Below, piece after piece: positions 1 through 44,991 of a stretch of 44,991 nucleotides of DNA. The notes beneath the pieces are model-generated. The model saw nothing but the letters and a program-made list of their open reading frames with translations, made no database searches and was not told where the DNA came from. The position numbers and the translations under genes are program-made. Where the stretch lies: positions 1 to 44,991 of the forward strand of contig JAVUPY010000027.1 of NCBI GenBank assembly GCA_032252755.1, in the 5' to 3' direction. The first letter of the stretch is position 1; each line of letters starts with the position of its first letter. Source of the DNA: Terriglobia bacterium (GTDB lineage: Bacteria; Acidobacteriota; Terriglobia; Terriglobales; Acidobacteriaceae).

Positions 1-1
1 C

Positions 2-30
2 TTGACACGCGCCCACGACCCGGGCATTAT
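2..30 (+). promoter_or_regulatory. Candidate sigma70-type promoter of the radical SAM gene
   Basis: A perfect TTGACA -35 hexamer lies at 2-7, followed by a 17-base spacer and CATTAT at 25-30, which matches four of six positions of the -10 consensus. Transcription would start near 37 and leave a leader of about 50 bases before the ATG at 87. This rests on sequence match alone. Confidence 0.4.
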
Positions 31-86
31 AGGCGAAGATAAGGCGAAAGTAGTTGCCTGCTCTGGCGACTCTCCTTCCTCCCAAT

Positions 87-1295
87 ATGAATGCGCACGC
101 TGAGAATCCGTATCTTTTTTATGCCGAGGCGGCGGAAGAGGCGCCCGCGCCGCTGGTCGGTATTGCCAAACTCGCGGCCGAGGGCGAAAGCGTCCGGGCG
201 GGGCACAACGTGGAGTACTTCACGCTGGAGTCGCGCTCGATCCTGAACCGCTGCACCGCTCCGCGAATGCCCTTCACCTGGACCATCAACCCGTATCGCG
301 GGTGCGAGTTCGCGTGCAAGTACTGCTACGCGCGCTACACGCACGAGTTCATGGAGATAAAGGACTCCCTGGAGTTCGAGCGGCAGATCTACATCAAGCA
401 GGGCAGTTGCCCGACGCCTGTCCCTGCTGGTGATGACGATTCCACCCAATTGCCGAACAGCCCCACCCTGTCGCCGAAGGATGGCGACAAGGGTAGGGCA
501 CAAAACAGGCCCGGGGAGAACTTGCGATACCTCCTGCGGCGCGATTTGAAGAAGGTGAAGCCGGGCGAGGAGATCGCGATTGGGACGGCCACCGATCCGT
601 ATCAGCCTGCGGAGCGCCGTTACGAGGTGACGCGAACGCTGCTGGAGGAGTTTGCGCTGCACAGCGGGTTCGATATTGGGATCGTGACGAAGAGCGACTT
701 GATCGTGCGCGATATCGACGTGCTGCGGCGAGTCGCGAAGACGAACCGGCTGTTCGTCAACCTGACGATCACGACGCTGGACCCGCAACTGGCGCGGATT
801 CTCGAGCCGCGGGCACCGCGGCCGGATTTGCGGCTGAAGGCGCTGCGGGCACTCAACGTGAGCGGAATCGATGCGGGCGTGATCTGCGCGCCGGTGCTGC
901 CGGGAATCACCGACAGGCCGCGTGACTTGGAGCAACTGGTGGCGGAGACGGCGCGCCATGGCGGTAAATATATCTTTGCGAATCCCCTGTTCCTCAAACC
1001 GTGTTCGGCGAGCGTCTTTCTTCCCTTCCTCGAAAAGGAATTTCCGCAACTTGTCGGCGAGTACAAGCGGCGCTTCGAGGAGAAGGCTTTTGTTTCGGCG
1101 GCGTACCGGAAGCGGACTTCAGAACTGATGTCGAAGCTGCGGAGCAAGTACGGGATCACCTATTACTTCAACCGAAAGAAAGAATCAGGACCGCAACTCG
1201 TCGAAGCGCAGCAGTTGGGACTCTTCCACGAACCGGAGAAGCGCGGTCCGGCGGCGCACGCCGGAATGGAGCGGCGGCGCAAGACCATGTGCTGA
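87..1295 (+). CDS. Radical SAM protein of the SPL-like / PA0069 family
   Basis: The protein has 402 residues. A radical SAM cluster motif CX3CX2C is formed by C73, C77 and C80 in the context RGCEFACKYCYAR, and a TDPYQPAE segment follows, as in the spore-photoproduct-lyase-like family often annotated PA0069/Rv2578c. The family binds a 4Fe-4S cluster and S-adenosylmethionine; its substrate is not established. I chose ATG 87; an in-frame TTG at 54 is possible. The oddity is about 38 extra residues (bases 402-518) between the IYIKQ and ENLRYLLRR segments. In relatives as I know them these lie almost next to each other. The insert is rich in Pro, Ser and Asp and is encoded by a palindromic repeat that keeps the frame open. 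The fold assignment is firm, the function is not. Confidence 0.88.
   Translation: MNAHAENPYLFYAEAAEEAPAPLVGIAKLAAEGESVRAGHNVEYFTLESRSILNRCTAPRMPFTWTINPYRGCEFACKYCYARYTHEFMEIKDSLEFERQIYIKQGSCPTPVPAGDDDSTQLPNSPTLSPKDGDKGRAQNRPGENLRYLLRRDLKKVKPGEEIAIGTATDPYQPAERRYEVTRTLLEEFALHSGFDIGIVTKSDLIVRDIDVLRRVAKTNRLFVNLTITTLDPQLARILEPRAPRPDLRLKALRALNVSGIDAGVICAPVLPGITDRPRDLEQLVAETARHGGKYIFANPLFLKPCSASVFLPFLEKEFPQLVGEYKRRFEEKAFVSAAYRKRTSELMSKLRSKYGITYYFNRKKESGPQLVEAQQLGLFHEPEKRGPAAHAGMERRRKTMC
402..518. repeat. In-frame palindromic mini-element inside the radical SAM gene
   Basis: The core at 464-498 is an imperfect inverted repeat: CACCCTGTCGCC at 464-475 pairs with GGCGACAAGGGT at 483-494, and GGGCACAA follows. 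The same layout (CCCCACC.., CTG, loop, CAG.., GGTGGGGCACAA) recurs at 11945-11981 and in weaker form at 40754-40785. The element adds about 38 codons without breaking the reading frame. I infer a mobile or REP-like sequence that entered the gene; the exact borders are estimates from where family similarity resumes. Confidence 0.6.
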
Positions 1296-1489
1296 CTTCT
1301 GCCTGTATCTAAGGTCTTGGTACAGGAGTTGCGTACAGGGTCGCAGGGCCCGCGAACAGTTGTCGGCGAGGGACAGGGTAACCTGACCTGGGCCTGTACC
1401 TTCGTCCGGGCCGGGCTGGACCTTGGGGTGCTGCGAACCAAGGTAGTCAGCGTGGCGGCCGTCGGGTTCGCACGGATAATAAAGGAACC

Positions 1490-2731
1490 GTGGAACTGGA
1501 GTTGCGCAACTCGTTGACCGCGTTCTTTTTGCCGAGCGGAGCCGTGCTGGCGGCGCTCGTCATCATGCTGCAACGCGGAGTGCTGCGGCCCGACGAGCAA
1601 TTCGCGACGTTCTGCTGGTATGCGGCGTTCGGCCTCGGAATGGTGCTGGCGTTGCGGTTCCGGTCGTCGCGATTGCTGTTCAGCCTGGTTGCGCTAGCGC
1701 TGGGAAGTCTGGCGCCACAAGCGTTGCCCGGGCGACACACCCTCGGCTTCGTCGCCATCCTTATCCCCGTCAACCTGATTGTTTTCTCTCTCCTTGAAGA
1801 GAAGGGTTTCGGCAAGCGCGAACTGCTCAGCCGGGCGGTGTTCTTTTTCGCGCAATTCATTGTTATCGCGTTCCTTTCGCGGCCCGAACTCGAGGGACCC
1901 GCTTCGCTCTTCGACGGCAACTGGATCAGGGCTCTGCCGAAAATTGCAGTTCCGCAACTAGCGATGCTGACTTTTGCCGCGGCGGGAGGCCTCTTTGCGT
2001 TTCGGTTCTGGGTAGTGCGCAAGCCGATTGAAGCCGGATATTTCTGGGCGACGGCGGCGTGCTTCCTCGGACTGAGTTCGCGCAACGAGGCGGTTGGGTT
2101 CTTCTACGTTGCCAGTGCCGGCGGCTTGCTGACGATGTCTCTGCTGGAGAGTTCGTACCGCATGGCGTACCACGATGAACTCACGGGGTTGCCGGCGCGG
2201 CGAGCATTCAACGACGCGATGAATCGCGTGGGCGAACGGTACGCGATTGCAGTTGTGGACATTGATCACTTCAAGAAATTCAATGACACCTATGGGCACG
2301 AGACTGGCGATCAGGTACTCCGCATGGTTGCCTCGAAACTGGCGCGCGTGAGCGGCGGCGGCGAAGCGTTCCGCTTCGGCGGCGAAGAGTTCTGCATTCT
2401 GTTCGAGGAACGAACCGTGCGCGACGCGCTTCCCTACCTGGAGCGGGTGCGCGCCGACATTGCAGATGCGGTCTTCTTCGTTCGCGGCCAGGACCGCGTG
2501 GTGAAGAGCATCGAGCATCGCGCAGGTGCGCGCGGCAATATCGAAGCACAGGTGACGGTGAGCATCGGCGTAGCGGGATCGAATGGAAAGATGGTGAGCG
2601 CAGATGACAGCCTGCGCGCGGCGGATAAAGCGCTGTACCGGGCAAAGCAGGAAGGCCGAAATCGAGTCGAGGTCGCTGCGGCGTGGCGGAAGCTCGCGAA
2701 TATCGCGGACGTAAAGATCAAGGAAGCCTGA
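1490..2731 (+). CDS. Membrane-bound GGDEF diguanylate cyclase
   Basis: The protein has 413 residues. Roughly residues 1-220 form about six to seven hydrophobic segments, and a C-terminal GGDEF domain starts near D229 (DELTGLPARRAF). The active-site motif is GGEEF at 297-301, preceded by the metal-binding D of VVDIDHFKKFND. An intact GGEEF predicts synthesis of cyclic di-GMP from two GTP at the cytoplasmic face of the inner membrane. The allosteric RxxD site normally five residues before the motif is not present (SGGG there), so classical product inhibition is not expected. The start is GTG 1490 with AAAGGA just upstream. The domain between residues 236 and 413 also carries an unusually long loop around RGQDRVVKSIEHRAGARG. 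The membrane sensor region matches no domain that I recognise. Confidence 0.88.
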   Translation: MELELRNSLTAFFLPSGAVLAALVIMLQRGVLRPDEQFATFCWYAAFGLGMVLALRFRSSRLLFSLVALALGSLAPQALPGRHTLGFVAILIPVNLIVFSLLEEKGFGKRELLSRAVFFFAQFIVIAFLSRPELEGPASLFDGNWIRALPKIAVPQLAMLTFAAAGGLFAFRFWVVRKPIEAGYFWATAACFLGLSSRNEAVGFFYVASAGGLLTMSLLESSYRMAYHDELTGLPARRAFNDAMNRVGERYAIAVVDIDHFKKFNDTYGHETGDQVLRMVASKLARVSGGGEAFRFGGEEFCILFEERTVRDALPYLERVRADIADAVFFVRGQDRVVKSIEHRAGARGNIEAQVTVSIGVAGSNGKMVSADDSLRAADKALYRAKQEGRNRVEVAAAWRKLANIADVKIKEA

Positions 2732-2736
2732 AGAAG

Positions 2737-3462
2737 TCACTTACAGCCAAGACTGGATTCTGCATCCGCAAGCTGTTTCAGTAGGGACGTATTTCCTGAT
2801 CGCAAGCGTACCAAACCATTTCGCGAGCCTTGAAGATTAGAGCACTCTGTGTTCATCCCCAACTGGACAATAAGTGTGATTGCGAACTGGCTGGGCGCCA
2901 GACTCTGCTCCGACACTCCATACTCATTTGCGAGAATCTCTTTCGTTTCCACGGAGTGAGTTGTCAGTATTGAGCGGAGACCATCTTCGATCGCGAGGTT
3001 CTCAGCCCGAAAATGATCGACGCCTGTGAGGTTCTCTTCCGGGGTCCTCTCGCCATTACCGCGGCGTTCCAAATATAGGAGGATGTGCTCGAGACACTGT
3101 TGCCGACACGGGAGGCTCTGCAACGAGTCTGTGATTGCCTGTCGAACTGCCATGCCCTCGTCCAGTTTGAGCATCTGTGCAAGCTGATCTGCGACGCCCG
3201 AATCATTTCGGTTAGCGAGCGCTCGAACTGCCGCCATTTGACTCCCGGAGTTCGGGTTTTTAGCAACTGCGAGCAACACCGAAGTTGCACCTGTTCCCCG
3301 CAATGCGGCGAGTTCGTCGATTGTCTGTGGATGTGACTGACCAGGTTCCAGCGCTTCCCGATGAAGCTTCTCAAGTTTGGCCAATCTGAACGCGTAGAGA
3401 ACGAAGCACAGAAATACCGTCAGCGTTATCGCGATGAATACAAGTCGCAGCACCCTCTTCAT
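2737..3462 (-). CDS. Membrane-anchored HEAT-repeat-like protein of unknown function
   Basis: The protein has 241 residues and I recognise no named family. It starts with an N-terminal transmembrane helix (VLRLVFIAITLTVFLCFVLYAF, about residues 4-25) without a clear cleavage site. Helical segments follow that resemble HEAT repeats (QMAAVRALANRNDSGVADQLAQML, then AVRQAITDSLQSL), so a periplasmic protein-binding scaffold is plausible. Four Cys occur in the C-terminal half. ATG 3462 was preferred to an upstream start because GGGACAGGAACG precedes it and the membrane helix follows directly. The gene converges on the GGDEF gene with only five bases between stop codons. Confidence 0.6.
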   Translation of the reverse strand: MKRVLRLVFIAITLTVFLCFVLYAFRLAKLEKLHREALEPGQSHPQTIDELAALRGTGATSVLLAVAKNPNSGSQMAAVRALANRNDSGVADQLAQMLKLDEGMAVRQAITDSLQSLPCRQQCLEHILLYLERRGNGERTPEENLTGVDHFRAENLAIEDGLRSILTTHSVETKEILANEYGVSEQSLAPSQFAITLIVQLGMNTECSNLQGSRNGLVRLRSGNTSLLKQLADAESSLGCK

Positions 3463-3549
3463 CGTTCCTGTCCCAGCCCCTCTCACCGGCTTGAGTAGCC
3501 AAAGAACTGCTTTCTGCAAGCATATTTGTGCGAAATCCCGAGGTCAAAA

Positions 3550-4197
3550 TTATGCGGCGACTCTTCTCTTTAGTAACGACCCCACGTTTCGCAGGTCCTC
3601 GATGAAGCGGGCCATCTCTTCGTGACGGGTGGCGTCGTTGGGGGCGCGAAGAATCGAGGAGGGATGGACGGTTGCGGTGACGCAGGGGGCAAGGTCGGAC
3701 GGAATTAGTTCGCCGCGGCGCTGCGTGACCTTGAAGGTTCGGCCCAGCAGAGCTTGTGCGGCAGTTGCGCCGAGGCAGACGATCACGCGCGGTCTGACTG
3801 CAGCGATCTCTGCATCGAGCCAGGGACGGCAGGCCGCGATCTGCATGGCGCTGGGCTTCTTGTGAATGCGGCGCTTGCCGCGAGGCTCCCAGTTGAAGTG
3901 CTTTACCGCGTTCGTGACGTAGATTTTACTTCGATCGATTCCGGCGGCGACGAGAGCCTTGTCGAGCACAGCTCCCGCGGGCCCGACAAACGGTTTGCCG
4001 GTGAGATCCTCTTTGTCGCCGGGCTGCTCTCCTACGAACATGACTTCCGCGTGTGCTGTACCTTCCCCGAATACAGTCTGAGTTCCCTTCTCCCACAGGT
4101 TGCAGCCACGACATTTCTTCGAAGCCTCGCGCAGAACCGGGAGGGTGCGGCGTTCGGGAAGGAAATCGGCAGCAGAAGTGTTTAGGCGCTTCGGCAT
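3550..4197 (-). CDS. udgX: UdgX-type uracil-DNA glycosylase
   Basis: The protein has 215 residues. It belongs to the family 4-like, iron-sulfur uracil-DNA glycosylases: Cys pair C29/C32, motif A GEQPGD at 56-61, C123, and motif B VHPSSILR at 177-184. The diagnostic feature is KRRIH at 108-112. In characterised UdgX proteins (Mycobacterium smegmatis) the loop containing this motif supplies a His that becomes covalently bonded to the deoxyribose after uracil is released, so the enzyme stays locked on uracil-containing DNA. H112 is the expected residue here. The start was taken as ATG 4197 (MPKRLNTS); the open frame extends further upstream without family support. It stands alone and is divergent from the DUF4440 gene. 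Confidence 0.88.
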   Translation of the reverse strand: MPKRLNTSAADFLPERRTLPVLREASKKCRGCNLWEKGTQTVFGEGTAHAEVMFVGEQPGDKEDLTGKPFVGPAGAVLDKALVAAGIDRSKIYVTNAVKHFNWEPRGKRRIHKKPSAMQIAACRPWLDAEIAAVRPRVIVCLGATAAQALLGRTFKVTQRRGELIPSDLAPCVTATVHPSSILRAPNDATRHEEMARFIEDLRNVGSLLKRRVAA

Positions 4198-4284
4198 GAA
4201 CAGGAAGATGCGATTCGGCTGACCGCCGTTGCGCAGCAATTTTTGTTGACAGCAGACACCCACTGCCGCACAATCTCGGCTCAA

Positions 4285-4318
4285 ATTGAGCATCATCGTT
4301 AATTGAGCATCATCGTTA
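4285..4318. repeat. Perfect 17-bp tandem duplication
   Basis: The unit ATTGAGCATCATCGTTA occurs twice head to tail (4285-4301 and 4302-4318) in the divergent gap between the UdgX gene and the DUF4440 gene. The unit contains its own short ATTGAGCAT/ATCATCG core. It could alter spacing in either promoter; it looks like a recent slippage event. Confidence 0.85.
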
Positions 4319-4367
4319 ATCTGTCCAACCAGTTTCGGCCCCTCATAACGCTTCGAAAGGAATCCCC

Positions 4368-4832
4368 ATGAGCAAGACTCTGATTCGTATTTCGGTTATC
4401 GCGGTGTTTTGCGCTTGTGCCATCGCGTTCCTCAGTAACGCTGTTTCGGCCGGAATTCCGGACAATGCCAAAACGCTTGCTGCGCTGGATGACGAATGGT
4501 CGAAGGCAGCCACTGCCGGCGATGTCGAAAAGGTCGTTTCTTTCTATGCGGATGACGCGGTTGTGTATCCGCCCAACGAACCCATAGTGAGTGATCCTGC
4601 GGCGATCAAGGAATCCTGGGCAAAGATGCTGGCGGATCCGAAGGCCAAACTGTCGTGGAAGACGACACACGCCGGCGTCGATCACAACACGGGGTTCACA
4701 TCTGGGACGTATCAGGTTGCGGGTGCCGACGGAGCGGTGTTGGAGAAAGGCAAGTATCTCTGCGTCTGGGGCAAGGGAAAAGACGGCAAGTGGAAGTCGC
4801 TCCACGATATGTGGAACCGCGACAGCAAATAG
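4368..4832 (+). CDS. Secreted DUF4440 / SnoaL-like protein
   Basis: The protein has 154 residues. An N-terminal signal peptide (about residues 1-28, ending in an A-rich region AVSAG) predicts export to the periplasm or beyond. The mature part is an NTF2-like/DUF4440 fold: LDDEWSKAATAGDVEKVVSFYADDAVVYPP, then a central conserved block and the C-terminal GKWKSLHDMWNRDSK. Members of this family are small cone-shaped proteins; some are enzymes (isomerases, cyclases), but most have no known substrate. The ATG is preceded by AAAGGAATCCCC. No catalytic residue can be assigned from sequence. Confidence 0.8.
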   Translation: MSKTLIRISVIAVFCACAIAFLSNAVSAGIPDNAKTLAALDDEWSKAATAGDVEKVVSFYADDAVVYPPNEPIVSDPAAIKESWAKMLADPKAKLSWKTTHAGVDHNTGFTSGTYQVAGADGAVLEKGKYLCVWGKGKDGKWKSLHDMWNRDSK

Positions 4833-4951
4833 AAGAAGCCCGGAAGAAGCCGCTAGTCCAACGGACGGCGGCTTCCTTCAACATTGAAATCACCCGCCCA
4901 TTGAGCGTAGATTGACGCCGTAGTCCAATGCAGCATCGACAGGTGCTTGCC

Positions 4952-5548
4952 ATGGCGACAGACATTCAAGCAATCCTAAGAAATCTCTCTTCCTGCTATC
5001 AATTCAAAGACAAGTCGGTGATCCATGTTGGCGCCGGCGGCGGACAATTTCTCGGATATGCGACTGACGCGCGCAGCGTCGTTGCCGTCGATCCGGAGAT
5101 TTCAGCCGTGGAACGACTCCGAGCGGCGTTAGCACTCCTGCCCTTCCGAGATCGTTTCACCGTTGTGCAGGGTGAGTTCGGAACGCATCTTGGCGCGGCA
5201 GACGTCGTCTTCTTTGAATTTTGCCTGCATGAGATTCCTGAACCACGAAATGCACTCCGCGATGCGAAACTGCTCGCTTCCGATGTGGTCGTCATCGATC
5301 ATGATCCCGAGTCTCGGTGGGCCTGGCACACCGCGGAGACCGACAAAGCACGGAATAGTTGGGCAGCTGTACACGATTATTCCGTCCGCCTCGACCGGCA
5401 GTTCACAGGGGTACAGCGATTCTCGGACGTTTCAGAATTGCTTCAGAAGGTTGGCTGCCTGGGCGAGCCTGCGATCAGCAGAGCTAACCTATTCTTGAAC
5501 CAGGCTCCCATTGAAATCGAAACGAAGTATCGGATCGCGGTCTTCTGA
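4952..5548 (+). CDS. Class I SAM-dependent methyltransferase-like protein
   Basis: The protein has 198 residues. Motif I of the Rossmann methyltransferase fold is VIHVGAGGGQFLGYA, with the acidic motif II end in SVVAVDPE and a motif IV-like segment VVFFEFCLHEIPEP. It resembles small-molecule methyltransferases, but the substrate cannot be read. ATG 4952 was chosen because AGGTG lies six bases before it; ATG 4928 is an alternative with no visible ribosome site. It ends 20 bases before a strong hairpin shared with the convergent norZ gene. Confidence 0.72.
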   Translation: MATDIQAILRNLSSCYQFKDKSVIHVGAGGGQFLGYATDARSVVAVDPEISAVERLRAALALLPFRDRFTVVQGEFGTHLGAADVVFFEFCLHEIPEPRNALRDAKLLASDVVVIDHDPESRWAWHTAETDKARNSWAAVHDYSVRLDRQFTGVQRFSDVSELLQKVGCLGEPAISRANLFLNQAPIEIETKYRIAVF

Positions 5549-5567
5549 ACTATCCGTCAATAAAAGT

Positions 5568-5591
5568 GGGCCGCGGATCGATTCGCGGCCC
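5568..5591. terminator. Bidirectional hairpin terminator between methyltransferase and norZ
   Basis: GGGCCGCG at 5568-5575 pairs perfectly with CGCGGCCC at 5584-5591 over an eight-base loop. On the minus strand it is followed by ACTTTTATTG, giving a U-rich tail for the NO-reductase operon. Confidence 0.7.
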
Positions 5592-5626
5592 GGCACGAGA
5601 ACGGAGCAGATGCTCCATATGGACAG

Positions 5627-7933
5627 TTAGTCGGCTGACGTTGCTTGTGGTTCCAGCGTCTTGGCGTCGCGTTCCGTGAGTTCGCCCTCGTTGACCACAC
5701 GACTCTTGTCGTACGAGTGTCCGGTGAGGAGACCAAGGACGAATCCGCCGAGAACAAGCGCGCCGAATGCGAACAGCGAGTCGCCGAACATGCGCGACCA
5801 GCGGATATGGCTCATGAGCGGCGTCTGCAGGAATTCCGCGGAACGCGCGTACCATGTGCCGTACTGGACCGACGCCCATGCTTGCATCAGACCGATGGGC
5901 AGGATGCTGATCGTTGTCATCGCAAACAGGCCGATATTGATGCACCAGAAGGCGATTGCGAGCGGCTTGTCTTTCCACGCCAAGCCGGGACGCAGCGCGC
6001 GCAGGCAGAAGAGCATGAGGCCGAGGCCCAGCATGCCGTAGACGCCGAACAGCGCGGTGTGTCCGTGGACCGGCGTGGTATTGAGGCCCTGCATGTAGTA
6101 GAGCGAGACTGGGGGATTGATCAAGAATCCAAAGAGGCCCGCGCCGACCAGGTTCCAGAAGGCGACGGCGACGAAGAAGTAGATGGGCCACTTGTAGGCG
6201 GTCACCCAGCGAACTTTTTCGGTCCCGCGAGAGATGCGGATGTTTTCCCAGGCTTCGAATCCAACCAGGCAGAGCGGCACAACTTCCAGCGCGCTGAATA
6301 CTGCGCCGAGTGCGACAACTGCGGTCGGCATGCCGGTGAAGTAGAGGTGATGGAACGTGCCGATGATCCCACCGGACAGGAAGATCACGGTCGAGAACAG
6401 GACGGCGCGGGTCGCGGTCTTCACCGAGAGTAACCGCAGGCGCGTGAAGAGGAACGCGATCACGACCGTGGCAAACACTTCGAAGAAGCCTTCAACCCAG
6501 AGGTGAACCACCCACCAGCGCCAGTACTCGGCTGTGATGAGCGGCGAACGCTGGCCATACATGAGGCCGGCAGCATAGAAAAGCGGGATGGCGATGCTCG
6601 AGGTGAGGAACAGCATCAGCAGGTTCTTGTCTTCCCCACCTTTCACAAGCGCGGGTTTCATGGCGCGATAAACGAGCCACAGCCAGAAGACGAGTCCACC
6701 GAAGAGAGCGATCTGCCACACGCGGCCGAGGTCAACGTATTCGTATCCCTGCGAACCGAACCAAAACCAGAGGTTCCCAAGTTTCTGTTCGATGCCAAGC
6801 CATTCGCCCGCCAGCGATCCGCCTACGACCAGGATCAGCGCGCCAAAGAGGATGTTTACGCCCAGGCGCTGGCCCTTCGGTTCGTAGCCGCTGACTGCCG
6901 GTGCGATGTAGAGGCCGGTGGCGAGCCACGAAGTTGCAATCCAGAAGATGCCGATCTGCAAATGCCAGGTGCGCGCAATGGAATACGGCAGAATTTTGTC
7001 CAGCGGGATGCCGTAGAAGCCGGAACCCTCGACACCGTAGTGCGCCACGATCGCGCCCATGAGTATCTGCACCACCCAAAGCGCGGCAACCACGAAGAAG
7101 TACTTCACCGTGGCACGTTGTGAGGGAGTGGGATTCAAACCGAGCAGCGGGTCGCTTTGCGGAAGATCGCGATGTTCAGGTTCCTTATCGCGCGAACCGA
7201 AATACCACACCATTCCGCCGACCCCGGCGAGCAGAAGCACGAAGCTGATGATGCTCCACACGATCGCCGAAGGCGCGGGACGATTGCCGACGAGGTCCTC
7301 ATGGGGCCAATTCTGCGTATAGGTAACGTTCTGGCCCGGACGATCCGTTGAAGCCGCCCATGCGGTCCACCAGAAGAATGCGGCCATCTTCTGCTGCTTC
7401 GCGAGGTCGGTGAGAGCGCCGGCTGGAATCGCGTAGTCGCTGCGGCCTTTGCCGAAAATGTCGCCGTAATAGCCGGCGAGTTCACGATAGGCGTCGAGCC
7501 GAAGAGGATCGATGGTGATCGTGTTGCTCGTGGCATTGTAGGTGTTGGTGCGCATCATTTGCTGCAAACGAGCCTGCAATGCAGCCTGCTGTTCGATACT
7601 CAGCGACCCATAATTCGCCGCGCCGGACTCTTTCGCCCAGCGATTGAGGATGTACATGCATTCACGGTGGAGATAATCGGCGGTCCAGTCGGGCGCAACG
7701 TAAGAGCCATGACCCCAGATGGTGCCGACTTCCTGTCCGCCGATGGATTGCCAGACGTTCTGGCCGTCTCGAATGTAGTCGCCGGAGAAGACAACGGTTC
7801 CGTTGGTGGTTATGACCTGGGCGGGAATGGGAGGACCATTGTGGATACCTTTGTATCCCACGCCCCCCAGCACCGCAAACGAAGCGATGAGCACAACAGC
7901 CAGAGCAATCCAGAGTCTCTTGTATTCGCGCAT
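5627..7933 (-). CDS. norZ: Quinol-dependent nitric oxide reductase (qNOR)
   Basis: The protein has 768 residues, the usual length of single-subunit qNOR. The N-terminal part has a membrane helix and a cytochrome c-like periplasmic domain without haem-binding Cys (SGDYIRDGQNVWQSIGGQEVGTIWGHGSY). About twelve membrane helices of the haem-copper oxidase type follow. Visible ligands are the H in ARTWHLQIGIFW, HLWVEGFFE (first FeB His plus the Glu typical of NO reductases), the HH pair in GTFHHLYF, and HGHTALFG for the haems. It reduces 2 NO to N2O using quinol at the inner membrane. The start ATG 7933 has AAGGAAGGA upstream and overlaps the stop of the nnrS-like gene by one base (TAATG), so the two are translationally coupled. 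It is the last gene of the operon ric-nnrS-norZ. No nitrite reductase is in the window, so detoxification is as likely as denitrification. Confidence 0.96.
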   Translation of the reverse strand: MREYKRLWIALAVVLIASFAVLGGVGYKGIHNGPPIPAQVITTNGTVVFSGDYIRDGQNVWQSIGGQEVGTIWGHGSYVAPDWTADYLHRECMYILNRWAKESGAANYGSLSIEQQAALQARLQQMMRTNTYNATSNTITIDPLRLDAYRELAGYYGDIFGKGRSDYAIPAGALTDLAKQQKMAAFFWWTAWAASTDRPGQNVTYTQNWPHEDLVGNRPAPSAIVWSIISFVLLLAGVGGMVWYFGSRDKEPEHRDLPQSDPLLGLNPTPSQRATVKYFFVVAALWVVQILMGAIVAHYGVEGSGFYGIPLDKILPYSIARTWHLQIGIFWIATSWLATGLYIAPAVSGYEPKGQRLGVNILFGALILVVGGSLAGEWLGIEQKLGNLWFWFGSQGYEYVDLGRVWQIALFGGLVFWLWLVYRAMKPALVKGGEDKNLLMLFLTSSIAIPLFYAAGLMYGQRSPLITAEYWRWWVVHLWVEGFFEVFATVVIAFLFTRLRLLSVKTATRAVLFSTVIFLSGGIIGTFHHLYFTGMPTAVVALGAVFSALEVVPLCLVGFEAWENIRISRGTEKVRWVTAYKWPIYFFVAVAFWNLVGAGLFGFLINPPVSLYYMQGLNTTPVHGHTALFGVYGMLGLGLMLFCLRALRPGLAWKDKPLAIAFWCINIGLFAMTTISILPIGLMQAWASVQYGTWYARSAEFLQTPLMSHIRWSRMFGDSLFAFGALVLGGFVLGLLTGHSYDKSRVVNEGELTERDAKTLEPQATSAD

Positions 7934-9300
7934 TAAGATTCCTTCCTTTGAAGTGTCGGCGCCGCAACAAGAGAGGATTGCCGAAGCAGGTGCGCGGGCC
8001 GGCGTGTAAATGTGAGTACGAGATTCGTAGCAAATAACGTGACAGCCGTAAGTTCGAGAAGAGCCGAGATGGGAAGCACCTTCCAGGCCCACGCCGCGTA
8101 GTCCTGGTAAGCGAGTACTTCACTGCTGACGCGCAAAAAGCAGCCGAGCGTCAAAGTGGCAAGTGCCAGGAACATCAGCTTGGTACTGAACAGGAGGCGC
8201 ATTCCGGAAAATGCGGGCAGAACGCGTTGGCCGATACTGAAAACCATCATCGCGAGAAATCCGACAGTTAGGGCGTGACGAGAGGCCCCCCACAGGCCGG
8301 AAGCATTTTCCACACGGGACGCCCAGATTGCAAGAATTCCCGCAACCAGCAGCCATGCATACGCGGAACGGACGAACACCGGAAAACTTTTGTGTACGCC
8401 CTGGGTCTTCGCAGGTGCAGAGGGGCGCTGGAAGAGTTTCAGGGCAATGATGGCGAAAACGGCGGCATGGAATGTGAGCAGGGCGGAGATGTAGAAGTGG
8501 CCGAGCAGTGCTGCCGTCACCCCAAATGTGTTGATGGCGACGGCGCAGAACAGTAACGACGTGTTCGTCGGCCGGAGTCCGAGAAAGATAGGGAGCCACT
8601 TGTTGCTGAAGCCCCAGACGAACGGAACGAGGAATCCCCAGGTACAGAGTACGAGGAATCGAGCATCGATGGCCGGCGGAATCGCCGGACTCGCGCTGCG
8701 CAGAGCCAGATACATCGCGAGCCCGGCGTTCATCACGAGCGCGGCAAGAAACCCGACCGTCGCAATGATGACAACCCAAACCCAGGTTTCGATTTTCGAT
8801 TTGCCGCTGTCCTTCGCCTCATGCTTGGAGACGGCTCGGAAAAAGATGAGGAAGGCGACGAGTTCGAGAATTGCGCTGGCCGGAAGCAGCGCTCGCCAAT
8901 GCCAAAGGTAGATGTTGGTGAACCAACGAAGCAGGACACCGGCGGTCCACATGCCGTAGCAAAGCCAACCGGCGCGCATCGCCAGTGTGCGGCGAACGGT
9001 CGGGATGGAGTAGAAACCGATGCCGAGAATGAAGCTCCCGATCCAGCCAAAGATCTGTGCATGTCCGTGAGCCTGTATCCATGCTGCGGAGACGCTCTGG
9101 GCGGCGCGGTGGTTCGTGATAGAGATCAGGTTCCAGACGCCGAGGAACGTTCCCGGCAGCAACATGAATGCCAGGCCGGTGACGATGTAGGCCACCAGCA
9201 TGCGCGAGAGCCCGGTTTCACGCGCTTTGTTGCGCTCGAAAACCTGTTCGGGACTCTCGCCCAAAGGCTGCCGCATATCGATTGGAATAACGTTCGGCAT
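7933..9300 (-). CDS. nnrS: NnrS-family haem-copper membrane protein
   Basis: The protein has 455 residues with about twelve predicted membrane helices. The segment WIQAHGHAQIFGWIGSFILGIGFYSIP is the hallmark of NnrS and related haem-copper oxidase-like proteins, and SRHALTVGFLAMMVFSIGQRVLPAFSG near the C terminus is the second conserved block. In Rhodobacter, NnrS contains haem and copper and is produced together with NO reductase; in Vibrio cholerae it protects metabolism from NO. Here it sits between ric (four-base gap) and norZ (TAATG overlap), which fits an NO-stress role. Its exact chemistry is not known for the family. Confidence 0.87.
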   Translation of the reverse strand: MPNVIPIDMRQPLGESPEQVFERNKARETGLSRMLVAYIVTGLAFMLLPGTFLGVWNLISITNHRAAQSVSAAWIQAHGHAQIFGWIGSFILGIGFYSIPTVRRTLAMRAGWLCYGMWTAGVLLRWFTNIYLWHWRALLPASAILELVAFLIFFRAVSKHEAKDSGKSKIETWVWVVIIATVGFLAALVMNAGLAMYLALRSASPAIPPAIDARFLVLCTWGFLVPFVWGFSNKWLPIFLGLRPTNTSLLFCAVAINTFGVTAALLGHFYISALLTFHAAVFAIIALKLFQRPSAPAKTQGVHKSFPVFVRSAYAWLLVAGILAIWASRVENASGLWGASRHALTVGFLAMMVFSIGQRVLPAFSGMRLLFSTKLMFLALATLTLGCFLRVSSEVLAYQDYAAWAWKVLPISALLELTAVTLFATNLVLTFTRRPAHLLRQSSLVAAPTLQRKES

Positions 9301-9304
9301 TGCT

Positions 9305-10033
9305 TTAACGACCGTCTTCCATCGATACAGCGCGGGGGAACAGGATGTTATTTTCCAGGTGAATGTGCTGGTGCAGGTCGGCTTCGAACTCTAGCAGCCC
9401 GTTGTAGAGAGTGCGGTAACTGGTGCAGGCGTCTTCGGGAGCCTTGTAGTCGCTGGTTATGGCGCGGAGTTCGCGCAGAGTCGTACCGGCGCTGTCGTGC
9501 TCGGAGACCATCATGCGGATGGGGTTCTGCACGGTTCCAAAGGGCGGCGGCAGGACAGGCGCCTTTTCGACGACGGATTCTTCCATGCGAATGATGTACG
9601 GGAACAGGATCTGCTCTTCTTTCATCAGGTGCATGGCAAGTTCGTCGAAGAGCGTCTCGACGAGTTGGCTGACCTTCACAGTTTCGGGATGCGTAGGGCC
9701 ATGTTTGCTCGCCACCTTCTCGGCAAGCGCGGTCAGGCGCGGTGTTTCCGCATAAATGAAGGCGTGGTGCTTCTTAACGATATGGTCGATGAGATCGGCG
9801 AGCGGCTGGGCGCTCCAGTCGGGGCCGCTGTCGCTCCGGGCGAGGCGGGAGCTCTCTGCTTGCTCGAGTTGCTGCAGAACCTGCTCAACGGGGAGTTTCG
9901 CCTGGACGCAGGCTTCTCCGAGTTTCTTGCCGCCACCGCAGCAATAGTCGATACCGAGCTTCTCAAATACTCTGGTCGCGCTGGGAATTGTCAACGCGAA
10001 CTCACGAACGGTTTTGGTTTCATCAAATGTCAT
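9305..10033 (-). CDS. ric: Iron-sulfur cluster repair di-iron protein Ric (ScdA/YtfE)
   Basis: The protein has 242 residues, matching the family. The N-terminal ScdA_N domain carries GIDYCCGGGKKL at about residues 27-38. The C-terminal haemerythrin-like domain has the His/Glu set for a di-iron site: HIVKKHHAF, HGPTHPE, MHLMKEEQILFP, SEHDSAG and HQHIHLENNILFPR. Ric proteins restore Fe-S clusters damaged by NO or oxidants and may release or reduce NO. It is the first gene of the NO operon. A CRP/FNR-like palindrome at 10095-10108 lies 62 bases before the start codon, so control by a Crp/Fnr protein is likely. Confidence 0.94.
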   Translation of the reverse strand: MTFDETKTVREFALTIPSATRVFEKLGIDYCCGGGKKLGEACVQAKLPVEQVLQQLEQAESSRLARSDSGPDWSAQPLADLIDHIVKKHHAFIYAETPRLTALAEKVASKHGPTHPETVKVSQLVETLFDELAMHLMKEEQILFPYIIRMEESVVEKAPVLPPPFGTVQNPIRMMVSEHDSAGTTLRELRAITSDYKAPEDACTSYRTLYNGLLEFEADLHQHIHLENNILFPRAVSMEDGR

Positions 10034-10094
10034 GTTCTCTGCCTTTGTACTTCTTGAACTACAGGCAGAGTACGAGAGGAAGCAGGGCTACCAT

Positions 10095-10108
10095 ATGACT
10101 TAAGTCAC
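10095..10108 (-). promoter_or_regulatory. Candidate Crp/Fnr-type operator of the ric-nnrS-norZ operon
   Basis: The core TGACTTAAGTCA (10096-10107) is a perfect 12-base palindrome and fits the (G/A)TGA-N6-TCAC pattern seen upstream of five other units in this window. A TACTCT hexamer on the minus strand (10072-10067) has its centre 32 bp downstream of the palindrome centre. That is class II activator geometry, with the site at about -41.5 and transcription starting near 10060. Confidence 0.65.
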
Positions 10109-10112
10109 GGGA

Positions 10113-10193
10113 AGAGTCGAAAGTCGAAAGCTGCAAGTCGAAAGCTAAGACCAGCAGGAGATACTGCCTTCCAGCTTCTGACTTTTGACTTTA
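10113..10193. repeat. GTCGAAAG-type spacer repeat
   Basis: AGTCGAAAG occurs three times between 10115 and 10147. An imperfect inverted counterpart (AGCTTCTGACTTTTGACTTT) follows at 10174-10193, so the block can fold back on itself. A similar string, AGCTTTCGACTTGCGACTTT, occurs at 32499-32518 after etfA. It appears to be a dispersed spacer element without coding capacity. Confidence 0.45.
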
Positions 10194-10213
10194 GAATTTC
10201 GGCCTTCGACCGC

Positions 10214-10912
10214 TTACTCCTGGAGCTCAGCGGCCAGTTTGTCAGGCTTCGGTATGGAGATGTTGCGGCCGTCCATCGCGATGAGGCCTTCGGATTGAAG
10301 ACGGCTCAGGTTGCGGGAGACGAGTTCGCGGACGGTGCCGAGTTGGGCCGCGAGTTCCTGGTTGTTGGCGTTGAGAGTGAATTGAATTCCCGACGCGGAT
10401 CTCTTCCCTTCCGTTCTTGCCAGTCGAAGTAAAAGAGCGACGAGGCGGTGGCGAACCGTGGTGAACGAGAGTTCTTCAATGATGCCGACCAGTCGCCGGA
10501 GACGCGCACCGACCACCTTGAGAACTTTGAGTGCGACTTCCGGATGCTGCAAACACAGAGCATGAAAAGCCTGCTTGCTGACAAACAGCATTGTGCTGTC
10601 GCTTACCGCCTGTGCTGACGCCGGATAGTTGCCACCATCGAACACGGGCAATTCAGCAATAGATGAGCCAGGGCCTTCTATGGCGAGCACCTGCTCGCGA
10701 CCACTTGCGGCGCTCTTGAATATGCGGACATTACCCGTCTGAACCACGTAGAGACCCTCGCAGGGATCGCCCTCCGAGAAAAGCAACTCGTCGCCTCCGA
10801 CCTTTCGTTCGACGGTTCGAGTGACAAGGAATTCGAGTTGTGCGTCGTTGAGCCCGGAAAAGATGGGCACGCGACGAAGTGTTCCGGCAATGGTTGGCTT
10901 CAGGTCCGACAT
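10214..10912 (-). CDS. Crp/Fnr-family transcription regulator (NnrR/Dnr-like position)
   Basis: The protein has 232 residues. An N-terminal cyclic-nucleotide-binding-type beta barrel (about residues 10-125; FSEGDPCEGLYVVQTGNVRI) is followed by a long dimer helix and a winged HTH. The recognition helix region is LGTVRELVSRNLSRL, which keeps the R-E-x-x-x-R spacing of CRP. There is no N-terminal Cys cluster, so it is not a classical Fe-S FNR; proteins of this build include the NO-responsive NnrR/Dnr type. It lies directly upstream, in transcription order, of the NO operon and downstream of the ywiC-like gene. ATG 10912 was chosen by family alignment; ATG 10921 and TTG 10939 are in frame and no ribosome site decides. 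The ligand is unknown. Confidence 0.85.
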   Translation of the reverse strand: MSDLKPTIAGTLRRVPIFSGLNDAQLEFLVTRTVERKVGGDELLFSEGDPCEGLYVVQTGNVRIFKSAASGREQVLAIEGPGSSIAELPVFDGGNYPASAQAVSDSTMLFVSKQAFHALCLQHPEVALKVLKVVGARLRRLVGIIEELSFTTVRHRLVALLLRLARTEGKRSASGIQFTLNANNQELAAQLGTVRELVSRNLSRLQSEGLIAMDGRNISIPKPDKLAAELQE

Positions 10913-11012
10913 GGGGAGCATTGTAATTGGGACAGTCAATCGGGTCAGTGCTTATATGCGGAAAACCGCACACCCCGGCGACAAAGGCTGGAAGGGGCCT
11001 CGAACCGAATGT

Positions 11013-11870
11013 TCATTGCGGCAGGTAGAAACTGGTGATGAGCAGCACTCCGAAGGTGATAGCGTGCAGCAGTTCGGTCACACCCAGCCACTGCACGTCG
11101 AGTGCTTCCGGTTTCTGGAAAACCCAGACCACACCGCGTATCACGATCGGCAGAAAGGCAACGGCGGCGAAGAGGGGTAGATCAGTGGCGGCTGAGAGTG
11201 ATGCAATGATAACCAGCATCGCGCCCTGCAGAACCAGGAATCCCCAACCGCGACTGAACCGGTTCCGGGCTCCCGCAATCTTGGAATTCCGAAGCCGCAG
11301 TTGGACATAGTGGATCTGATCGCACGCAAAGAGCCAATTGGCGACCCATAGCGCGAACGCCAGCGAATCAAGGCGTCCGGTTACGACGTAATAGGCGCCG
11401 GCCGCGGTCGAGGTAAGGCCGATAGCGCCGATGATCTGGGCGGGCATGCGCATTTTTCGACCGAACAACTTTACGCAAGCCTGCGTTGCAAACGCCGCGC
11501 CGGCGATCGCGCCGATAAAAACGAGTCCGAGGTGCTGCCCATTGCGGAAGAGGAAGTACAGGGGGAGGGCGGCGAAGGAAGAGATTATGAGAGTCGCCTG
11601 CCATACGGTTCTCTTCTCTTCCGCATTATGGGCGTGCATGGTGCTGCTACCAAGGAGGACTTCAACCGGAGTGCGCAGCCAGAACAGCGCGAAAGCTGCG
11701 GTGAGAAACTGAAGAAATGCGAGTATTCCGTTCCCGTGCAGGAAGCCAACACAGCCGGCAATAACCAGCGGCACCAGCAGGATGCCCCACGCGCCGTGCT
11801 CGCGAGGAATCACCAGGGCTCTCATCCTCGAACGATGAACATCATTGATTCCCGAAACTGCGGACATCAT
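11013..11870 (-). CDS. YwiC-like integral membrane protein
   Basis: The protein has 285 residues and about nine membrane helices. The N-terminal signature IPREHGAWGILLVPL (about residues 21-35) is that of the YwiC-like family. The family has no known biochemical role, but in Bacillus subtilis ywiC lies beside the nar and fnr genes of anaerobic respiration, and here it again sits next to a Crp/Fnr gene and respiratory genes. AGGAG lies four bases before ATG 11870 and seven before ATG 11867, so either may be used. It follows the NirJ/AhbD-like gene by 116 bases that include a palindromic element. Confidence 0.78.
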   Translation of the reverse strand: MMSAVSGINDVHRSRMRALVIPREHGAWGILLVPLVIAGCVGFLHGNGILAFLQFLTAAFALFWLRTPVEVLLGSSTMHAHNAEEKRTVWQATLIISSFAALPLYFLFRNGQHLGLVFIGAIAGAAFATQACVKLFGRKMRMPAQIIGAIGLTSTAAGAYYVVTGRLDSLAFALWVANWLFACDQIHYVQLRLRNSKIAGARNRFSRGWGFLVLQGAMLVIIASLSAATDLPLFAAVAFLPIVIRGVVWVFQKPEALDVQWLGVTELLHAITFGVLLITSFYLPQ

Positions 11871-11944
11871 TGGACTCCTGAAATTTCAATCCGCCGAGGG
11901 CGGTGCCGACTGAACCCCACGTTCTAGTCTGGAACTCTTGACAC

Positions 11945-11981
11945 CCCCACCCCTGCCGCTGCGCGACAGAGGTGGGGCACA
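11945..11981. repeat. Palindromic mini-element after the NirJ/AhbD-like gene
   Basis: CCCCACCCCTG pairs with CAGAGGTGGGG with one mismatch, and GGGCACAA follows, the same tail as in the element inside the radical SAM gene at 461-503. It begins just after the stop of the gene at 11987-13219 and could end transcription on the minus strand, although no T tract follows. Confidence 0.6.
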
Positions 11982-11986
11982 ATGTT

Positions 11987-13219
11987 TTATTTCACTTCCA
12001 CATAGCTCTTCGGCTGATATACGCAGAAGGGTTCGGAAGCCATGAAGTCTCCTGTGGCTGCATACGCACGCGCGCGGCATCCCATGCAGACATGGCGGAA
12101 TTCGCAACAACCGCACTTCCCTTTCAGCGCATCGTCGTCGCGAAGCGCCTGGAAGACTTCGGCCTTCTCCCAGATTTCGGCGAACGTTTGTTTGCGAAGA
12201 TCGCCCGCAAGCGCCGGGAGATAGCCGCAGGGATAAATTTCGCCTTCGTGTGAGATGAAGCAAACCCCGGTACCGGCGAGGCAGCCCTTCGTAACGGCGC
12301 TCATCCCATCCGGGTGACCGCCTGGATGTCCACCCGGATGACCTCCGGGATGCCCTGCATGTCCCGCGCGGTCGGGTTTTCCCGCGAAGGAAATACCGGT
12401 TGACCCGGGCATCGTCATTTCGACAGGACCGATCGCAGGCACTTCAACTGGCGCCTCGACTCGCTGCTGCCCGTAACCGGCGGCTTTGCGCTCAGCCACG
12501 CGACGCTGGCGAACGACGCGGAAATAGTGCGGCGCGCACGTGGCCTTCAACTCGATATCACCTGCAAGTGACTGATCGTAGAACCAGTTGAGAATTTCTT
12601 CGTATTCCTGCGGCGGCACCATTTGCTCTTCGGCGATATCGACACCACAACCAACCGGAACGAGCAGGAACGTGTGCAGCGCGTCGGCCCCGAGGTTCCG
12701 AACCATCTGCAGAACCTGCGGCAACTGCTTGGCATTGTGGCGCGCGATCGTCATGTTGATCTGCACCGGCATTCCGAGCTCTTTCAGGTTGCGGAATCCG
12801 TATATGGCGGCGTCGAATGCCCCGGGAATTCCGCGGAACGAATCATGAATCTCGGCATTGGCGCCGTCGAGACTGATGGAGACGCGCTTCACGCCGGCAC
12901 GGACAATCTTCTGGGCGATTTCCTTCGTGACGAGGGTACCGTTGGTGGCGAGCGCGACGCGCAGGCCGAGGTCGGTACCATAACGGGCGAGTTGGAAAAT
13001 ATCAGTGCGGTATAAAGGCTCGCCACCGCTGAGCACCAGGATCGGATTCGCGTACGCGGCAATCTGACGGATGATGTCGAGAGCTTGGTCGGTCGGAAGA
13101 TCGGTAGGCGATGCGAGTTCAGTCGCGGTGGCCCGGCAGTGGATGCAACGCAGATTGCATCCCTTAGTGACTTCCCAGAAGATCAGCCGCGGTTTGTACT
13201 CCCTGGTTGCGGGATTCAT
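11987..13219 (-). CDS. NirJ/AhbD-like radical SAM-SPASM enzyme (haem biosynthesis type)
   Basis: The protein has 410 residues. The radical SAM motif is CNLRCIHC (CX3CX2C, about residues 21-28), followed by VLSGGEPL (the GGE motif). The C-terminal SPASM-like domain has KGCLAGTGVCFIS, CGYLP and CGCCEFRHVCMGCRARAYA, enough Cys for auxiliary 4Fe-4S clusters. The closest families are AhbD (iron-coproporphyrin III to haem b) and NirJ (haem d1). With four multihaem cytochromes beside it and no cd1 nitrite reductase, an AhbD-like role or another haem modification is more likely; this is inference. A Gly/His-rich insert (GHAGHPGGHPGGHPGGHP) separates the core from the SPASM part. Start ATG 13219 has AGGAGAAAGAA upstream. 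Two tandem operators lie at 13306-13341. Confidence 0.82.
   Translation of the reverse strand: MNPATREYKPRLIFWEVTKGCNLRCIHCRATATELASPTDLPTDQALDIIRQIAAYANPILVLSGGEPLYRTDIFQLARYGTDLGLRVALATNGTLVTKEIAQKIVRAGVKRVSISLDGANAEIHDSFRGIPGAFDAAIYGFRNLKELGMPVQINMTIARHNAKQLPQVLQMVRNLGADALHTFLLVPVGCGVDIAEEQMVPPQEYEEILNWFYDQSLAGDIELKATCAPHYFRVVRQRRVAERKAAGYGQQRVEAPVEVPAIGPVEMTMPGSTGISFAGKPDRAGHAGHPGGHPGGHPGGHPDGMSAVTKGCLAGTGVCFISHEGEIYPCGYLPALAGDLRKQTFAEIWEKAEVFQALRDDDALKGKCGCCEFRHVCMGCRARAYAATGDFMASEPFCVYQPKSYVEVK
12309..12361. repeat. In-gene 12-bp repeats encoding a GGHP linker
   Basis: Near-identical 12-base units (GGATGNCCACC-type on the plus strand) encode GGHP three times plus flanking GHAGHP and GGHPDG within the NirJ/AhbD-like gene. 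The length is likely to vary between strains by slippage. The His spacing suggests a metal-binding linker. Confidence 0.75.
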
Positions 13220-13305
13220 TTCTTTCTCCTGTTTCCCCCACCGCACCTTGTGCGGGCGTTCCCCAAACGCACCTCCACTCTAGATTTTCTATTACCCAAG
13301 CAGCC

Positions 13306-13341
13306 GTGATTCGAGTCACGGGTACTTGTGACCAATGTCAC
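13306..13341 (-). promoter_or_regulatory. Tandem Crp/Fnr-type operators of the NirJ/AhbD-like gene
   Basis: GTGATTCGAGTCAC (13306-13319; flanks extend it to CCGTGA...TCACGG) and GTGACCAATGTCAC (13328-13341) both fit GTGA-N6-TCAC perfectly. Their centres are exactly 22 bp apart. On the minus strand TAGAGT (13282-13277) lies 33 bp downstream of the proximal centre and matches four of six -10 positions, predicting activation from a class II site. Confidence 0.75.
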
Positions 13342-13437
13342 TCGGGCGGAAGTGCCGTAAATTCAGCTGGAAAAACCCCAGGGCCGCCGATAACCGGACG
13401 ACGAACCTGGGGGACAAACCTACAACCCGAACGCTGT

Positions 13438-14967
13438 TTACGGGCCGACTCCGCCGGTGTGGCAATCGGAGCAATTCACCTGCGTGAGGTCGCCCAGATC
13501 AACGGGATGCTTGAACTGCACGCCCTCGGCCGATCCCTGCAACTCGACGCCATTCTCCGACTGTGACAGCAGAGTGTGGCACGCATTGCAGTCCTTGCTG
13601 ATCACCTTGCCATTCTTGCTCACGTGGTTGCCGTCATGACAGCGGAAGCAGCCCTGAAAGTAGAAGTGGCCGACGTTGTCGGGATGCGTCTTCCAGCTCA
13701 CCTTCATCTCGGGGAAAATGCTGTTCTGGAAGATGCGCTGCAGTTCGGAGACCATCGCCTTGATCTCCGGCTGTTTGGAGTTATAGATGTCCGGATACTT
13801 TTCCTTGTAGAACGCCGGTATCTTGGTGGCGATCGCCTGCAGCGCCTCGGGTGTTGACTTGTAATCGGCGGCCAGCGCCTCGACGCCCTGCGCCTTCGCG
13901 AACGGGAGCGAGATGTCGATACGATGCGCAGTGATCGCCTGGTCGACAGAGCGATCCGGCGGCATGTAGATGTGCGTCGGCCGATTGTGGCAGTCTACAC
14001 AATCCATACGCTTGCTCTGTAGTTTCCCGAGAGCCGCGGGAGTCGTGTCAGCGCCCGGTGCGGCGTACTCAGTGACCTTGCCGCTCATGTCCACAAGTCG
14101 TACGTAGGAGATGTTCTGGCGCGTTGGATCGGACCAATAGGTGATCTTATTGCCGATGTTCATGTGCCAGTGAATGCCCGAAGCGACACCAGCGCTGGGA
14201 TCGCCACCGCCTGTCTTAATGAGCAGGCGGAATTCGCGAGGAGTACTTTTCTCGTCGCTGCCGTATGTATCGATGACCTTCAGCTGGGCGCCCCAGAACT
14301 TCTTGGGCCAGTGGCACTGCTCGCAGGTTTCCGGAGCGGGGCGAAGGTTGGCGACCGGCGTTTCGATCGGCCGCGGGAAGGTATTGAGAGCGGTCTTGAA
14401 TACCTGCCTAGCTCCGGACAGTTTCGAACGCACGTACCAACCCGCACCGGCTCCTACGTGGCAGTCGACGCAGCGAACGCGCGCATGCGGCGAATTCTGG
14501 TGCGCGACGAACTCGGGATGCATCACGGTGTGACACAGCCGGCCGCAGAATTCGACCGAGTCGGTGTACTCGTACCCGCGATAGCTGCCCACGGCGCTCA
14601 TGAGCACGAAGATCACCACGAAGGAAAGAAAGAATGCGACGGTGCTCCGCTGCGCAGGATTATTGAGGTCCAGAAGCGGGAATCCTCTCTCATCGGGGCC
14701 CGCGATCTTCTTCCGGTGTAACCACATGCCGAGTGGAACCAGCAGTAGGCCGAGAATGAGGAATCCGGGAAACACCATGTAGGCGAGAACGCCGACATAG
14801 GGGCTGGGGCGTGAGGAAGTGAGATCGATTAAAAAGAGAAAAAGAATGTTGGCGAGCGCGACGACCGCGAGAGCCAGCCCTATGAGGCTGACATAATTTC
14901 GAAGCAGCGCGCGCAGATTAATTGCTGCAGACCCAGATGCATTTTCCGGGGCACGATCCTCGGGCAT
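13438..14967 (-). CDS. ImcH-like NapC/NirT-family heptahaem cytochrome c
   Basis: The protein has 509 residues. Three N-terminal membrane helices (about residues 25-50, 55-85 and 108-130) anchor a periplasmic multihaem domain. There are seven haem-attachment motifs: an atypical CX3CH (CGRLCHTVMHPE, with a Met as possible ligand as in NapC/NrfH) and six CXXCH (CVDCH, CEQCH, CVDCH, CFRCH, CNACH, CSDCH). This layout resembles ImcH of Geobacter, an inner-membrane quinol dehydrogenase needed for respiration of high-potential acceptors. It probably takes electrons from quinol and hands them to periplasmic cytochromes. AAGGAG lies eight bases before the ATG. It follows the cytochrome b gene by 147 bases. 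Confidence 0.88.
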   Translation of the reverse strand: MPEDRAPENASGSAAINLRALLRNYVSLIGLALAVVALANILFLFLIDLTSSRPSPYVGVLAYMVFPGFLILGLLLVPLGMWLHRKKIAGPDERGFPLLDLNNPAQRSTVAFFLSFVVIFVLMSAVGSYRGYEYTDSVEFCGRLCHTVMHPEFVAHQNSPHARVRCVDCHVGAGAGWYVRSKLSGARQVFKTALNTFPRPIETPVANLRPAPETCEQCHWPKKFWGAQLKVIDTYGSDEKSTPREFRLLIKTGGGDPSAGVASGIHWHMNIGNKITYWSDPTRQNISYVRLVDMSGKVTEYAAPGADTTPAALGKLQSKRMDCVDCHNRPTHIYMPPDRSVDQAITAHRIDISLPFAKAQGVEALAADYKSTPEALQAIATKIPAFYKEKYPDIYNSKQPEIKAMVSELQRIFQNSIFPEMKVSWKTHPDNVGHFYFQGCFRCHDGNHVSKNGKVISKDCNACHTLLSQSENGVELQGSAEGVQFKHPVDLGDLTQVNCSDCHTGGVGP

Positions 14968-15114
14968 GAATGCAACTCCTTAAGAGCGGGAACAAACCTC
15001 TTGAGCCGGCTCCCGATTTTGTTTCTACGACTAAAAAAAATCGCAAGACTTCTGCGAGCCCTGTCTCCCTGCAAATCCGCGGGGAGTTCTGCCTGGTTTC
15101 GCGCCGCCTGACCT

Positions 15115-16014
15115 TCAGCGATACGCAAAGACCATTGCATAAACAATCCAGACCACTACAAACGACCCAATCGCCAACGCCATCCAGGCAAATGCCCGGA
15201 TTCCCCGAACGACGATCTCTGGATGGGGTTCGGCGAGATTCTCTTCCAGGCGGCCACTCTCCACGAGTTCCGCATATTCCCGCGGCTTGTCGCGTTTCAG
15301 TTCCACCAGCGACATTCTTCCTGTGAACACGGTGGTATCCATCGGAAACTTCTCAGGACGGAGATGAGTGTTGAAAAAATGCACCGTGAAAATGAAACCG
15401 GTAGCGAGCAACGCTTCGTCGCTGTGGATGATCGTTGCCACATTGATGAAGGATCCGGGAATGAAGCGCGTGAAGAAAATCGGGAACCACAGCGCCAGTC
15501 CAGTGGAACCGATGATGAACACGCCCCAGAACACTGCGAAGTAATCAAACTTCTCCCAGTAAGTCCAACGTCCGTACTGGGGCCGCGGCCCGCGCCCGAC
15601 GAACCATTTCATCGTAGCGATGAATTCTTTCAGGTCTTGCCGGTTGGGGACCATCGATCCCGGGCCGAAGACGAGAGACGTCCAGTTCTTGTGCTGCTCC
15701 TTCTTCTGCCGATAGAGATCCAGCAGGTGGGTGATGAAGGTCCCAAACATGATGAGCGCGGCAGTGCGATGAATATAGCCGGCCGTTTCGAAGCCGCCCA
15801 TCAACCGCGAGAGCCAGACGGCCCAATTTGTATAGGAGAACTTCAGGGTCAGTCCTGTGAGCGACAGGCTCAGGAAACTCACGACCATGCAGGCGTGGAG
15901 TGCACGGTTCTTGCGACTGAAGCGCACGAATTCGCGCTTCTCCACCTGCTTTCCAGAACCGGCGGCACGCGTTGAGGCTTCAGGTGTCGTTACGACTGTC
16001 GCTTCACTCGGCAT
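15115..16014 (-). CDS. Di-haem cytochrome b subunit (FdnI/HydC-type)
   Basis: The protein has 299 residues. Four or five membrane helices carry the His pattern of the formate-dehydrogenase gamma / Ni-Fe-hydrogenase b-type family: NRALHACMVVSFLSLSLTGL, GYIHRTAALIMFGTFITHLLDLY and IHSDEALLATGFIFTVHFF, followed by the HLRPEKFPMD tail. It should oxidise quinol and pass electrons to a periplasmic partner. The partner is probably the 19-haem protein encoded just upstream: the start ATG 16014 (with GAGGAGG inside the previous gene) overlaps that gene by 11 bases. Its membrane domain resembles the C-terminal half of the CbcL-like fusion at 18082-20118. A last helix (FAWMALAIGSFVVVWIVYAMVF) closes the protein. 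Confidence 0.87.
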   Translation of the reverse strand: MPSEATVVTTPEASTRAAGSGKQVEKREFVRFSRKNRALHACMVVSFLSLSLTGLTLKFSYTNWAVWLSRLMGGFETAGYIHRTAALIMFGTFITHLLDLYRQKKEQHKNWTSLVFGPGSMVPNRQDLKEFIATMKWFVGRGPRPQYGRWTYWEKFDYFAVFWGVFIIGSTGLALWFPIFFTRFIPGSFINVATIIHSDEALLATGFIFTVHFFNTHLRPEKFPMDTTVFTGRMSLVELKRDKPREYAELVESGRLEENLAEPHPEIVVRGIRAFAWMALAIGSFVVVWIVYAMVFAYR

Positions 16015-18076
16015 TTTTAGCCTCCTCACCTGACGTCCCGTCGTCGAGGTTCTCCTCTTTCTCAGCTTCTTCTTTCCGGAGTTCCCTTCTCATCTCCAGG
16101 GCCCGGGGTAGCCACAGGACTGTGTGTATCCCGCCGAACACGAATGTTCCCACCAGCAACGCCGTCATACCCCAGAACGTGTAGAACAGGAACGGATACT
16201 TTCTCGGATCGTGGTGGGTAGCGTGGGTGAGGTATCCGGCGAACCGACGCGTGGCGCCGGCATGACACTTCCCGCAGGTCGCGACCACGTTTACTCGGCT
16301 CAAATGCGAGCGTGGATCGCCAATTGCCGCAATGTCGTGCGCGCCGTGACAGTCGTAACACTTGGCAGTCTTGGTATAACCGAGGCGGGACACCTTGCCG
16401 TGATACGTGTCGAAATATGTTTTGGCAATCTCAGAATGGCAGCGGCCGCAGCGATTCATGATTTCGAGCTTGAACGAATCTTGATCGGCGCGCGTAATCT
16501 GATGCGCCGTGTGGCAATCGCTGCAGACCGGTAGAGGCTTATCCGTTTTGGTAACACTGGGGGAGTGAACGCTTTGATTAAACTGCTCCTCGATTCCGTT
16601 ATGGCATTTGCCGCAGGTGTTGGGAAGGTTGCGCGGGTTAACGGAGGAGCCTGGGTCGCTCGTGGGCAGAACGCCGTGCGCGGTGTGGCAACTAGTACAC
16701 GTGGCCGTCACGGTAAGGCCGCTCTTCAGCAGTCCCTTTCCGTGAATACTCTCTTTGTAGTTGGGAATGATCTGGTGTTGGCTGCCGGTGTAGCGGAGCG
16801 CCGCCTTCTGACCTTCACGATGGCAGTTGCCGCACAAATTCGGAACGTTGGTGGAGAAGATCGGCGAGGACGGATCGTATCGCTTCAGGACATGATGGGT
16901 TCCGTGGCAATCCTTGCATGTCGGCGCGTTCTTGTCGTTTTGAGCGAGCAACTGACCGTGCTTGCTGCGCTCAAACTGCTGGCCGATTTCTTCGTGGCAG
17001 GCGCTGCAGTCCACTTTCCTGGTGATGGTTTCACAAGGACGCACTCGCGACGCGTTCACCTCGGAGTGGCACTGACTGCAGGCGATCTTGCTATGAGTTG
17101 AACCAGCCACCTCCTCCACCTGCACGAACATCGATCGGCCGTCGCGACTCTTCAGACCCTGGTTGCTGTGGCAGCGCATGCAGTCCGCATCCGCCATTCC
17201 CTGGGTGTAATAGACCTTCCTGATCTTGTGAGGCTGGTGGCAGTCGACGCAGGCTGGGAGAACGTTGGCTTCCTTTTCCCAAAGTTCACCCCGAATGGTC
17301 TTGCGATGCACACTTTCGATTTGCGAGTGACACTTGGTGCAGGTTGCCGCGATGTTCCGTCGCGCAATTGACGACTTCGGATCTGTGTGTGGAAGGATGG
17401 AATGTGGCGTATGGCACGACGCGCAGTTCGGCGCCACCACCAGGCCCTTCTTGAACAGCGCTTCGCCATGAATGCTTTCCGAGTAATTCTCGAGGATGTT
17501 GTGCTCGGGAATGTTCCGGGTTTTCTGGACCGCCGTTCCCTCCTGGTGACACTTGCCGCAAACGAATGGAATTTTCAGTGGTGCAACCGCGGATCGGGAA
17601 TCCTTCACCGGAACGATGTCGTGATTGCCGTGGCAGTTCACGCAACGGGGAGCAAGGCTGTCCCCGCGGGCTGCCGCGCGTCCATGCAGCGACTTCGCCT
17701 GTAGTTCGGCCTCCTGGGAGTGGCAGGTTCCGCACTCTACCTTCTTCAACGGTGTGGAGTGTGGCAACTCTTTGCCTTCGAGATCGGCGTGGCACGAGGT
17801 ACAGGAGAGCGAAGAGTGGACCGAACCTGAAAATCTCTTAGCATCAACGAAGAGCGACATCGTCCGTCCACCGCGCCGCGTGGTCATGCTCTTGTCGCCG
17901 TGACAAGCCAGGCAGTCGTCGTTCTGCTGTGCGTATACCGTGGCGCCGGCGAAGAGTATCAGGATGACTTTCGCGAGCACCGCAACCGTGGAGTTCAGCG
18001 GTAATCGCCTTTGTCCTGAACGGAGGAGAACCGACTGGGACCGAACGCTGCGCCTGTGAATGATCTTTTCTCCCAT
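16004..18076 (-). CDS. 19-haem membrane-anchored cytochrome c
   Basis: The protein has 690 residues. An N-terminal hydrophobic export signal (LAKVILILFAGATVYAQ, about residues 34-50, after a long basic leader) is followed by 19 CXXCH motifs from CLACH near residue 55 to CGKCH near residue 620. A single C-terminal membrane helix (FLFYTFWGMTALLVGTFVFGGIHTVLWLP) and a charged tail rich in Glu complete it. The haem domain is built from repeats of roughly 70 residues with SIHG, CxxCHxxHxI, DPxS and TCGKCH blocks, as in periplasmic haem wires. I infer an electron conduit anchored at the inner membrane and fed by the cytochrome b encoded by the overlapping downstream gene. It starts five bases after the preceding stop; the leader is long, so a later start cannot be ruled out. 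Confidence 0.88.
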   Translation of the reverse strand: MGEKIIHRRSVRSQSVLLRSGQRRLPLNSTVAVLAKVILILFAGATVYAQQNDDCLACHGDKSMTTRRGGRTMSLFVDAKRFSGSVHSSLSCTSCHADLEGKELPHSTPLKKVECGTCHSQEAELQAKSLHGRAAARGDSLAPRCVNCHGNHDIVPVKDSRSAVAPLKIPFVCGKCHQEGTAVQKTRNIPEHNILENYSESIHGEALFKKGLVVAPNCASCHTPHSILPHTDPKSSIARRNIAATCTKCHSQIESVHRKTIRGELWEKEANVLPACVDCHQPHKIRKVYYTQGMADADCMRCHSNQGLKSRDGRSMFVQVEEVAGSTHSKIACSQCHSEVNASRVRPCETITRKVDCSACHEEIGQQFERSKHGQLLAQNDKNAPTCKDCHGTHHVLKRYDPSSPIFSTNVPNLCGNCHREGQKAALRYTGSQHQIIPNYKESIHGKGLLKSGLTVTATCTSCHTAHGVLPTSDPGSSVNPRNLPNTCGKCHNGIEEQFNQSVHSPSVTKTDKPLPVCSDCHTAHQITRADQDSFKLEIMNRCGRCHSEIAKTYFDTYHGKVSRLGYTKTAKCYDCHGAHDIAAIGDPRSHLSRVNVVATCGKCHAGATRRFAGYLTHATHHDPRKYPFLFYTFWGMTALLVGTFVFGGIHTVLWLPRALEMRRELRKEEAEKEENLDDGTSGEEAKNAE

Positions 18077-18081
18077 CTGGT

Positions 18082-20118
18082 CTAGTTGTCCTGGTTCCGT
18101 CCGGCTTCAGCCCCGGCGGCCACGGTTTGTTCGGAGGCGGTTTCGCTGTTCTCCGCCGCCTGTTTCTCGGCTTCCAATTGCATGGCAGCCAATATGGTTT
18201 CGGAGTCGAGGGCGTGTTCTTCGCGATACTGCTCAATCGTCATCTTGCCGTCGTACCAGGCCCAGTTCATTGGGTAGACATCCGGGTCGAAGATAACCAT
18301 GTAGAAGTGCCAGACCAGGATGGCAAGGGTAGCGAGAATGGCCTCGTAGAAGTGGACCGTCATGCCAACGTCGATGCTCCAGCGCGGCAGCAAATCGCCG
18401 ACCGGAACCTTGAACCACGCCATCAGTCCAGTGACGGCCATGACAATAGTTCCCCATACCAGCGCCCAGTACTCCATCTTCTCGGCATACCCGAAGCGTG
18501 GAAATTCGGGTTTCTTTTTGCTGAGGCCCAGGTAGTAGAGCAACACGTCACGTATTGCGATCGCATCCTGATACCTCGGCATCAGATCGCTCACAAGCTT
18601 GCGGCCTTCCTTGTAGCGAATGACATAAAACACGTGATAGAGGCCGACAGCAATGAGCACTGCCCCGGCAGTGCGATGGATATATCGGCGAACTGCCTCG
18701 TTGATGAAAATGGTGCCGAGAATCGATTCCGGATACTTAAGCGCAAAGCCCGTAAGCACGAGCGTAAGGAAACTGGTAAGCAAAACCAGGTGCTGCCGGC
18801 GTTGCAGCCTCGTCATGCGAACAACCACACGTTCGCCGCCGCCGATGTGCACGTGCCCTTCGCGGCGATCCTTTAATTTCTTGCGCATGATCAGCAGGTT
18901 ATGCACCAGCATTCCGCCGATCGTCGCGAAGATCATCAGCAGGTAAAAGTCACGGGCAATTCGCGAGAATTTGCTGCCAAGGTCGCTGGCTTCGGCGGGA
19001 TCGACGTGCACCTTGGAGTTCGCAAAGTTCGCGTTGGCGCCCGCGTGACACTTGCCGCAGGTTGCGACCAGGTTCCGAGGATTAATCGTCGAGTTTGGAT
19101 CGCTCGACGGAAGAATGTCATGTACGCCGTGGCAACTGGCGCAGTTCGCGGCCTTGCTCGAGCCCATCTCCGTCGCCAGGCCGTGATAGCTTTCGAAGTA
19201 CGTCGTCGCGCGGCGACCTGGGATGCCGAACTCCTCCGACATGCGCACGCTGTTATGGCATCGCGCACAGGTATTCTTGGCGAGGTTCTCGGCGGACACA
19301 CTCGATTGCGGATTGCCCGGGGCCAGGATTGTGTGTATGCCGTGACAGTCGGTGCACGCGGGAGCATGGAGATCGCCCGCGGCGAGTTCCTTGCCATGAA
19401 TGGATTTTTCGAACTGAGTCGCTTCTTTCTGGTGACACTTTGCGCAGGTCGCTGGAACGTTGGACTTGGAGATTGAGGAAGCGGGGTCGTTGGCTGGACG
19501 AATCGCATGCTTCTCGTGGCAATCGGTACAGACTGCGGCCTTCTCGCTGCCGCCCGCGACGGCTTCACCGTGCACACTTTGCGAATAAGAAACAGCGGGC
19601 GCGGTGCTCACTCCCGTAGGGTTCATGACCGCGGTTTTGGTGTGGCATTTGTCGCAGGTCTTCGGAATGTTGAGATGGTTGACGAGAGATGCCGGATCGC
19701 TGGCCGGGAGAATCTCGTGAACTGACCCATGGCAATCGGAACAGCGCGCGGCCTGTCCTATGCCGGCCTTGACTGCTTTGGCGTGAACCCCGCTGTCGTA
19801 TTGCTTCTGTTCGTCGGCGTGGCATTGCGCGCAGGAAGGCTTACCGGGAGGAACCGAGTGGGGAACGTCCTTGACGTCGGTATGACAATCGACGCACTGG
19901 AACATCTGCCCGTGAATGGAGGCTGCAAACTTCTTCGGGTCAACACCGAGGCTGACGCTCTTGCCATTCTCCTCCTTCGTCAGCGTGGGATCGTTATGGC
20001 AGGCGAGACAGTCGTCGTTCGTGAACTTGGGCTTGGCCTCGTCCTTTTTTTGCGCGAATCCGGCTGATGCCAGCAAGAGCAGCAGGAACAGAATTCTTAC
20101 GATCCATGCAGGTTTCAC
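18082..20118 (-). CDS. CbcL-like fusion of 11-haem cytochrome c and cytochrome b
   Basis: The protein has 678 residues. A signal peptide (ILFLLLLLASAGFAQ) precedes a periplasmic domain with 11 CXXCH motifs (CLACH to CGKCHAGAN, residues about 37-370). A membrane helix and a b-type cytochrome domain with His pairs in HLVLLTSFLTLVLTGF, YIHRTAGAVLIAVGLYHVFYV and VHFYEAILATLAILVWHFYMV follow. A multihaem domain fused to an FdnI/HydC-like di-haem domain is the architecture of Geobacter CbcL, an inner-membrane quinol oxidase used with low-potential extracellular acceptors. The same role is inferred here. It is first in the operon with the 19-haem, cytochrome b and perhaps ImcH-like genes, and lies behind tandem operators at 20249-20284. 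Confidence 0.9.
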   Translation of the reverse strand: MKPAWIVRILFLLLLLASAGFAQKKDEAKPKFTNDDCLACHNDPTLTKEENGKSVSLGVDPKKFAASIHGQMFQCVDCHTDVKDVPHSVPPGKPSCAQCHADEQKQYDSGVHAKAVKAGIGQAARCSDCHGSVHEILPASDPASLVNHLNIPKTCDKCHTKTAVMNPTGVSTAPAVSYSQSVHGEAVAGGSEKAAVCTDCHEKHAIRPANDPASSISKSNVPATCAKCHQKEATQFEKSIHGKELAAGDLHAPACTDCHGIHTILAPGNPQSSVSAENLAKNTCARCHNSVRMSEEFGIPGRRATTYFESYHGLATEMGSSKAANCASCHGVHDILPSSDPNSTINPRNLVATCGKCHAGANANFANSKVHVDPAEASDLGSKFSRIARDFYLLMIFATIGGMLVHNLLIMRKKLKDRREGHVHIGGGERVVVRMTRLQRRQHLVLLTSFLTLVLTGFALKYPESILGTIFINEAVRRYIHRTAGAVLIAVGLYHVFYVIRYKEGRKLVSDLMPRYQDAIAIRDVLLYYLGLSKKKPEFPRFGYAEKMEYWALVWGTIVMAVTGLMAWFKVPVGDLLPRWSIDVGMTVHFYEAILATLAILVWHFYMVIFDPDVYPMNWAWYDGKMTIEQYREEHALDSETILAAMQLEAEKQAAENSETASEQTVAAGAEAGRNQDN

Positions 20119-20248
20119 TCGGCCCTTCTCTTCATTGCGGCGGGTTATAAATGCAGTATGTTTGCCGCTATAAATCCCTGTCCTCCACAGGACGGATTAC
20201 GCCTCCGGCAGGACACTCTGTTTTCGCATCCGGGGCGACCAACTGGCA

Positions 20249-20284
20249 GTGAGAGTTCTCACCTGCAAATGTGACCTTAATCAC
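20249..20284 (-). promoter_or_regulatory. Tandem Crp/Fnr-type operators of the CbcL-like operon
   Basis: GTGAGAGTTCTCAC (20249-20262) and GTGACCTTAATCAC (20271-20284; flanks extend it to ATGTGA-N6-TCACAT) both fit GTGA-N6-TCAC perfectly. Their centres are exactly 22 bp apart, the same arrangement as upstream of the NirJ/AhbD-like gene. The -10 region at the expected distance is A-rich (GAAAAC on the minus strand) but weak. The proximal centre is 137 bases before the start codon. Confidence 0.72.
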
Positions 20285-20407
20285 ATGGAGTTATGCCAAA
20301 ACTGCGGTGGCACAAGGACTTGTGCGCGCTGGGCACCGCGTTCCGTGACGGCTATCACGCACTGAAGGTGTCAACGTTCCAGTGTTTGCTCTCGCCTTTG
20401 GAAGAAC

Positions 20408-20435
20408 AAAAAAGGGGCGATCTTTCGACCGCCCC
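20408..20435 (-). terminator. Rho-independent terminator of the decahaem/barrel operon
   Basis: GGGGCG and CGCCCC (20414-20419 and 20430-20435) form the stem. Read on the minus strand, TTTTTTG follows it directly. It lies 47 bases after the barrel gene's stop. Confidence 0.85.
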
Positions 20436-20481
20436 GCTTGGAGGGCCCGCGCGCCGTAAGGTGTGCGGGAGAAGACAACCC

Positions 20482-23058
20482 CTAGAACTGATACTTCACG
20501 CCAACCGTGCCAACAGTGGCATGGAAGTCGCGGGGAGCAACCCCCACCCAGCTGCCACCCACGAGCGCAGAGGCACCGGTCGGGTCCGACTTCTCGTTGT
20601 ATCCGTAGTAGGCGTAATCGCCCTTCAGGAAGACGCCCTTCGCAACTTCGATCGAGGCGCCTGCCGAAGGCTTGTGGAAGCTGATGGCCAGCGGTCCCTG
20701 CGGGACATTCGGATTGTAGGGAACGAAGGCCGTTGTGGATCCCCCGGCCTGAACGCGGCTCTGCTGCAGGAGGAGTGGAGCCAGTGTGTCGGCGCGAAGG
20801 AAGCCGTCGGAACCGCTATTGCTGGAGATGTCGTAGCCGACGCTGAGCGCAACGCGCTTCACCGGCTTGAACATCAGGTTGAAGTACCCGGTATTGATCC
20901 GCTCCTTGTAGCGCACCACCACGGCATAGTCGCCTGTCGTGGGTGTCGGCGTCGCGGCGGTCGGATCATAACAGTAACTGAGTGCGCCACCCTCGGCGGG
21001 AATCACGCTGGGTCTCGTCGAAACGGGCAGACAGCTGCCCGTGTTCGAGTAGATGTCGTTGAACGTATAGCCGAGGTCCAGCGCGAACCGATCGTTCGGA
21101 GTGTAGTTGACGTTCCCGTTATACGAGTAAGCGTGGTCGCGATGATCCTGCTCCGGCGCGCTGATGAACCCCGCTGGGGAAACGTCATTACTTCCCTGCC
21201 GCAGGCTCATCGATCCGGAGACGTTGACGTCTTTGCTTACCCGATAAGACGAACGCCCGCGGAAAACGAACAGGGTTGTCGGCGCGATGCGAGTGAAAGC
21301 CTCATCGTTGTTCACGAACTCGAAGTCGGCATTCACGCGCCACGCGTCGACAGGACGCAGGATCACGCCCGCCAGCAGCGTTTTTTCGTGGATCAACACC
21401 TCGCCGGCATCGCCGGCTGGTTCGGTCGTAACCGTGCCACCCGGTTGAGCGACAAGCGTGCTGCCGGTCCACAGATTGTACGGATAGTAGATCGTCGTCG
21501 AGTAGCTGTTGTCCTTGTCGTTGTACCTGCGGTTTCCGTAGCGGAAGCCGATGTGCGCGCTGAAGAGACGGTTCGCGTCGACTTCAAGCAGGGTCGTGTT
21601 CGATACCGTTCGCTGGCCGTAATAGTAGATGAAGTTCTCATCGGTGACATTGCCGCCGCTCGATGTGGTCAACACCGACGGAGTCGACGTGATGGGAATC
21701 GCAAGCTGCCCCGTGAACGCATCAGGCAGACATGCGGTCGCGCCAGCCGTTGTCGGACCCGATGGACTGAACACATTCGCCGGAGCCGCGCCGGACGGAA
21801 TCACATTCGCATAGCACGCGATTTCCGAACTGTTCCACATTGCCGGAATTCGCCAGTAGAGATAGCGAAGCTGGTTCGTCACCGACCACTGATCATTGAG
21901 GTGATACGTGAGGCCGAGGTCAGCGTTGGTGCTGATGCGGTCAATGACCGCAGGACCGCTGACCTGGAATCCGGTTTCGTTGGTTCGCGAAACATAGGTT
22001 CGGGCCAACTCATCGAAGTTGTCCATCTTGCTGCGCCCGGAACTGTAAGAACCGGAAGCCGTGATGTCCAGCTTGTTCCAGTAATTGCTCACCAGTGAAA
22101 GCTGCGAGGTCGGAAAGTCCGTCCGCGTCGGAGCCGACCGCGAGTAGTAAAGGTACAACCCGCAGTTCGGCTTGATGGCTCCCGAGCTGTTGACGATCGG
22201 CGTCGGCGTATTGGCGCACGGCTGGCTGTTGAAAGGATCGTAGATGATTCCAAGGTCAGCCGGGACACCGTTCGACGTGAAGTTGCCCACGCTGCCGTCG
22301 AATGCAACCGTGTCCACCTTGTTGTGATCGAAGAAGAAGTCATAGCTGAGCTGTGTTTTGCGCGCGAACTTCCAATCGACTCCAAGCTGGTAACGATCGG
22401 AGCGGTTGCGGAAGTTCTCGTTCAGCATGATCTCCGTACCTTCGTGATAGCTGGTCGCCGCGGGACCCTCGTTGTTGTTTCGCGAGTAGCCCAATCGCAG
22501 CCGCATCGGAGATTGCGGAGCTATCGTGAGATTGAAATCTCCGAAGTTGCGTCGAGTGTTCATGAAGTGCGGCGAAATGCTGTTCGGCGCGTAAACGTTC
22601 GCGGGAACCAGCGGATTCGCCAGCAGGTTGTAATCGAATGAGTTGATGTCATAACGGTAGGACGCCGCGAAGTCATACCAGTGGTTCTTGTACATCCGCA
22701 AGCGGGTCGCGCGCTCGGGATCGCCGCCATAACCGAAGCTGCTCATCCACAAGCTGTCGAAGACCGAACCGATGTGATTGATCGACCTCATGCTGAGCGT
22801 CTGATCGAGCAGCCTCGGCCCAGTGTGAAGACCAACCATCGATTCATAGGTGCCGTCGCTACCGTTGTTGTCGGCGAAGCGGACCCCGAACTCCACCGAT
22901 TGCGTCACGACGTAGTTGCCGCTGACTTTGCCTTCCGGTTCGCTCTGCTGTGCGACGGCAACGCATGAGAGCAGTAGAACAACAGCGATGCCGATGACTT
23001 TCCATTCGCCCCGTGGCTGCTGGGGGCGTCCTGGCGTATTCGATTTTTTCTGTGCCAT
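20482..23058 (-). CDS. MtrB/PioB-type decahaem-associated outer-membrane beta-barrel
   Basis: The protein has 858 residues. A signal anchor and cleavage region (VIGIAVVLLLSCVAVAQ, about residues 21-37) is followed by alternating amphipathic strands rich in aromatic and polar residues (for example RLRLGYSRNNN, QLGVDWKFARKTQLSYDFFFDH, RVALSVGYDIS). The chain ends GTVGVKYQF, the terminal Phe being the usual outer-membrane assembly signal. These are the marks of MtrB/PioB barrels, which wrap a decahaem cytochrome to carry electrons through the outer membrane. The decahaem gene ends 11 bases upstream, as in mtrAB and pioAB operons. It lacks the N-terminal CXXC of Shewanella MtrB. Cys pairs in predicted outer loops (QPCANTP/KPNCGLY, SCLPV/SYCYDP) may form disulfides. 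A +-strand open frame across it is a shadow. Confidence 0.87.
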   Translation of the reverse strand: MAQKKSNTPGRPQQPRGEWKVIGIAVVLLLSCVAVAQQSEPEGKVSGNYVVTQSVEFGVRFADNNGSDGTYESMVGLHTGPRLLDQTLSMRSINHIGSVFDSLWMSSFGYGGDPERATRLRMYKNHWYDFAASYRYDINSFDYNLLANPLVPANVYAPNSISPHFMNTRRNFGDFNLTIAPQSPMRLRLGYSRNNNEGPAATSYHEGTEIMLNENFRNRSDRYQLGVDWKFARKTQLSYDFFFDHNKVDTVAFDGSVGNFTSNGVPADLGIIYDPFNSQPCANTPTPIVNSSGAIKPNCGLYLYYSRSAPTRTDFPTSQLSLVSNYWNKLDITASGSYSSGRSKMDNFDELARTYVSRTNETGFQVSGPAVIDRISTNADLGLTYHLNDQWSVTNQLRYLYWRIPAMWNSSEIACYANVIPSGAAPANVFSPSGPTTAGATACLPDAFTGQLAIPITSTPSVLTTSSGGNVTDENFIYYYGQRTVSNTTLLEVDANRLFSAHIGFRYGNRRYNDKDNSYSTTIYYPYNLWTGSTLVAQPGGTVTTEPAGDAGEVLIHEKTLLAGVILRPVDAWRVNADFEFVNNDEAFTRIAPTTLFVFRGRSSYRVSKDVNVSGSMSLRQGSNDVSPAGFISAPEQDHRDHAYSYNGNVNYTPNDRFALDLGYTFNDIYSNTGSCLPVSTRPSVIPAEGGALSYCYDPTAATPTPTTGDYAVVVRYKERINTGYFNLMFKPVKRVALSVGYDISSNSGSDGFLRADTLAPLLLQQSRVQAGGSTTAFVPYNPNVPQGPLAISFHKPSAGASIEVAKGVFLKGDYAYYGYNEKSDPTGASALVGGSWVGVAPRDFHATVGTVGVKYQF

Positions 23059-23069
23059 GATGTCCCCCT

Positions 23070-24005
23070 TTATTTGAAGAAAATGTTGGAAGCGTTAGAG
23101 CCGTGTATCTGCGAGTGGCACATGGTGCAGGCCTGGCTTTTGGTGTTTTGCGGATGAGGCCCGTTAGGAATTCCGGCGTGACACTCGAGGCACATCGAGT
23201 TCACCGTCGGACGGGACAGCAGCCGAGGATGTGTCGAGCCATGCGGACTGTGGCAAGCCTGGCAACCTTCTGCCTTCACTACCGCGTGCTCGAATACGAA
23301 CGGACCCTTCTTGTCGCTGTGACAGTTGAAGCAGACTGCGTCCTGCGTGGAAGCCGAACGCAACTGGCGGTTCGCAGCGGAGTGCACGTTGTGGCAGTCC
23401 GTACACTTCACCAGCCCTTCATTCACGCGATGCCGGAAGGGTTGATCGAACTCTGACCTGACCTGCTGGTGGCACGAGTAACACAACCCTCTCTCGTCGT
23501 CGGCAAGCAGGTATTGCGCTTCTTTCGGTCGGTGAATGTTGTGGCACGACGTGCACCCAACACCCGCCTTTGCATGCGCAGAACGATTGAAGGTCATGTG
23601 CTCGGGGTTGGTCTCGTGACAGGCCATGCACCGCACACTGGCCTCCGCCTGCGAGACACCCTGGAACGTGAATATCTTGTTCTTGTCACCGCCGGCTTCC
23701 ACGTGCGCACTTCCGGGTCCGTGACAGGATTCGCAGGCGTGCCAGGATTCGCCGCGGCCGTTCTTGAACGTAGTTTTATAGTGCGCGCTTGTTTCGATCT
23801 GTTTGAATTGCTGCTCGTGACACCCCTGGCAGGTATCCGAGCCAACGTAGTTGTTTTGGGGCGCAACACTCGTCTTGACTTGCGACGAATGTTCTTGCGC
23901 AGAGCTTGCATGGACGGCGACGGATTGCACAACTCCGAGCCAGAACGTCAGCCCCACGGTGAGCGCCCACATCAATGGCTTTTGAGTGGTCTCTCTTTCC
24001 CTCAT
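23070..24005 (-). CDS. DmsE/MtrA-family periplasmic decahaem cytochrome c
   Basis: The protein has 311 residues. A signal peptide (LMWALTVGLTFWLGVVQSVAVHAS) precedes ten CXXCH motifs: CQGCH, CESCH, CMACH, CTSCH, CYSCH, CTDCH, CFNCH, CQACH, CLECH and CTMCH. Length, haem count and the phrases GSDTCQGCHEQQF, CMACHETNPEHM and CTDCHNVHS match the DmsE/MtrA family. The protein should insert into the barrel encoded next and move electrons across the outer membrane. Two adjacent ATGs exist; 24005 has AGGAG at a spacing of five and is preferred. A single operator at 24097-24110 precedes it. No surface cytochrome of the MtrC/OmcA kind is in the window. Confidence 0.93.
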   Translation of the reverse strand: MRERETTQKPLMWALTVGLTFWLGVVQSVAVHASSAQEHSSQVKTSVAPQNNYVGSDTCQGCHEQQFKQIETSAHYKTTFKNGRGESWHACESCHGPGSAHVEAGGDKNKIFTFQGVSQAEASVRCMACHETNPEHMTFNRSAHAKAGVGCTSCHNIHRPKEAQYLLADDERGLCYSCHQQVRSEFDQPFRHRVNEGLVKCTDCHNVHSAANRQLRSASTQDAVCFNCHSDKKGPFVFEHAVVKAEGCQACHSPHGSTHPRLLSRPTVNSMCLECHAGIPNGPHPQNTKSQACTMCHSQIHGSNASNIFFK

Positions 24006-24096
24006 CATTGCTCCTGGGCGATTCTCGGCAAGACGCATTCTTCGCGCACTTCGCCGAGTGCTCCATGATTCTCATCGGCATTTTTAGAAACACCGC

Positions 24097-24110
24097 GTGA
24101 GCCAAATCAC
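24097..24110 (-). promoter_or_regulatory. Crp/Fnr-type operator of the decahaem/barrel operon
   Basis: GTGAGCCAAATCAC fits GTGA-N6-TCAC. On the minus strand GAGAAT (24073-24068), four of six -10 matches, has its centre 33 bp downstream. No second copy is found 22 bp away. Confidence 0.62.
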
Positions 24111-24245
24111 ATTGCGGTTGCCAATTCGTGTGTTTCTTCTCGATTCGGGAACTGGACCAATTTGGAAAAGCCCAAGGAAGGTTCAGCAACGCAGCTTGTT
24201 GTTCGATGTTTGTCATCACGAGTCCAATTGTCAGGCGAGGTCGAA

Positions 24246-24274
24246 CAACAAAATGGCGGCGCCGAAGCGCCGCC
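24246..24274 (-). terminator. Rho-independent terminator of the truncated regulator gene
   Basis: GGCGGCGC and GCGCCGCC (24255-24262 and 24267-24274) form a perfect eight-pair stem with a TTCG loop on the minus strand, followed by ATTTTGTTGTT. It lies 18 bases after the stop at 24293, where a full-length paralogue would still be coding. Confidence 0.88.
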
Positions 24275-24292
24275 CAGAAACTCAACTTGACG

Positions 24293-24790
24293 TTATGCGC
24301 GAAGTCTTGGAGCGCGAGGCCGCCGTGACCGGCTCAGGCCAATGGAACGCACGCGTTCATAAGCGCCATGCAGATCCTGGCTCAACATGTTGACGACCAT
24401 CATGCAGACGTCCCGGTGCTCGCGGAGAAACTTCAGCAGATCTTTACGCTTGATATGAACAACCTGGGAAGCATCGAGCAGTTCGGCGCTGACCTCGTAG
24501 GGAGTGCCGGCCATCGTAGCGCCAAGTCCCAGCACTTCTCCGGGTCCCGCGATCCGTAGCATCAGGCGCTTTCCAGTTTCAGAGCAGATGGTGAGTTTGG
24601 CCCGGCCTTCGCAAAGAATATAAATGCCTTTGGCAGCACGCCCTTCGGAGAACAAAACCGTACCTCGCGGTTCGGTACTCGCGATCTTGATGGTGTCGAA
24701 TGACTGCAGCGCGTCGATAGGCATGTCACAGAACAGCCGGTCGGGACGGAAGTCGCAATTGAAACAACTCGGCTGGATCGTGCTTTCCAT
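24293..24790 (-). CDS. Crp/Fnr-like sensor protein lacking the DNA-binding domain
   Basis: The protein has 165 residues against 239 for its neighbour at 25034-25753, with which it aligns closely from end to end of the sensor part (LFCDMPIDALQSFD versus IFCDLPANALQAFE; GEVLGLGATMAGTPYEVSAE versus GEVLGLSATVSGKPYELTAE; FLREH; RSIGLS versus RSLGLS). It has the cyclic-nucleotide-binding-type barrel, the dimer helix and the N-terminal Cys triad C9, C12, C21 (CX2CX8C). It stops in a short Arg-rich tail where the winged HTH should begin, and a strong terminator follows within 20 bases. Tandem operators precede it. It may be a decaying gene or a real sensor-only partner that forms inactive heterodimers; sequence cannot decide. 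Confidence 0.72.
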   Translation of the reverse strand: MESTIQPSCFNCDFRPDRLFCDMPIDALQSFDTIKIASTEPRGTVLFSEGRAAKGIYILCEGRAKLTICSETGKRLMLRIAGPGEVLGLGATMAGTPYEVSAELLDASQVVHIKRKDLLKFLREHRDVCMMVVNMLSQDLHGAYERVRSIGLSRSRRPRAPRLRA

Positions 24791-24826
24791 GACTCTTTTG
24801 TTTACTTCACTCGCAATGCGTAATCT

Positions 24827-24862
24827 GTGACTCTAGTCACTATTTGCTGTGGTGAGAGTCAC
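24827..24862 (-). promoter_or_regulatory. Tandem Crp/Fnr-type operators of the truncated regulator
   Basis: GTGACTCTAGTCAC (24827-24840) is a perfect GTGA-N6-TCAC site. GTGGTGAGAGTCAC (24849-24862) differs at one position, and its centre is again exactly 22 bp away. The proximal site is only 37 bases from the start codon, which could equally mean autorepression. Confidence 0.68.
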
Positions 24863-25033
24863 GCGAAACCCGCATAAATAGCCGGGTTGCCGCACTGCTC
24901 GTGGTTTTTGCGGAATCACAACTGTAACGCGCGACGAAAACTGGAGAGGCCACACTGCGTTACTGAATGGAAAGGAAGTGCAAGCGGCAAAATTCATCGA
25001 GAATCTTGCCGTGGCACTCCACAATCTCTTCTT

Positions 25034-25753
25034 TCAACTTGTCGCGAGAGCTTTCAACGCGGCCTTATTGCGAATCACCAAGGTGGAACCTTTCGCCTGC
25101 ACGATCTGCCGTTTCTTCAATTCAGCAAACAACCGTGTGACGGTTTCTCGCGAGGTGCCGATCATCTGCGCGATCTCCTCGTGAGTGAGCGCCAGTTTCA
25201 ATCTCGGCTCGGTCTTCGCGTTCTCGCCGTTGCGGGCACTCCAGTCGAGGAGGAGCTTCGCCAGTTTCTCCGCCGCAGAGTGTGACAATCCGAGAGAGCG
25301 GATCTCGCGGCACGCGGTGTTGTACTTGTCGCTCAACTGCTCGGCGACCCGGAAACATGCATCGGCGTGCTCGCGGAGGAAGCGAAGGAAATCTTCGCGC
25401 TTTACGAAATTGATCTGGCAGGGATCAATGGTCTCAGCCGTCAACTCGTAAGGCTTGCCCGAGACGGTCGCACTCAGGCCAAGAACTTCGCCGGCCTCGG
25501 CGATCTTGAGGATCAGCGTCTTGCCATCCGTGGAGCAGATCGACAGCTTAACCCGGCCCTTGCACAGGACGAAGATTCCACGTGGCGCCTGGCCTTCCAC
25601 GAAAAGGACCGCCCCCTTGGGGTAGGCGGTCGCATATTTAACAGATTCAAACGCCTGGAGCGCATTGGCGGGCAGATCGCAAAAGATATGCTCGGCCCGC
25701 ATTTTGCAGCTCAGACAGCTTTCGATGATATCGAGTCCATATGGTGATAGCAC
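25034..25753 (-). CDS. Full-length Crp/Fnr regulator with N-terminal Cys triad
   Basis: The protein has 239 residues. C13, C16 and C25 (CX2CX8C) precede the barrel, and more Cys lie at VLCKGRVKLSIC; this could hold an Fe-S cluster, as in FNR, though the spacing differs from Escherichia coli FNR. The winged HTH contains LTHEEIAQMIGTSRETVTRLFAEL. The RETVTR segment is the CRP type, whose Arg, Glu and Arg contact GTGA half-sites, matching the palindromes found upstream of six units here. I infer that it is the regulator of the electron-transfer genes, probably redox- or oxygen-sensing. It starts at GTG 25753, with no strong ribosome site. It is divergent from the acyl-CoA dehydrogenase operon. 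Confidence 0.85.
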   Translation of the reverse strand: MLSPYGLDIIESCLSCKMRAEHIFCDLPANALQAFESVKYATAYPKGAVLFVEGQAPRGIFVLCKGRVKLSICSTDGKTLILKIAEAGEVLGLSATVSGKPYELTAETIDPCQINFVKREDFLRFLREHADACFRVAEQLSDKYNTACREIRSLGLSHSAAEKLAKLLLDWSARNGENAKTEPRLKLALTHEEIAQMIGTSRETVTRLFAELKKRQIVQAKGSTLVIRNKAALKALATS

Positions 25754-26042
25754 ACAACCCCCATCGGGTTCCGGATACCCGCTTGCGGTTTACCCGCTAC
25801 CGTCCACCGGTTCATCGTGCGCGTCACTAAGCCCCCGAAATAGCACGTACGCGCCGTATGTGTCCAACAAACAGTCCGGATGTGCCTGATCGCACGCCAG
25901 TTATGTGACGTGGTCAGACTCCTCTTGCGCAAACTCAACGGTACCGGGCACTTAGCAAACCCGGTTTTGCCCAGTCTCCGGCCCGAAAGTCCCGCATCAT
26001 CCCCATGAAGCGCCTTGGCACAAACATGTCACAAGTACAAAG

Positions 26043-26060
26043 ATCACAACCGATTGTGAT
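26043..26060. promoter_or_regulatory. Perfect 18-bp palindrome, possible operator
   Basis: ATCACAA and TTGTGAT flank four bases (CCGA). It lies mid-way in the divergent gap, 17 bases after a further GTCACAAG half-site (26027-26034). The arms are long enough for a dimeric regulator, but no cognate protein can be named. Confidence 0.4.
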
Positions 26061-26258
26061 AATTCGCACTCGAACCGAAGTGGTCAGGTTTCACCTGTCA
26101 GCATTCAGTAAGGATGGTTCAGTGACCCTTCCGGCCGAATGCCGCGCCAGGCAATGCGCTTCACGTTTTCGACTTTCAAATCCAACCCGCTGCCAAAATT
26201 ATCCGGCCAATTTCCACAGCCCTGTTTCGACTGAATGCTGACTGAGGATTACTGAGTT

Positions 26259-26323
26259 CTGGTATGCATCACTCCACCCTATGATTCAAATCACAGACCC
26301 TTGGGGCATATGGAAATGACAAT
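26259..26323 (+). promoter_or_regulatory. Crp/Fnr-type operator(s) and promoter of the acyl-CoA dehydrogenase operon
   Basis: ATGATTCAAATCAC (26281-26294) fits the TGA-N6-TCAC pattern. CTGGTATGCATCAC (26259-26272) keeps the TG and the TCAC half at the exact 22-bp spacing seen elsewhere. GACAAT (26318-26323), four of six -10 matches, has its centre 33 bp downstream of the proximal palindrome. Confidence 0.62.
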
Positions 26324-26353
26324 GTACGCGGTTTGTCGAAAGGATCGCGTGCG

Positions 26354-28588
26354 ATGGCCACGACTGCCCAAAAGACCCTCACTGAAACCCTGCGTACCCT
26401 TCCCGGAGATGATGTTCGCCAGATACTCTGGCGTTTTTCCGACCGCTACGACCTGCAGATGCTGGTGCAGTCGGCACGCTCCGTGGCGCGGGGAATCGTA
26501 GCAAGGCTCGTTGCCGAAGGGGCTCGCAACTCGCACGAGTGGACCGAACGTAAGAACGAACTGCTGAAGGCGTATGACGACTCCGGAATCACGGCCGCGT
26601 TCATGGAACCGGAAGAAGGCGGGTTCATTGCCGGCCCCAAGAATCTCGCTCTGGCCCTCATCGCGTACGAATTGGCCTGGGTCGATGCCGGCGCGGCTAC
26701 CGGTTCCCTGGCAGGGTGCCTCGCTCTCTCGCCGATCCACGAGCGCGGAACCGAGGAGCAGAAGCAACGTTACATGACCCTGTGCGCTCCGCCACAACCC
26801 GGTGAGAACCGCAAACCGTGGCGTGGAGCCTTCTGCCTCACCGAGCCCATCCCCTACGTCGGCGTCGATACCGGAATGCTGAACGGCAAGATGCGCATCG
26901 CCGAGTGGAAAGAGGGCGAGGAACCGATCCTGCAGGTAGAAAAACGCGGCCGCTTCATCACCAACATGGGCTTTGCCAACTTCGTGACCGCCGCCGTCGG
27001 CCCCGCTGACGATCGCATCAAGAGCAGTGCCATCGTGATCCTCGAAGAAGGTGACGAAGGCATCTTCGATCGTGGCGCGGCGACACGGAAGATGGTTCAT
27101 CAGTTGTCGTCGACTCACGACCCCATCTTTAATCTGAAAGTTCCGGCGAGCCGCATCGTCGGTGGATACACCATCGAGAACGGCTGCATCATTCCCAATT
27201 ACTCGCACAGCGAGGTGATCGAGGCCGTATTCAAGCGCACGCGCGTAACCGTCGCAATCATGACTTCGGCGAAGCTCCTTTCGGCAATCGAGCCGGTCAT
27301 CCGATATCAGCGCGGCAGGTTCCGCGGAGCCGAGCAGGCTACGCCGGGGACCCTCCGCTATGACCTTGGATTGCAGCAGCGCCAGGACGTGCTCCATCGG
27401 CTTCTCGATGTCTGGGCAATGGGCGAAGCCAGCGCAGCACTCGGGTTCGCGGCGGCCCGTATTTTTGACGTCGTCGATCCGCTGGAAAAAGAAAAAACGG
27501 CAATTCTCGCCGAAAAAAATATCGCGGGCGGCAAGTCGGAGTTGAAGTACTTCCGCCAGGTGCAGAAGGACGCGCTGGAGTTCCTCGACATGTGCGGGCG
27601 CGTCGAATCGCGTTCGAGCGAGCGCTTCCGCGAGTTGCACGAGAACAAACTCGTGCAGTACGCAATCCTCGATTCCGTCGCATCGGTTCTCTGCCCCGCT
27701 TCAAAACTCTGGAACACCGGCAAGGGTTCGGTCGCGATGCGCGAGGCCGTGAGCCTGATGGGCGGTTACGGCATCACCGAAGACTGCCCCGGATTCCTCG
27801 GCCATAAGTGGATGGATTCGCAGCTTGAGGCCACGTACGAGGGCCCGGAGGCCGTGCAGCGCCGCAACCTCACCGTCACCATGACGAACGAGGTCTTCCT
27901 GGCCCAGTTCCGCAATTGGATTTCCGAGATGCGGATTCACGCGGCGCGACGTCCAGGAACAGGTGCTTGCGCACTGGCAACGGCCATGCGGCTGTGGCTG
28001 TGGACTCTGAACCACATGCAGGTCGCCTCGGATGCAAACGGCGACAAGCTCTATCACGGTCCGCGCCAGGCGGTAACGTTCGCTCTGGCCGACGCACTGT
28101 GCTGGCTGCTTGCGTCGCGGCAACAAATTCTCGACGTGATCGAACTCGAAGAACGTGGGCCGGAGAACCCGGTCGTCGCCGAAGGGCTTGAGGGCACGGT
28201 GCAGTTCCTGTCGGACTTGGCGCACGTTCAGGTGGCAAAGGCCGCAGGCGAGGTCGGGCGCATCTGTGCCGAGCTGGTGAACGGCTACAACCGGCATCCG
28301 GCATGGGACGACGAGGGATACAAGGGCTGCTACTGCGAAGATGAACTCGAAGAACTCGAGCCTCTGATTCCCGGTATTCGCGCTGTCGCAACCGATGTCG
28401 TCAATGCGCAGGGACAGCATCCGCTCAAGGCAGGGCCATGCCCGGCCTGCCATGGACTCGACGCCTTCCAGCGGCTTCGTACGAAACTTGACGGATGCCT
28501 GACTGGCTCGATGCTGGCGAAGGATCGCGCGGCGGAAGCTCTGACGAAGGTCATGATCCCGGAAGCACTGGATTACCCGCAGCAATAG
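26354..28588 (+). CDS. Large acyl-CoA dehydrogenase family protein
   Basis: The protein has 744 residues, well above the usual 380-400. The acyl-CoA dehydrogenase core spans roughly residues 70-530: AFCLTEPIPYVGVDTG (flavin/substrate loop), MTSAKLLSAIEPVIRYQRGR, and SLMGGYGITEDCPGFLGHKWMDSQLEATYEGPEAVQRR, typical of the C-terminal FAD-binding helices. About 200 extra C-terminal residues form a helical domain with GCYCEDELEELEP and CPACHGLD. The enzyme should oxidise an acyl-CoA and pass electrons to the ETF encoded by the same operon; the substrate is unknown. ATG 26354 is preceded by AAAGGA; an in-frame TTG lies at 26333. The ETF:quinone oxidoreductase-like gene follows after 13 bases. Confidence 0.84.
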   Translation: MATTAQKTLTETLRTLPGDDVRQILWRFSDRYDLQMLVQSARSVARGIVARLVAEGARNSHEWTERKNELLKAYDDSGITAAFMEPEEGGFIAGPKNLALALIAYELAWVDAGAATGSLAGCLALSPIHERGTEEQKQRYMTLCAPPQPGENRKPWRGAFCLTEPIPYVGVDTGMLNGKMRIAEWKEGEEPILQVEKRGRFITNMGFANFVTAAVGPADDRIKSSAIVILEEGDEGIFDRGAATRKMVHQLSSTHDPIFNLKVPASRIVGGYTIENGCIIPNYSHSEVIEAVFKRTRVTVAIMTSAKLLSAIEPVIRYQRGRFRGAEQATPGTLRYDLGLQQRQDVLHRLLDVWAMGEASAALGFAAARIFDVVDPLEKEKTAILAEKNIAGGKSELKYFRQVQKDALEFLDMCGRVESRSSERFRELHENKLVQYAILDSVASVLCPASKLWNTGKGSVAMREAVSLMGGYGITEDCPGFLGHKWMDSQLEATYEGPEAVQRRNLTVTMTNEVFLAQFRNWISEMRIHAARRPGTGACALATAMRLWLWTLNHMQVASDANGDKLYHGPRQAVTFALADALCWLLASRQQILDVIELEERGPENPVVAEGLEGTVQFLSDLAHVQVAKAAGEVGRICAELVNGYNRHPAWDDEGYKGCYCEDELEELEPLIPGIRAVATDVVNAQGQHPLKAGPCPACHGLDAFQRLRTKLDGCLTGSMLAKDRAAEALTKVMIPEALDYPQQ

Positions 28589-28601
28589 GACGAAAGAAGA
28601 G

Positions 28602-30461
28602 ATGCATCGCGAACCAAAAGAACCGGAGATCGAGCGGCAGAGTCTGGAAGTCGACATTGCCTGCGTGGGCTTTGGCCCAGCGATGGGTGGCTTCCTGACA
28701 ACGTTGGCCCGCAAGTTCAGTGACGAGCAGAACCCGGTCGAGAGCAAGGCCATGCCGGGCATGCCGCCGCAGGTGATCTGCTACGAACGCGCCGACGATA
28801 TGGGATTCGGTGTCTCCGGCGTCGTGACGCGTGCGCGCGGCATTCGCGCTACATTTCCGGATTTCGACGCTTCCCAGATCCCGATGGCCACGCCCGTCAA
28901 GCAGGAGAAAGTGCTTTATCTCCTCGATCCTATCGGCGCCAGCCGGCGTTCCGCCACGCTGCGGCTCGCCGACAAGCTCCTTCGCGCGATGAAGGGACTC
29001 CTTCCGGGATTCAATCACGACGCATTCGAGCTTCCCTACACTCCGCCATTTCTGAAGAAGCACGACGGATTCATTCTCTCGGTCGGTCAGTTCAACCAGT
29101 GGGTTGGTAGTCAACTCGTGGGCTCCGGAAGCGTTCAGATATGGCCCGGCATGCCGGTGCGCAAAGCTGTCATCCAAAAGAACAAAGTCCTTGGAATTCG
29201 CCTGGTCGACCAGGGCGTCGACAAGCAGGGCAAGCCGGACGCGGGCTTCATGGCCGGCATGGACATCAAAGCCGCGCTCACCGTCGTCGGCGACGGGCCG
29301 ATCGGACCGGTTGGCCGCCAACTCGACGATGTCTTCGGAATGCCGCCCGGCCATCACGTGCGCGACTGGGCCGTCGGCATGAAGGCCGTCGTCAGTCTTC
29401 CAGAGAACGTTGATCTCCCGCCGGGAACCGTCTTCCACACGCTTGGCTATCCCGAGCCGGAGATTTTCGGATTCTTCTACGTTCATCCGGATCGCATCGC
29501 TTCCGTCGGAATTTTCGTTCCCTCGTGGTTTGACAGTCCGGTGCGCACTGCCTATCGCTACTTGCAGCATTTCATGCTGCATCCTTACTTGTGGCGATAT
29601 CTCGAGGGCGGAACGCTGCTCTCCTGGGGCGCAAAGTCCCTGCAGGAATCGGGCAAGCGCGGCGAGCCGTTCCTCTGCGGAAATGGCTATGCGCGGATCG
29701 GCGAGGGCTCTGGCAGTACCAACGTCCTCACCGGTTCCGGCGTGGATGAAGCGTGGACGTCGGGGACATTACTTGCTGAAGGCGTAATTGAGTTGATGCG
29801 CGCAGGGCGGCCTTTCACTCGCGACAACCTCGAACAGGCCTACGTCGAGCGGCGCCGGAAAAGCTGGGTGGAAGAAGAGGGCCGGGTAGCCGAACACGCA
29901 CGTGACGGCTTCCAGAAAGGTTTTATTCGCGGTCTGATCGGCATGGGACTCGCCGGGATCACCGGCGGCCGCCTTTCCCTCCACTCGAAGATCAAAGAGC
30001 CGCACGAGCGGATTCAGGAACCCGAGGATTATTTCCGCGGAAAGTTCACGCGCGCGGAGATCGACGAGTTACGAACAAAATGTCGCGCCGAAAATCGGTC
30101 GCTCCACGACGCGCTCATGGACGCCTGCGGTTGGCCTTCGATTCCTTTCGACGGCAAGTTGCTCATCACGCACCAGGACGCGCTGCTGGTTGGCGGTAAG
30201 GTTCAGGCACCCGCGGGTTACGCCGACCATGTTGTCTTCCTGCAGCCGGAAGTCTGCAAGTTCTGCGGCTCCAGGACTTGCGTGGAGATTTGCTCCGGGC
30301 AGGCGATCACCGAGGGTGATGATGGCACGCCGAACTTCGATCGCGAGAAATGCGTCCATTGCGGCGCGTGCCTGTGGAACTGCTCGCAGGAGATCGAAAA
30401 GGGCAAAACGAATATCGAATTTCGCGCCGGTGCGGGAGGCTTGCACTCGGCGCAAAACTGA
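28602..30461 (+). CDS. ETF:quinone oxidoreductase-like flavoprotein with ferredoxin domain
   Basis: The protein has 619 residues. A FixC/ETF-QO-like FAD domain begins with the nucleotide-binding stretch VDIACVGFGPAMGGFLTTLA (about residues 16-35), with VVGDGPIGPVGRQLDD in the middle. Near the C terminus are CKFCGSRTCVEIC and CVHCGACLWNC (about residues 552-600), enough Cys for one or two 4Fe-4S clusters; ordinary ETF-QO has one. It should take electrons from the ETF made by the next genes and reduce membrane quinone. The last two thirds contain an amphipathic hydrophobic segment (GFIRGLIGMGLAGITGG) that could dip into the membrane. AAAGAAGAG precedes the ATG. A 105-base spacer with GACGT-rich repeats separates it from etfB. 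Confidence 0.83.
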   Translation: MHREPKEPEIERQSLEVDIACVGFGPAMGGFLTTLARKFSDEQNPVESKAMPGMPPQVICYERADDMGFGVSGVVTRARGIRATFPDFDASQIPMATPVKQEKVLYLLDPIGASRRSATLRLADKLLRAMKGLLPGFNHDAFELPYTPPFLKKHDGFILSVGQFNQWVGSQLVGSGSVQIWPGMPVRKAVIQKNKVLGIRLVDQGVDKQGKPDAGFMAGMDIKAALTVVGDGPIGPVGRQLDDVFGMPPGHHVRDWAVGMKAVVSLPENVDLPPGTVFHTLGYPEPEIFGFFYVHPDRIASVGIFVPSWFDSPVRTAYRYLQHFMLHPYLWRYLEGGTLLSWGAKSLQESGKRGEPFLCGNGYARIGEGSGSTNVLTGSGVDEAWTSGTLLAEGVIELMRAGRPFTRDNLEQAYVERRRKSWVEEEGRVAEHARDGFQKGFIRGLIGMGLAGITGGRLSLHSKIKEPHERIQEPEDYFRGKFTRAEIDELRTKCRAENRSLHDALMDACGWPSIPFDGKLLITHQDALLVGGKVQAPAGYADHVVFLQPEVCKFCGSRTCVEICSGQAITEGDDGTPNFDREKCVHCGACLWNCSQEIEKGKTNIEFRAGAGGLHSAQN

Positions 30462-30566
30462 AACGCGGACGTTGGACTTCAGACATCCGGCGTCCGCTGT
30501 CCCCGACATCTCTCCAACCGACGTCTGCTGTCTGATAACTGACGTCCCAGAGGAAAAAACAGGTAA

Positions 30567-31379
30567 ATGAGTAATCCACTTCAAATCGTTGTTTGCGGCA
30601 GCATCGTCCCCGACCCGCTCCAGACATTGGAACCGGTGACGGGCGCTGCCGGTCCTGCGCTGAAGAACGAGATGATGCTGCCGGCCGTGCTCGACCCGTG
30701 GGCGGCACATGCCCTGTACGAAGCGGCAAACCTTGCCAAGCAGGTTGCCGGTAGCAAGGTATACCTCGTGAGTCTCGGCCCCAAAGCTAAATTACAGCAA
30801 GTCATGATGACGGTCGGACAGAAGGTTCCGTTCGAACTCGTAGCCGTCGATGGGTCTTCCAGCGGCTTCACCGATGCGGAAGAAGTCGCGGCGGCGCTGG
30901 CGGCTGCAATCGAAGCCATCCCCGGTCTCGATAAGTCGCGTCTGCTTCTCTTCGGCGGATGGGAATCGGCCTCGCGCGGCGCCGGAGCGACCATGCAGAT
31001 CCTCGGCGAAATCCTCGGCATTACCGACCAGTTCCAGGGCGTCGATCGCATCACCATGCGACCCGACGGATCGTTCGAGGTCATGGAACGCATCGAGGGC
31101 GGCAAGCACCAGGTTTCGGAATGCAAGTCCGCGCCCGCCGTGCTCGGCTGGGCCACTGGACACCTCGGCGAGCCCCGCAACGATCCGCAGGTCGGAATGA
31201 TGAACATGCGCGGCATCATGCCGTCGCTGCAAAAAGCAAAGCCCGCACAGATACACAACGAGGGCCTTTCTTTCCTCAAAGTTGAATTACCGAAGCAACA
31301 GCGCACCACGCGCATCGTGAAGGACGTTTCCGCCGACAAGATCGCGCGCGAAATCGTCGAATGGATTTCGGGGGACTAA
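30567..31379 (+). CDS. etfB: Electron transfer flavoprotein beta subunit
   Basis: The protein has 270 residues. It has the ETF/FixA nucleotide-binding alpha-beta fold: IVVCGSIVPDP, the conserved LDPWAAHALYEAANLAKQ (equivalent to NPFDEYALEEALRLKE), LVSLGPKA, and LLLFGGWESASRGAGATMQILGEILGI in place of the usual GKQAIDDDSNQTGQML block. ETF-beta binds AMP and contacts the partner dehydrogenase. The DDDSNQT signature is altered to ESASRGA. The stop is two bases before the etfA start. Confidence 0.88.
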   Translation: MSNPLQIVVCGSIVPDPLQTLEPVTGAAGPALKNEMMLPAVLDPWAAHALYEAANLAKQVAGSKVYLVSLGPKAKLQQVMMTVGQKVPFELVAVDGSSSGFTDAEEVAAALAAAIEAIPGLDKSRLLLFGGWESASRGAGATMQILGEILGITDQFQGVDRITMRPDGSFEVMERIEGGKHQVSECKSAPAVLGWATGHLGEPRNDPQVGMMNMRGIMPSLQKAKPAQIHNEGLSFLKVELPKQQRTTRIVKDVSADKIAREIVEWISGD

Positions 31380-31381
31380 CG

Positions 31382-32437
31382 ATGGAGACGATTCTTTACC
31401 TGACGCACACTGAGCCGGATGGCTCTCTTTCCAAAGCCGCACTGGAAGCCCTTGGGGCCGCGGTCGAACTCGCCATCGACAGTGCTTCTGCTTTGACCAT
31501 CGGCCTGTTTGGAGGCGAGGTCCAGAAGGCCGCCGACTCAGTCGCAAATTGCCAGGCAGTCCGCATTCTGGGCGTCGAAGGCTCAGAGTTCGCGCAGCCG
31601 CGCTACTCCAGTGACGCCAATGCCGCCGAGATCCTGTGCCGCGGCTCGCAGGCGACAGTAGTCGTCACGCCGGGCACCTCGCGCATGTCGCGCATCATGG
31701 CCGGTGTCGCCCATCGCTTGAATGGCCGTGTCGACACGCACGTCAACAGCACAGCCGTTGAAGACAATCGCATCGTTATTCGGCGCTGGTTCTACCGTCA
31801 GCGAATGACGGCCGACGTCACACGCGCGCAACGTCCCTGGGTACTGGTTATCGATCCCGGAACGCATCCAGCTTATCCGGCGGAGGGCGGCAATGCTGCC
31901 ATTGAGACACTTCCGGCCGTCCTCGGCGAGACAAACTTGCGAACGACGGTAAAAGGTATTGAGGCCCCGAAGGCCGATCAGCAGACGATTCGCCCTGAAG
32001 CCGAACTGCTCTTCGTGGCCGGAGCCGGCTGGACGAAGAAACAGAAAGACGGACAGCCGCACGTGAAAGACGCCGAGTCTCTCATCCTTGGGTTCCTCGC
32101 GGAAACAAAGGCTTCGCTCGGCAGCAGCAAGTCGCTGGTCGATATTTCCGGCGAAGGCGGCGAGGTGCTCAAGTTCATGAGCCACATGAACCAGGTCGGC
32201 CAGACCGGCGCGACGCCACGACATCCGAAAGGCCTCTCAACCTGCTGCCACGGCGAGGAACCGCACGTGGTCGGCTGGCGATTTATCAACGAGCGTCGCG
32301 CGATCAATTTGGACCCGAACTGCGGATGGGCCCGCGGAAAGGCCGACGTGCTCTACGTCGCCGATGCGTTTGAAGTGGTTGCGAAGGTCAACGCATTCTT
32401 GGCCGAGAAGAAAGCGGCAACCGTCGGAGCAGATTAG
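31382..32437 (+). CDS. etfA: Divergent electron transfer flavoprotein alpha subunit
   Basis: The protein has 351 residues. The N-terminal ETF domain includes RGSQATVVVTPGTSRMSRIMAGVAHRLNGRVDTHV. The C-terminal part keeps VDISGEGGEV and VGQTGATPRHPKG, the FAD-domain motifs. The usual GISGAIQHLAGM and VAINKDPEAPIF segments are replaced by CCHGEEPHVVGWRFINERRA and INLDPNCGWARGKADVLYVADAFEVV. That loop normally lies near the flavin, so redox properties or partner choice may differ. ATG 31382 was chosen right after the etfB stop. A strong terminator follows at 32465. Confidence 0.83.
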   Translation: METILYLTHTEPDGSLSKAALEALGAAVELAIDSASALTIGLFGGEVQKAADSVANCQAVRILGVEGSEFAQPRYSSDANAAEILCRGSQATVVVTPGTSRMSRIMAGVAHRLNGRVDTHVNSTAVEDNRIVIRRWFYRQRMTADVTRAQRPWVLVIDPGTHPAYPAEGGNAAIETLPAVLGETNLRTTVKGIEAPKADQQTIRPEAELLFVAGAGWTKKQKDGQPHVKDAESLILGFLAETKASLGSSKSLVDISGEGGEVLKFMSHMNQVGQTGATPRHPKGLSTCCHGEEPHVVGWRFINERRAINLDPNCGWARGKADVLYVADAFEVVAKVNAFLAEKKAATVGAD

Positions 32438-32464
32438 GTAGGAGTACCGGTTTATCAATACTGA

Positions 32465-32497
32465 AGAAGCGGGCGCCATGCCCGCTTCTGTTTTCTT
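32465..32497 (+). terminator. Rho-independent terminator of the acyl-CoA dehydrogenase/ETF operon
   Basis: AGAAGCGGGC (32465-32474) pairs perfectly with GCCCGCTTCT (32480-32489) over a five-base loop and is followed by GTTTTCTT. It lies 27 bases after the etfA stop. Confidence 0.92.
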
Positions 32498-32524
32498 AGC
32501 TTTCGACTTGCGACTTTCAACTGT

Positions 32525-32881
32525 CTATTTCCGTGGCTTATGCGGGCACGACGCCGCGTTCAGGCATTCGTCGGCGATCCTCAGCCGCTCCACGGGTTTT
32601 CCGCCCACAATGTGCGAGTCCAGAATCTCGTCAACATCGGCCGGGGTGACGTGTCCGTACCAGATCGCTTCGGGGTAAACGACGACGTTGGGTCCGTGCT
32701 CACACTGATCGAGGCACCCGGCCTTGTTCGCGCGAACTCTCCCCTTCAAGCCGCGACGCGAAACTCCCGCCTTGAATAGCTGATGCAGTTCCCCGGAGCC
32801 GTCCGGATTACAGCATCCGCGCGGATGTCCGGGCTCGCGCTGATTCGTACAGATGAAAATGTGGTGTTCGAATCTAGGCAT
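32525..32881 (-). CDS. Thioredoxin-like 2Fe-2S ferredoxin
   Basis: The protein has 118 residues. The Cys pattern CTNQREPGHPRGCC ... AGCLDQCEHGPNVVVYPE matches thioredoxin-fold 2Fe-2S ferredoxins (Aquifex ferredoxin, Shethna type), with cluster ligands expected at C11, one of the CC pair, and the two Cys of CLDQC. The following VVVYPEAIWYGHVTPADVDEILDSHI is the conserved C-terminal part. It is a soluble cytoplasmic electron carrier; its partner is unknown. It converges on the ETF operon, separated by the terminator. Five additional Cys include the C-terminal CLNAASCPHK. Confidence 0.9.
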   Translation of the reverse strand: MPRFEHHIFICTNQREPGHPRGCCNPDGSGELHQLFKAGVSRRGLKGRVRANKAGCLDQCEHGPNVVVYPEAIWYGHVTPADVDEILDSHIVGGKPVERLRIADECLNAASCPHKPRK

Positions 32882-32907
32882 GATCTATTCCAGAATATCG
32901 CATCGCC

Positions 32908-34173
32908 TCACAGATACCGGAGCCACCACTGCTTGTGCGCGCGTTTGTATTCGGCGAACCACGCGCAGACCGGATAGAGCAGGATGACCACCATCGCCCA
33001 CATCAGGTATACGAACGGCAGGCCGTATCCATAGACATCGTTCGGCCCGGGACCGCTCAACCCTCCGCCATGGAACAACCATGCATACGACTGCCTGTGT
33101 ATAACCGCAACCACGATCGCGAGGCAGTGGATGAGCCAGATATGCAGGATGTAATAAAACATCGGCACGCGCCCATAGACGACGATTCTGCGCCACAGCC
33201 AGTTGCGCCCTGCGTTCAGGTCCATCCGGTCGAACCATGCCAACAGCATCAGCGCCGGCCCGAGCGTCATCAGGGTGAAGTCCAGCGACGGCGGATACTT
33301 GTTCACATTGAAGAATGCAATGGTCGACTTCGCGACCGTAGGTTGCGAAACGTAAGGCCCCGCCGCGAACGGAATCAGCGCGCCTTCAACCGGCGGCTGT
33401 CCAAAGGGAGTCGTGAAACGCAGCACGAAGAACAATGCAGTCGCAACTGCACCGATAACAAACATGACGCGGCGGCGCTGCCGCGGATCTTTCAAAAGAA
33501 GTTTTCCGAATGCATACCCGGCCGCCATCAATCCAAACCACGGCACGATGACGTAGATGTTGATGAAGAATAGGTCCGGGGGCTTAATCGGGATGGCTCC
33601 CGGTCTGAACAAAAGCTCAAAAGGAATCTTCAATGCGCCCAGCGACTCGGGCCGGACGCGGTCCAGGAAGTGATGCAGCACGATGATTCCCAGGCCGATC
33701 ACCGCAATCCACTTCTCGGGCAGCCAGATCACGGCCGCGAGGAGCAAGAAGCTCAAGCCAATTGCATAAAATACCCCAGCGATCACGAATCCGGGAACAA
33801 ACGAAAAGCCGAAATCCACCATCGTAAATTCCAGCAGCACCAGCCAAAGTCCTCGCTTTATGAGGAAACCGGCAACTTCGCTTGTTCTCCTGCCGCGAGC
33901 CGCGAACAGGAACGCGCCGGTACCGGCGAGGAAGAAGAATACTGGTGCGCAGAAGTGGGTGATCCAGCGTGCAAAGAAGTAGGCCAGGTCGGTTCGCGGA
34001 AGGACCTCCGGCGTGTTACGCACGTAAGAGAAGAATTCCCGCGTGTGGTCCAGCGCCATGATGACCATGACCAGGCCGCGCAGGAGGTCGACCGAGTCAA
34101 GCCGTCGTCCGGATCTTACCTGTCTTTGGGAGTCGCTTGCCGTCGCGACAGTTGTGCCCGTTGAGGTTGCCAT
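32908..34173 (-). CDS. DUF1624/HGSNAT-like membrane acyltransferase
   Basis: The protein has 421 residues and ten or more membrane helices. The N-terminal signature RLDSVDLLRGLVMVIMALDHTREFF (about residues 24-48), followed by WITHFCAPVFFFLAGTGAFL, identifies the heparan-alpha-glucosaminide N-acetyltransferase-like (DUF1624) family. The H of ALDHTR is the likely active-site residue by analogy. Bacterial members are thought to move acyl groups across the inner membrane onto sugars, but substrates are unknown. It is encoded 26 bases from the ferredoxin gene on the same strand. Confidence 0.85.
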   Translation of the reverse strand: MATSTGTTVATASDSQRQVRSGRRLDSVDLLRGLVMVIMALDHTREFFSYVRNTPEVLPRTDLAYFFARWITHFCAPVFFFLAGTGAFLFAARGRRTSEVAGFLIKRGLWLVLLEFTMVDFGFSFVPGFVIAGVFYAIGLSFLLLAAVIWLPEKWIAVIGLGIIVLHHFLDRVRPESLGALKIPFELLFRPGAIPIKPPDLFFINIYVIVPWFGLMAAGYAFGKLLLKDPRQRRRVMFVIGAVATALFFVLRFTTPFGQPPVEGALIPFAAGPYVSQPTVAKSTIAFFNVNKYPPSLDFTLMTLGPALMLLAWFDRMDLNAGRNWLWRRIVVYGRVPMFYYILHIWLIHCLAIVVAVIHRQSYAWLFHGGGLSGPGPNDVYGYGLPFVYLMWAMVVILLYPVCAWFAEYKRAHKQWWLRYL

Positions 34174-34228
34174 CCTTGCCCACTCTTCCCGCTACGATAA
34201 CACACCGAAGTTGGCCCAAACGCATGGG

Positions 34229-34975
34229 TCAACGAAGGTTCGAGCGATAGATGCGGAAGTTCTCACGCGAGTGGATCTCTTCGAGGTAATCCATCGTATC
34301 AACCACGTGAAGTTCCATCGGCGTGTTGTAGATGACGAACGCCGGGCGGGGCTGCTTCCGCAGCGATGTCTCAAAATTCGTCATCACCTCCCTCAGCACA
34401 TAGTCCGGGAATGGATTGAACAGGTAGAGAAGAATCGGCTCATCCGGGAACTGGAACTGTCGCGCATCCATGCAGAGCGACGAAATGCTACGGCAGAGAC
34501 GCCCGTCGACGGGAAAGCGCATAATGTTCTCCTGCGCGATTCGGTTCAGCTCCGGCTGCACTTCGACGCCGATGATTTCGCGAAACGGATACCCTGACGC
34601 AAGTAGCAGCGCCCGGCCCTTACCCGACCCGAGATCGATGAACGCGAAGTCAGAGAAGTCGGCCGGCACCTGCGCGAGAACATCGTGAAACTCGGTCGGA
34701 TCCGTTGGTTGGTAGAGTCTCTCGGTAAACAGTTCGCGAAGACGAACGCGGAGCGGCAAGCGCGCCCACGTGGTATCGACTCCGAAGTCGCAGTCATAAT
34801 CAATGTCGCCAAAGCGCGACCGGCGTCGGTCGGGAAAGCTGTCGCGGACGAACAGCCCGAACTGCTCGCCGAAGGTCTTCACCGTGCCCCACGCGCCGCG
34901 CTGGCGCAGAGAGTCGCGCAACCACTGCAGCATCAATCCGGGAAGGTTGGTTGAGTCGGCGCGCGAAGAGCCCAT
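34229..34975 (-). CDS. Class I SAM-dependent methyltransferase
   Basis: The protein has 248 residues. Motif I is FAFIDLGSGKGRALLLASGYPF, followed by IIGVEVQPELNRIAQENI (motif II region) and ILLYLFNPFPDYVLREVM (motif IV). N-terminal residues 1-90 include a predicted helical lid (GDIDYDCDFGVDTTWARLPL). This set is common in acidobacterial and actinobacterial methyltransferases of unknown substrate. ATG 34975 was preferred because the longer frame (GTG 35011) would overlap the divergent deaminase leader. No good ribosome site is visible for either. Confidence 0.78.
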   Translation of the reverse strand: MGSSRADSTNLPGLMLQWLRDSLRQRGAWGTVKTFGEQFGLFVRDSFPDRRRSRFGDIDYDCDFGVDTTWARLPLRVRLRELFTERLYQPTDPTEFHDVLAQVPADFSDFAFIDLGSGKGRALLLASGYPFREIIGVEVQPELNRIAQENIMRFPVDGRLCRSISSLCMDARQFQFPDEPILLYLFNPFPDYVLREVMTNFETSLRKQPRPAFVIYNTPMELHVVDTMDYLEEIHSRENFRIYRSNLR

Positions 34976-35038
34976 GCACACATTATGCACGGGCAGATTC
35001 TCGTGGGCCACGTTTCACCATGCAAGAGGAGCCAGGAT

Positions 35039-35482
35039 ATGAACATGGACAAATTTCTCGAAGCGGCCATTGAAGAAGCGCAGGCGGGTCTGCGCGAGGG
35101 CGGAATTCCCATCGGCTCCGTGCTGGTGCACGATGACAAGATCCTTGGCCGGGGACACAACCGGCGCGTGCAGCGCGGCAGCGCAATCCTTCACGGCGAG
35201 ATGGACGCCCTCGAAAATGCGGGCCGTCATCCTGCCTCGGTTTACCGTGAGTCAATTCTCTATACGACGCTCTCGCCTTGCGCCATGTGCTCAGGTGCGA
35301 TCCTGCTTTACGGAATCCCGCGGGTCCTTGTCGGCGAGAATCGCACGTTCCTCGGTGAAGAAGATATGCTTCGCTCGCGCGGCGTTTCCGTCCAGGTTCT
35401 CCACGACGAGCGCTGTATTCAAATGATGCAGGAGTTCATTCGGAATCGTCCCGAGCTGTGGAACGAGGATATCGGCGTGTAA
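35039..35482 (+). CDS. Eukaryote-like (yeast FCY1-type) cytosine deaminase family enzyme
   Basis: The protein has 147 residues. Zinc-binding motifs are HGEMDALENAG (H/C-A-E type with catalytic Glu) and LSPCAMCSGAI (PCxxC). The stretch LYTTLSPC.MC.GAI..YGIPR..VGEN..F, then RG..V.V..DERC..MM..FI..RP..W.EDIG, matches the yeast cytosine deaminase Fcy1 far better than bacterial TadA or CodA as I know them. It probably converts cytosine to uracil in pyrimidine salvage; related deaminase activities are possible. ATG 35039 has AGGAG seven bases upstream. It is transcribed divergently from the methyltransferase and converges on the NRDE gene. Confidence 0.86.
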   Translation: MNMDKFLEAAIEEAQAGLREGGIPIGSVLVHDDKILGRGHNRRVQRGSAILHGEMDALENAGRHPASVYRESILYTTLSPCAMCSGAILLYGIPRVLVGENRTFLGEEDMLRSRGVSVQVLHDERCIQMMQEFIRNRPELWNEDIGV

Positions 35483-35509
35483 ATCGATCCGCGAACATGA
35501 GTCGACGCG

Positions 35510-36253
35510 TCATTGCGAATGCTGGGACGACGCAGTCCTTCTCAGAGGAAGTTGAGTTTCCTGGAACGACGCTTCTATACACGGTGAGCCTGGGTGGTAT
35601 CGCATCTCCACAGTTCCCTGGCTGACTTCGATTTCGGTGTAGCTGACTGTTGCGGCATCATCGCGGTGCACGCAGACGCTGAATGCTCCTGGCGCCGGAT
35701 CATGGGATGCATGCATCCTGCGAAGCCAGTTCACTGTGCCGGCGTTCGCGGATAGCCGGCCCGCTTTGAAAATTTCACCACGAATTTCCGCAGCTTTCGT
35801 ATCGGAAAGGCCGGACGAGAACCACTGCCTCGGGCCCCACGGATGATCCAGGACTGATAAAGCCTGTCCATCCCAAACCCACTCTTGCACCTGGCGAAGT
35901 ACCGCGCTCACCCCGATCAAACGAAACGGCAGAAAGTTGAAGAGTCCTGCTTCTTCGAGAATGCCGGTGATACTAGTAAAATCGGGTGCGGCAACAGCAC
36001 CGAGGACAACCCGCCCGCGCGAGACATTCTTTGCTGACCGCCGCCCGCCATTGCGATTCAGCAGCGCCCAGGTATCGCCACGCTCGGTCGCGGCAATCCA
36101 TGTCCCGCCCTCAACATCGGTCGGAAAAATCGCTTTTGTTCCGCCTGGCTCGTGTGTCGCCGGCGGATGAGCTGATCCGCGTGTCAGCAACTCATCGCGA
36201 TTCATCGCCACCAGATAACCAGCGTTCTTCGGAACGAAACTGAGGGTGCACAC
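35510..36253 (-). CDS. NRDE/TANGO2-family protein
   Basis: The protein has 247 residues. It starts MCTLSFVPKNAGYLVAMNRDE, the family hallmark, with Cys2 probably exposed as an N-terminal nucleophile-like residue after Met removal. GGTWIAATERGDTWALLNRNG is the second conserved block. TANGO2-like proteins are cytoplasmic, and animal members have been linked to haem movement and lipid metabolism; bacterial roles are unresolved. It ends 27 bases from the convergent deaminase stop. The GH63 gene lies ten bases upstream on the same strand, so the two may be cotranscribed. Confidence 0.87.
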   Translation of the reverse strand: MCTLSFVPKNAGYLVAMNRDELLTRGSAHPPATHEPGGTKAIFPTDVEGGTWIAATERGDTWALLNRNGGRRSAKNVSRGRVVLGAVAAPDFTSITGILEEAGLFNFLPFRLIGVSAVLRQVQEWVWDGQALSVLDHPWGPRQWFSSGLSDTKAAEIRGEIFKAGRLSANAGTVNWLRRMHASHDPAPGAFSVCVHRDDAATVSYTEIEVSQGTVEMRYHPGSPCIEASFQETQLPLRRTASSQHSQ

Positions 36254-36262
36254 GAGGATAGT

Positions 36263-38968
36263 TTAATCCGCTGGCACGGTCTTTGAAGTGCCTGCGACAA
36301 CAGTACTGGTATTTTGTGCCTGCCGTTCGGCGAGTTCAGAAATCATCGATGCCACCAGCGCCGTCCAGCCTGTCTGGTGGCTAGCGCCCACTCCCCTGCC
36401 ATTGTCGCCGTGGAAGTACTCGTAGAAAGGAATGTAATCACGCCAGTGCGGATCGCTCTGGAAGACCTCGTTACCGCCAAATACTGGCCGCCGGCCATTC
36501 GCGTCGCGGCGGAAGATACTTACGACGCGATCGGTAATGATATTCGCCGCGTCCTCAAGGTTCACCAGTTGTCCTGAACCCGTCGGGCACTCCACCTTCA
36601 AGCTGTCCCCGTAATACTGGAAGAACCGCCGCAGTCCCTGCGTCAGCAGATAGTTCACTGGCATCCAGATTGGTCCACGCCAATTGGAGTTCCCGCCGAA
36701 CATCCCGCTGCTGGATTCCGCTGGCTCGTAGCCAATCGAATACTGGACGCCGTCGAGGTCCAGCGTGTACGGGTGGTCCTTGTGATACCGCGACAGCGCA
36801 CGAATCCCATATGTCGACAGGAATTCGTGCTCGTCCAGCATGGTCTCGAGCATGCGTCTCAATTGAGCCTGGTTAGCAATCGAAAACAGGCGTCGTTCGC
36901 GGTGTCCTTGCGTCTTCATGCACGCAACGTTTCCGGTGAGGTCGGGCCGGTTCTCGATGAACCACTCCAGTCGCTCGCGGAAAGTGGGCATTTTGTCGAG
37001 CAGTTCCGGTTCTATCGTTTGCACGGCGTGCAGCGGAATCAAGCCAACCATGGAGCGTACACGGATCGGGATGGTCTGGCCGTCGGCTCCATGCAGCACG
37101 TCGTAAAAGAATCCGTCCTGCTCGTCCCAGAGGCTGAGCCCATCGTCGCCCATGTGGTTCATGGCCCACGCAATGTAGACGAAGTGCTCCCAGAATTTGC
37201 TGGCCACGTCCTCGTAGACCGGATCTTCCGAAGCGAGTTCGAGTGCGATCGCGAGCAGGTCGAGTGAGTACATCGCCATCCAACTCGTCCCGTCCGACTG
37301 CTCGATGCGGTCTCCGCTCGGCAATTCCGTGTTGCGGTCGAACAACCCAATATTGTCGAGCCCAAGGAATCCGCCCTGGAATACGTTCTGCCCTTCAGGA
37401 TCCTTCCGGTTCACCCACCACGTGAAATTCAGCATGAGCTTGTGGAAGATGCGTTCGAGAAACGCGCGATCACCGCGTCCACCTCTCTTTTGCTTGTCGA
37501 TCAGATACACCTTGTAGCTCGCCCACGCGTGCACCGGCGGATTCACGTTCCCGAATTCCCACTCGTATGCCGGAATCTGCCCGTTCGGGTGCATGTACCA
37601 CTCGCGCAGCATCAGCACCAGTTGCTGCTTCGCGAATTCGGGATCGATATGCGCGAACGCCACGCAATGGAACGCCAGGTCCCATGCCGCATACCACGGA
37701 TACTCCCACTTGTCCGGCATGGAGATGACGTCGGCATTGTAGATATGAGTCCAGTTGTGATTGCGGCCCTCTTTGCGCTCCGGTGGTGGTGGCGGAAAAC
37801 CCGGATCGCCATTCAGCCAGTCGCGAACGACGTAGTGGTAATACTGCTTGGTCCACAGCAAACCCGCGAATGCCTGTCGCATGATGTTCCGCGTGTCCGC
37901 GTCGGCAGACTGCGGAATGATTGCTGCGTAGTATTCGTCCGCCTCGGCTTTCCTTGCCGCGAACGTCTGGTCGAATTCCATCCCGAGCGGGTCGTTGCAG
38001 TCCATTCGCACGGCGCTGTTCCGCAGGCGCAGCTTCAGCGTGATCTCTCCTCCGCCAGGGACATCGAACGAATAATGCAGAGCGGCCTTGGTTCCGAACC
38101 GCCCTGGATTCACCACATCTTTTTTCCCTGCAATGACGTATTCGTGGAATGCATCCTTCACATACGGCTGCAGGTTGGCGACGTTGTAGAGCCTCTCAAG
38201 GTTGGTTTCGTTTTCCGTGAAGAGCAGTTCCGGCGCGCCCTCGAAATACAGATCGTAATCGCCCAGTTCCTCGCCGCTTGCCTCCAGCAGTCCCATTCGC
38301 GCTCCCTGCCGGATCCCCGGATTCGAGTTCTCCGGATGCCACGACCATCGGTTGCGATACCACAGCGACGGCAGTACCCGAAGCCTCGCCGCCTCCAGCG
38401 CGCGATTCGCCACCGTGATCCGAATGCAGATGTCCTCAACGTCAACTTTCGCGTATTCCATGAACACATCGAAATAGCGGTTCTCGTTGAATACTCCCGT
38501 ATCGATCAGTTCGTACTCGGGATCACCCTTTCCCCGGCGCCCGTTTTCCTCCCGCAAGAGATCGTATGGAAACTCGGCCTGCGGATACTTGTACAGGTAC
38601 TTCATGTAGGAATGCGTCGGCGTGTTGTCGAGATAGAAGTAGTACTCCTTCACATCCTCGCCGTGATTTCCTTCGTGATTGCTCAGCCCGAAAAGCCGCT
38701 CTTTCAGGATGGGGTCTTTCTCATTCCACAGCGCCAACCCGAGGCAAAGGTACTGGTGGCGATCGCAGATTCCCGCAAGCCCATCTTCGTTCCACCGATA
38801 CGCGCGCGAGCGGGCGTGATCGTGCGGAAAGTAATCCCAGGGGTCTCCCGACGCGCTGTAGTCTTCGCGCACCGTGCCCCACGCGCGCTCGGCGACATAC
38901 GGCCCCCAGTGCTTCCACTCCTTGCGCCGCTGGTTGGCCTCGTGCAATCGCTGTTCTTCTCGGGTCAT
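36263..38968 (-). CDS. GH63 (MGH1-type) glucosidase-like glycoside hydrolase
   Basis: The protein has 901 residues, normal for bacterial proteins annotated as GH63 glucosidases. The N-terminal block [20 protein letters not shown], then [20 protein letters not shown] and [35 protein letters not shown], is highly typical. The C-terminal (alpha/alpha)6 catalytic barrel includes [48 protein letters not shown] and [12 protein letters not shown]. There is no signal peptide, so it acts in the cytoplasm, perhaps on glucosides or mannosyl-type compatible solutes. No carbohydrate transporter lies nearby to suggest the substrate. Confidence 0.92.
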
Positions 38969-39433
38969 CCTTGACCACCTCTTCCTCTAGACGCGCAGAT
39001 TGGGCATCAGGCTCACGCCCACATGATCGCACACAGCAAATCCGACGCAGCACTCGCCTTTGTCCCCACAGTGCCCCAACAGATTCGCACATCTTGTCAG
39101 CGCCGAGATGCGCCTCGTGCGTTACAGATAGTAATCAGTGGCTGGTTATGCTGGTTCGCCGTGCGCCATTTTCGCCATTCCGGGAAAAGCCACCATCAGC
39201 CGCACGCCAGAACGACCATCAAAAGAAGTGAGCTGATGGATGCGCCGGTTCGGATCTCGCAACAAGGCGCGCGCCGGCGAGTGCACCGTGACAGCCACAG
39301 CGCTGGCAGTCCGGAGAGAAAACAGAGAGTGCGCCACAGGGGAAGTTGTCGGGGGCGGATGACGGTGTGACGCGCCACCCACGGTAATAGATAGGAGTAC
39401 CTGCTTGTGCGTCAGCGGCAGGTCGGTTTCAGC
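38969..39433. other. Intergenic region without recognised gene
   Basis: These 465 bases lie between the GH63 gene and the secreted protein gene. Short open frames occur on both strands but show neither family motifs nor ribosome sites. Apart from a weak ACCTGC/GCAGGT inverted pair at 39399-39423, just after the 39434 stop, I see nothing in it. Confidence 0.5.
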
Positions 39434-40699
39434 CTACTGCTGTTGTTGTCCCGCCACCACCCGCGCCACAGCGATCATGCCTATCGCCGATGCCGAAGGG
39501 TCCTGCAGCCGCTGCGCCCGCTTCAGCGCATCCACCGGATCTACCTGCGCTGCCGCTTCGCTGACTTCTTCTATAACAGCCGGTGCATCGATCTTATTGC
39601 GGTCGGACCACACGTCTTCCAAACTCGAGAAAGCCAGATCGAAGTAGCGGGTTGCGGCCTTCTTGTCTCCGCTCGTCCCGGTTGCGAACCCACTCGCGGC
39701 TGCCTCGCGTGCCCGCAGCGATGGCGGCATCTTCTCCAACTCAGGCATGCGATCCGTTCCCTTCTCGTCCATCGCCTGCAGCACCGAAACGGATTCCTCT
39801 TCCGGACGTTCAGCGTCTCCGGGCTGACCTTCGGTTTGCGCAACCTCCCGCGCCATCACATCGCTCGCCAGTGCATCGTCGTACGCCTTCTCCCCCAGCA
39901 CCGACTTCATCGTCCCGGTCACGATATTCACCGCCAGGTTGCGGGGCCCACCTTCTTTCATCTTTCCCAGCCAGAGCAGCATTTTGACTCCGGTACTCTG
40001 GGCGGCATCTTTGCTTACCACTGGAGCCATCCGGTCGTACATCGCCGCGAAATTCGGCGCGTCCGCTCTCGCCGCCTCGGTATCTGACGGAAGATTTGAG
40101 ACCAACTTCACAAAGTAATCCTGCGCCCAGGCGGTCTTCGGCCCAACCTGCTCGATTGTCGCCAGCAACGCGCGGGGTGCCACCACCCCTTGCGCCATAG
40201 CGTTTTCCAGCTTGCGTCGCACCGCTTCCAAAGCTTCCTTCGGGCACGACGACTCTGCCGCGATCAGCGACTGTTCCGCCGCCGCAACCTGCTGGTCAGG
40301 GATGTTCTCCACGAACGACTGCGCCGCCTTGCAATCAATCTGCCCTGCCTCCAGGATCGACACCGCCGGCTTCTTCCCGATCGCGATCAGGTCCTGCTCA
40401 ATCCGCATTCCTTCCTTCGTGAACTGACGGGCCAGTGCCGGCTTCAGCGGAGCAACAATATTCGCCGCCGCGGCAAGCACCCGAAGTCGGTCCTGCTGGT
40501 CCGATTGCGGCAGCGCCACCGCCGACTGCACAACATCCAGCACAAACTTTTGTTGGCTGCTCAGTGCCCCAGCTTTTGCGTTCGCCGCCGGAGCCATCTT
40601 CGTCTGCGCGGGCGCCGCCGGCCCCTTTGCTCCTTGCCCGAAAAGAAGAGAGGACGACACCATTAGTGCCGCTGCCAATATGAGTGCTCTCTGTTTCAT
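39434..40699 (-). CDS. Secreted helical protein of unknown function
   Basis: The protein has 421 residues. A signal peptide (MKQRALILAAALMVSSSLLFGQG) predicts export. The mature chain starts with an Ala/Pro/Lys-rich linker and then appears almost wholly alpha-helical (QDRLRVLAAAANIVAPLKPALARQFTKEG, EAVRRKLENAMAQG, DALKRAQRLQDPSASAIGMIAVARVVAGQ). The last part resembles the tail of acidobacterial helical-repeat proteins in which a residue block is summed over time points, but I do not recognise a family. The chain ends in four Gln. ATG 40699 was chosen because the signal peptide begins there. Cys50-type pairs (IDCKAAQ, SSCPKEA) could form a disulfide. Confidence 0.7.
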   Translation of the reverse strand: MKQRALILAAALMVSSSLLFGQGAKGPAAPAQTKMAPAANAKAGALSSQQKFVLDVVQSAVALPQSDQQDRLRVLAAAANIVAPLKPALARQFTKEGMRIEQDLIAIGKKPAVSILEAGQIDCKAAQSFVENIPDQQVAAAEQSLIAAESSCPKEALEAVRRKLENAMAQGVVAPRALLATIEQVGPKTAWAQDYFVKLVSNLPSDTEAARADAPNFAAMYDRMAPVVSKDAAQSTGVKMLLWLGKMKEGGPRNLAVNIVTGTMKSVLGEKAYDDALASDVMAREVAQTEGQPGDAERPEEESVSVLQAMDEKGTDRMPELEKMPPSLRAREAAASGFATGTSGDKKAATRYFDLAFSSLEDVWSDRNKIDAPAVIEEVSEAAAQVDPVDALKRAQRLQDPSASAIGMIAVARVVAGQQQQ

Positions 40700-40753
40700 G
40701 AACTTCAACCTTGCTGATTCTTCTTTCTACTCCGTTCCGTTTCTAAGTCCGCA

Positions 40754-40785
40754 CCCCACACCTGCCGTAGTCAGCAGATGCGGGG
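40754..40785. repeat. Palindromic mini-element between two secreted-protein genes
   Basis: CCCCACACCTGC (40754-40765) pairs with GCAGATGCGGGG (40774-40785) with two mismatches. It resembles the elements at 461-500 and 11945-11981 and again sits just after a stop codon (gene 40828-41562), where it may help to end transcription. Confidence 0.5.
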
Positions 40786-40827
40786 CTCTTTCCAACTGGA
40801 AATCCACAACCGGGAACTGCTTGTTTC

Positions 40828-41562
40828 TCACCAGGCCGTCAAGGTCACTTTATCCAGCCACACCTGGTAGTCCGTCATGTACTTATTGCCGTCCATCTGG
40901 AACGCCGCATTCAACTCGTTCACGCTGCTGGACTTGGGTGCATAAGTGCGGTTCACGTAGTGGGTAACCCCGTCGAGCGTGATCGAGACGAACTTCACCT
41001 GATTGCCAGAAGTTCTCTGGAACTGCCACGTCAGGTGGTGCCACTTGTACGCCGAGGGCGCTGAGCAAGGTATTCCCGTGCTCTTCCAATGATAAGCCAC
41101 CGACCAGACGTCCCAGGCATGCGTTCCCTTGATGTTGCACTGCGTTCCAAAAATGTACTTGTGCCCGCCGACCGACTGGTTCACATCGAACTCCAGCGCC
41201 TGTGCTGCACTCGGGTTCTTGATGTAGAAGTACAGGTCGTACTTGAAATTGTGGGCCGTCGAATTGGCGCCCACCTGCTTCCACCAGAGCGCATTTGAAT
41301 ACGGCGTGCTGCCCCCGACCGAAAACTTCGAGGCTGACCCTGTCAAAGATGGCGAGCCAATGTAAAGCGTTTGCGAATACGACGCCGATGGTCCGCTTCC
41401 ATTCGTTCCTGCACACACCGTGCAGCTTGACCACTTGTATTTCTGGAGCGAGGAATAGGTTGCGGTGCCCGCAAAGGCGCTGCCGGCGAACACCATCATC
41501 GCAAGTGCCGTCACGACACACGTCAGTACGGTCTTGCTGTTCTTAATCTTGCCGAAATGCAT
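40828..41562 (-). CDS. Secreted beta-sandwich (lectin-like) protein of unknown function
   Basis: The protein has 244 residues. A signal peptide (VLTCVVTALAMMVFAGSAFAG, about residues 12-32) ends in the cleavable motif AFA-G. The mature part is rich in Ser, Thr, Tyr and Trp with alternating strands (YSQTLYIGSP, NFKYDLYFYIK, HHLTWQFQRTSGNQVKFVSITLDG, YQVWLDKVTLTAW), which suggests a concanavalin-like or carbohydrate-binding beta sandwich. CTVC near the mature N terminus and CNIK/PCSAP farther on are possible disulfide partners. I do not recognise a named family. A long leader with inverted repeats lies upstream. Confidence 0.7.
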   Translation of the reverse strand: MHFGKIKNSKTVLTCVVTALAMMVFAGSAFAGTATYSSLQKYKWSSCTVCAGTNGSGPSASYSQTLYIGSPSLTGSASKFSVGGSTPYSNALWWKQVGANSTAHNFKYDLYFYIKNPSAAQALEFDVNQSVGGHKYIFGTQCNIKGTHAWDVWSVAYHWKSTGIPCSAPSAYKWHHLTWQFQRTSGNQVKFVSITLDGVTHYVNRTYAPKSSSVNELNAAFQMDGNKYMTDYQVWLDKVTLTAW

Positions 41563-42087
41563 CAGGAGCTCCGGGGGAGTTGGGGGATAGAACGCGGCGA
41601 GCTTCAGTGCGAGTTCTGCGTTCGAGTGTCACCTTACGGGGCCTTCTACTCTCACTCAAGCGCAAATTATTGTCCCAAAACGATTTCCGGGCACCGGTAC
41701 TAGGCGCGGGTTACGAAACACCCTAATCCCACCGCGTAAGGTGCCGCCTCACGTTCCTCCCCAATGTCTCTCACGCCCTTAACATTAGCGGGTTTCGGGA
41801 TTAGGTCCGAAAAGTCACCGCCGGGCGACAAGTAAGGTCTCTTCAGAGCTGCCGTTCTTCTTAGTCCTGTTCGGCAAGTTCGAAAATCGCTCCGAACTAG
41901 AGCGATTTCCCGAGGGCTTTCGACTCAATCGCTCAATACCACTCCGCAAATGCGGAAGATTTCCACACTCGATACGCCCCTAATGGGTATTTCACCGCAA
42001 TGTAAAGTGATCCACTCGCGTGCGCCAGGAATCGTACAAAGGCCGGCTTTTACTGAGAGTGAAGACGAAGGACCGGGAACCGTCCTT
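41563..42087. other. Long leader/intergenic region with several inverted repeats
   Basis: These 525 bases contain no credible gene. CACCTTACG (41630-41638) is complementary to CGTAAGGTG (41735-41743), and CCTAATCCC (41722-41730) to GGGATTAGG (41797-41805). AAATCGCTC and GAGCGATTT (41884-41892 and 41900-41908) form a perfect nine-pair hairpin. The first two pairs lie in the presumed 5' leader of the secreted protein gene at 40828-41562. Near the right end GAAGGAC/GTCCTTC (42067-42088) overlaps the stop of the DHH gene and may terminate it. Confidence 0.55.
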
Positions 42088-43059
42088 CTAGTGATGTTCT
42101 CGCGCGTACGCCCTCAATTCCGCCACGATCTCCGCCGCCGCTTTTCTTGCGCGCTCGAACTCCGTCGGCGGAAACGAAATTGCCCCCACCCTCGCATGAC
42201 CGCCGCCTCCGTACCTCTCGCAGATCTTCGCCAGGTTCGTCAGGTTCTCCGCCGTAGTCCACGGGTTCGACCCCACTGAAACCTTGGTCCGGAAGCTGCT
42301 CTTGCTCAGCCCCACGCTGTAAACACATTCGGGATGAAGGTAGTACGGAATGAACTTGTTGTACCCCTCGAGGTCATAATCAGTGACGTCGAAATAAACG
42401 ACCCTGTCCTTGCTCTCCGTCCTCTCCCGCAGAATATCGATTGACTTCCAGTGCCGGTCGAGCAGAGGCGGCAACTTTTCCGCCACGAACGGTTCCTCCA
42501 CCGTCTGGCTCAGCGACTGCGACGACAGATAAGGAATCAGTCGCGGCACGAATGTCGGGTCCTGCGTCGCCTCGATCACCATCGTGATGCGCATTGCCGG
42601 CGCTTTCAGTTCCACCGCCTCCTTCGCACTCGCAAACGACGCCCCATCGATCGTATCCGCCCAGTGCACCATGTCCGCCACCGGCGCCGTATCGAACTGG
42701 AATCTCTCCTCCCCCACCCCGGCAATCAGCTTCGTACAGGATTTGCAATCCGGGTCGTAGAACTTCGTCGAGCTCTTCTGCTCTTTGAAGTGCGCCGCAT
42801 CCTCCGCCGTCAGAAACGCGCTCTGGTGATGATCGAACCACCACTGTATCTTCGGCGACGCCGAGTACTTGAAATCGACGATCGCGTTCACATCCCCGGT
42901 AAAGTCGGCCTCGTTGAACAGCGCCCCCGCCCGATGCACCAACCCGTGGAATTCGAACTTCGCCTTGCCATCGACTCGCTCATGGTACAACCGGCTGAAA
43001 AGCGAAGCCGAACACGCCCCATCGAAACACTTGTCGTGATAAAAGACCCGAACGATCAC
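42088..43059 (-). CDS. DHH-family phosphoesterase
   Basis: The protein has 323 residues. The catalytic metal motifs are HDKCFDGACSASLF (motif I), IVDFKYS (motif II) and WWFDHHQSAF (the DHH signature, about residue 75). The C-terminal DHHA1-type GGGH box is RYGGGGHARVGAISF. Relatives cleave cyclic or linear dinucleotides, nanoRNA or other phosphoesters; the substrate cannot be told from sequence. CKSCTK and the conserved YDPDCKSC segment are additional features. The start is ATG 43059. A GGDEF protein is in the same window, but there is no genetic link. Confidence 0.86.
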   Translation of the reverse strand: MIVRVFYHDKCFDGACSASLFSRLYHERVDGKAKFEFHGLVHRAGALFNEADFTGDVNAIVDFKYSASPKIQWWFDHHQSAFLTAEDAAHFKEQKSSTKFYDPDCKSCTKLIAGVGEERFQFDTAPVADMVHWADTIDGASFASAKEAVELKAPAMRITMVIEATQDPTFVPRLIPYLSSQSLSQTVEEPFVAEKLPPLLDRHWKSIDILRERTESKDRVVYFDVTDYDLEGYNKFIPYYLHPECVYSVGLSKSSFRTKVSVGSNPWTTAENLTNLAKICERYGGGGHARVGAISFPPTEFERARKAAAEIVAELRAYAREHH

Positions 43060-43270
43060 TGGTTCCCTTTCTTAGGCCGAGGTCGTCTCTTGTTCCGAAA
43101 ACCAATAAAGGAAAAGCTAATAGGAATAAAGCCCCCGCAAGAAGATGTCAAGCAAAGGAAATCAGATCTTCCCCAACCGAGAACTTCCTTCCGTGCCCTC
43201 CATCACAGACTTCCGCCATTTTTCCGGACTAACATTCCCGCCGCAATCCATACGTGAAGGAGGTCGGTTT

Positions 43271-43540
43271 ATGGCAACCAACGTATTGGGCAAAGTGGAC
43301 GAGCACGCCGCGGAATCGATTCACAAGGTTTCGCGCACAACAACCGCCGTCGCCGACGCAATCGAGGCCGGCATCGACACGGCAAAACGGCTCGGCAAGC
43401 ACGGAAGCGACGCGGCGGAGGAACTCATGGATGACGCCGTCCTCCGTATCAAGCGTCACCCCGTCGAAACCCTCGTCGCAGCCTTCGCCGTCGGATTCGC
43501 AATCGGCGGCCTCATCGATCGTCTAATTCGCCGCAGCTAG
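43271..43540 (+). CDS. Small DUF883/ElaB-like membrane-tethered protein
   Basis: The protein has 89 residues. An amphipathic helical region (AAESIHKVSRTTTAVADAIEAGIDTAKRLGKHG, about residues 13-45) is followed by DAVLRIKRHPVETLVAAFAVGFAIGGLIDRLIRRS, a C-terminal membrane helix with small-residue zipper and basic end. This is the layout of DUF883/ElaB-type proteins, some of which bind ribosomes and the inner membrane under stress. AAGGAGG lies seven bases before ATG 43271, which decides the start; the open frame extends further upstream. A terminator follows 22 bases after the stop. Confidence 0.8.
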   Translation: MATNVLGKVDEHAAESIHKVSRTTTAVADAIEAGIDTAKRLGKHGSDAAEELMDDAVLRIKRHPVETLVAAFAVGFAIGGLIDRLIRRS

Positions 43541-43561
43541 AAGATTACTCGCATCTGGATG

Positions 43562-43596
43562 CCCCGTCCTGGCCTGCTGGGACGGGGTTGTTGTTT
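43562..43596 (+). terminator. Rho-independent terminator of the DUF883-like gene
   Basis: CCCCGTCC (43562-43569) pairs perfectly with GGACGGGG (43580-43587), followed by TTGTTGTTT. Confidence 0.85.
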
Positions 43597-43652
43597 GGAT
43601 ATCGAACACCTCATCGCTGACAACCTCGCCTTCGCTCCGAGAATGAACGGCC

Positions 43653-43773
43653 GGGGACATCCCTGACTTTTTAGACCGGGCACAGGGCATGCTGAAGTTC
43701 AACATGTCCCATTCGAACGAACCAGAGTGTCAGGTATGTCCCCGGTCTAACCTGTCAGGTATGTGCCCCGTCT
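43653..43773. repeat. One inverted and two direct copies of a TGTCAGG..CCCCGGTCT repeat
   Basis: TGTCAGGTATGTCCCCGG starts at 43728, and a close copy (TGTCAGGTATGTGCCCCG) starts at 43753, a 25-base period. At 43653-43680 the reverse complement occurs (GGGGACATCCCTGAC and AGACCGGG). Flanking inverted copies of this kind resemble transposon or MITE ends; no transposase gene is present. Confidence 0.7.
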
Positions 43774-43787
43774 GTACCAGAAAGTAG

Positions 43788-43807
43788 CCCCGCACGTCAG
43801 TGCGGGG
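43788..43807 (-). terminator. Perfect hairpin downstream of the methyltransferase gene
   Basis: CCCCGCAC and GTGCGGGG form eight pairs over GTCA. Read on the minus strand it follows the gene at 43856-44413 by about 49 bases; only a mild T-rich tail (CTACTTTCTGG) is present. Confidence 0.5.
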
Positions 43808-43855
43808 TCAACGATGCCCAATCCCGTGCGAAGTCGCGCAAAGCGCAACGACAGA

Positions 43856-44413
43856 TTATCTCCTGCTCAACTCCGCCGCTTGGCTCCGGGAGATCCCAGG
43901 CCTCCCGCTCACCACGAACCCGGCTTTGTCCGCCAACCGCAACTCCTCCGCAAACTCCGACTCACTCACATGCCCCGCCGGTTCCACTAGCAGCATCTTC
44001 GCGCCGCTCCGCGAGGCTACCGCTACTTCCGCGAAAAACTTCTCGCACGACGGCATCTCGTGCACCACTGCAAACGCCAGCGTGAAGTCGACGCTTCCCG
44101 CAATGTCATCCAACTCCATCGACTCCGCCGGAACCAGCCGCGCCTCGATCCGGTCCAGCAGCCCCGCCGTCTTCGCCTTGCGTTTCAGCGCTCGCAGCAT
44201 CTTCTCCTGCAAGTCCACCGCGATCACTCGCCCGCTCGGTCCCACCAGTCTCGCCAACTCCATCGTGAAGAATCCCATTCCTGGCCCCGGCTCCAGCACC
44301 GTCATCCCTTCCCTCACATACGGCGCCAGCAGCTTTCTCCGATCCGTCATCCAACCCCGAACCGGATTCGCCAGGACATATCCCAGCCACCACGGACACA
44401 CACGCTTGCTCAT
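43856..44413 (-). CDS. Class I SAM-dependent methyltransferase
   Basis: The protein has 185 residues. Motif I is MTVLEPGPGMGFFTMELARL (about residues 37-56), motif II VIAVDLQEKMLRALKRKA, and a motif IV-like segment VDFTLAFAVVHEMPSCEKF. The preceding WLGYVLANPVRGWMTDRRKLLAPYV is typical of the UbiE/arsenite-type small methyltransferase group that includes many uncharacterised proteins. ATG 44413 was chosen since the longer open frame has no family support. The substrate is unknown. Confidence 0.8.
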   Translation of the reverse strand: MSKRVCPWWLGYVLANPVRGWMTDRRKLLAPYVREGMTVLEPGPGMGFFTMELARLVGPSGRVIAVDLQEKMLRALKRKAKTAGLLDRIEARLVPAESMELDDIAGSVDFTLAFAVVHEMPSCEKFFAEVAVASRSGAKMLLVEPAGHVSESEFAEELRLADKAGFVVSGRPGISRSQAAELSRR

Positions 44414-44946
44414 CTCAGGCCTCGCCCTTGCAGACAAACACAGCAGTTGTACCGGCAATTGCTCCCATAGATGAGAACACATCGCGCGTCACCAGGAAAC
44501 CTCCTGCATTGGGTGCCCAGACATTTCCCTCGGAAGGTCCGGAACATTGGGTGCCCGGTCCTTTCCTTCTTTTGGAAAGGGCCGGTTGACCACATTACTG
44601 TTGGGTACCGAGAAGGCCGGAACGCCGAAGCCGCCCATACTTCTTGAACCGAGGCATGATCCGTCATCTCGTTCACGGCGACCACTTCCTGTTCCCGAAA
44701 TGCATCGCAACGATAACTGCTCATTCTCGCCCGTTGTCTTCCCGCAGGCCCGATCGCCCGAACCCACAACGCCCCAGCCGCGCAGCGGCGAAACACGATA
44801 GCCCGACGGCGTAAGCCCCGGGTCGCGAAGACTCCAATTTCTTTCCGTCGAGCCGGCTTCAGCCGGCGACACCTCAACCTCAACCCTCCCCCGCCAATTT
44901 AGCCGTGAATCCTCACCTTGAATTGAGTACCATCATCAGCAGCAAG
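44414..44946. other. Repeat-rich non-coding region
   Basis: These 533 bases have open frames on both strands that look like translated repeats rather than proteins. CATTGGGTGCCC occurs at 44507-44518 and 44545-44556 (38-base period). CCGGTCCTTTCC (44555-44566) pairs with GGAAAGGGCCGG (44574-44585). AGCCGGCTTCAGCCGGC (44851-44867) and GCCGCGCAGCGGC near 44775 are further palindromes. I infer an accumulation of dispersed REP-like elements next to the RHS fragment. Confidence 0.55.
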
Positions 44947-44991
44947 ATGCCGACCGAAACACAATTACGTTCTACCGGCAAAGAACGCGAT
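44947..44991 (+). CDS. Start of a truncated RHS-repeat core protein (cut by window edge)
   Basis: ATG 44947 opens a frame of 15 codons to the window end reading MPTETQLRSTGKERD. The STGKERD ending is the first half of the RHS-repeat-associated core signature (TGKERD..SGLDYFGARYY) known from polymorphic toxin and RHS proteins. The normal YD-repeat region before it is missing, so this is an orphan core or a remnant. An in-frame TTG at 44923 is possible. No ribosome site is evident. Confidence 0.5.
   Translation, partial: MPTETQLRSTGKERD

Follow-up and report, generated by a model that had tools for sequence, protein, structure and literature searches.

Paralogues without a helix-turn-helix (HTH) domain that disable their full-length relatives are already documented in the LuxR family. 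TrlR has the sensor and dimerisation domains, lacks the DNA-binding domain and forms inactive heterodimers with TraR; it is a frameshifted copy found on pTiR10 and pTi15955 (PMC6341043) and is 88% identical to TraR (PMC11655674). CerN, which has no HTH and is 31% identical to CerM, prevents CerM from binding its site when acyl-homoserine lactone is present, and FleT/FleQ are named as another pair of this kind (PMC11655674). In the Crp/Fnr superfamily, the Herbaspirillum proteins Fnr1 and Fnr3 show that Fnr paralogues can heterodimerise in vivo (PMC5934665), and an HTH-less Crp-family protein with a phenotype has been described in CrpR1a of Riemerella anatipestifer, for which a small overlapping downstream ORF still encodes the HTH motif and HTH-bearing alleles exist (PMC13277301). 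Among the open-access matches listed, no report of a conserved HTH-less antagonist paralogue in the Crp/Fnr superfamily was found, CrpR1a being the nearest case.

The locus described here lies in a window, the whole stretch of 44,991 nt that was analysed, and comprises two Crp/Fnr paralogues:

24293-24790, minus strand: HTH-less Crp/Fnr paralogue of 165 aa (hereafter SHORT), with the Pfam domain cNMP_binding only
25034-25753, minus strand: Crp/Fnr regulator of 239 aa (hereafter FULL), with cNMP_binding and HTH_Crp_2

SHORT lies 243 nt downstream of FULL on the same strand and is 48% identical to it. It consists of an N-terminal CX2CX8C motif, a β-roll (Pfam PF00027, 62.3 bits against a cut-off of 27.5), a dimer helix at residues 126-155 and a basic tail. 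The first-pass annotation had described it as matching its 239-aa neighbour to the end of the dimer helix and then stopping, and on this local alignment and Pfam agree: the aligned part begins at SHORT residue 8 and extends over the dimer helix, beyond which SHORT has only an Arg-rich tail, and the C-terminal HTH (HTH_Crp_2/Crp) is absent by Pfam. Downstream of SHORT no HTH remnant was found in the three frames of its strand, where the best local scores were 22-35 over short stretches. The predicted structure of SHORT keeps the dimer helix (H126-155) and superposes on FNR of A. fischeri with a Z of 19.1 and an rmsd of 2.5 over 151 residues, while the prediction for FULL, with a mean pLDDT of 47.9, was left unused. 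Charge complementarity between the dimer helices of SHORT and FULL (K143/D139, E150/R146) was inspected by eye, gave no clear salt bridge and was set aside. SHORT is by its place in the tree a Crp/Fnr descendant, yet no DNA-binding member of the family; like TrlR and CerN it is the paralogue of a regulator in which the dimerisation region has been kept and the DNA-binding domain lost. By analogy with TrlR and TraR, SHORT could act as a feedback partner that forms inactive or weakened heterodimers with FULL, a proposal that we regard as evenly balanced between right and wrong.

Orthologues of SHORT were found in 43 of 300 family genomes, from 24 genera, by a search at E<=1e-40 in which more diverged short forms go uncounted. 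FULL orthologues occur in 60 of the 300 at a threshold of >= 346 bits, the next-best matches, which are C86-like paralogues plus a partial copy, reaching <= 343 bits; both totals were tallied by hand. A search of relatives for the truncated form beside a full-length copy had been proposed, and 40 of the 43 SHORT genomes, tallied by hand, have both. The exceptions are G014, which is 97% complete, G141 (67%; locus L150) and G091 (74%). Conversely, 17 of the 60 FULL genomes, all from two genera (g29 and g7), have no SHORT; the loci of six were opened (L128, L140, L145, L146, L147 and L149, the last of which ends soon after FULL), and for the other 11 the absence is that given by the search. In the FULL tree five of these SHORT-less FULLs separate into two positions, and SHORT has therefore probably been lost at least twice. 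Two further genomes, G223 and G119, have a SHORT interrupted by assembly Ns, and diverged copies are present in G013, where identity is 33%, and in G025. Sensor-type matches of 33-40% identity in ORFs of 159-184 aa were also seen, for example at G011:C8:9136, G028:C18:279148, G004:C6:33500, G032:C1:4970348 and G010:C138:5740, and other, more distant HTH-less Crp/Fnr-like proteins may exist in the family genomes.

For the comparisons that follow, 44 distinct SHORT genes were selected as HTH-less ORFs scoring >=140 bits, which leaves out the diverged SHORT-like ORFs L024, L025 and L034 (<140 bits); the 44 are related, and counts over them are not counts of independent events. They encode 160-181 aa except in L048, which is cut by Ns, and in L119, the SHORT of G210, which has an in-frame stop at codon 103 from decay or assembly error. 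In 40 of the 44, FULL is the immediate upstream neighbour and has the same orientation. The unbiased count for the HTH is that of the opened loci, duplicates included, in which the Crp/Fnr ORF that comes first after a FULL-type ORF is HTH-less in 48, HTH-bearing in 0 and lacking in 3. In a tree of sensor and dimer helix with 87 rows, among them 27 of the 44 SHORTs, SHORT forms one clade (100/99) with no HTH-bearing row within it, FULL another (95/94), and the C86-like paralogue type, whose member in the source genome is 64% identical to FULL, a third (99/99).

SHORT has control elements of its own:

24849-24862, minus strand: distal operator with one mismatch, 22 bp upstream of the proximal one, the outer GTGA intact and the inner TCAC replaced by CCAC
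24827-24840, minus strand: proximal operator, a perfect GTGA-N6-TCAC (GTGACTCTAGTCAC), beginning 50 nt before the SHORT start codon
24799-24804, minus strand: expected position of a class II -10 hexamer, TAAACA (3/6), weak in the window's copy
24255-24274, minus strand: intrinsic terminator with an 8-bp all-GC stem, a TTCG loop and a T-rich tail (ATTTTGTTGT), 18 nt after the SHORT stop

The 5.39-Mb genome contains no exact GTGACTNNAGTCAC other than the proximal GTGACTCTAGTCAC at 24827-24840. In all 44 SHORT genes a perfect GTGA-N6-TCAC begins 47-63 nt ahead of the start codon, compared with 1 of 2200 when their upstream sequences were shuffled by mononucleotide. A TATAAT-like hexamer (>=4/6) follows the proximal site after 22 or 23 nt in 35 of 44, compared with at most 2/44 at control offsets of 8-18 and 5/44 at 20; the window's own -10 falls short of this cut-off. 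Activators of class II sit at -41.5, and the 22/23-nt spacing fits this geometry; transcription of SHORT would then start at the ATG or a few bases from it in most loci. Terminator-like hairpins lie <=120 nt from the SHORT stop in 20/43 genes and in 6/430 shuffles. The earlier claims of tandem operators, a regulated promoter and a fitted terminator are thus all borne out, by the two sites 22 bp apart, by the perfect operator and -10-like hexamer in relatives, and by hairpins at the end of the gene. In G014 (L143), the SHORT has lost all three N-terminal cysteines and kept the tandem operator; a related regulator may bind there, given that the operator persists without a FULL orthologue.

Selection on SHORT was estimated at a dN/dS of 0.311 (sum-ratio, Nei-Gojobori, 297 of 820 pairs with 0.1<dS<1.5, 41 sequences) and on FULL at 0.088 (295 of 703 pairs), which makes SHORT about 3.5 times less constrained, although with a median dS of about 1.2 these ratios are rough; L048, L117 and L119 were left out here and in the alignments. 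By part, the value is lowest in the dimer helix (0.263) and highest in the tail (0.549). The sensor part, for which a dN/dS check had been suggested, is not evolving neutrally, with 0.290 in the roll and 0.323 in the N-terminus. SHORT is under purifying selection that is weaker than on FULL and strongest in the dimer helix, where C129 is invariant, as are S137, H141, A143 and R148 (41/41). That SHORT is a decaying duplicate or a recent deletion is in our view very improbable. Its dN/dS above that of FULL, the SHORT-less FULLs in two places of the tree, the diverged copies in G013 and G025 and the in-frame stop in G210 are what decay would leave behind; against them stand a single clade of similar length in 24 genera, an operator conserved in every copy, a dN/dS well below 1 and the count of no HTH-bearing against 48 HTH-less ORFs at this position. 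SHORT is an old clade of single origin, and the recent deletion that the first-pass annotation had offered as its alternative does not hold.

FULL itself evolves differently in one SHORT-less clade, the larger, where its unique changes outnumber those of SHORT-bearing relatives by a factor of 3-8 (e.g. 28 vs 9, 37 vs 8), or 28-38 vs 8-11 overall with L097 as reference and L011 as outgroup. In the second SHORT-less lineage (G028) the difference was not significant (12 vs 6, p 0.24), and 19 vs 9 (p 0.09) was reached in a control that has SHORT. The acceleration could weakly fit the loss of a partner; a relaxed function of FULL in that clade could explain it equally.

Further operators of the same family, and the gene that follows SHORT, lie in the neighbourhood:

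13306-13341, minus strand: perfect tandem operator of 22-bp spacing ahead of the AhbD-like radical SAM gene 11987-13246
20249-20284, minus strand: perfect tandem operator of 22-bp spacing ahead of the multihaem cytochrome c7/b561 gene 18082-20118
23070-24038, minus strand: DmsE-family decahaem cytochrome, the next gene downstream of SHORT (TIGR03508, 239.8 bits against a cut-off of 192.2)
24097-24110, minus strand: lone GTGA-N6-TCAC site, after the SHORT terminator and before the DmsE-family cytochrome gene

Across the genome the loose single-site motif shows no enrichment, with 132 hits against 154 for the reversed control, and it was ruled out as a regulon marker, only the tandem form being informative. 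The 22-bp tandem occurs at 17 places in the genome compared with 0 in the control (<=2 mismatches) and 5 times in the window, where 0.23 are expected (<=3 mismatches). Exact GTGA-N6-TCAC pairs with gaps of 0-20 are found in 25 of 61 genomes and in 0 of 61 reversed controls; by a hand count 42 of 54 such pairs have the 8-nt gap that gives the 22-bp spacing, and two of the three exact 22-bp pairs of the source genome fall in the window. Since the tandem is also found in genomes without a SHORT or FULL match (e.g. G008, G017, G053), it is a feature of a larger set of Crp/Fnr regulators in Acidobacteria. The recognition helix of FULL, SRETVTR, resembles the SRETVGR of CRP. The CRP-type helix suits a site of the TGTGA-N6-TCACA type, and the FULL helix fits such an operator.

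The genes at 5627-20118 (minus strand) form an anaerobic and NO respiration island with a NorB-type oxidoreductase, NnrS, RIC (ScdA/YtfE family), a second Crp/Fnr regulator, a YwiC-like protein, the AhbD-like radical SAM protein, a NapC-like protein and large multihaem cytochromes. Relatives keep, whole or in part, the order FULL-SHORT-(DmsE/MtrB-like)-cytochromes-NapC-like-ahbD-second Crp/Fnr-RIC-NnrS-NorB, with tandem operators at the same boundaries, among them the boundaries in front of ahbD and of the cytochrome gene; in G032 FULL and SHORT stand together, and the other genes of this order are absent from the 16 kb read. At 20482-24038 (minus strand) the DmsE-family cytochrome adjoins an 858-aa protein with a sub-threshold β-barrel match, and the pair, which has a GTGA-N6-TCAC site to itself (24097-24110), may form an electron conduit across the outer membrane. 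Elsewhere, at L052 (G000:C17 near 111968), an operator-like GTGACTCGGGTCAC stands upstream of dsrA (TIGR02064, 588 bits), a possible link of this regulator group to dissimilatory sulfur metabolism, and at L059 (G000:C54 near 108378) GTGACTGAAATCAC stands upstream of a HypA-like gene (86.7 bits, just below the cut-off of 88.1).

The distal operator of SHORT is asymmetric in most relatives. Exactly 22 bp above the proximal site, the inner TCAC is intact in 42/43 SHORT promoters and the outer GTGA in 10/43, L117 being left out for its Ns. Among best-scoring tandems, a method that favours intact halves, 12 of 12 ahbD rows and 2 of 8 SHORT rows have kept the distal GTGA, five rows upstream of FULL not being counted as SHORT. 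Such half-sites would suit a SHORT-FULL dimer with one HTH that sits next to a FULL dimer and adjusts or redirects activation instead of inhibiting it. We consider this improbable: weak half-sites also suit cooperative binding by an ordinary FULL dimer, 6 of the 8 cytochrome rows kept from 10 retain the outer half (two with a score <11 were dropped), and only the copy in the window reverses the pattern, its GTGA being preserved and its inner half disrupted. It is a shade more improbable that the heterodimer reads the asymmetric half-operator as a second DNA-reading form, the ratio of the two forms setting the expression of respiratory genes.

The sensor of SHORT differs from that of FULL. All 38 FULL proteins keep the candidate ligand cysteines C13, C16, C25 and C112, of which C13 and C16 align with C20 and C23 of FNR, and C112 with FNR C122 by HMMER and in one MAFFT run, or three residues before C122 in another. 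The N-terminal cysteines of SHORT are kept in 37, 39 and 37 of 41 proteins, and a cysteine at the position of FULL C112 is found in only one (L118). FNR without C122 shows no significant cluster uptake in vivo (PMC4214427). Because the cysteine at this position is missing and FNR without C122 takes up no significant cluster, SHORT probably cannot sense the way FULL does. The CRP phosphate-binding cassette carries an Arg-Ser pair that contacts cAMP; this pair was not seen by eye in the consensus of SHORT or FULL. Where FNR has D154, all 41 SHORT proteins have Ala, as do the 23 of 38 FULLs included in that alignment, and the superposition agrees. FNR D154A is dimeric regardless of cluster content (PMC4214427), and changes of the D154A type improved Fnr1-Fnr3 heterodimers (PMC5934665). 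By analogy, SHORT would resemble the form of FNR whose dimerisation needs no cluster, and this was counted in favour of a pairing with FULL.

The kept cysteines can also be taken to mean that SHORT is one more member of the regulon, a homodimeric redox or ligand sensor, or a buffer, that stands alone and has an output other than DNA, such as a protein partner or its basic tail. The C129 of the dimer helix, the orphan SHORTs in G014, G141 and G091 and a C-terminus that is basic in all 41 proteins (net charge +2 to +8 over the last 20 residues) speak for it. Set against these are the co-inheritance of SHORT with FULL, the placing of the lowest dN/dS in the dimer helix rather than the sensor, the loss of N-terminal cysteines in four SHORTs (L020, L021, L110, L111) and the lack of a match to FULL C112 in 40/41. 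We find a stand-alone sensor rather unlikely.

The proposal that SHORT pairs with FULL would run as follows. FULL, or a near paralogue that shares its recognition helix, would bind the tandem operator and activate SHORT from the class II position; the SHORT protein would then pair with FULL through the conserved dimer helix. Because the mixed dimer would have a single HTH, it would hold poorly to a palindromic operator, and SHORT would thereby damp the regulon of cytochromes, haem synthesis and SHORT itself in a negative feedback. The Arg-rich tail plays no role in this scheme. Counted against it are the 3/43 SHORT genomes without FULL and 17/60 FULL genomes without SHORT, the weaker constraint on SHORT, the in-frame stop in G210 and the weak -10 of the window. 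We infer from the feedback-type promoter, the dimer helix as the most constrained part, the missing HTH, the altered sensor and the co-inheritance that the best fit is a subunit that draws FULL off its palindromes.

If SHORT works in this way, many acidobacterial genera have fitted a brake to an FNR-like switch that lies close to genes for cytochromes and haem. The idea of a partner is open to comparative tests, since most lineages keep SHORT and two lack it. Among known systems, E. coli FNR shares the fold, and its C20/C23 are matched by the N-terminal CX2C; the third cysteine follows here at a spacing of 8 instead of 5, the fourth is missing in 40/41 SHORT proteins, SHORT has no HTH, and the recognition helix of FULL is of the CRP type. 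CrpR1a resembles SHORT in being of the Crp family without an HTH, but differs in the overlapping ORF that encodes one, and the accessible part of the report mentions no full-length partner gene (PMC13277301). TrlR of Agrobacterium Ti plasmids is likewise a sensor and dimerisation paralogue without a DNA-binding domain, but it belongs to the LuxR family, whereas SHORT represents an old and diverged Crp/Fnr clade. CerN of Cereibacter sphaeroides, also of the LuxR family, acts when acyl-homoserine lactone is present, and shares with SHORT both the missing HTH and the divergence from its partner.
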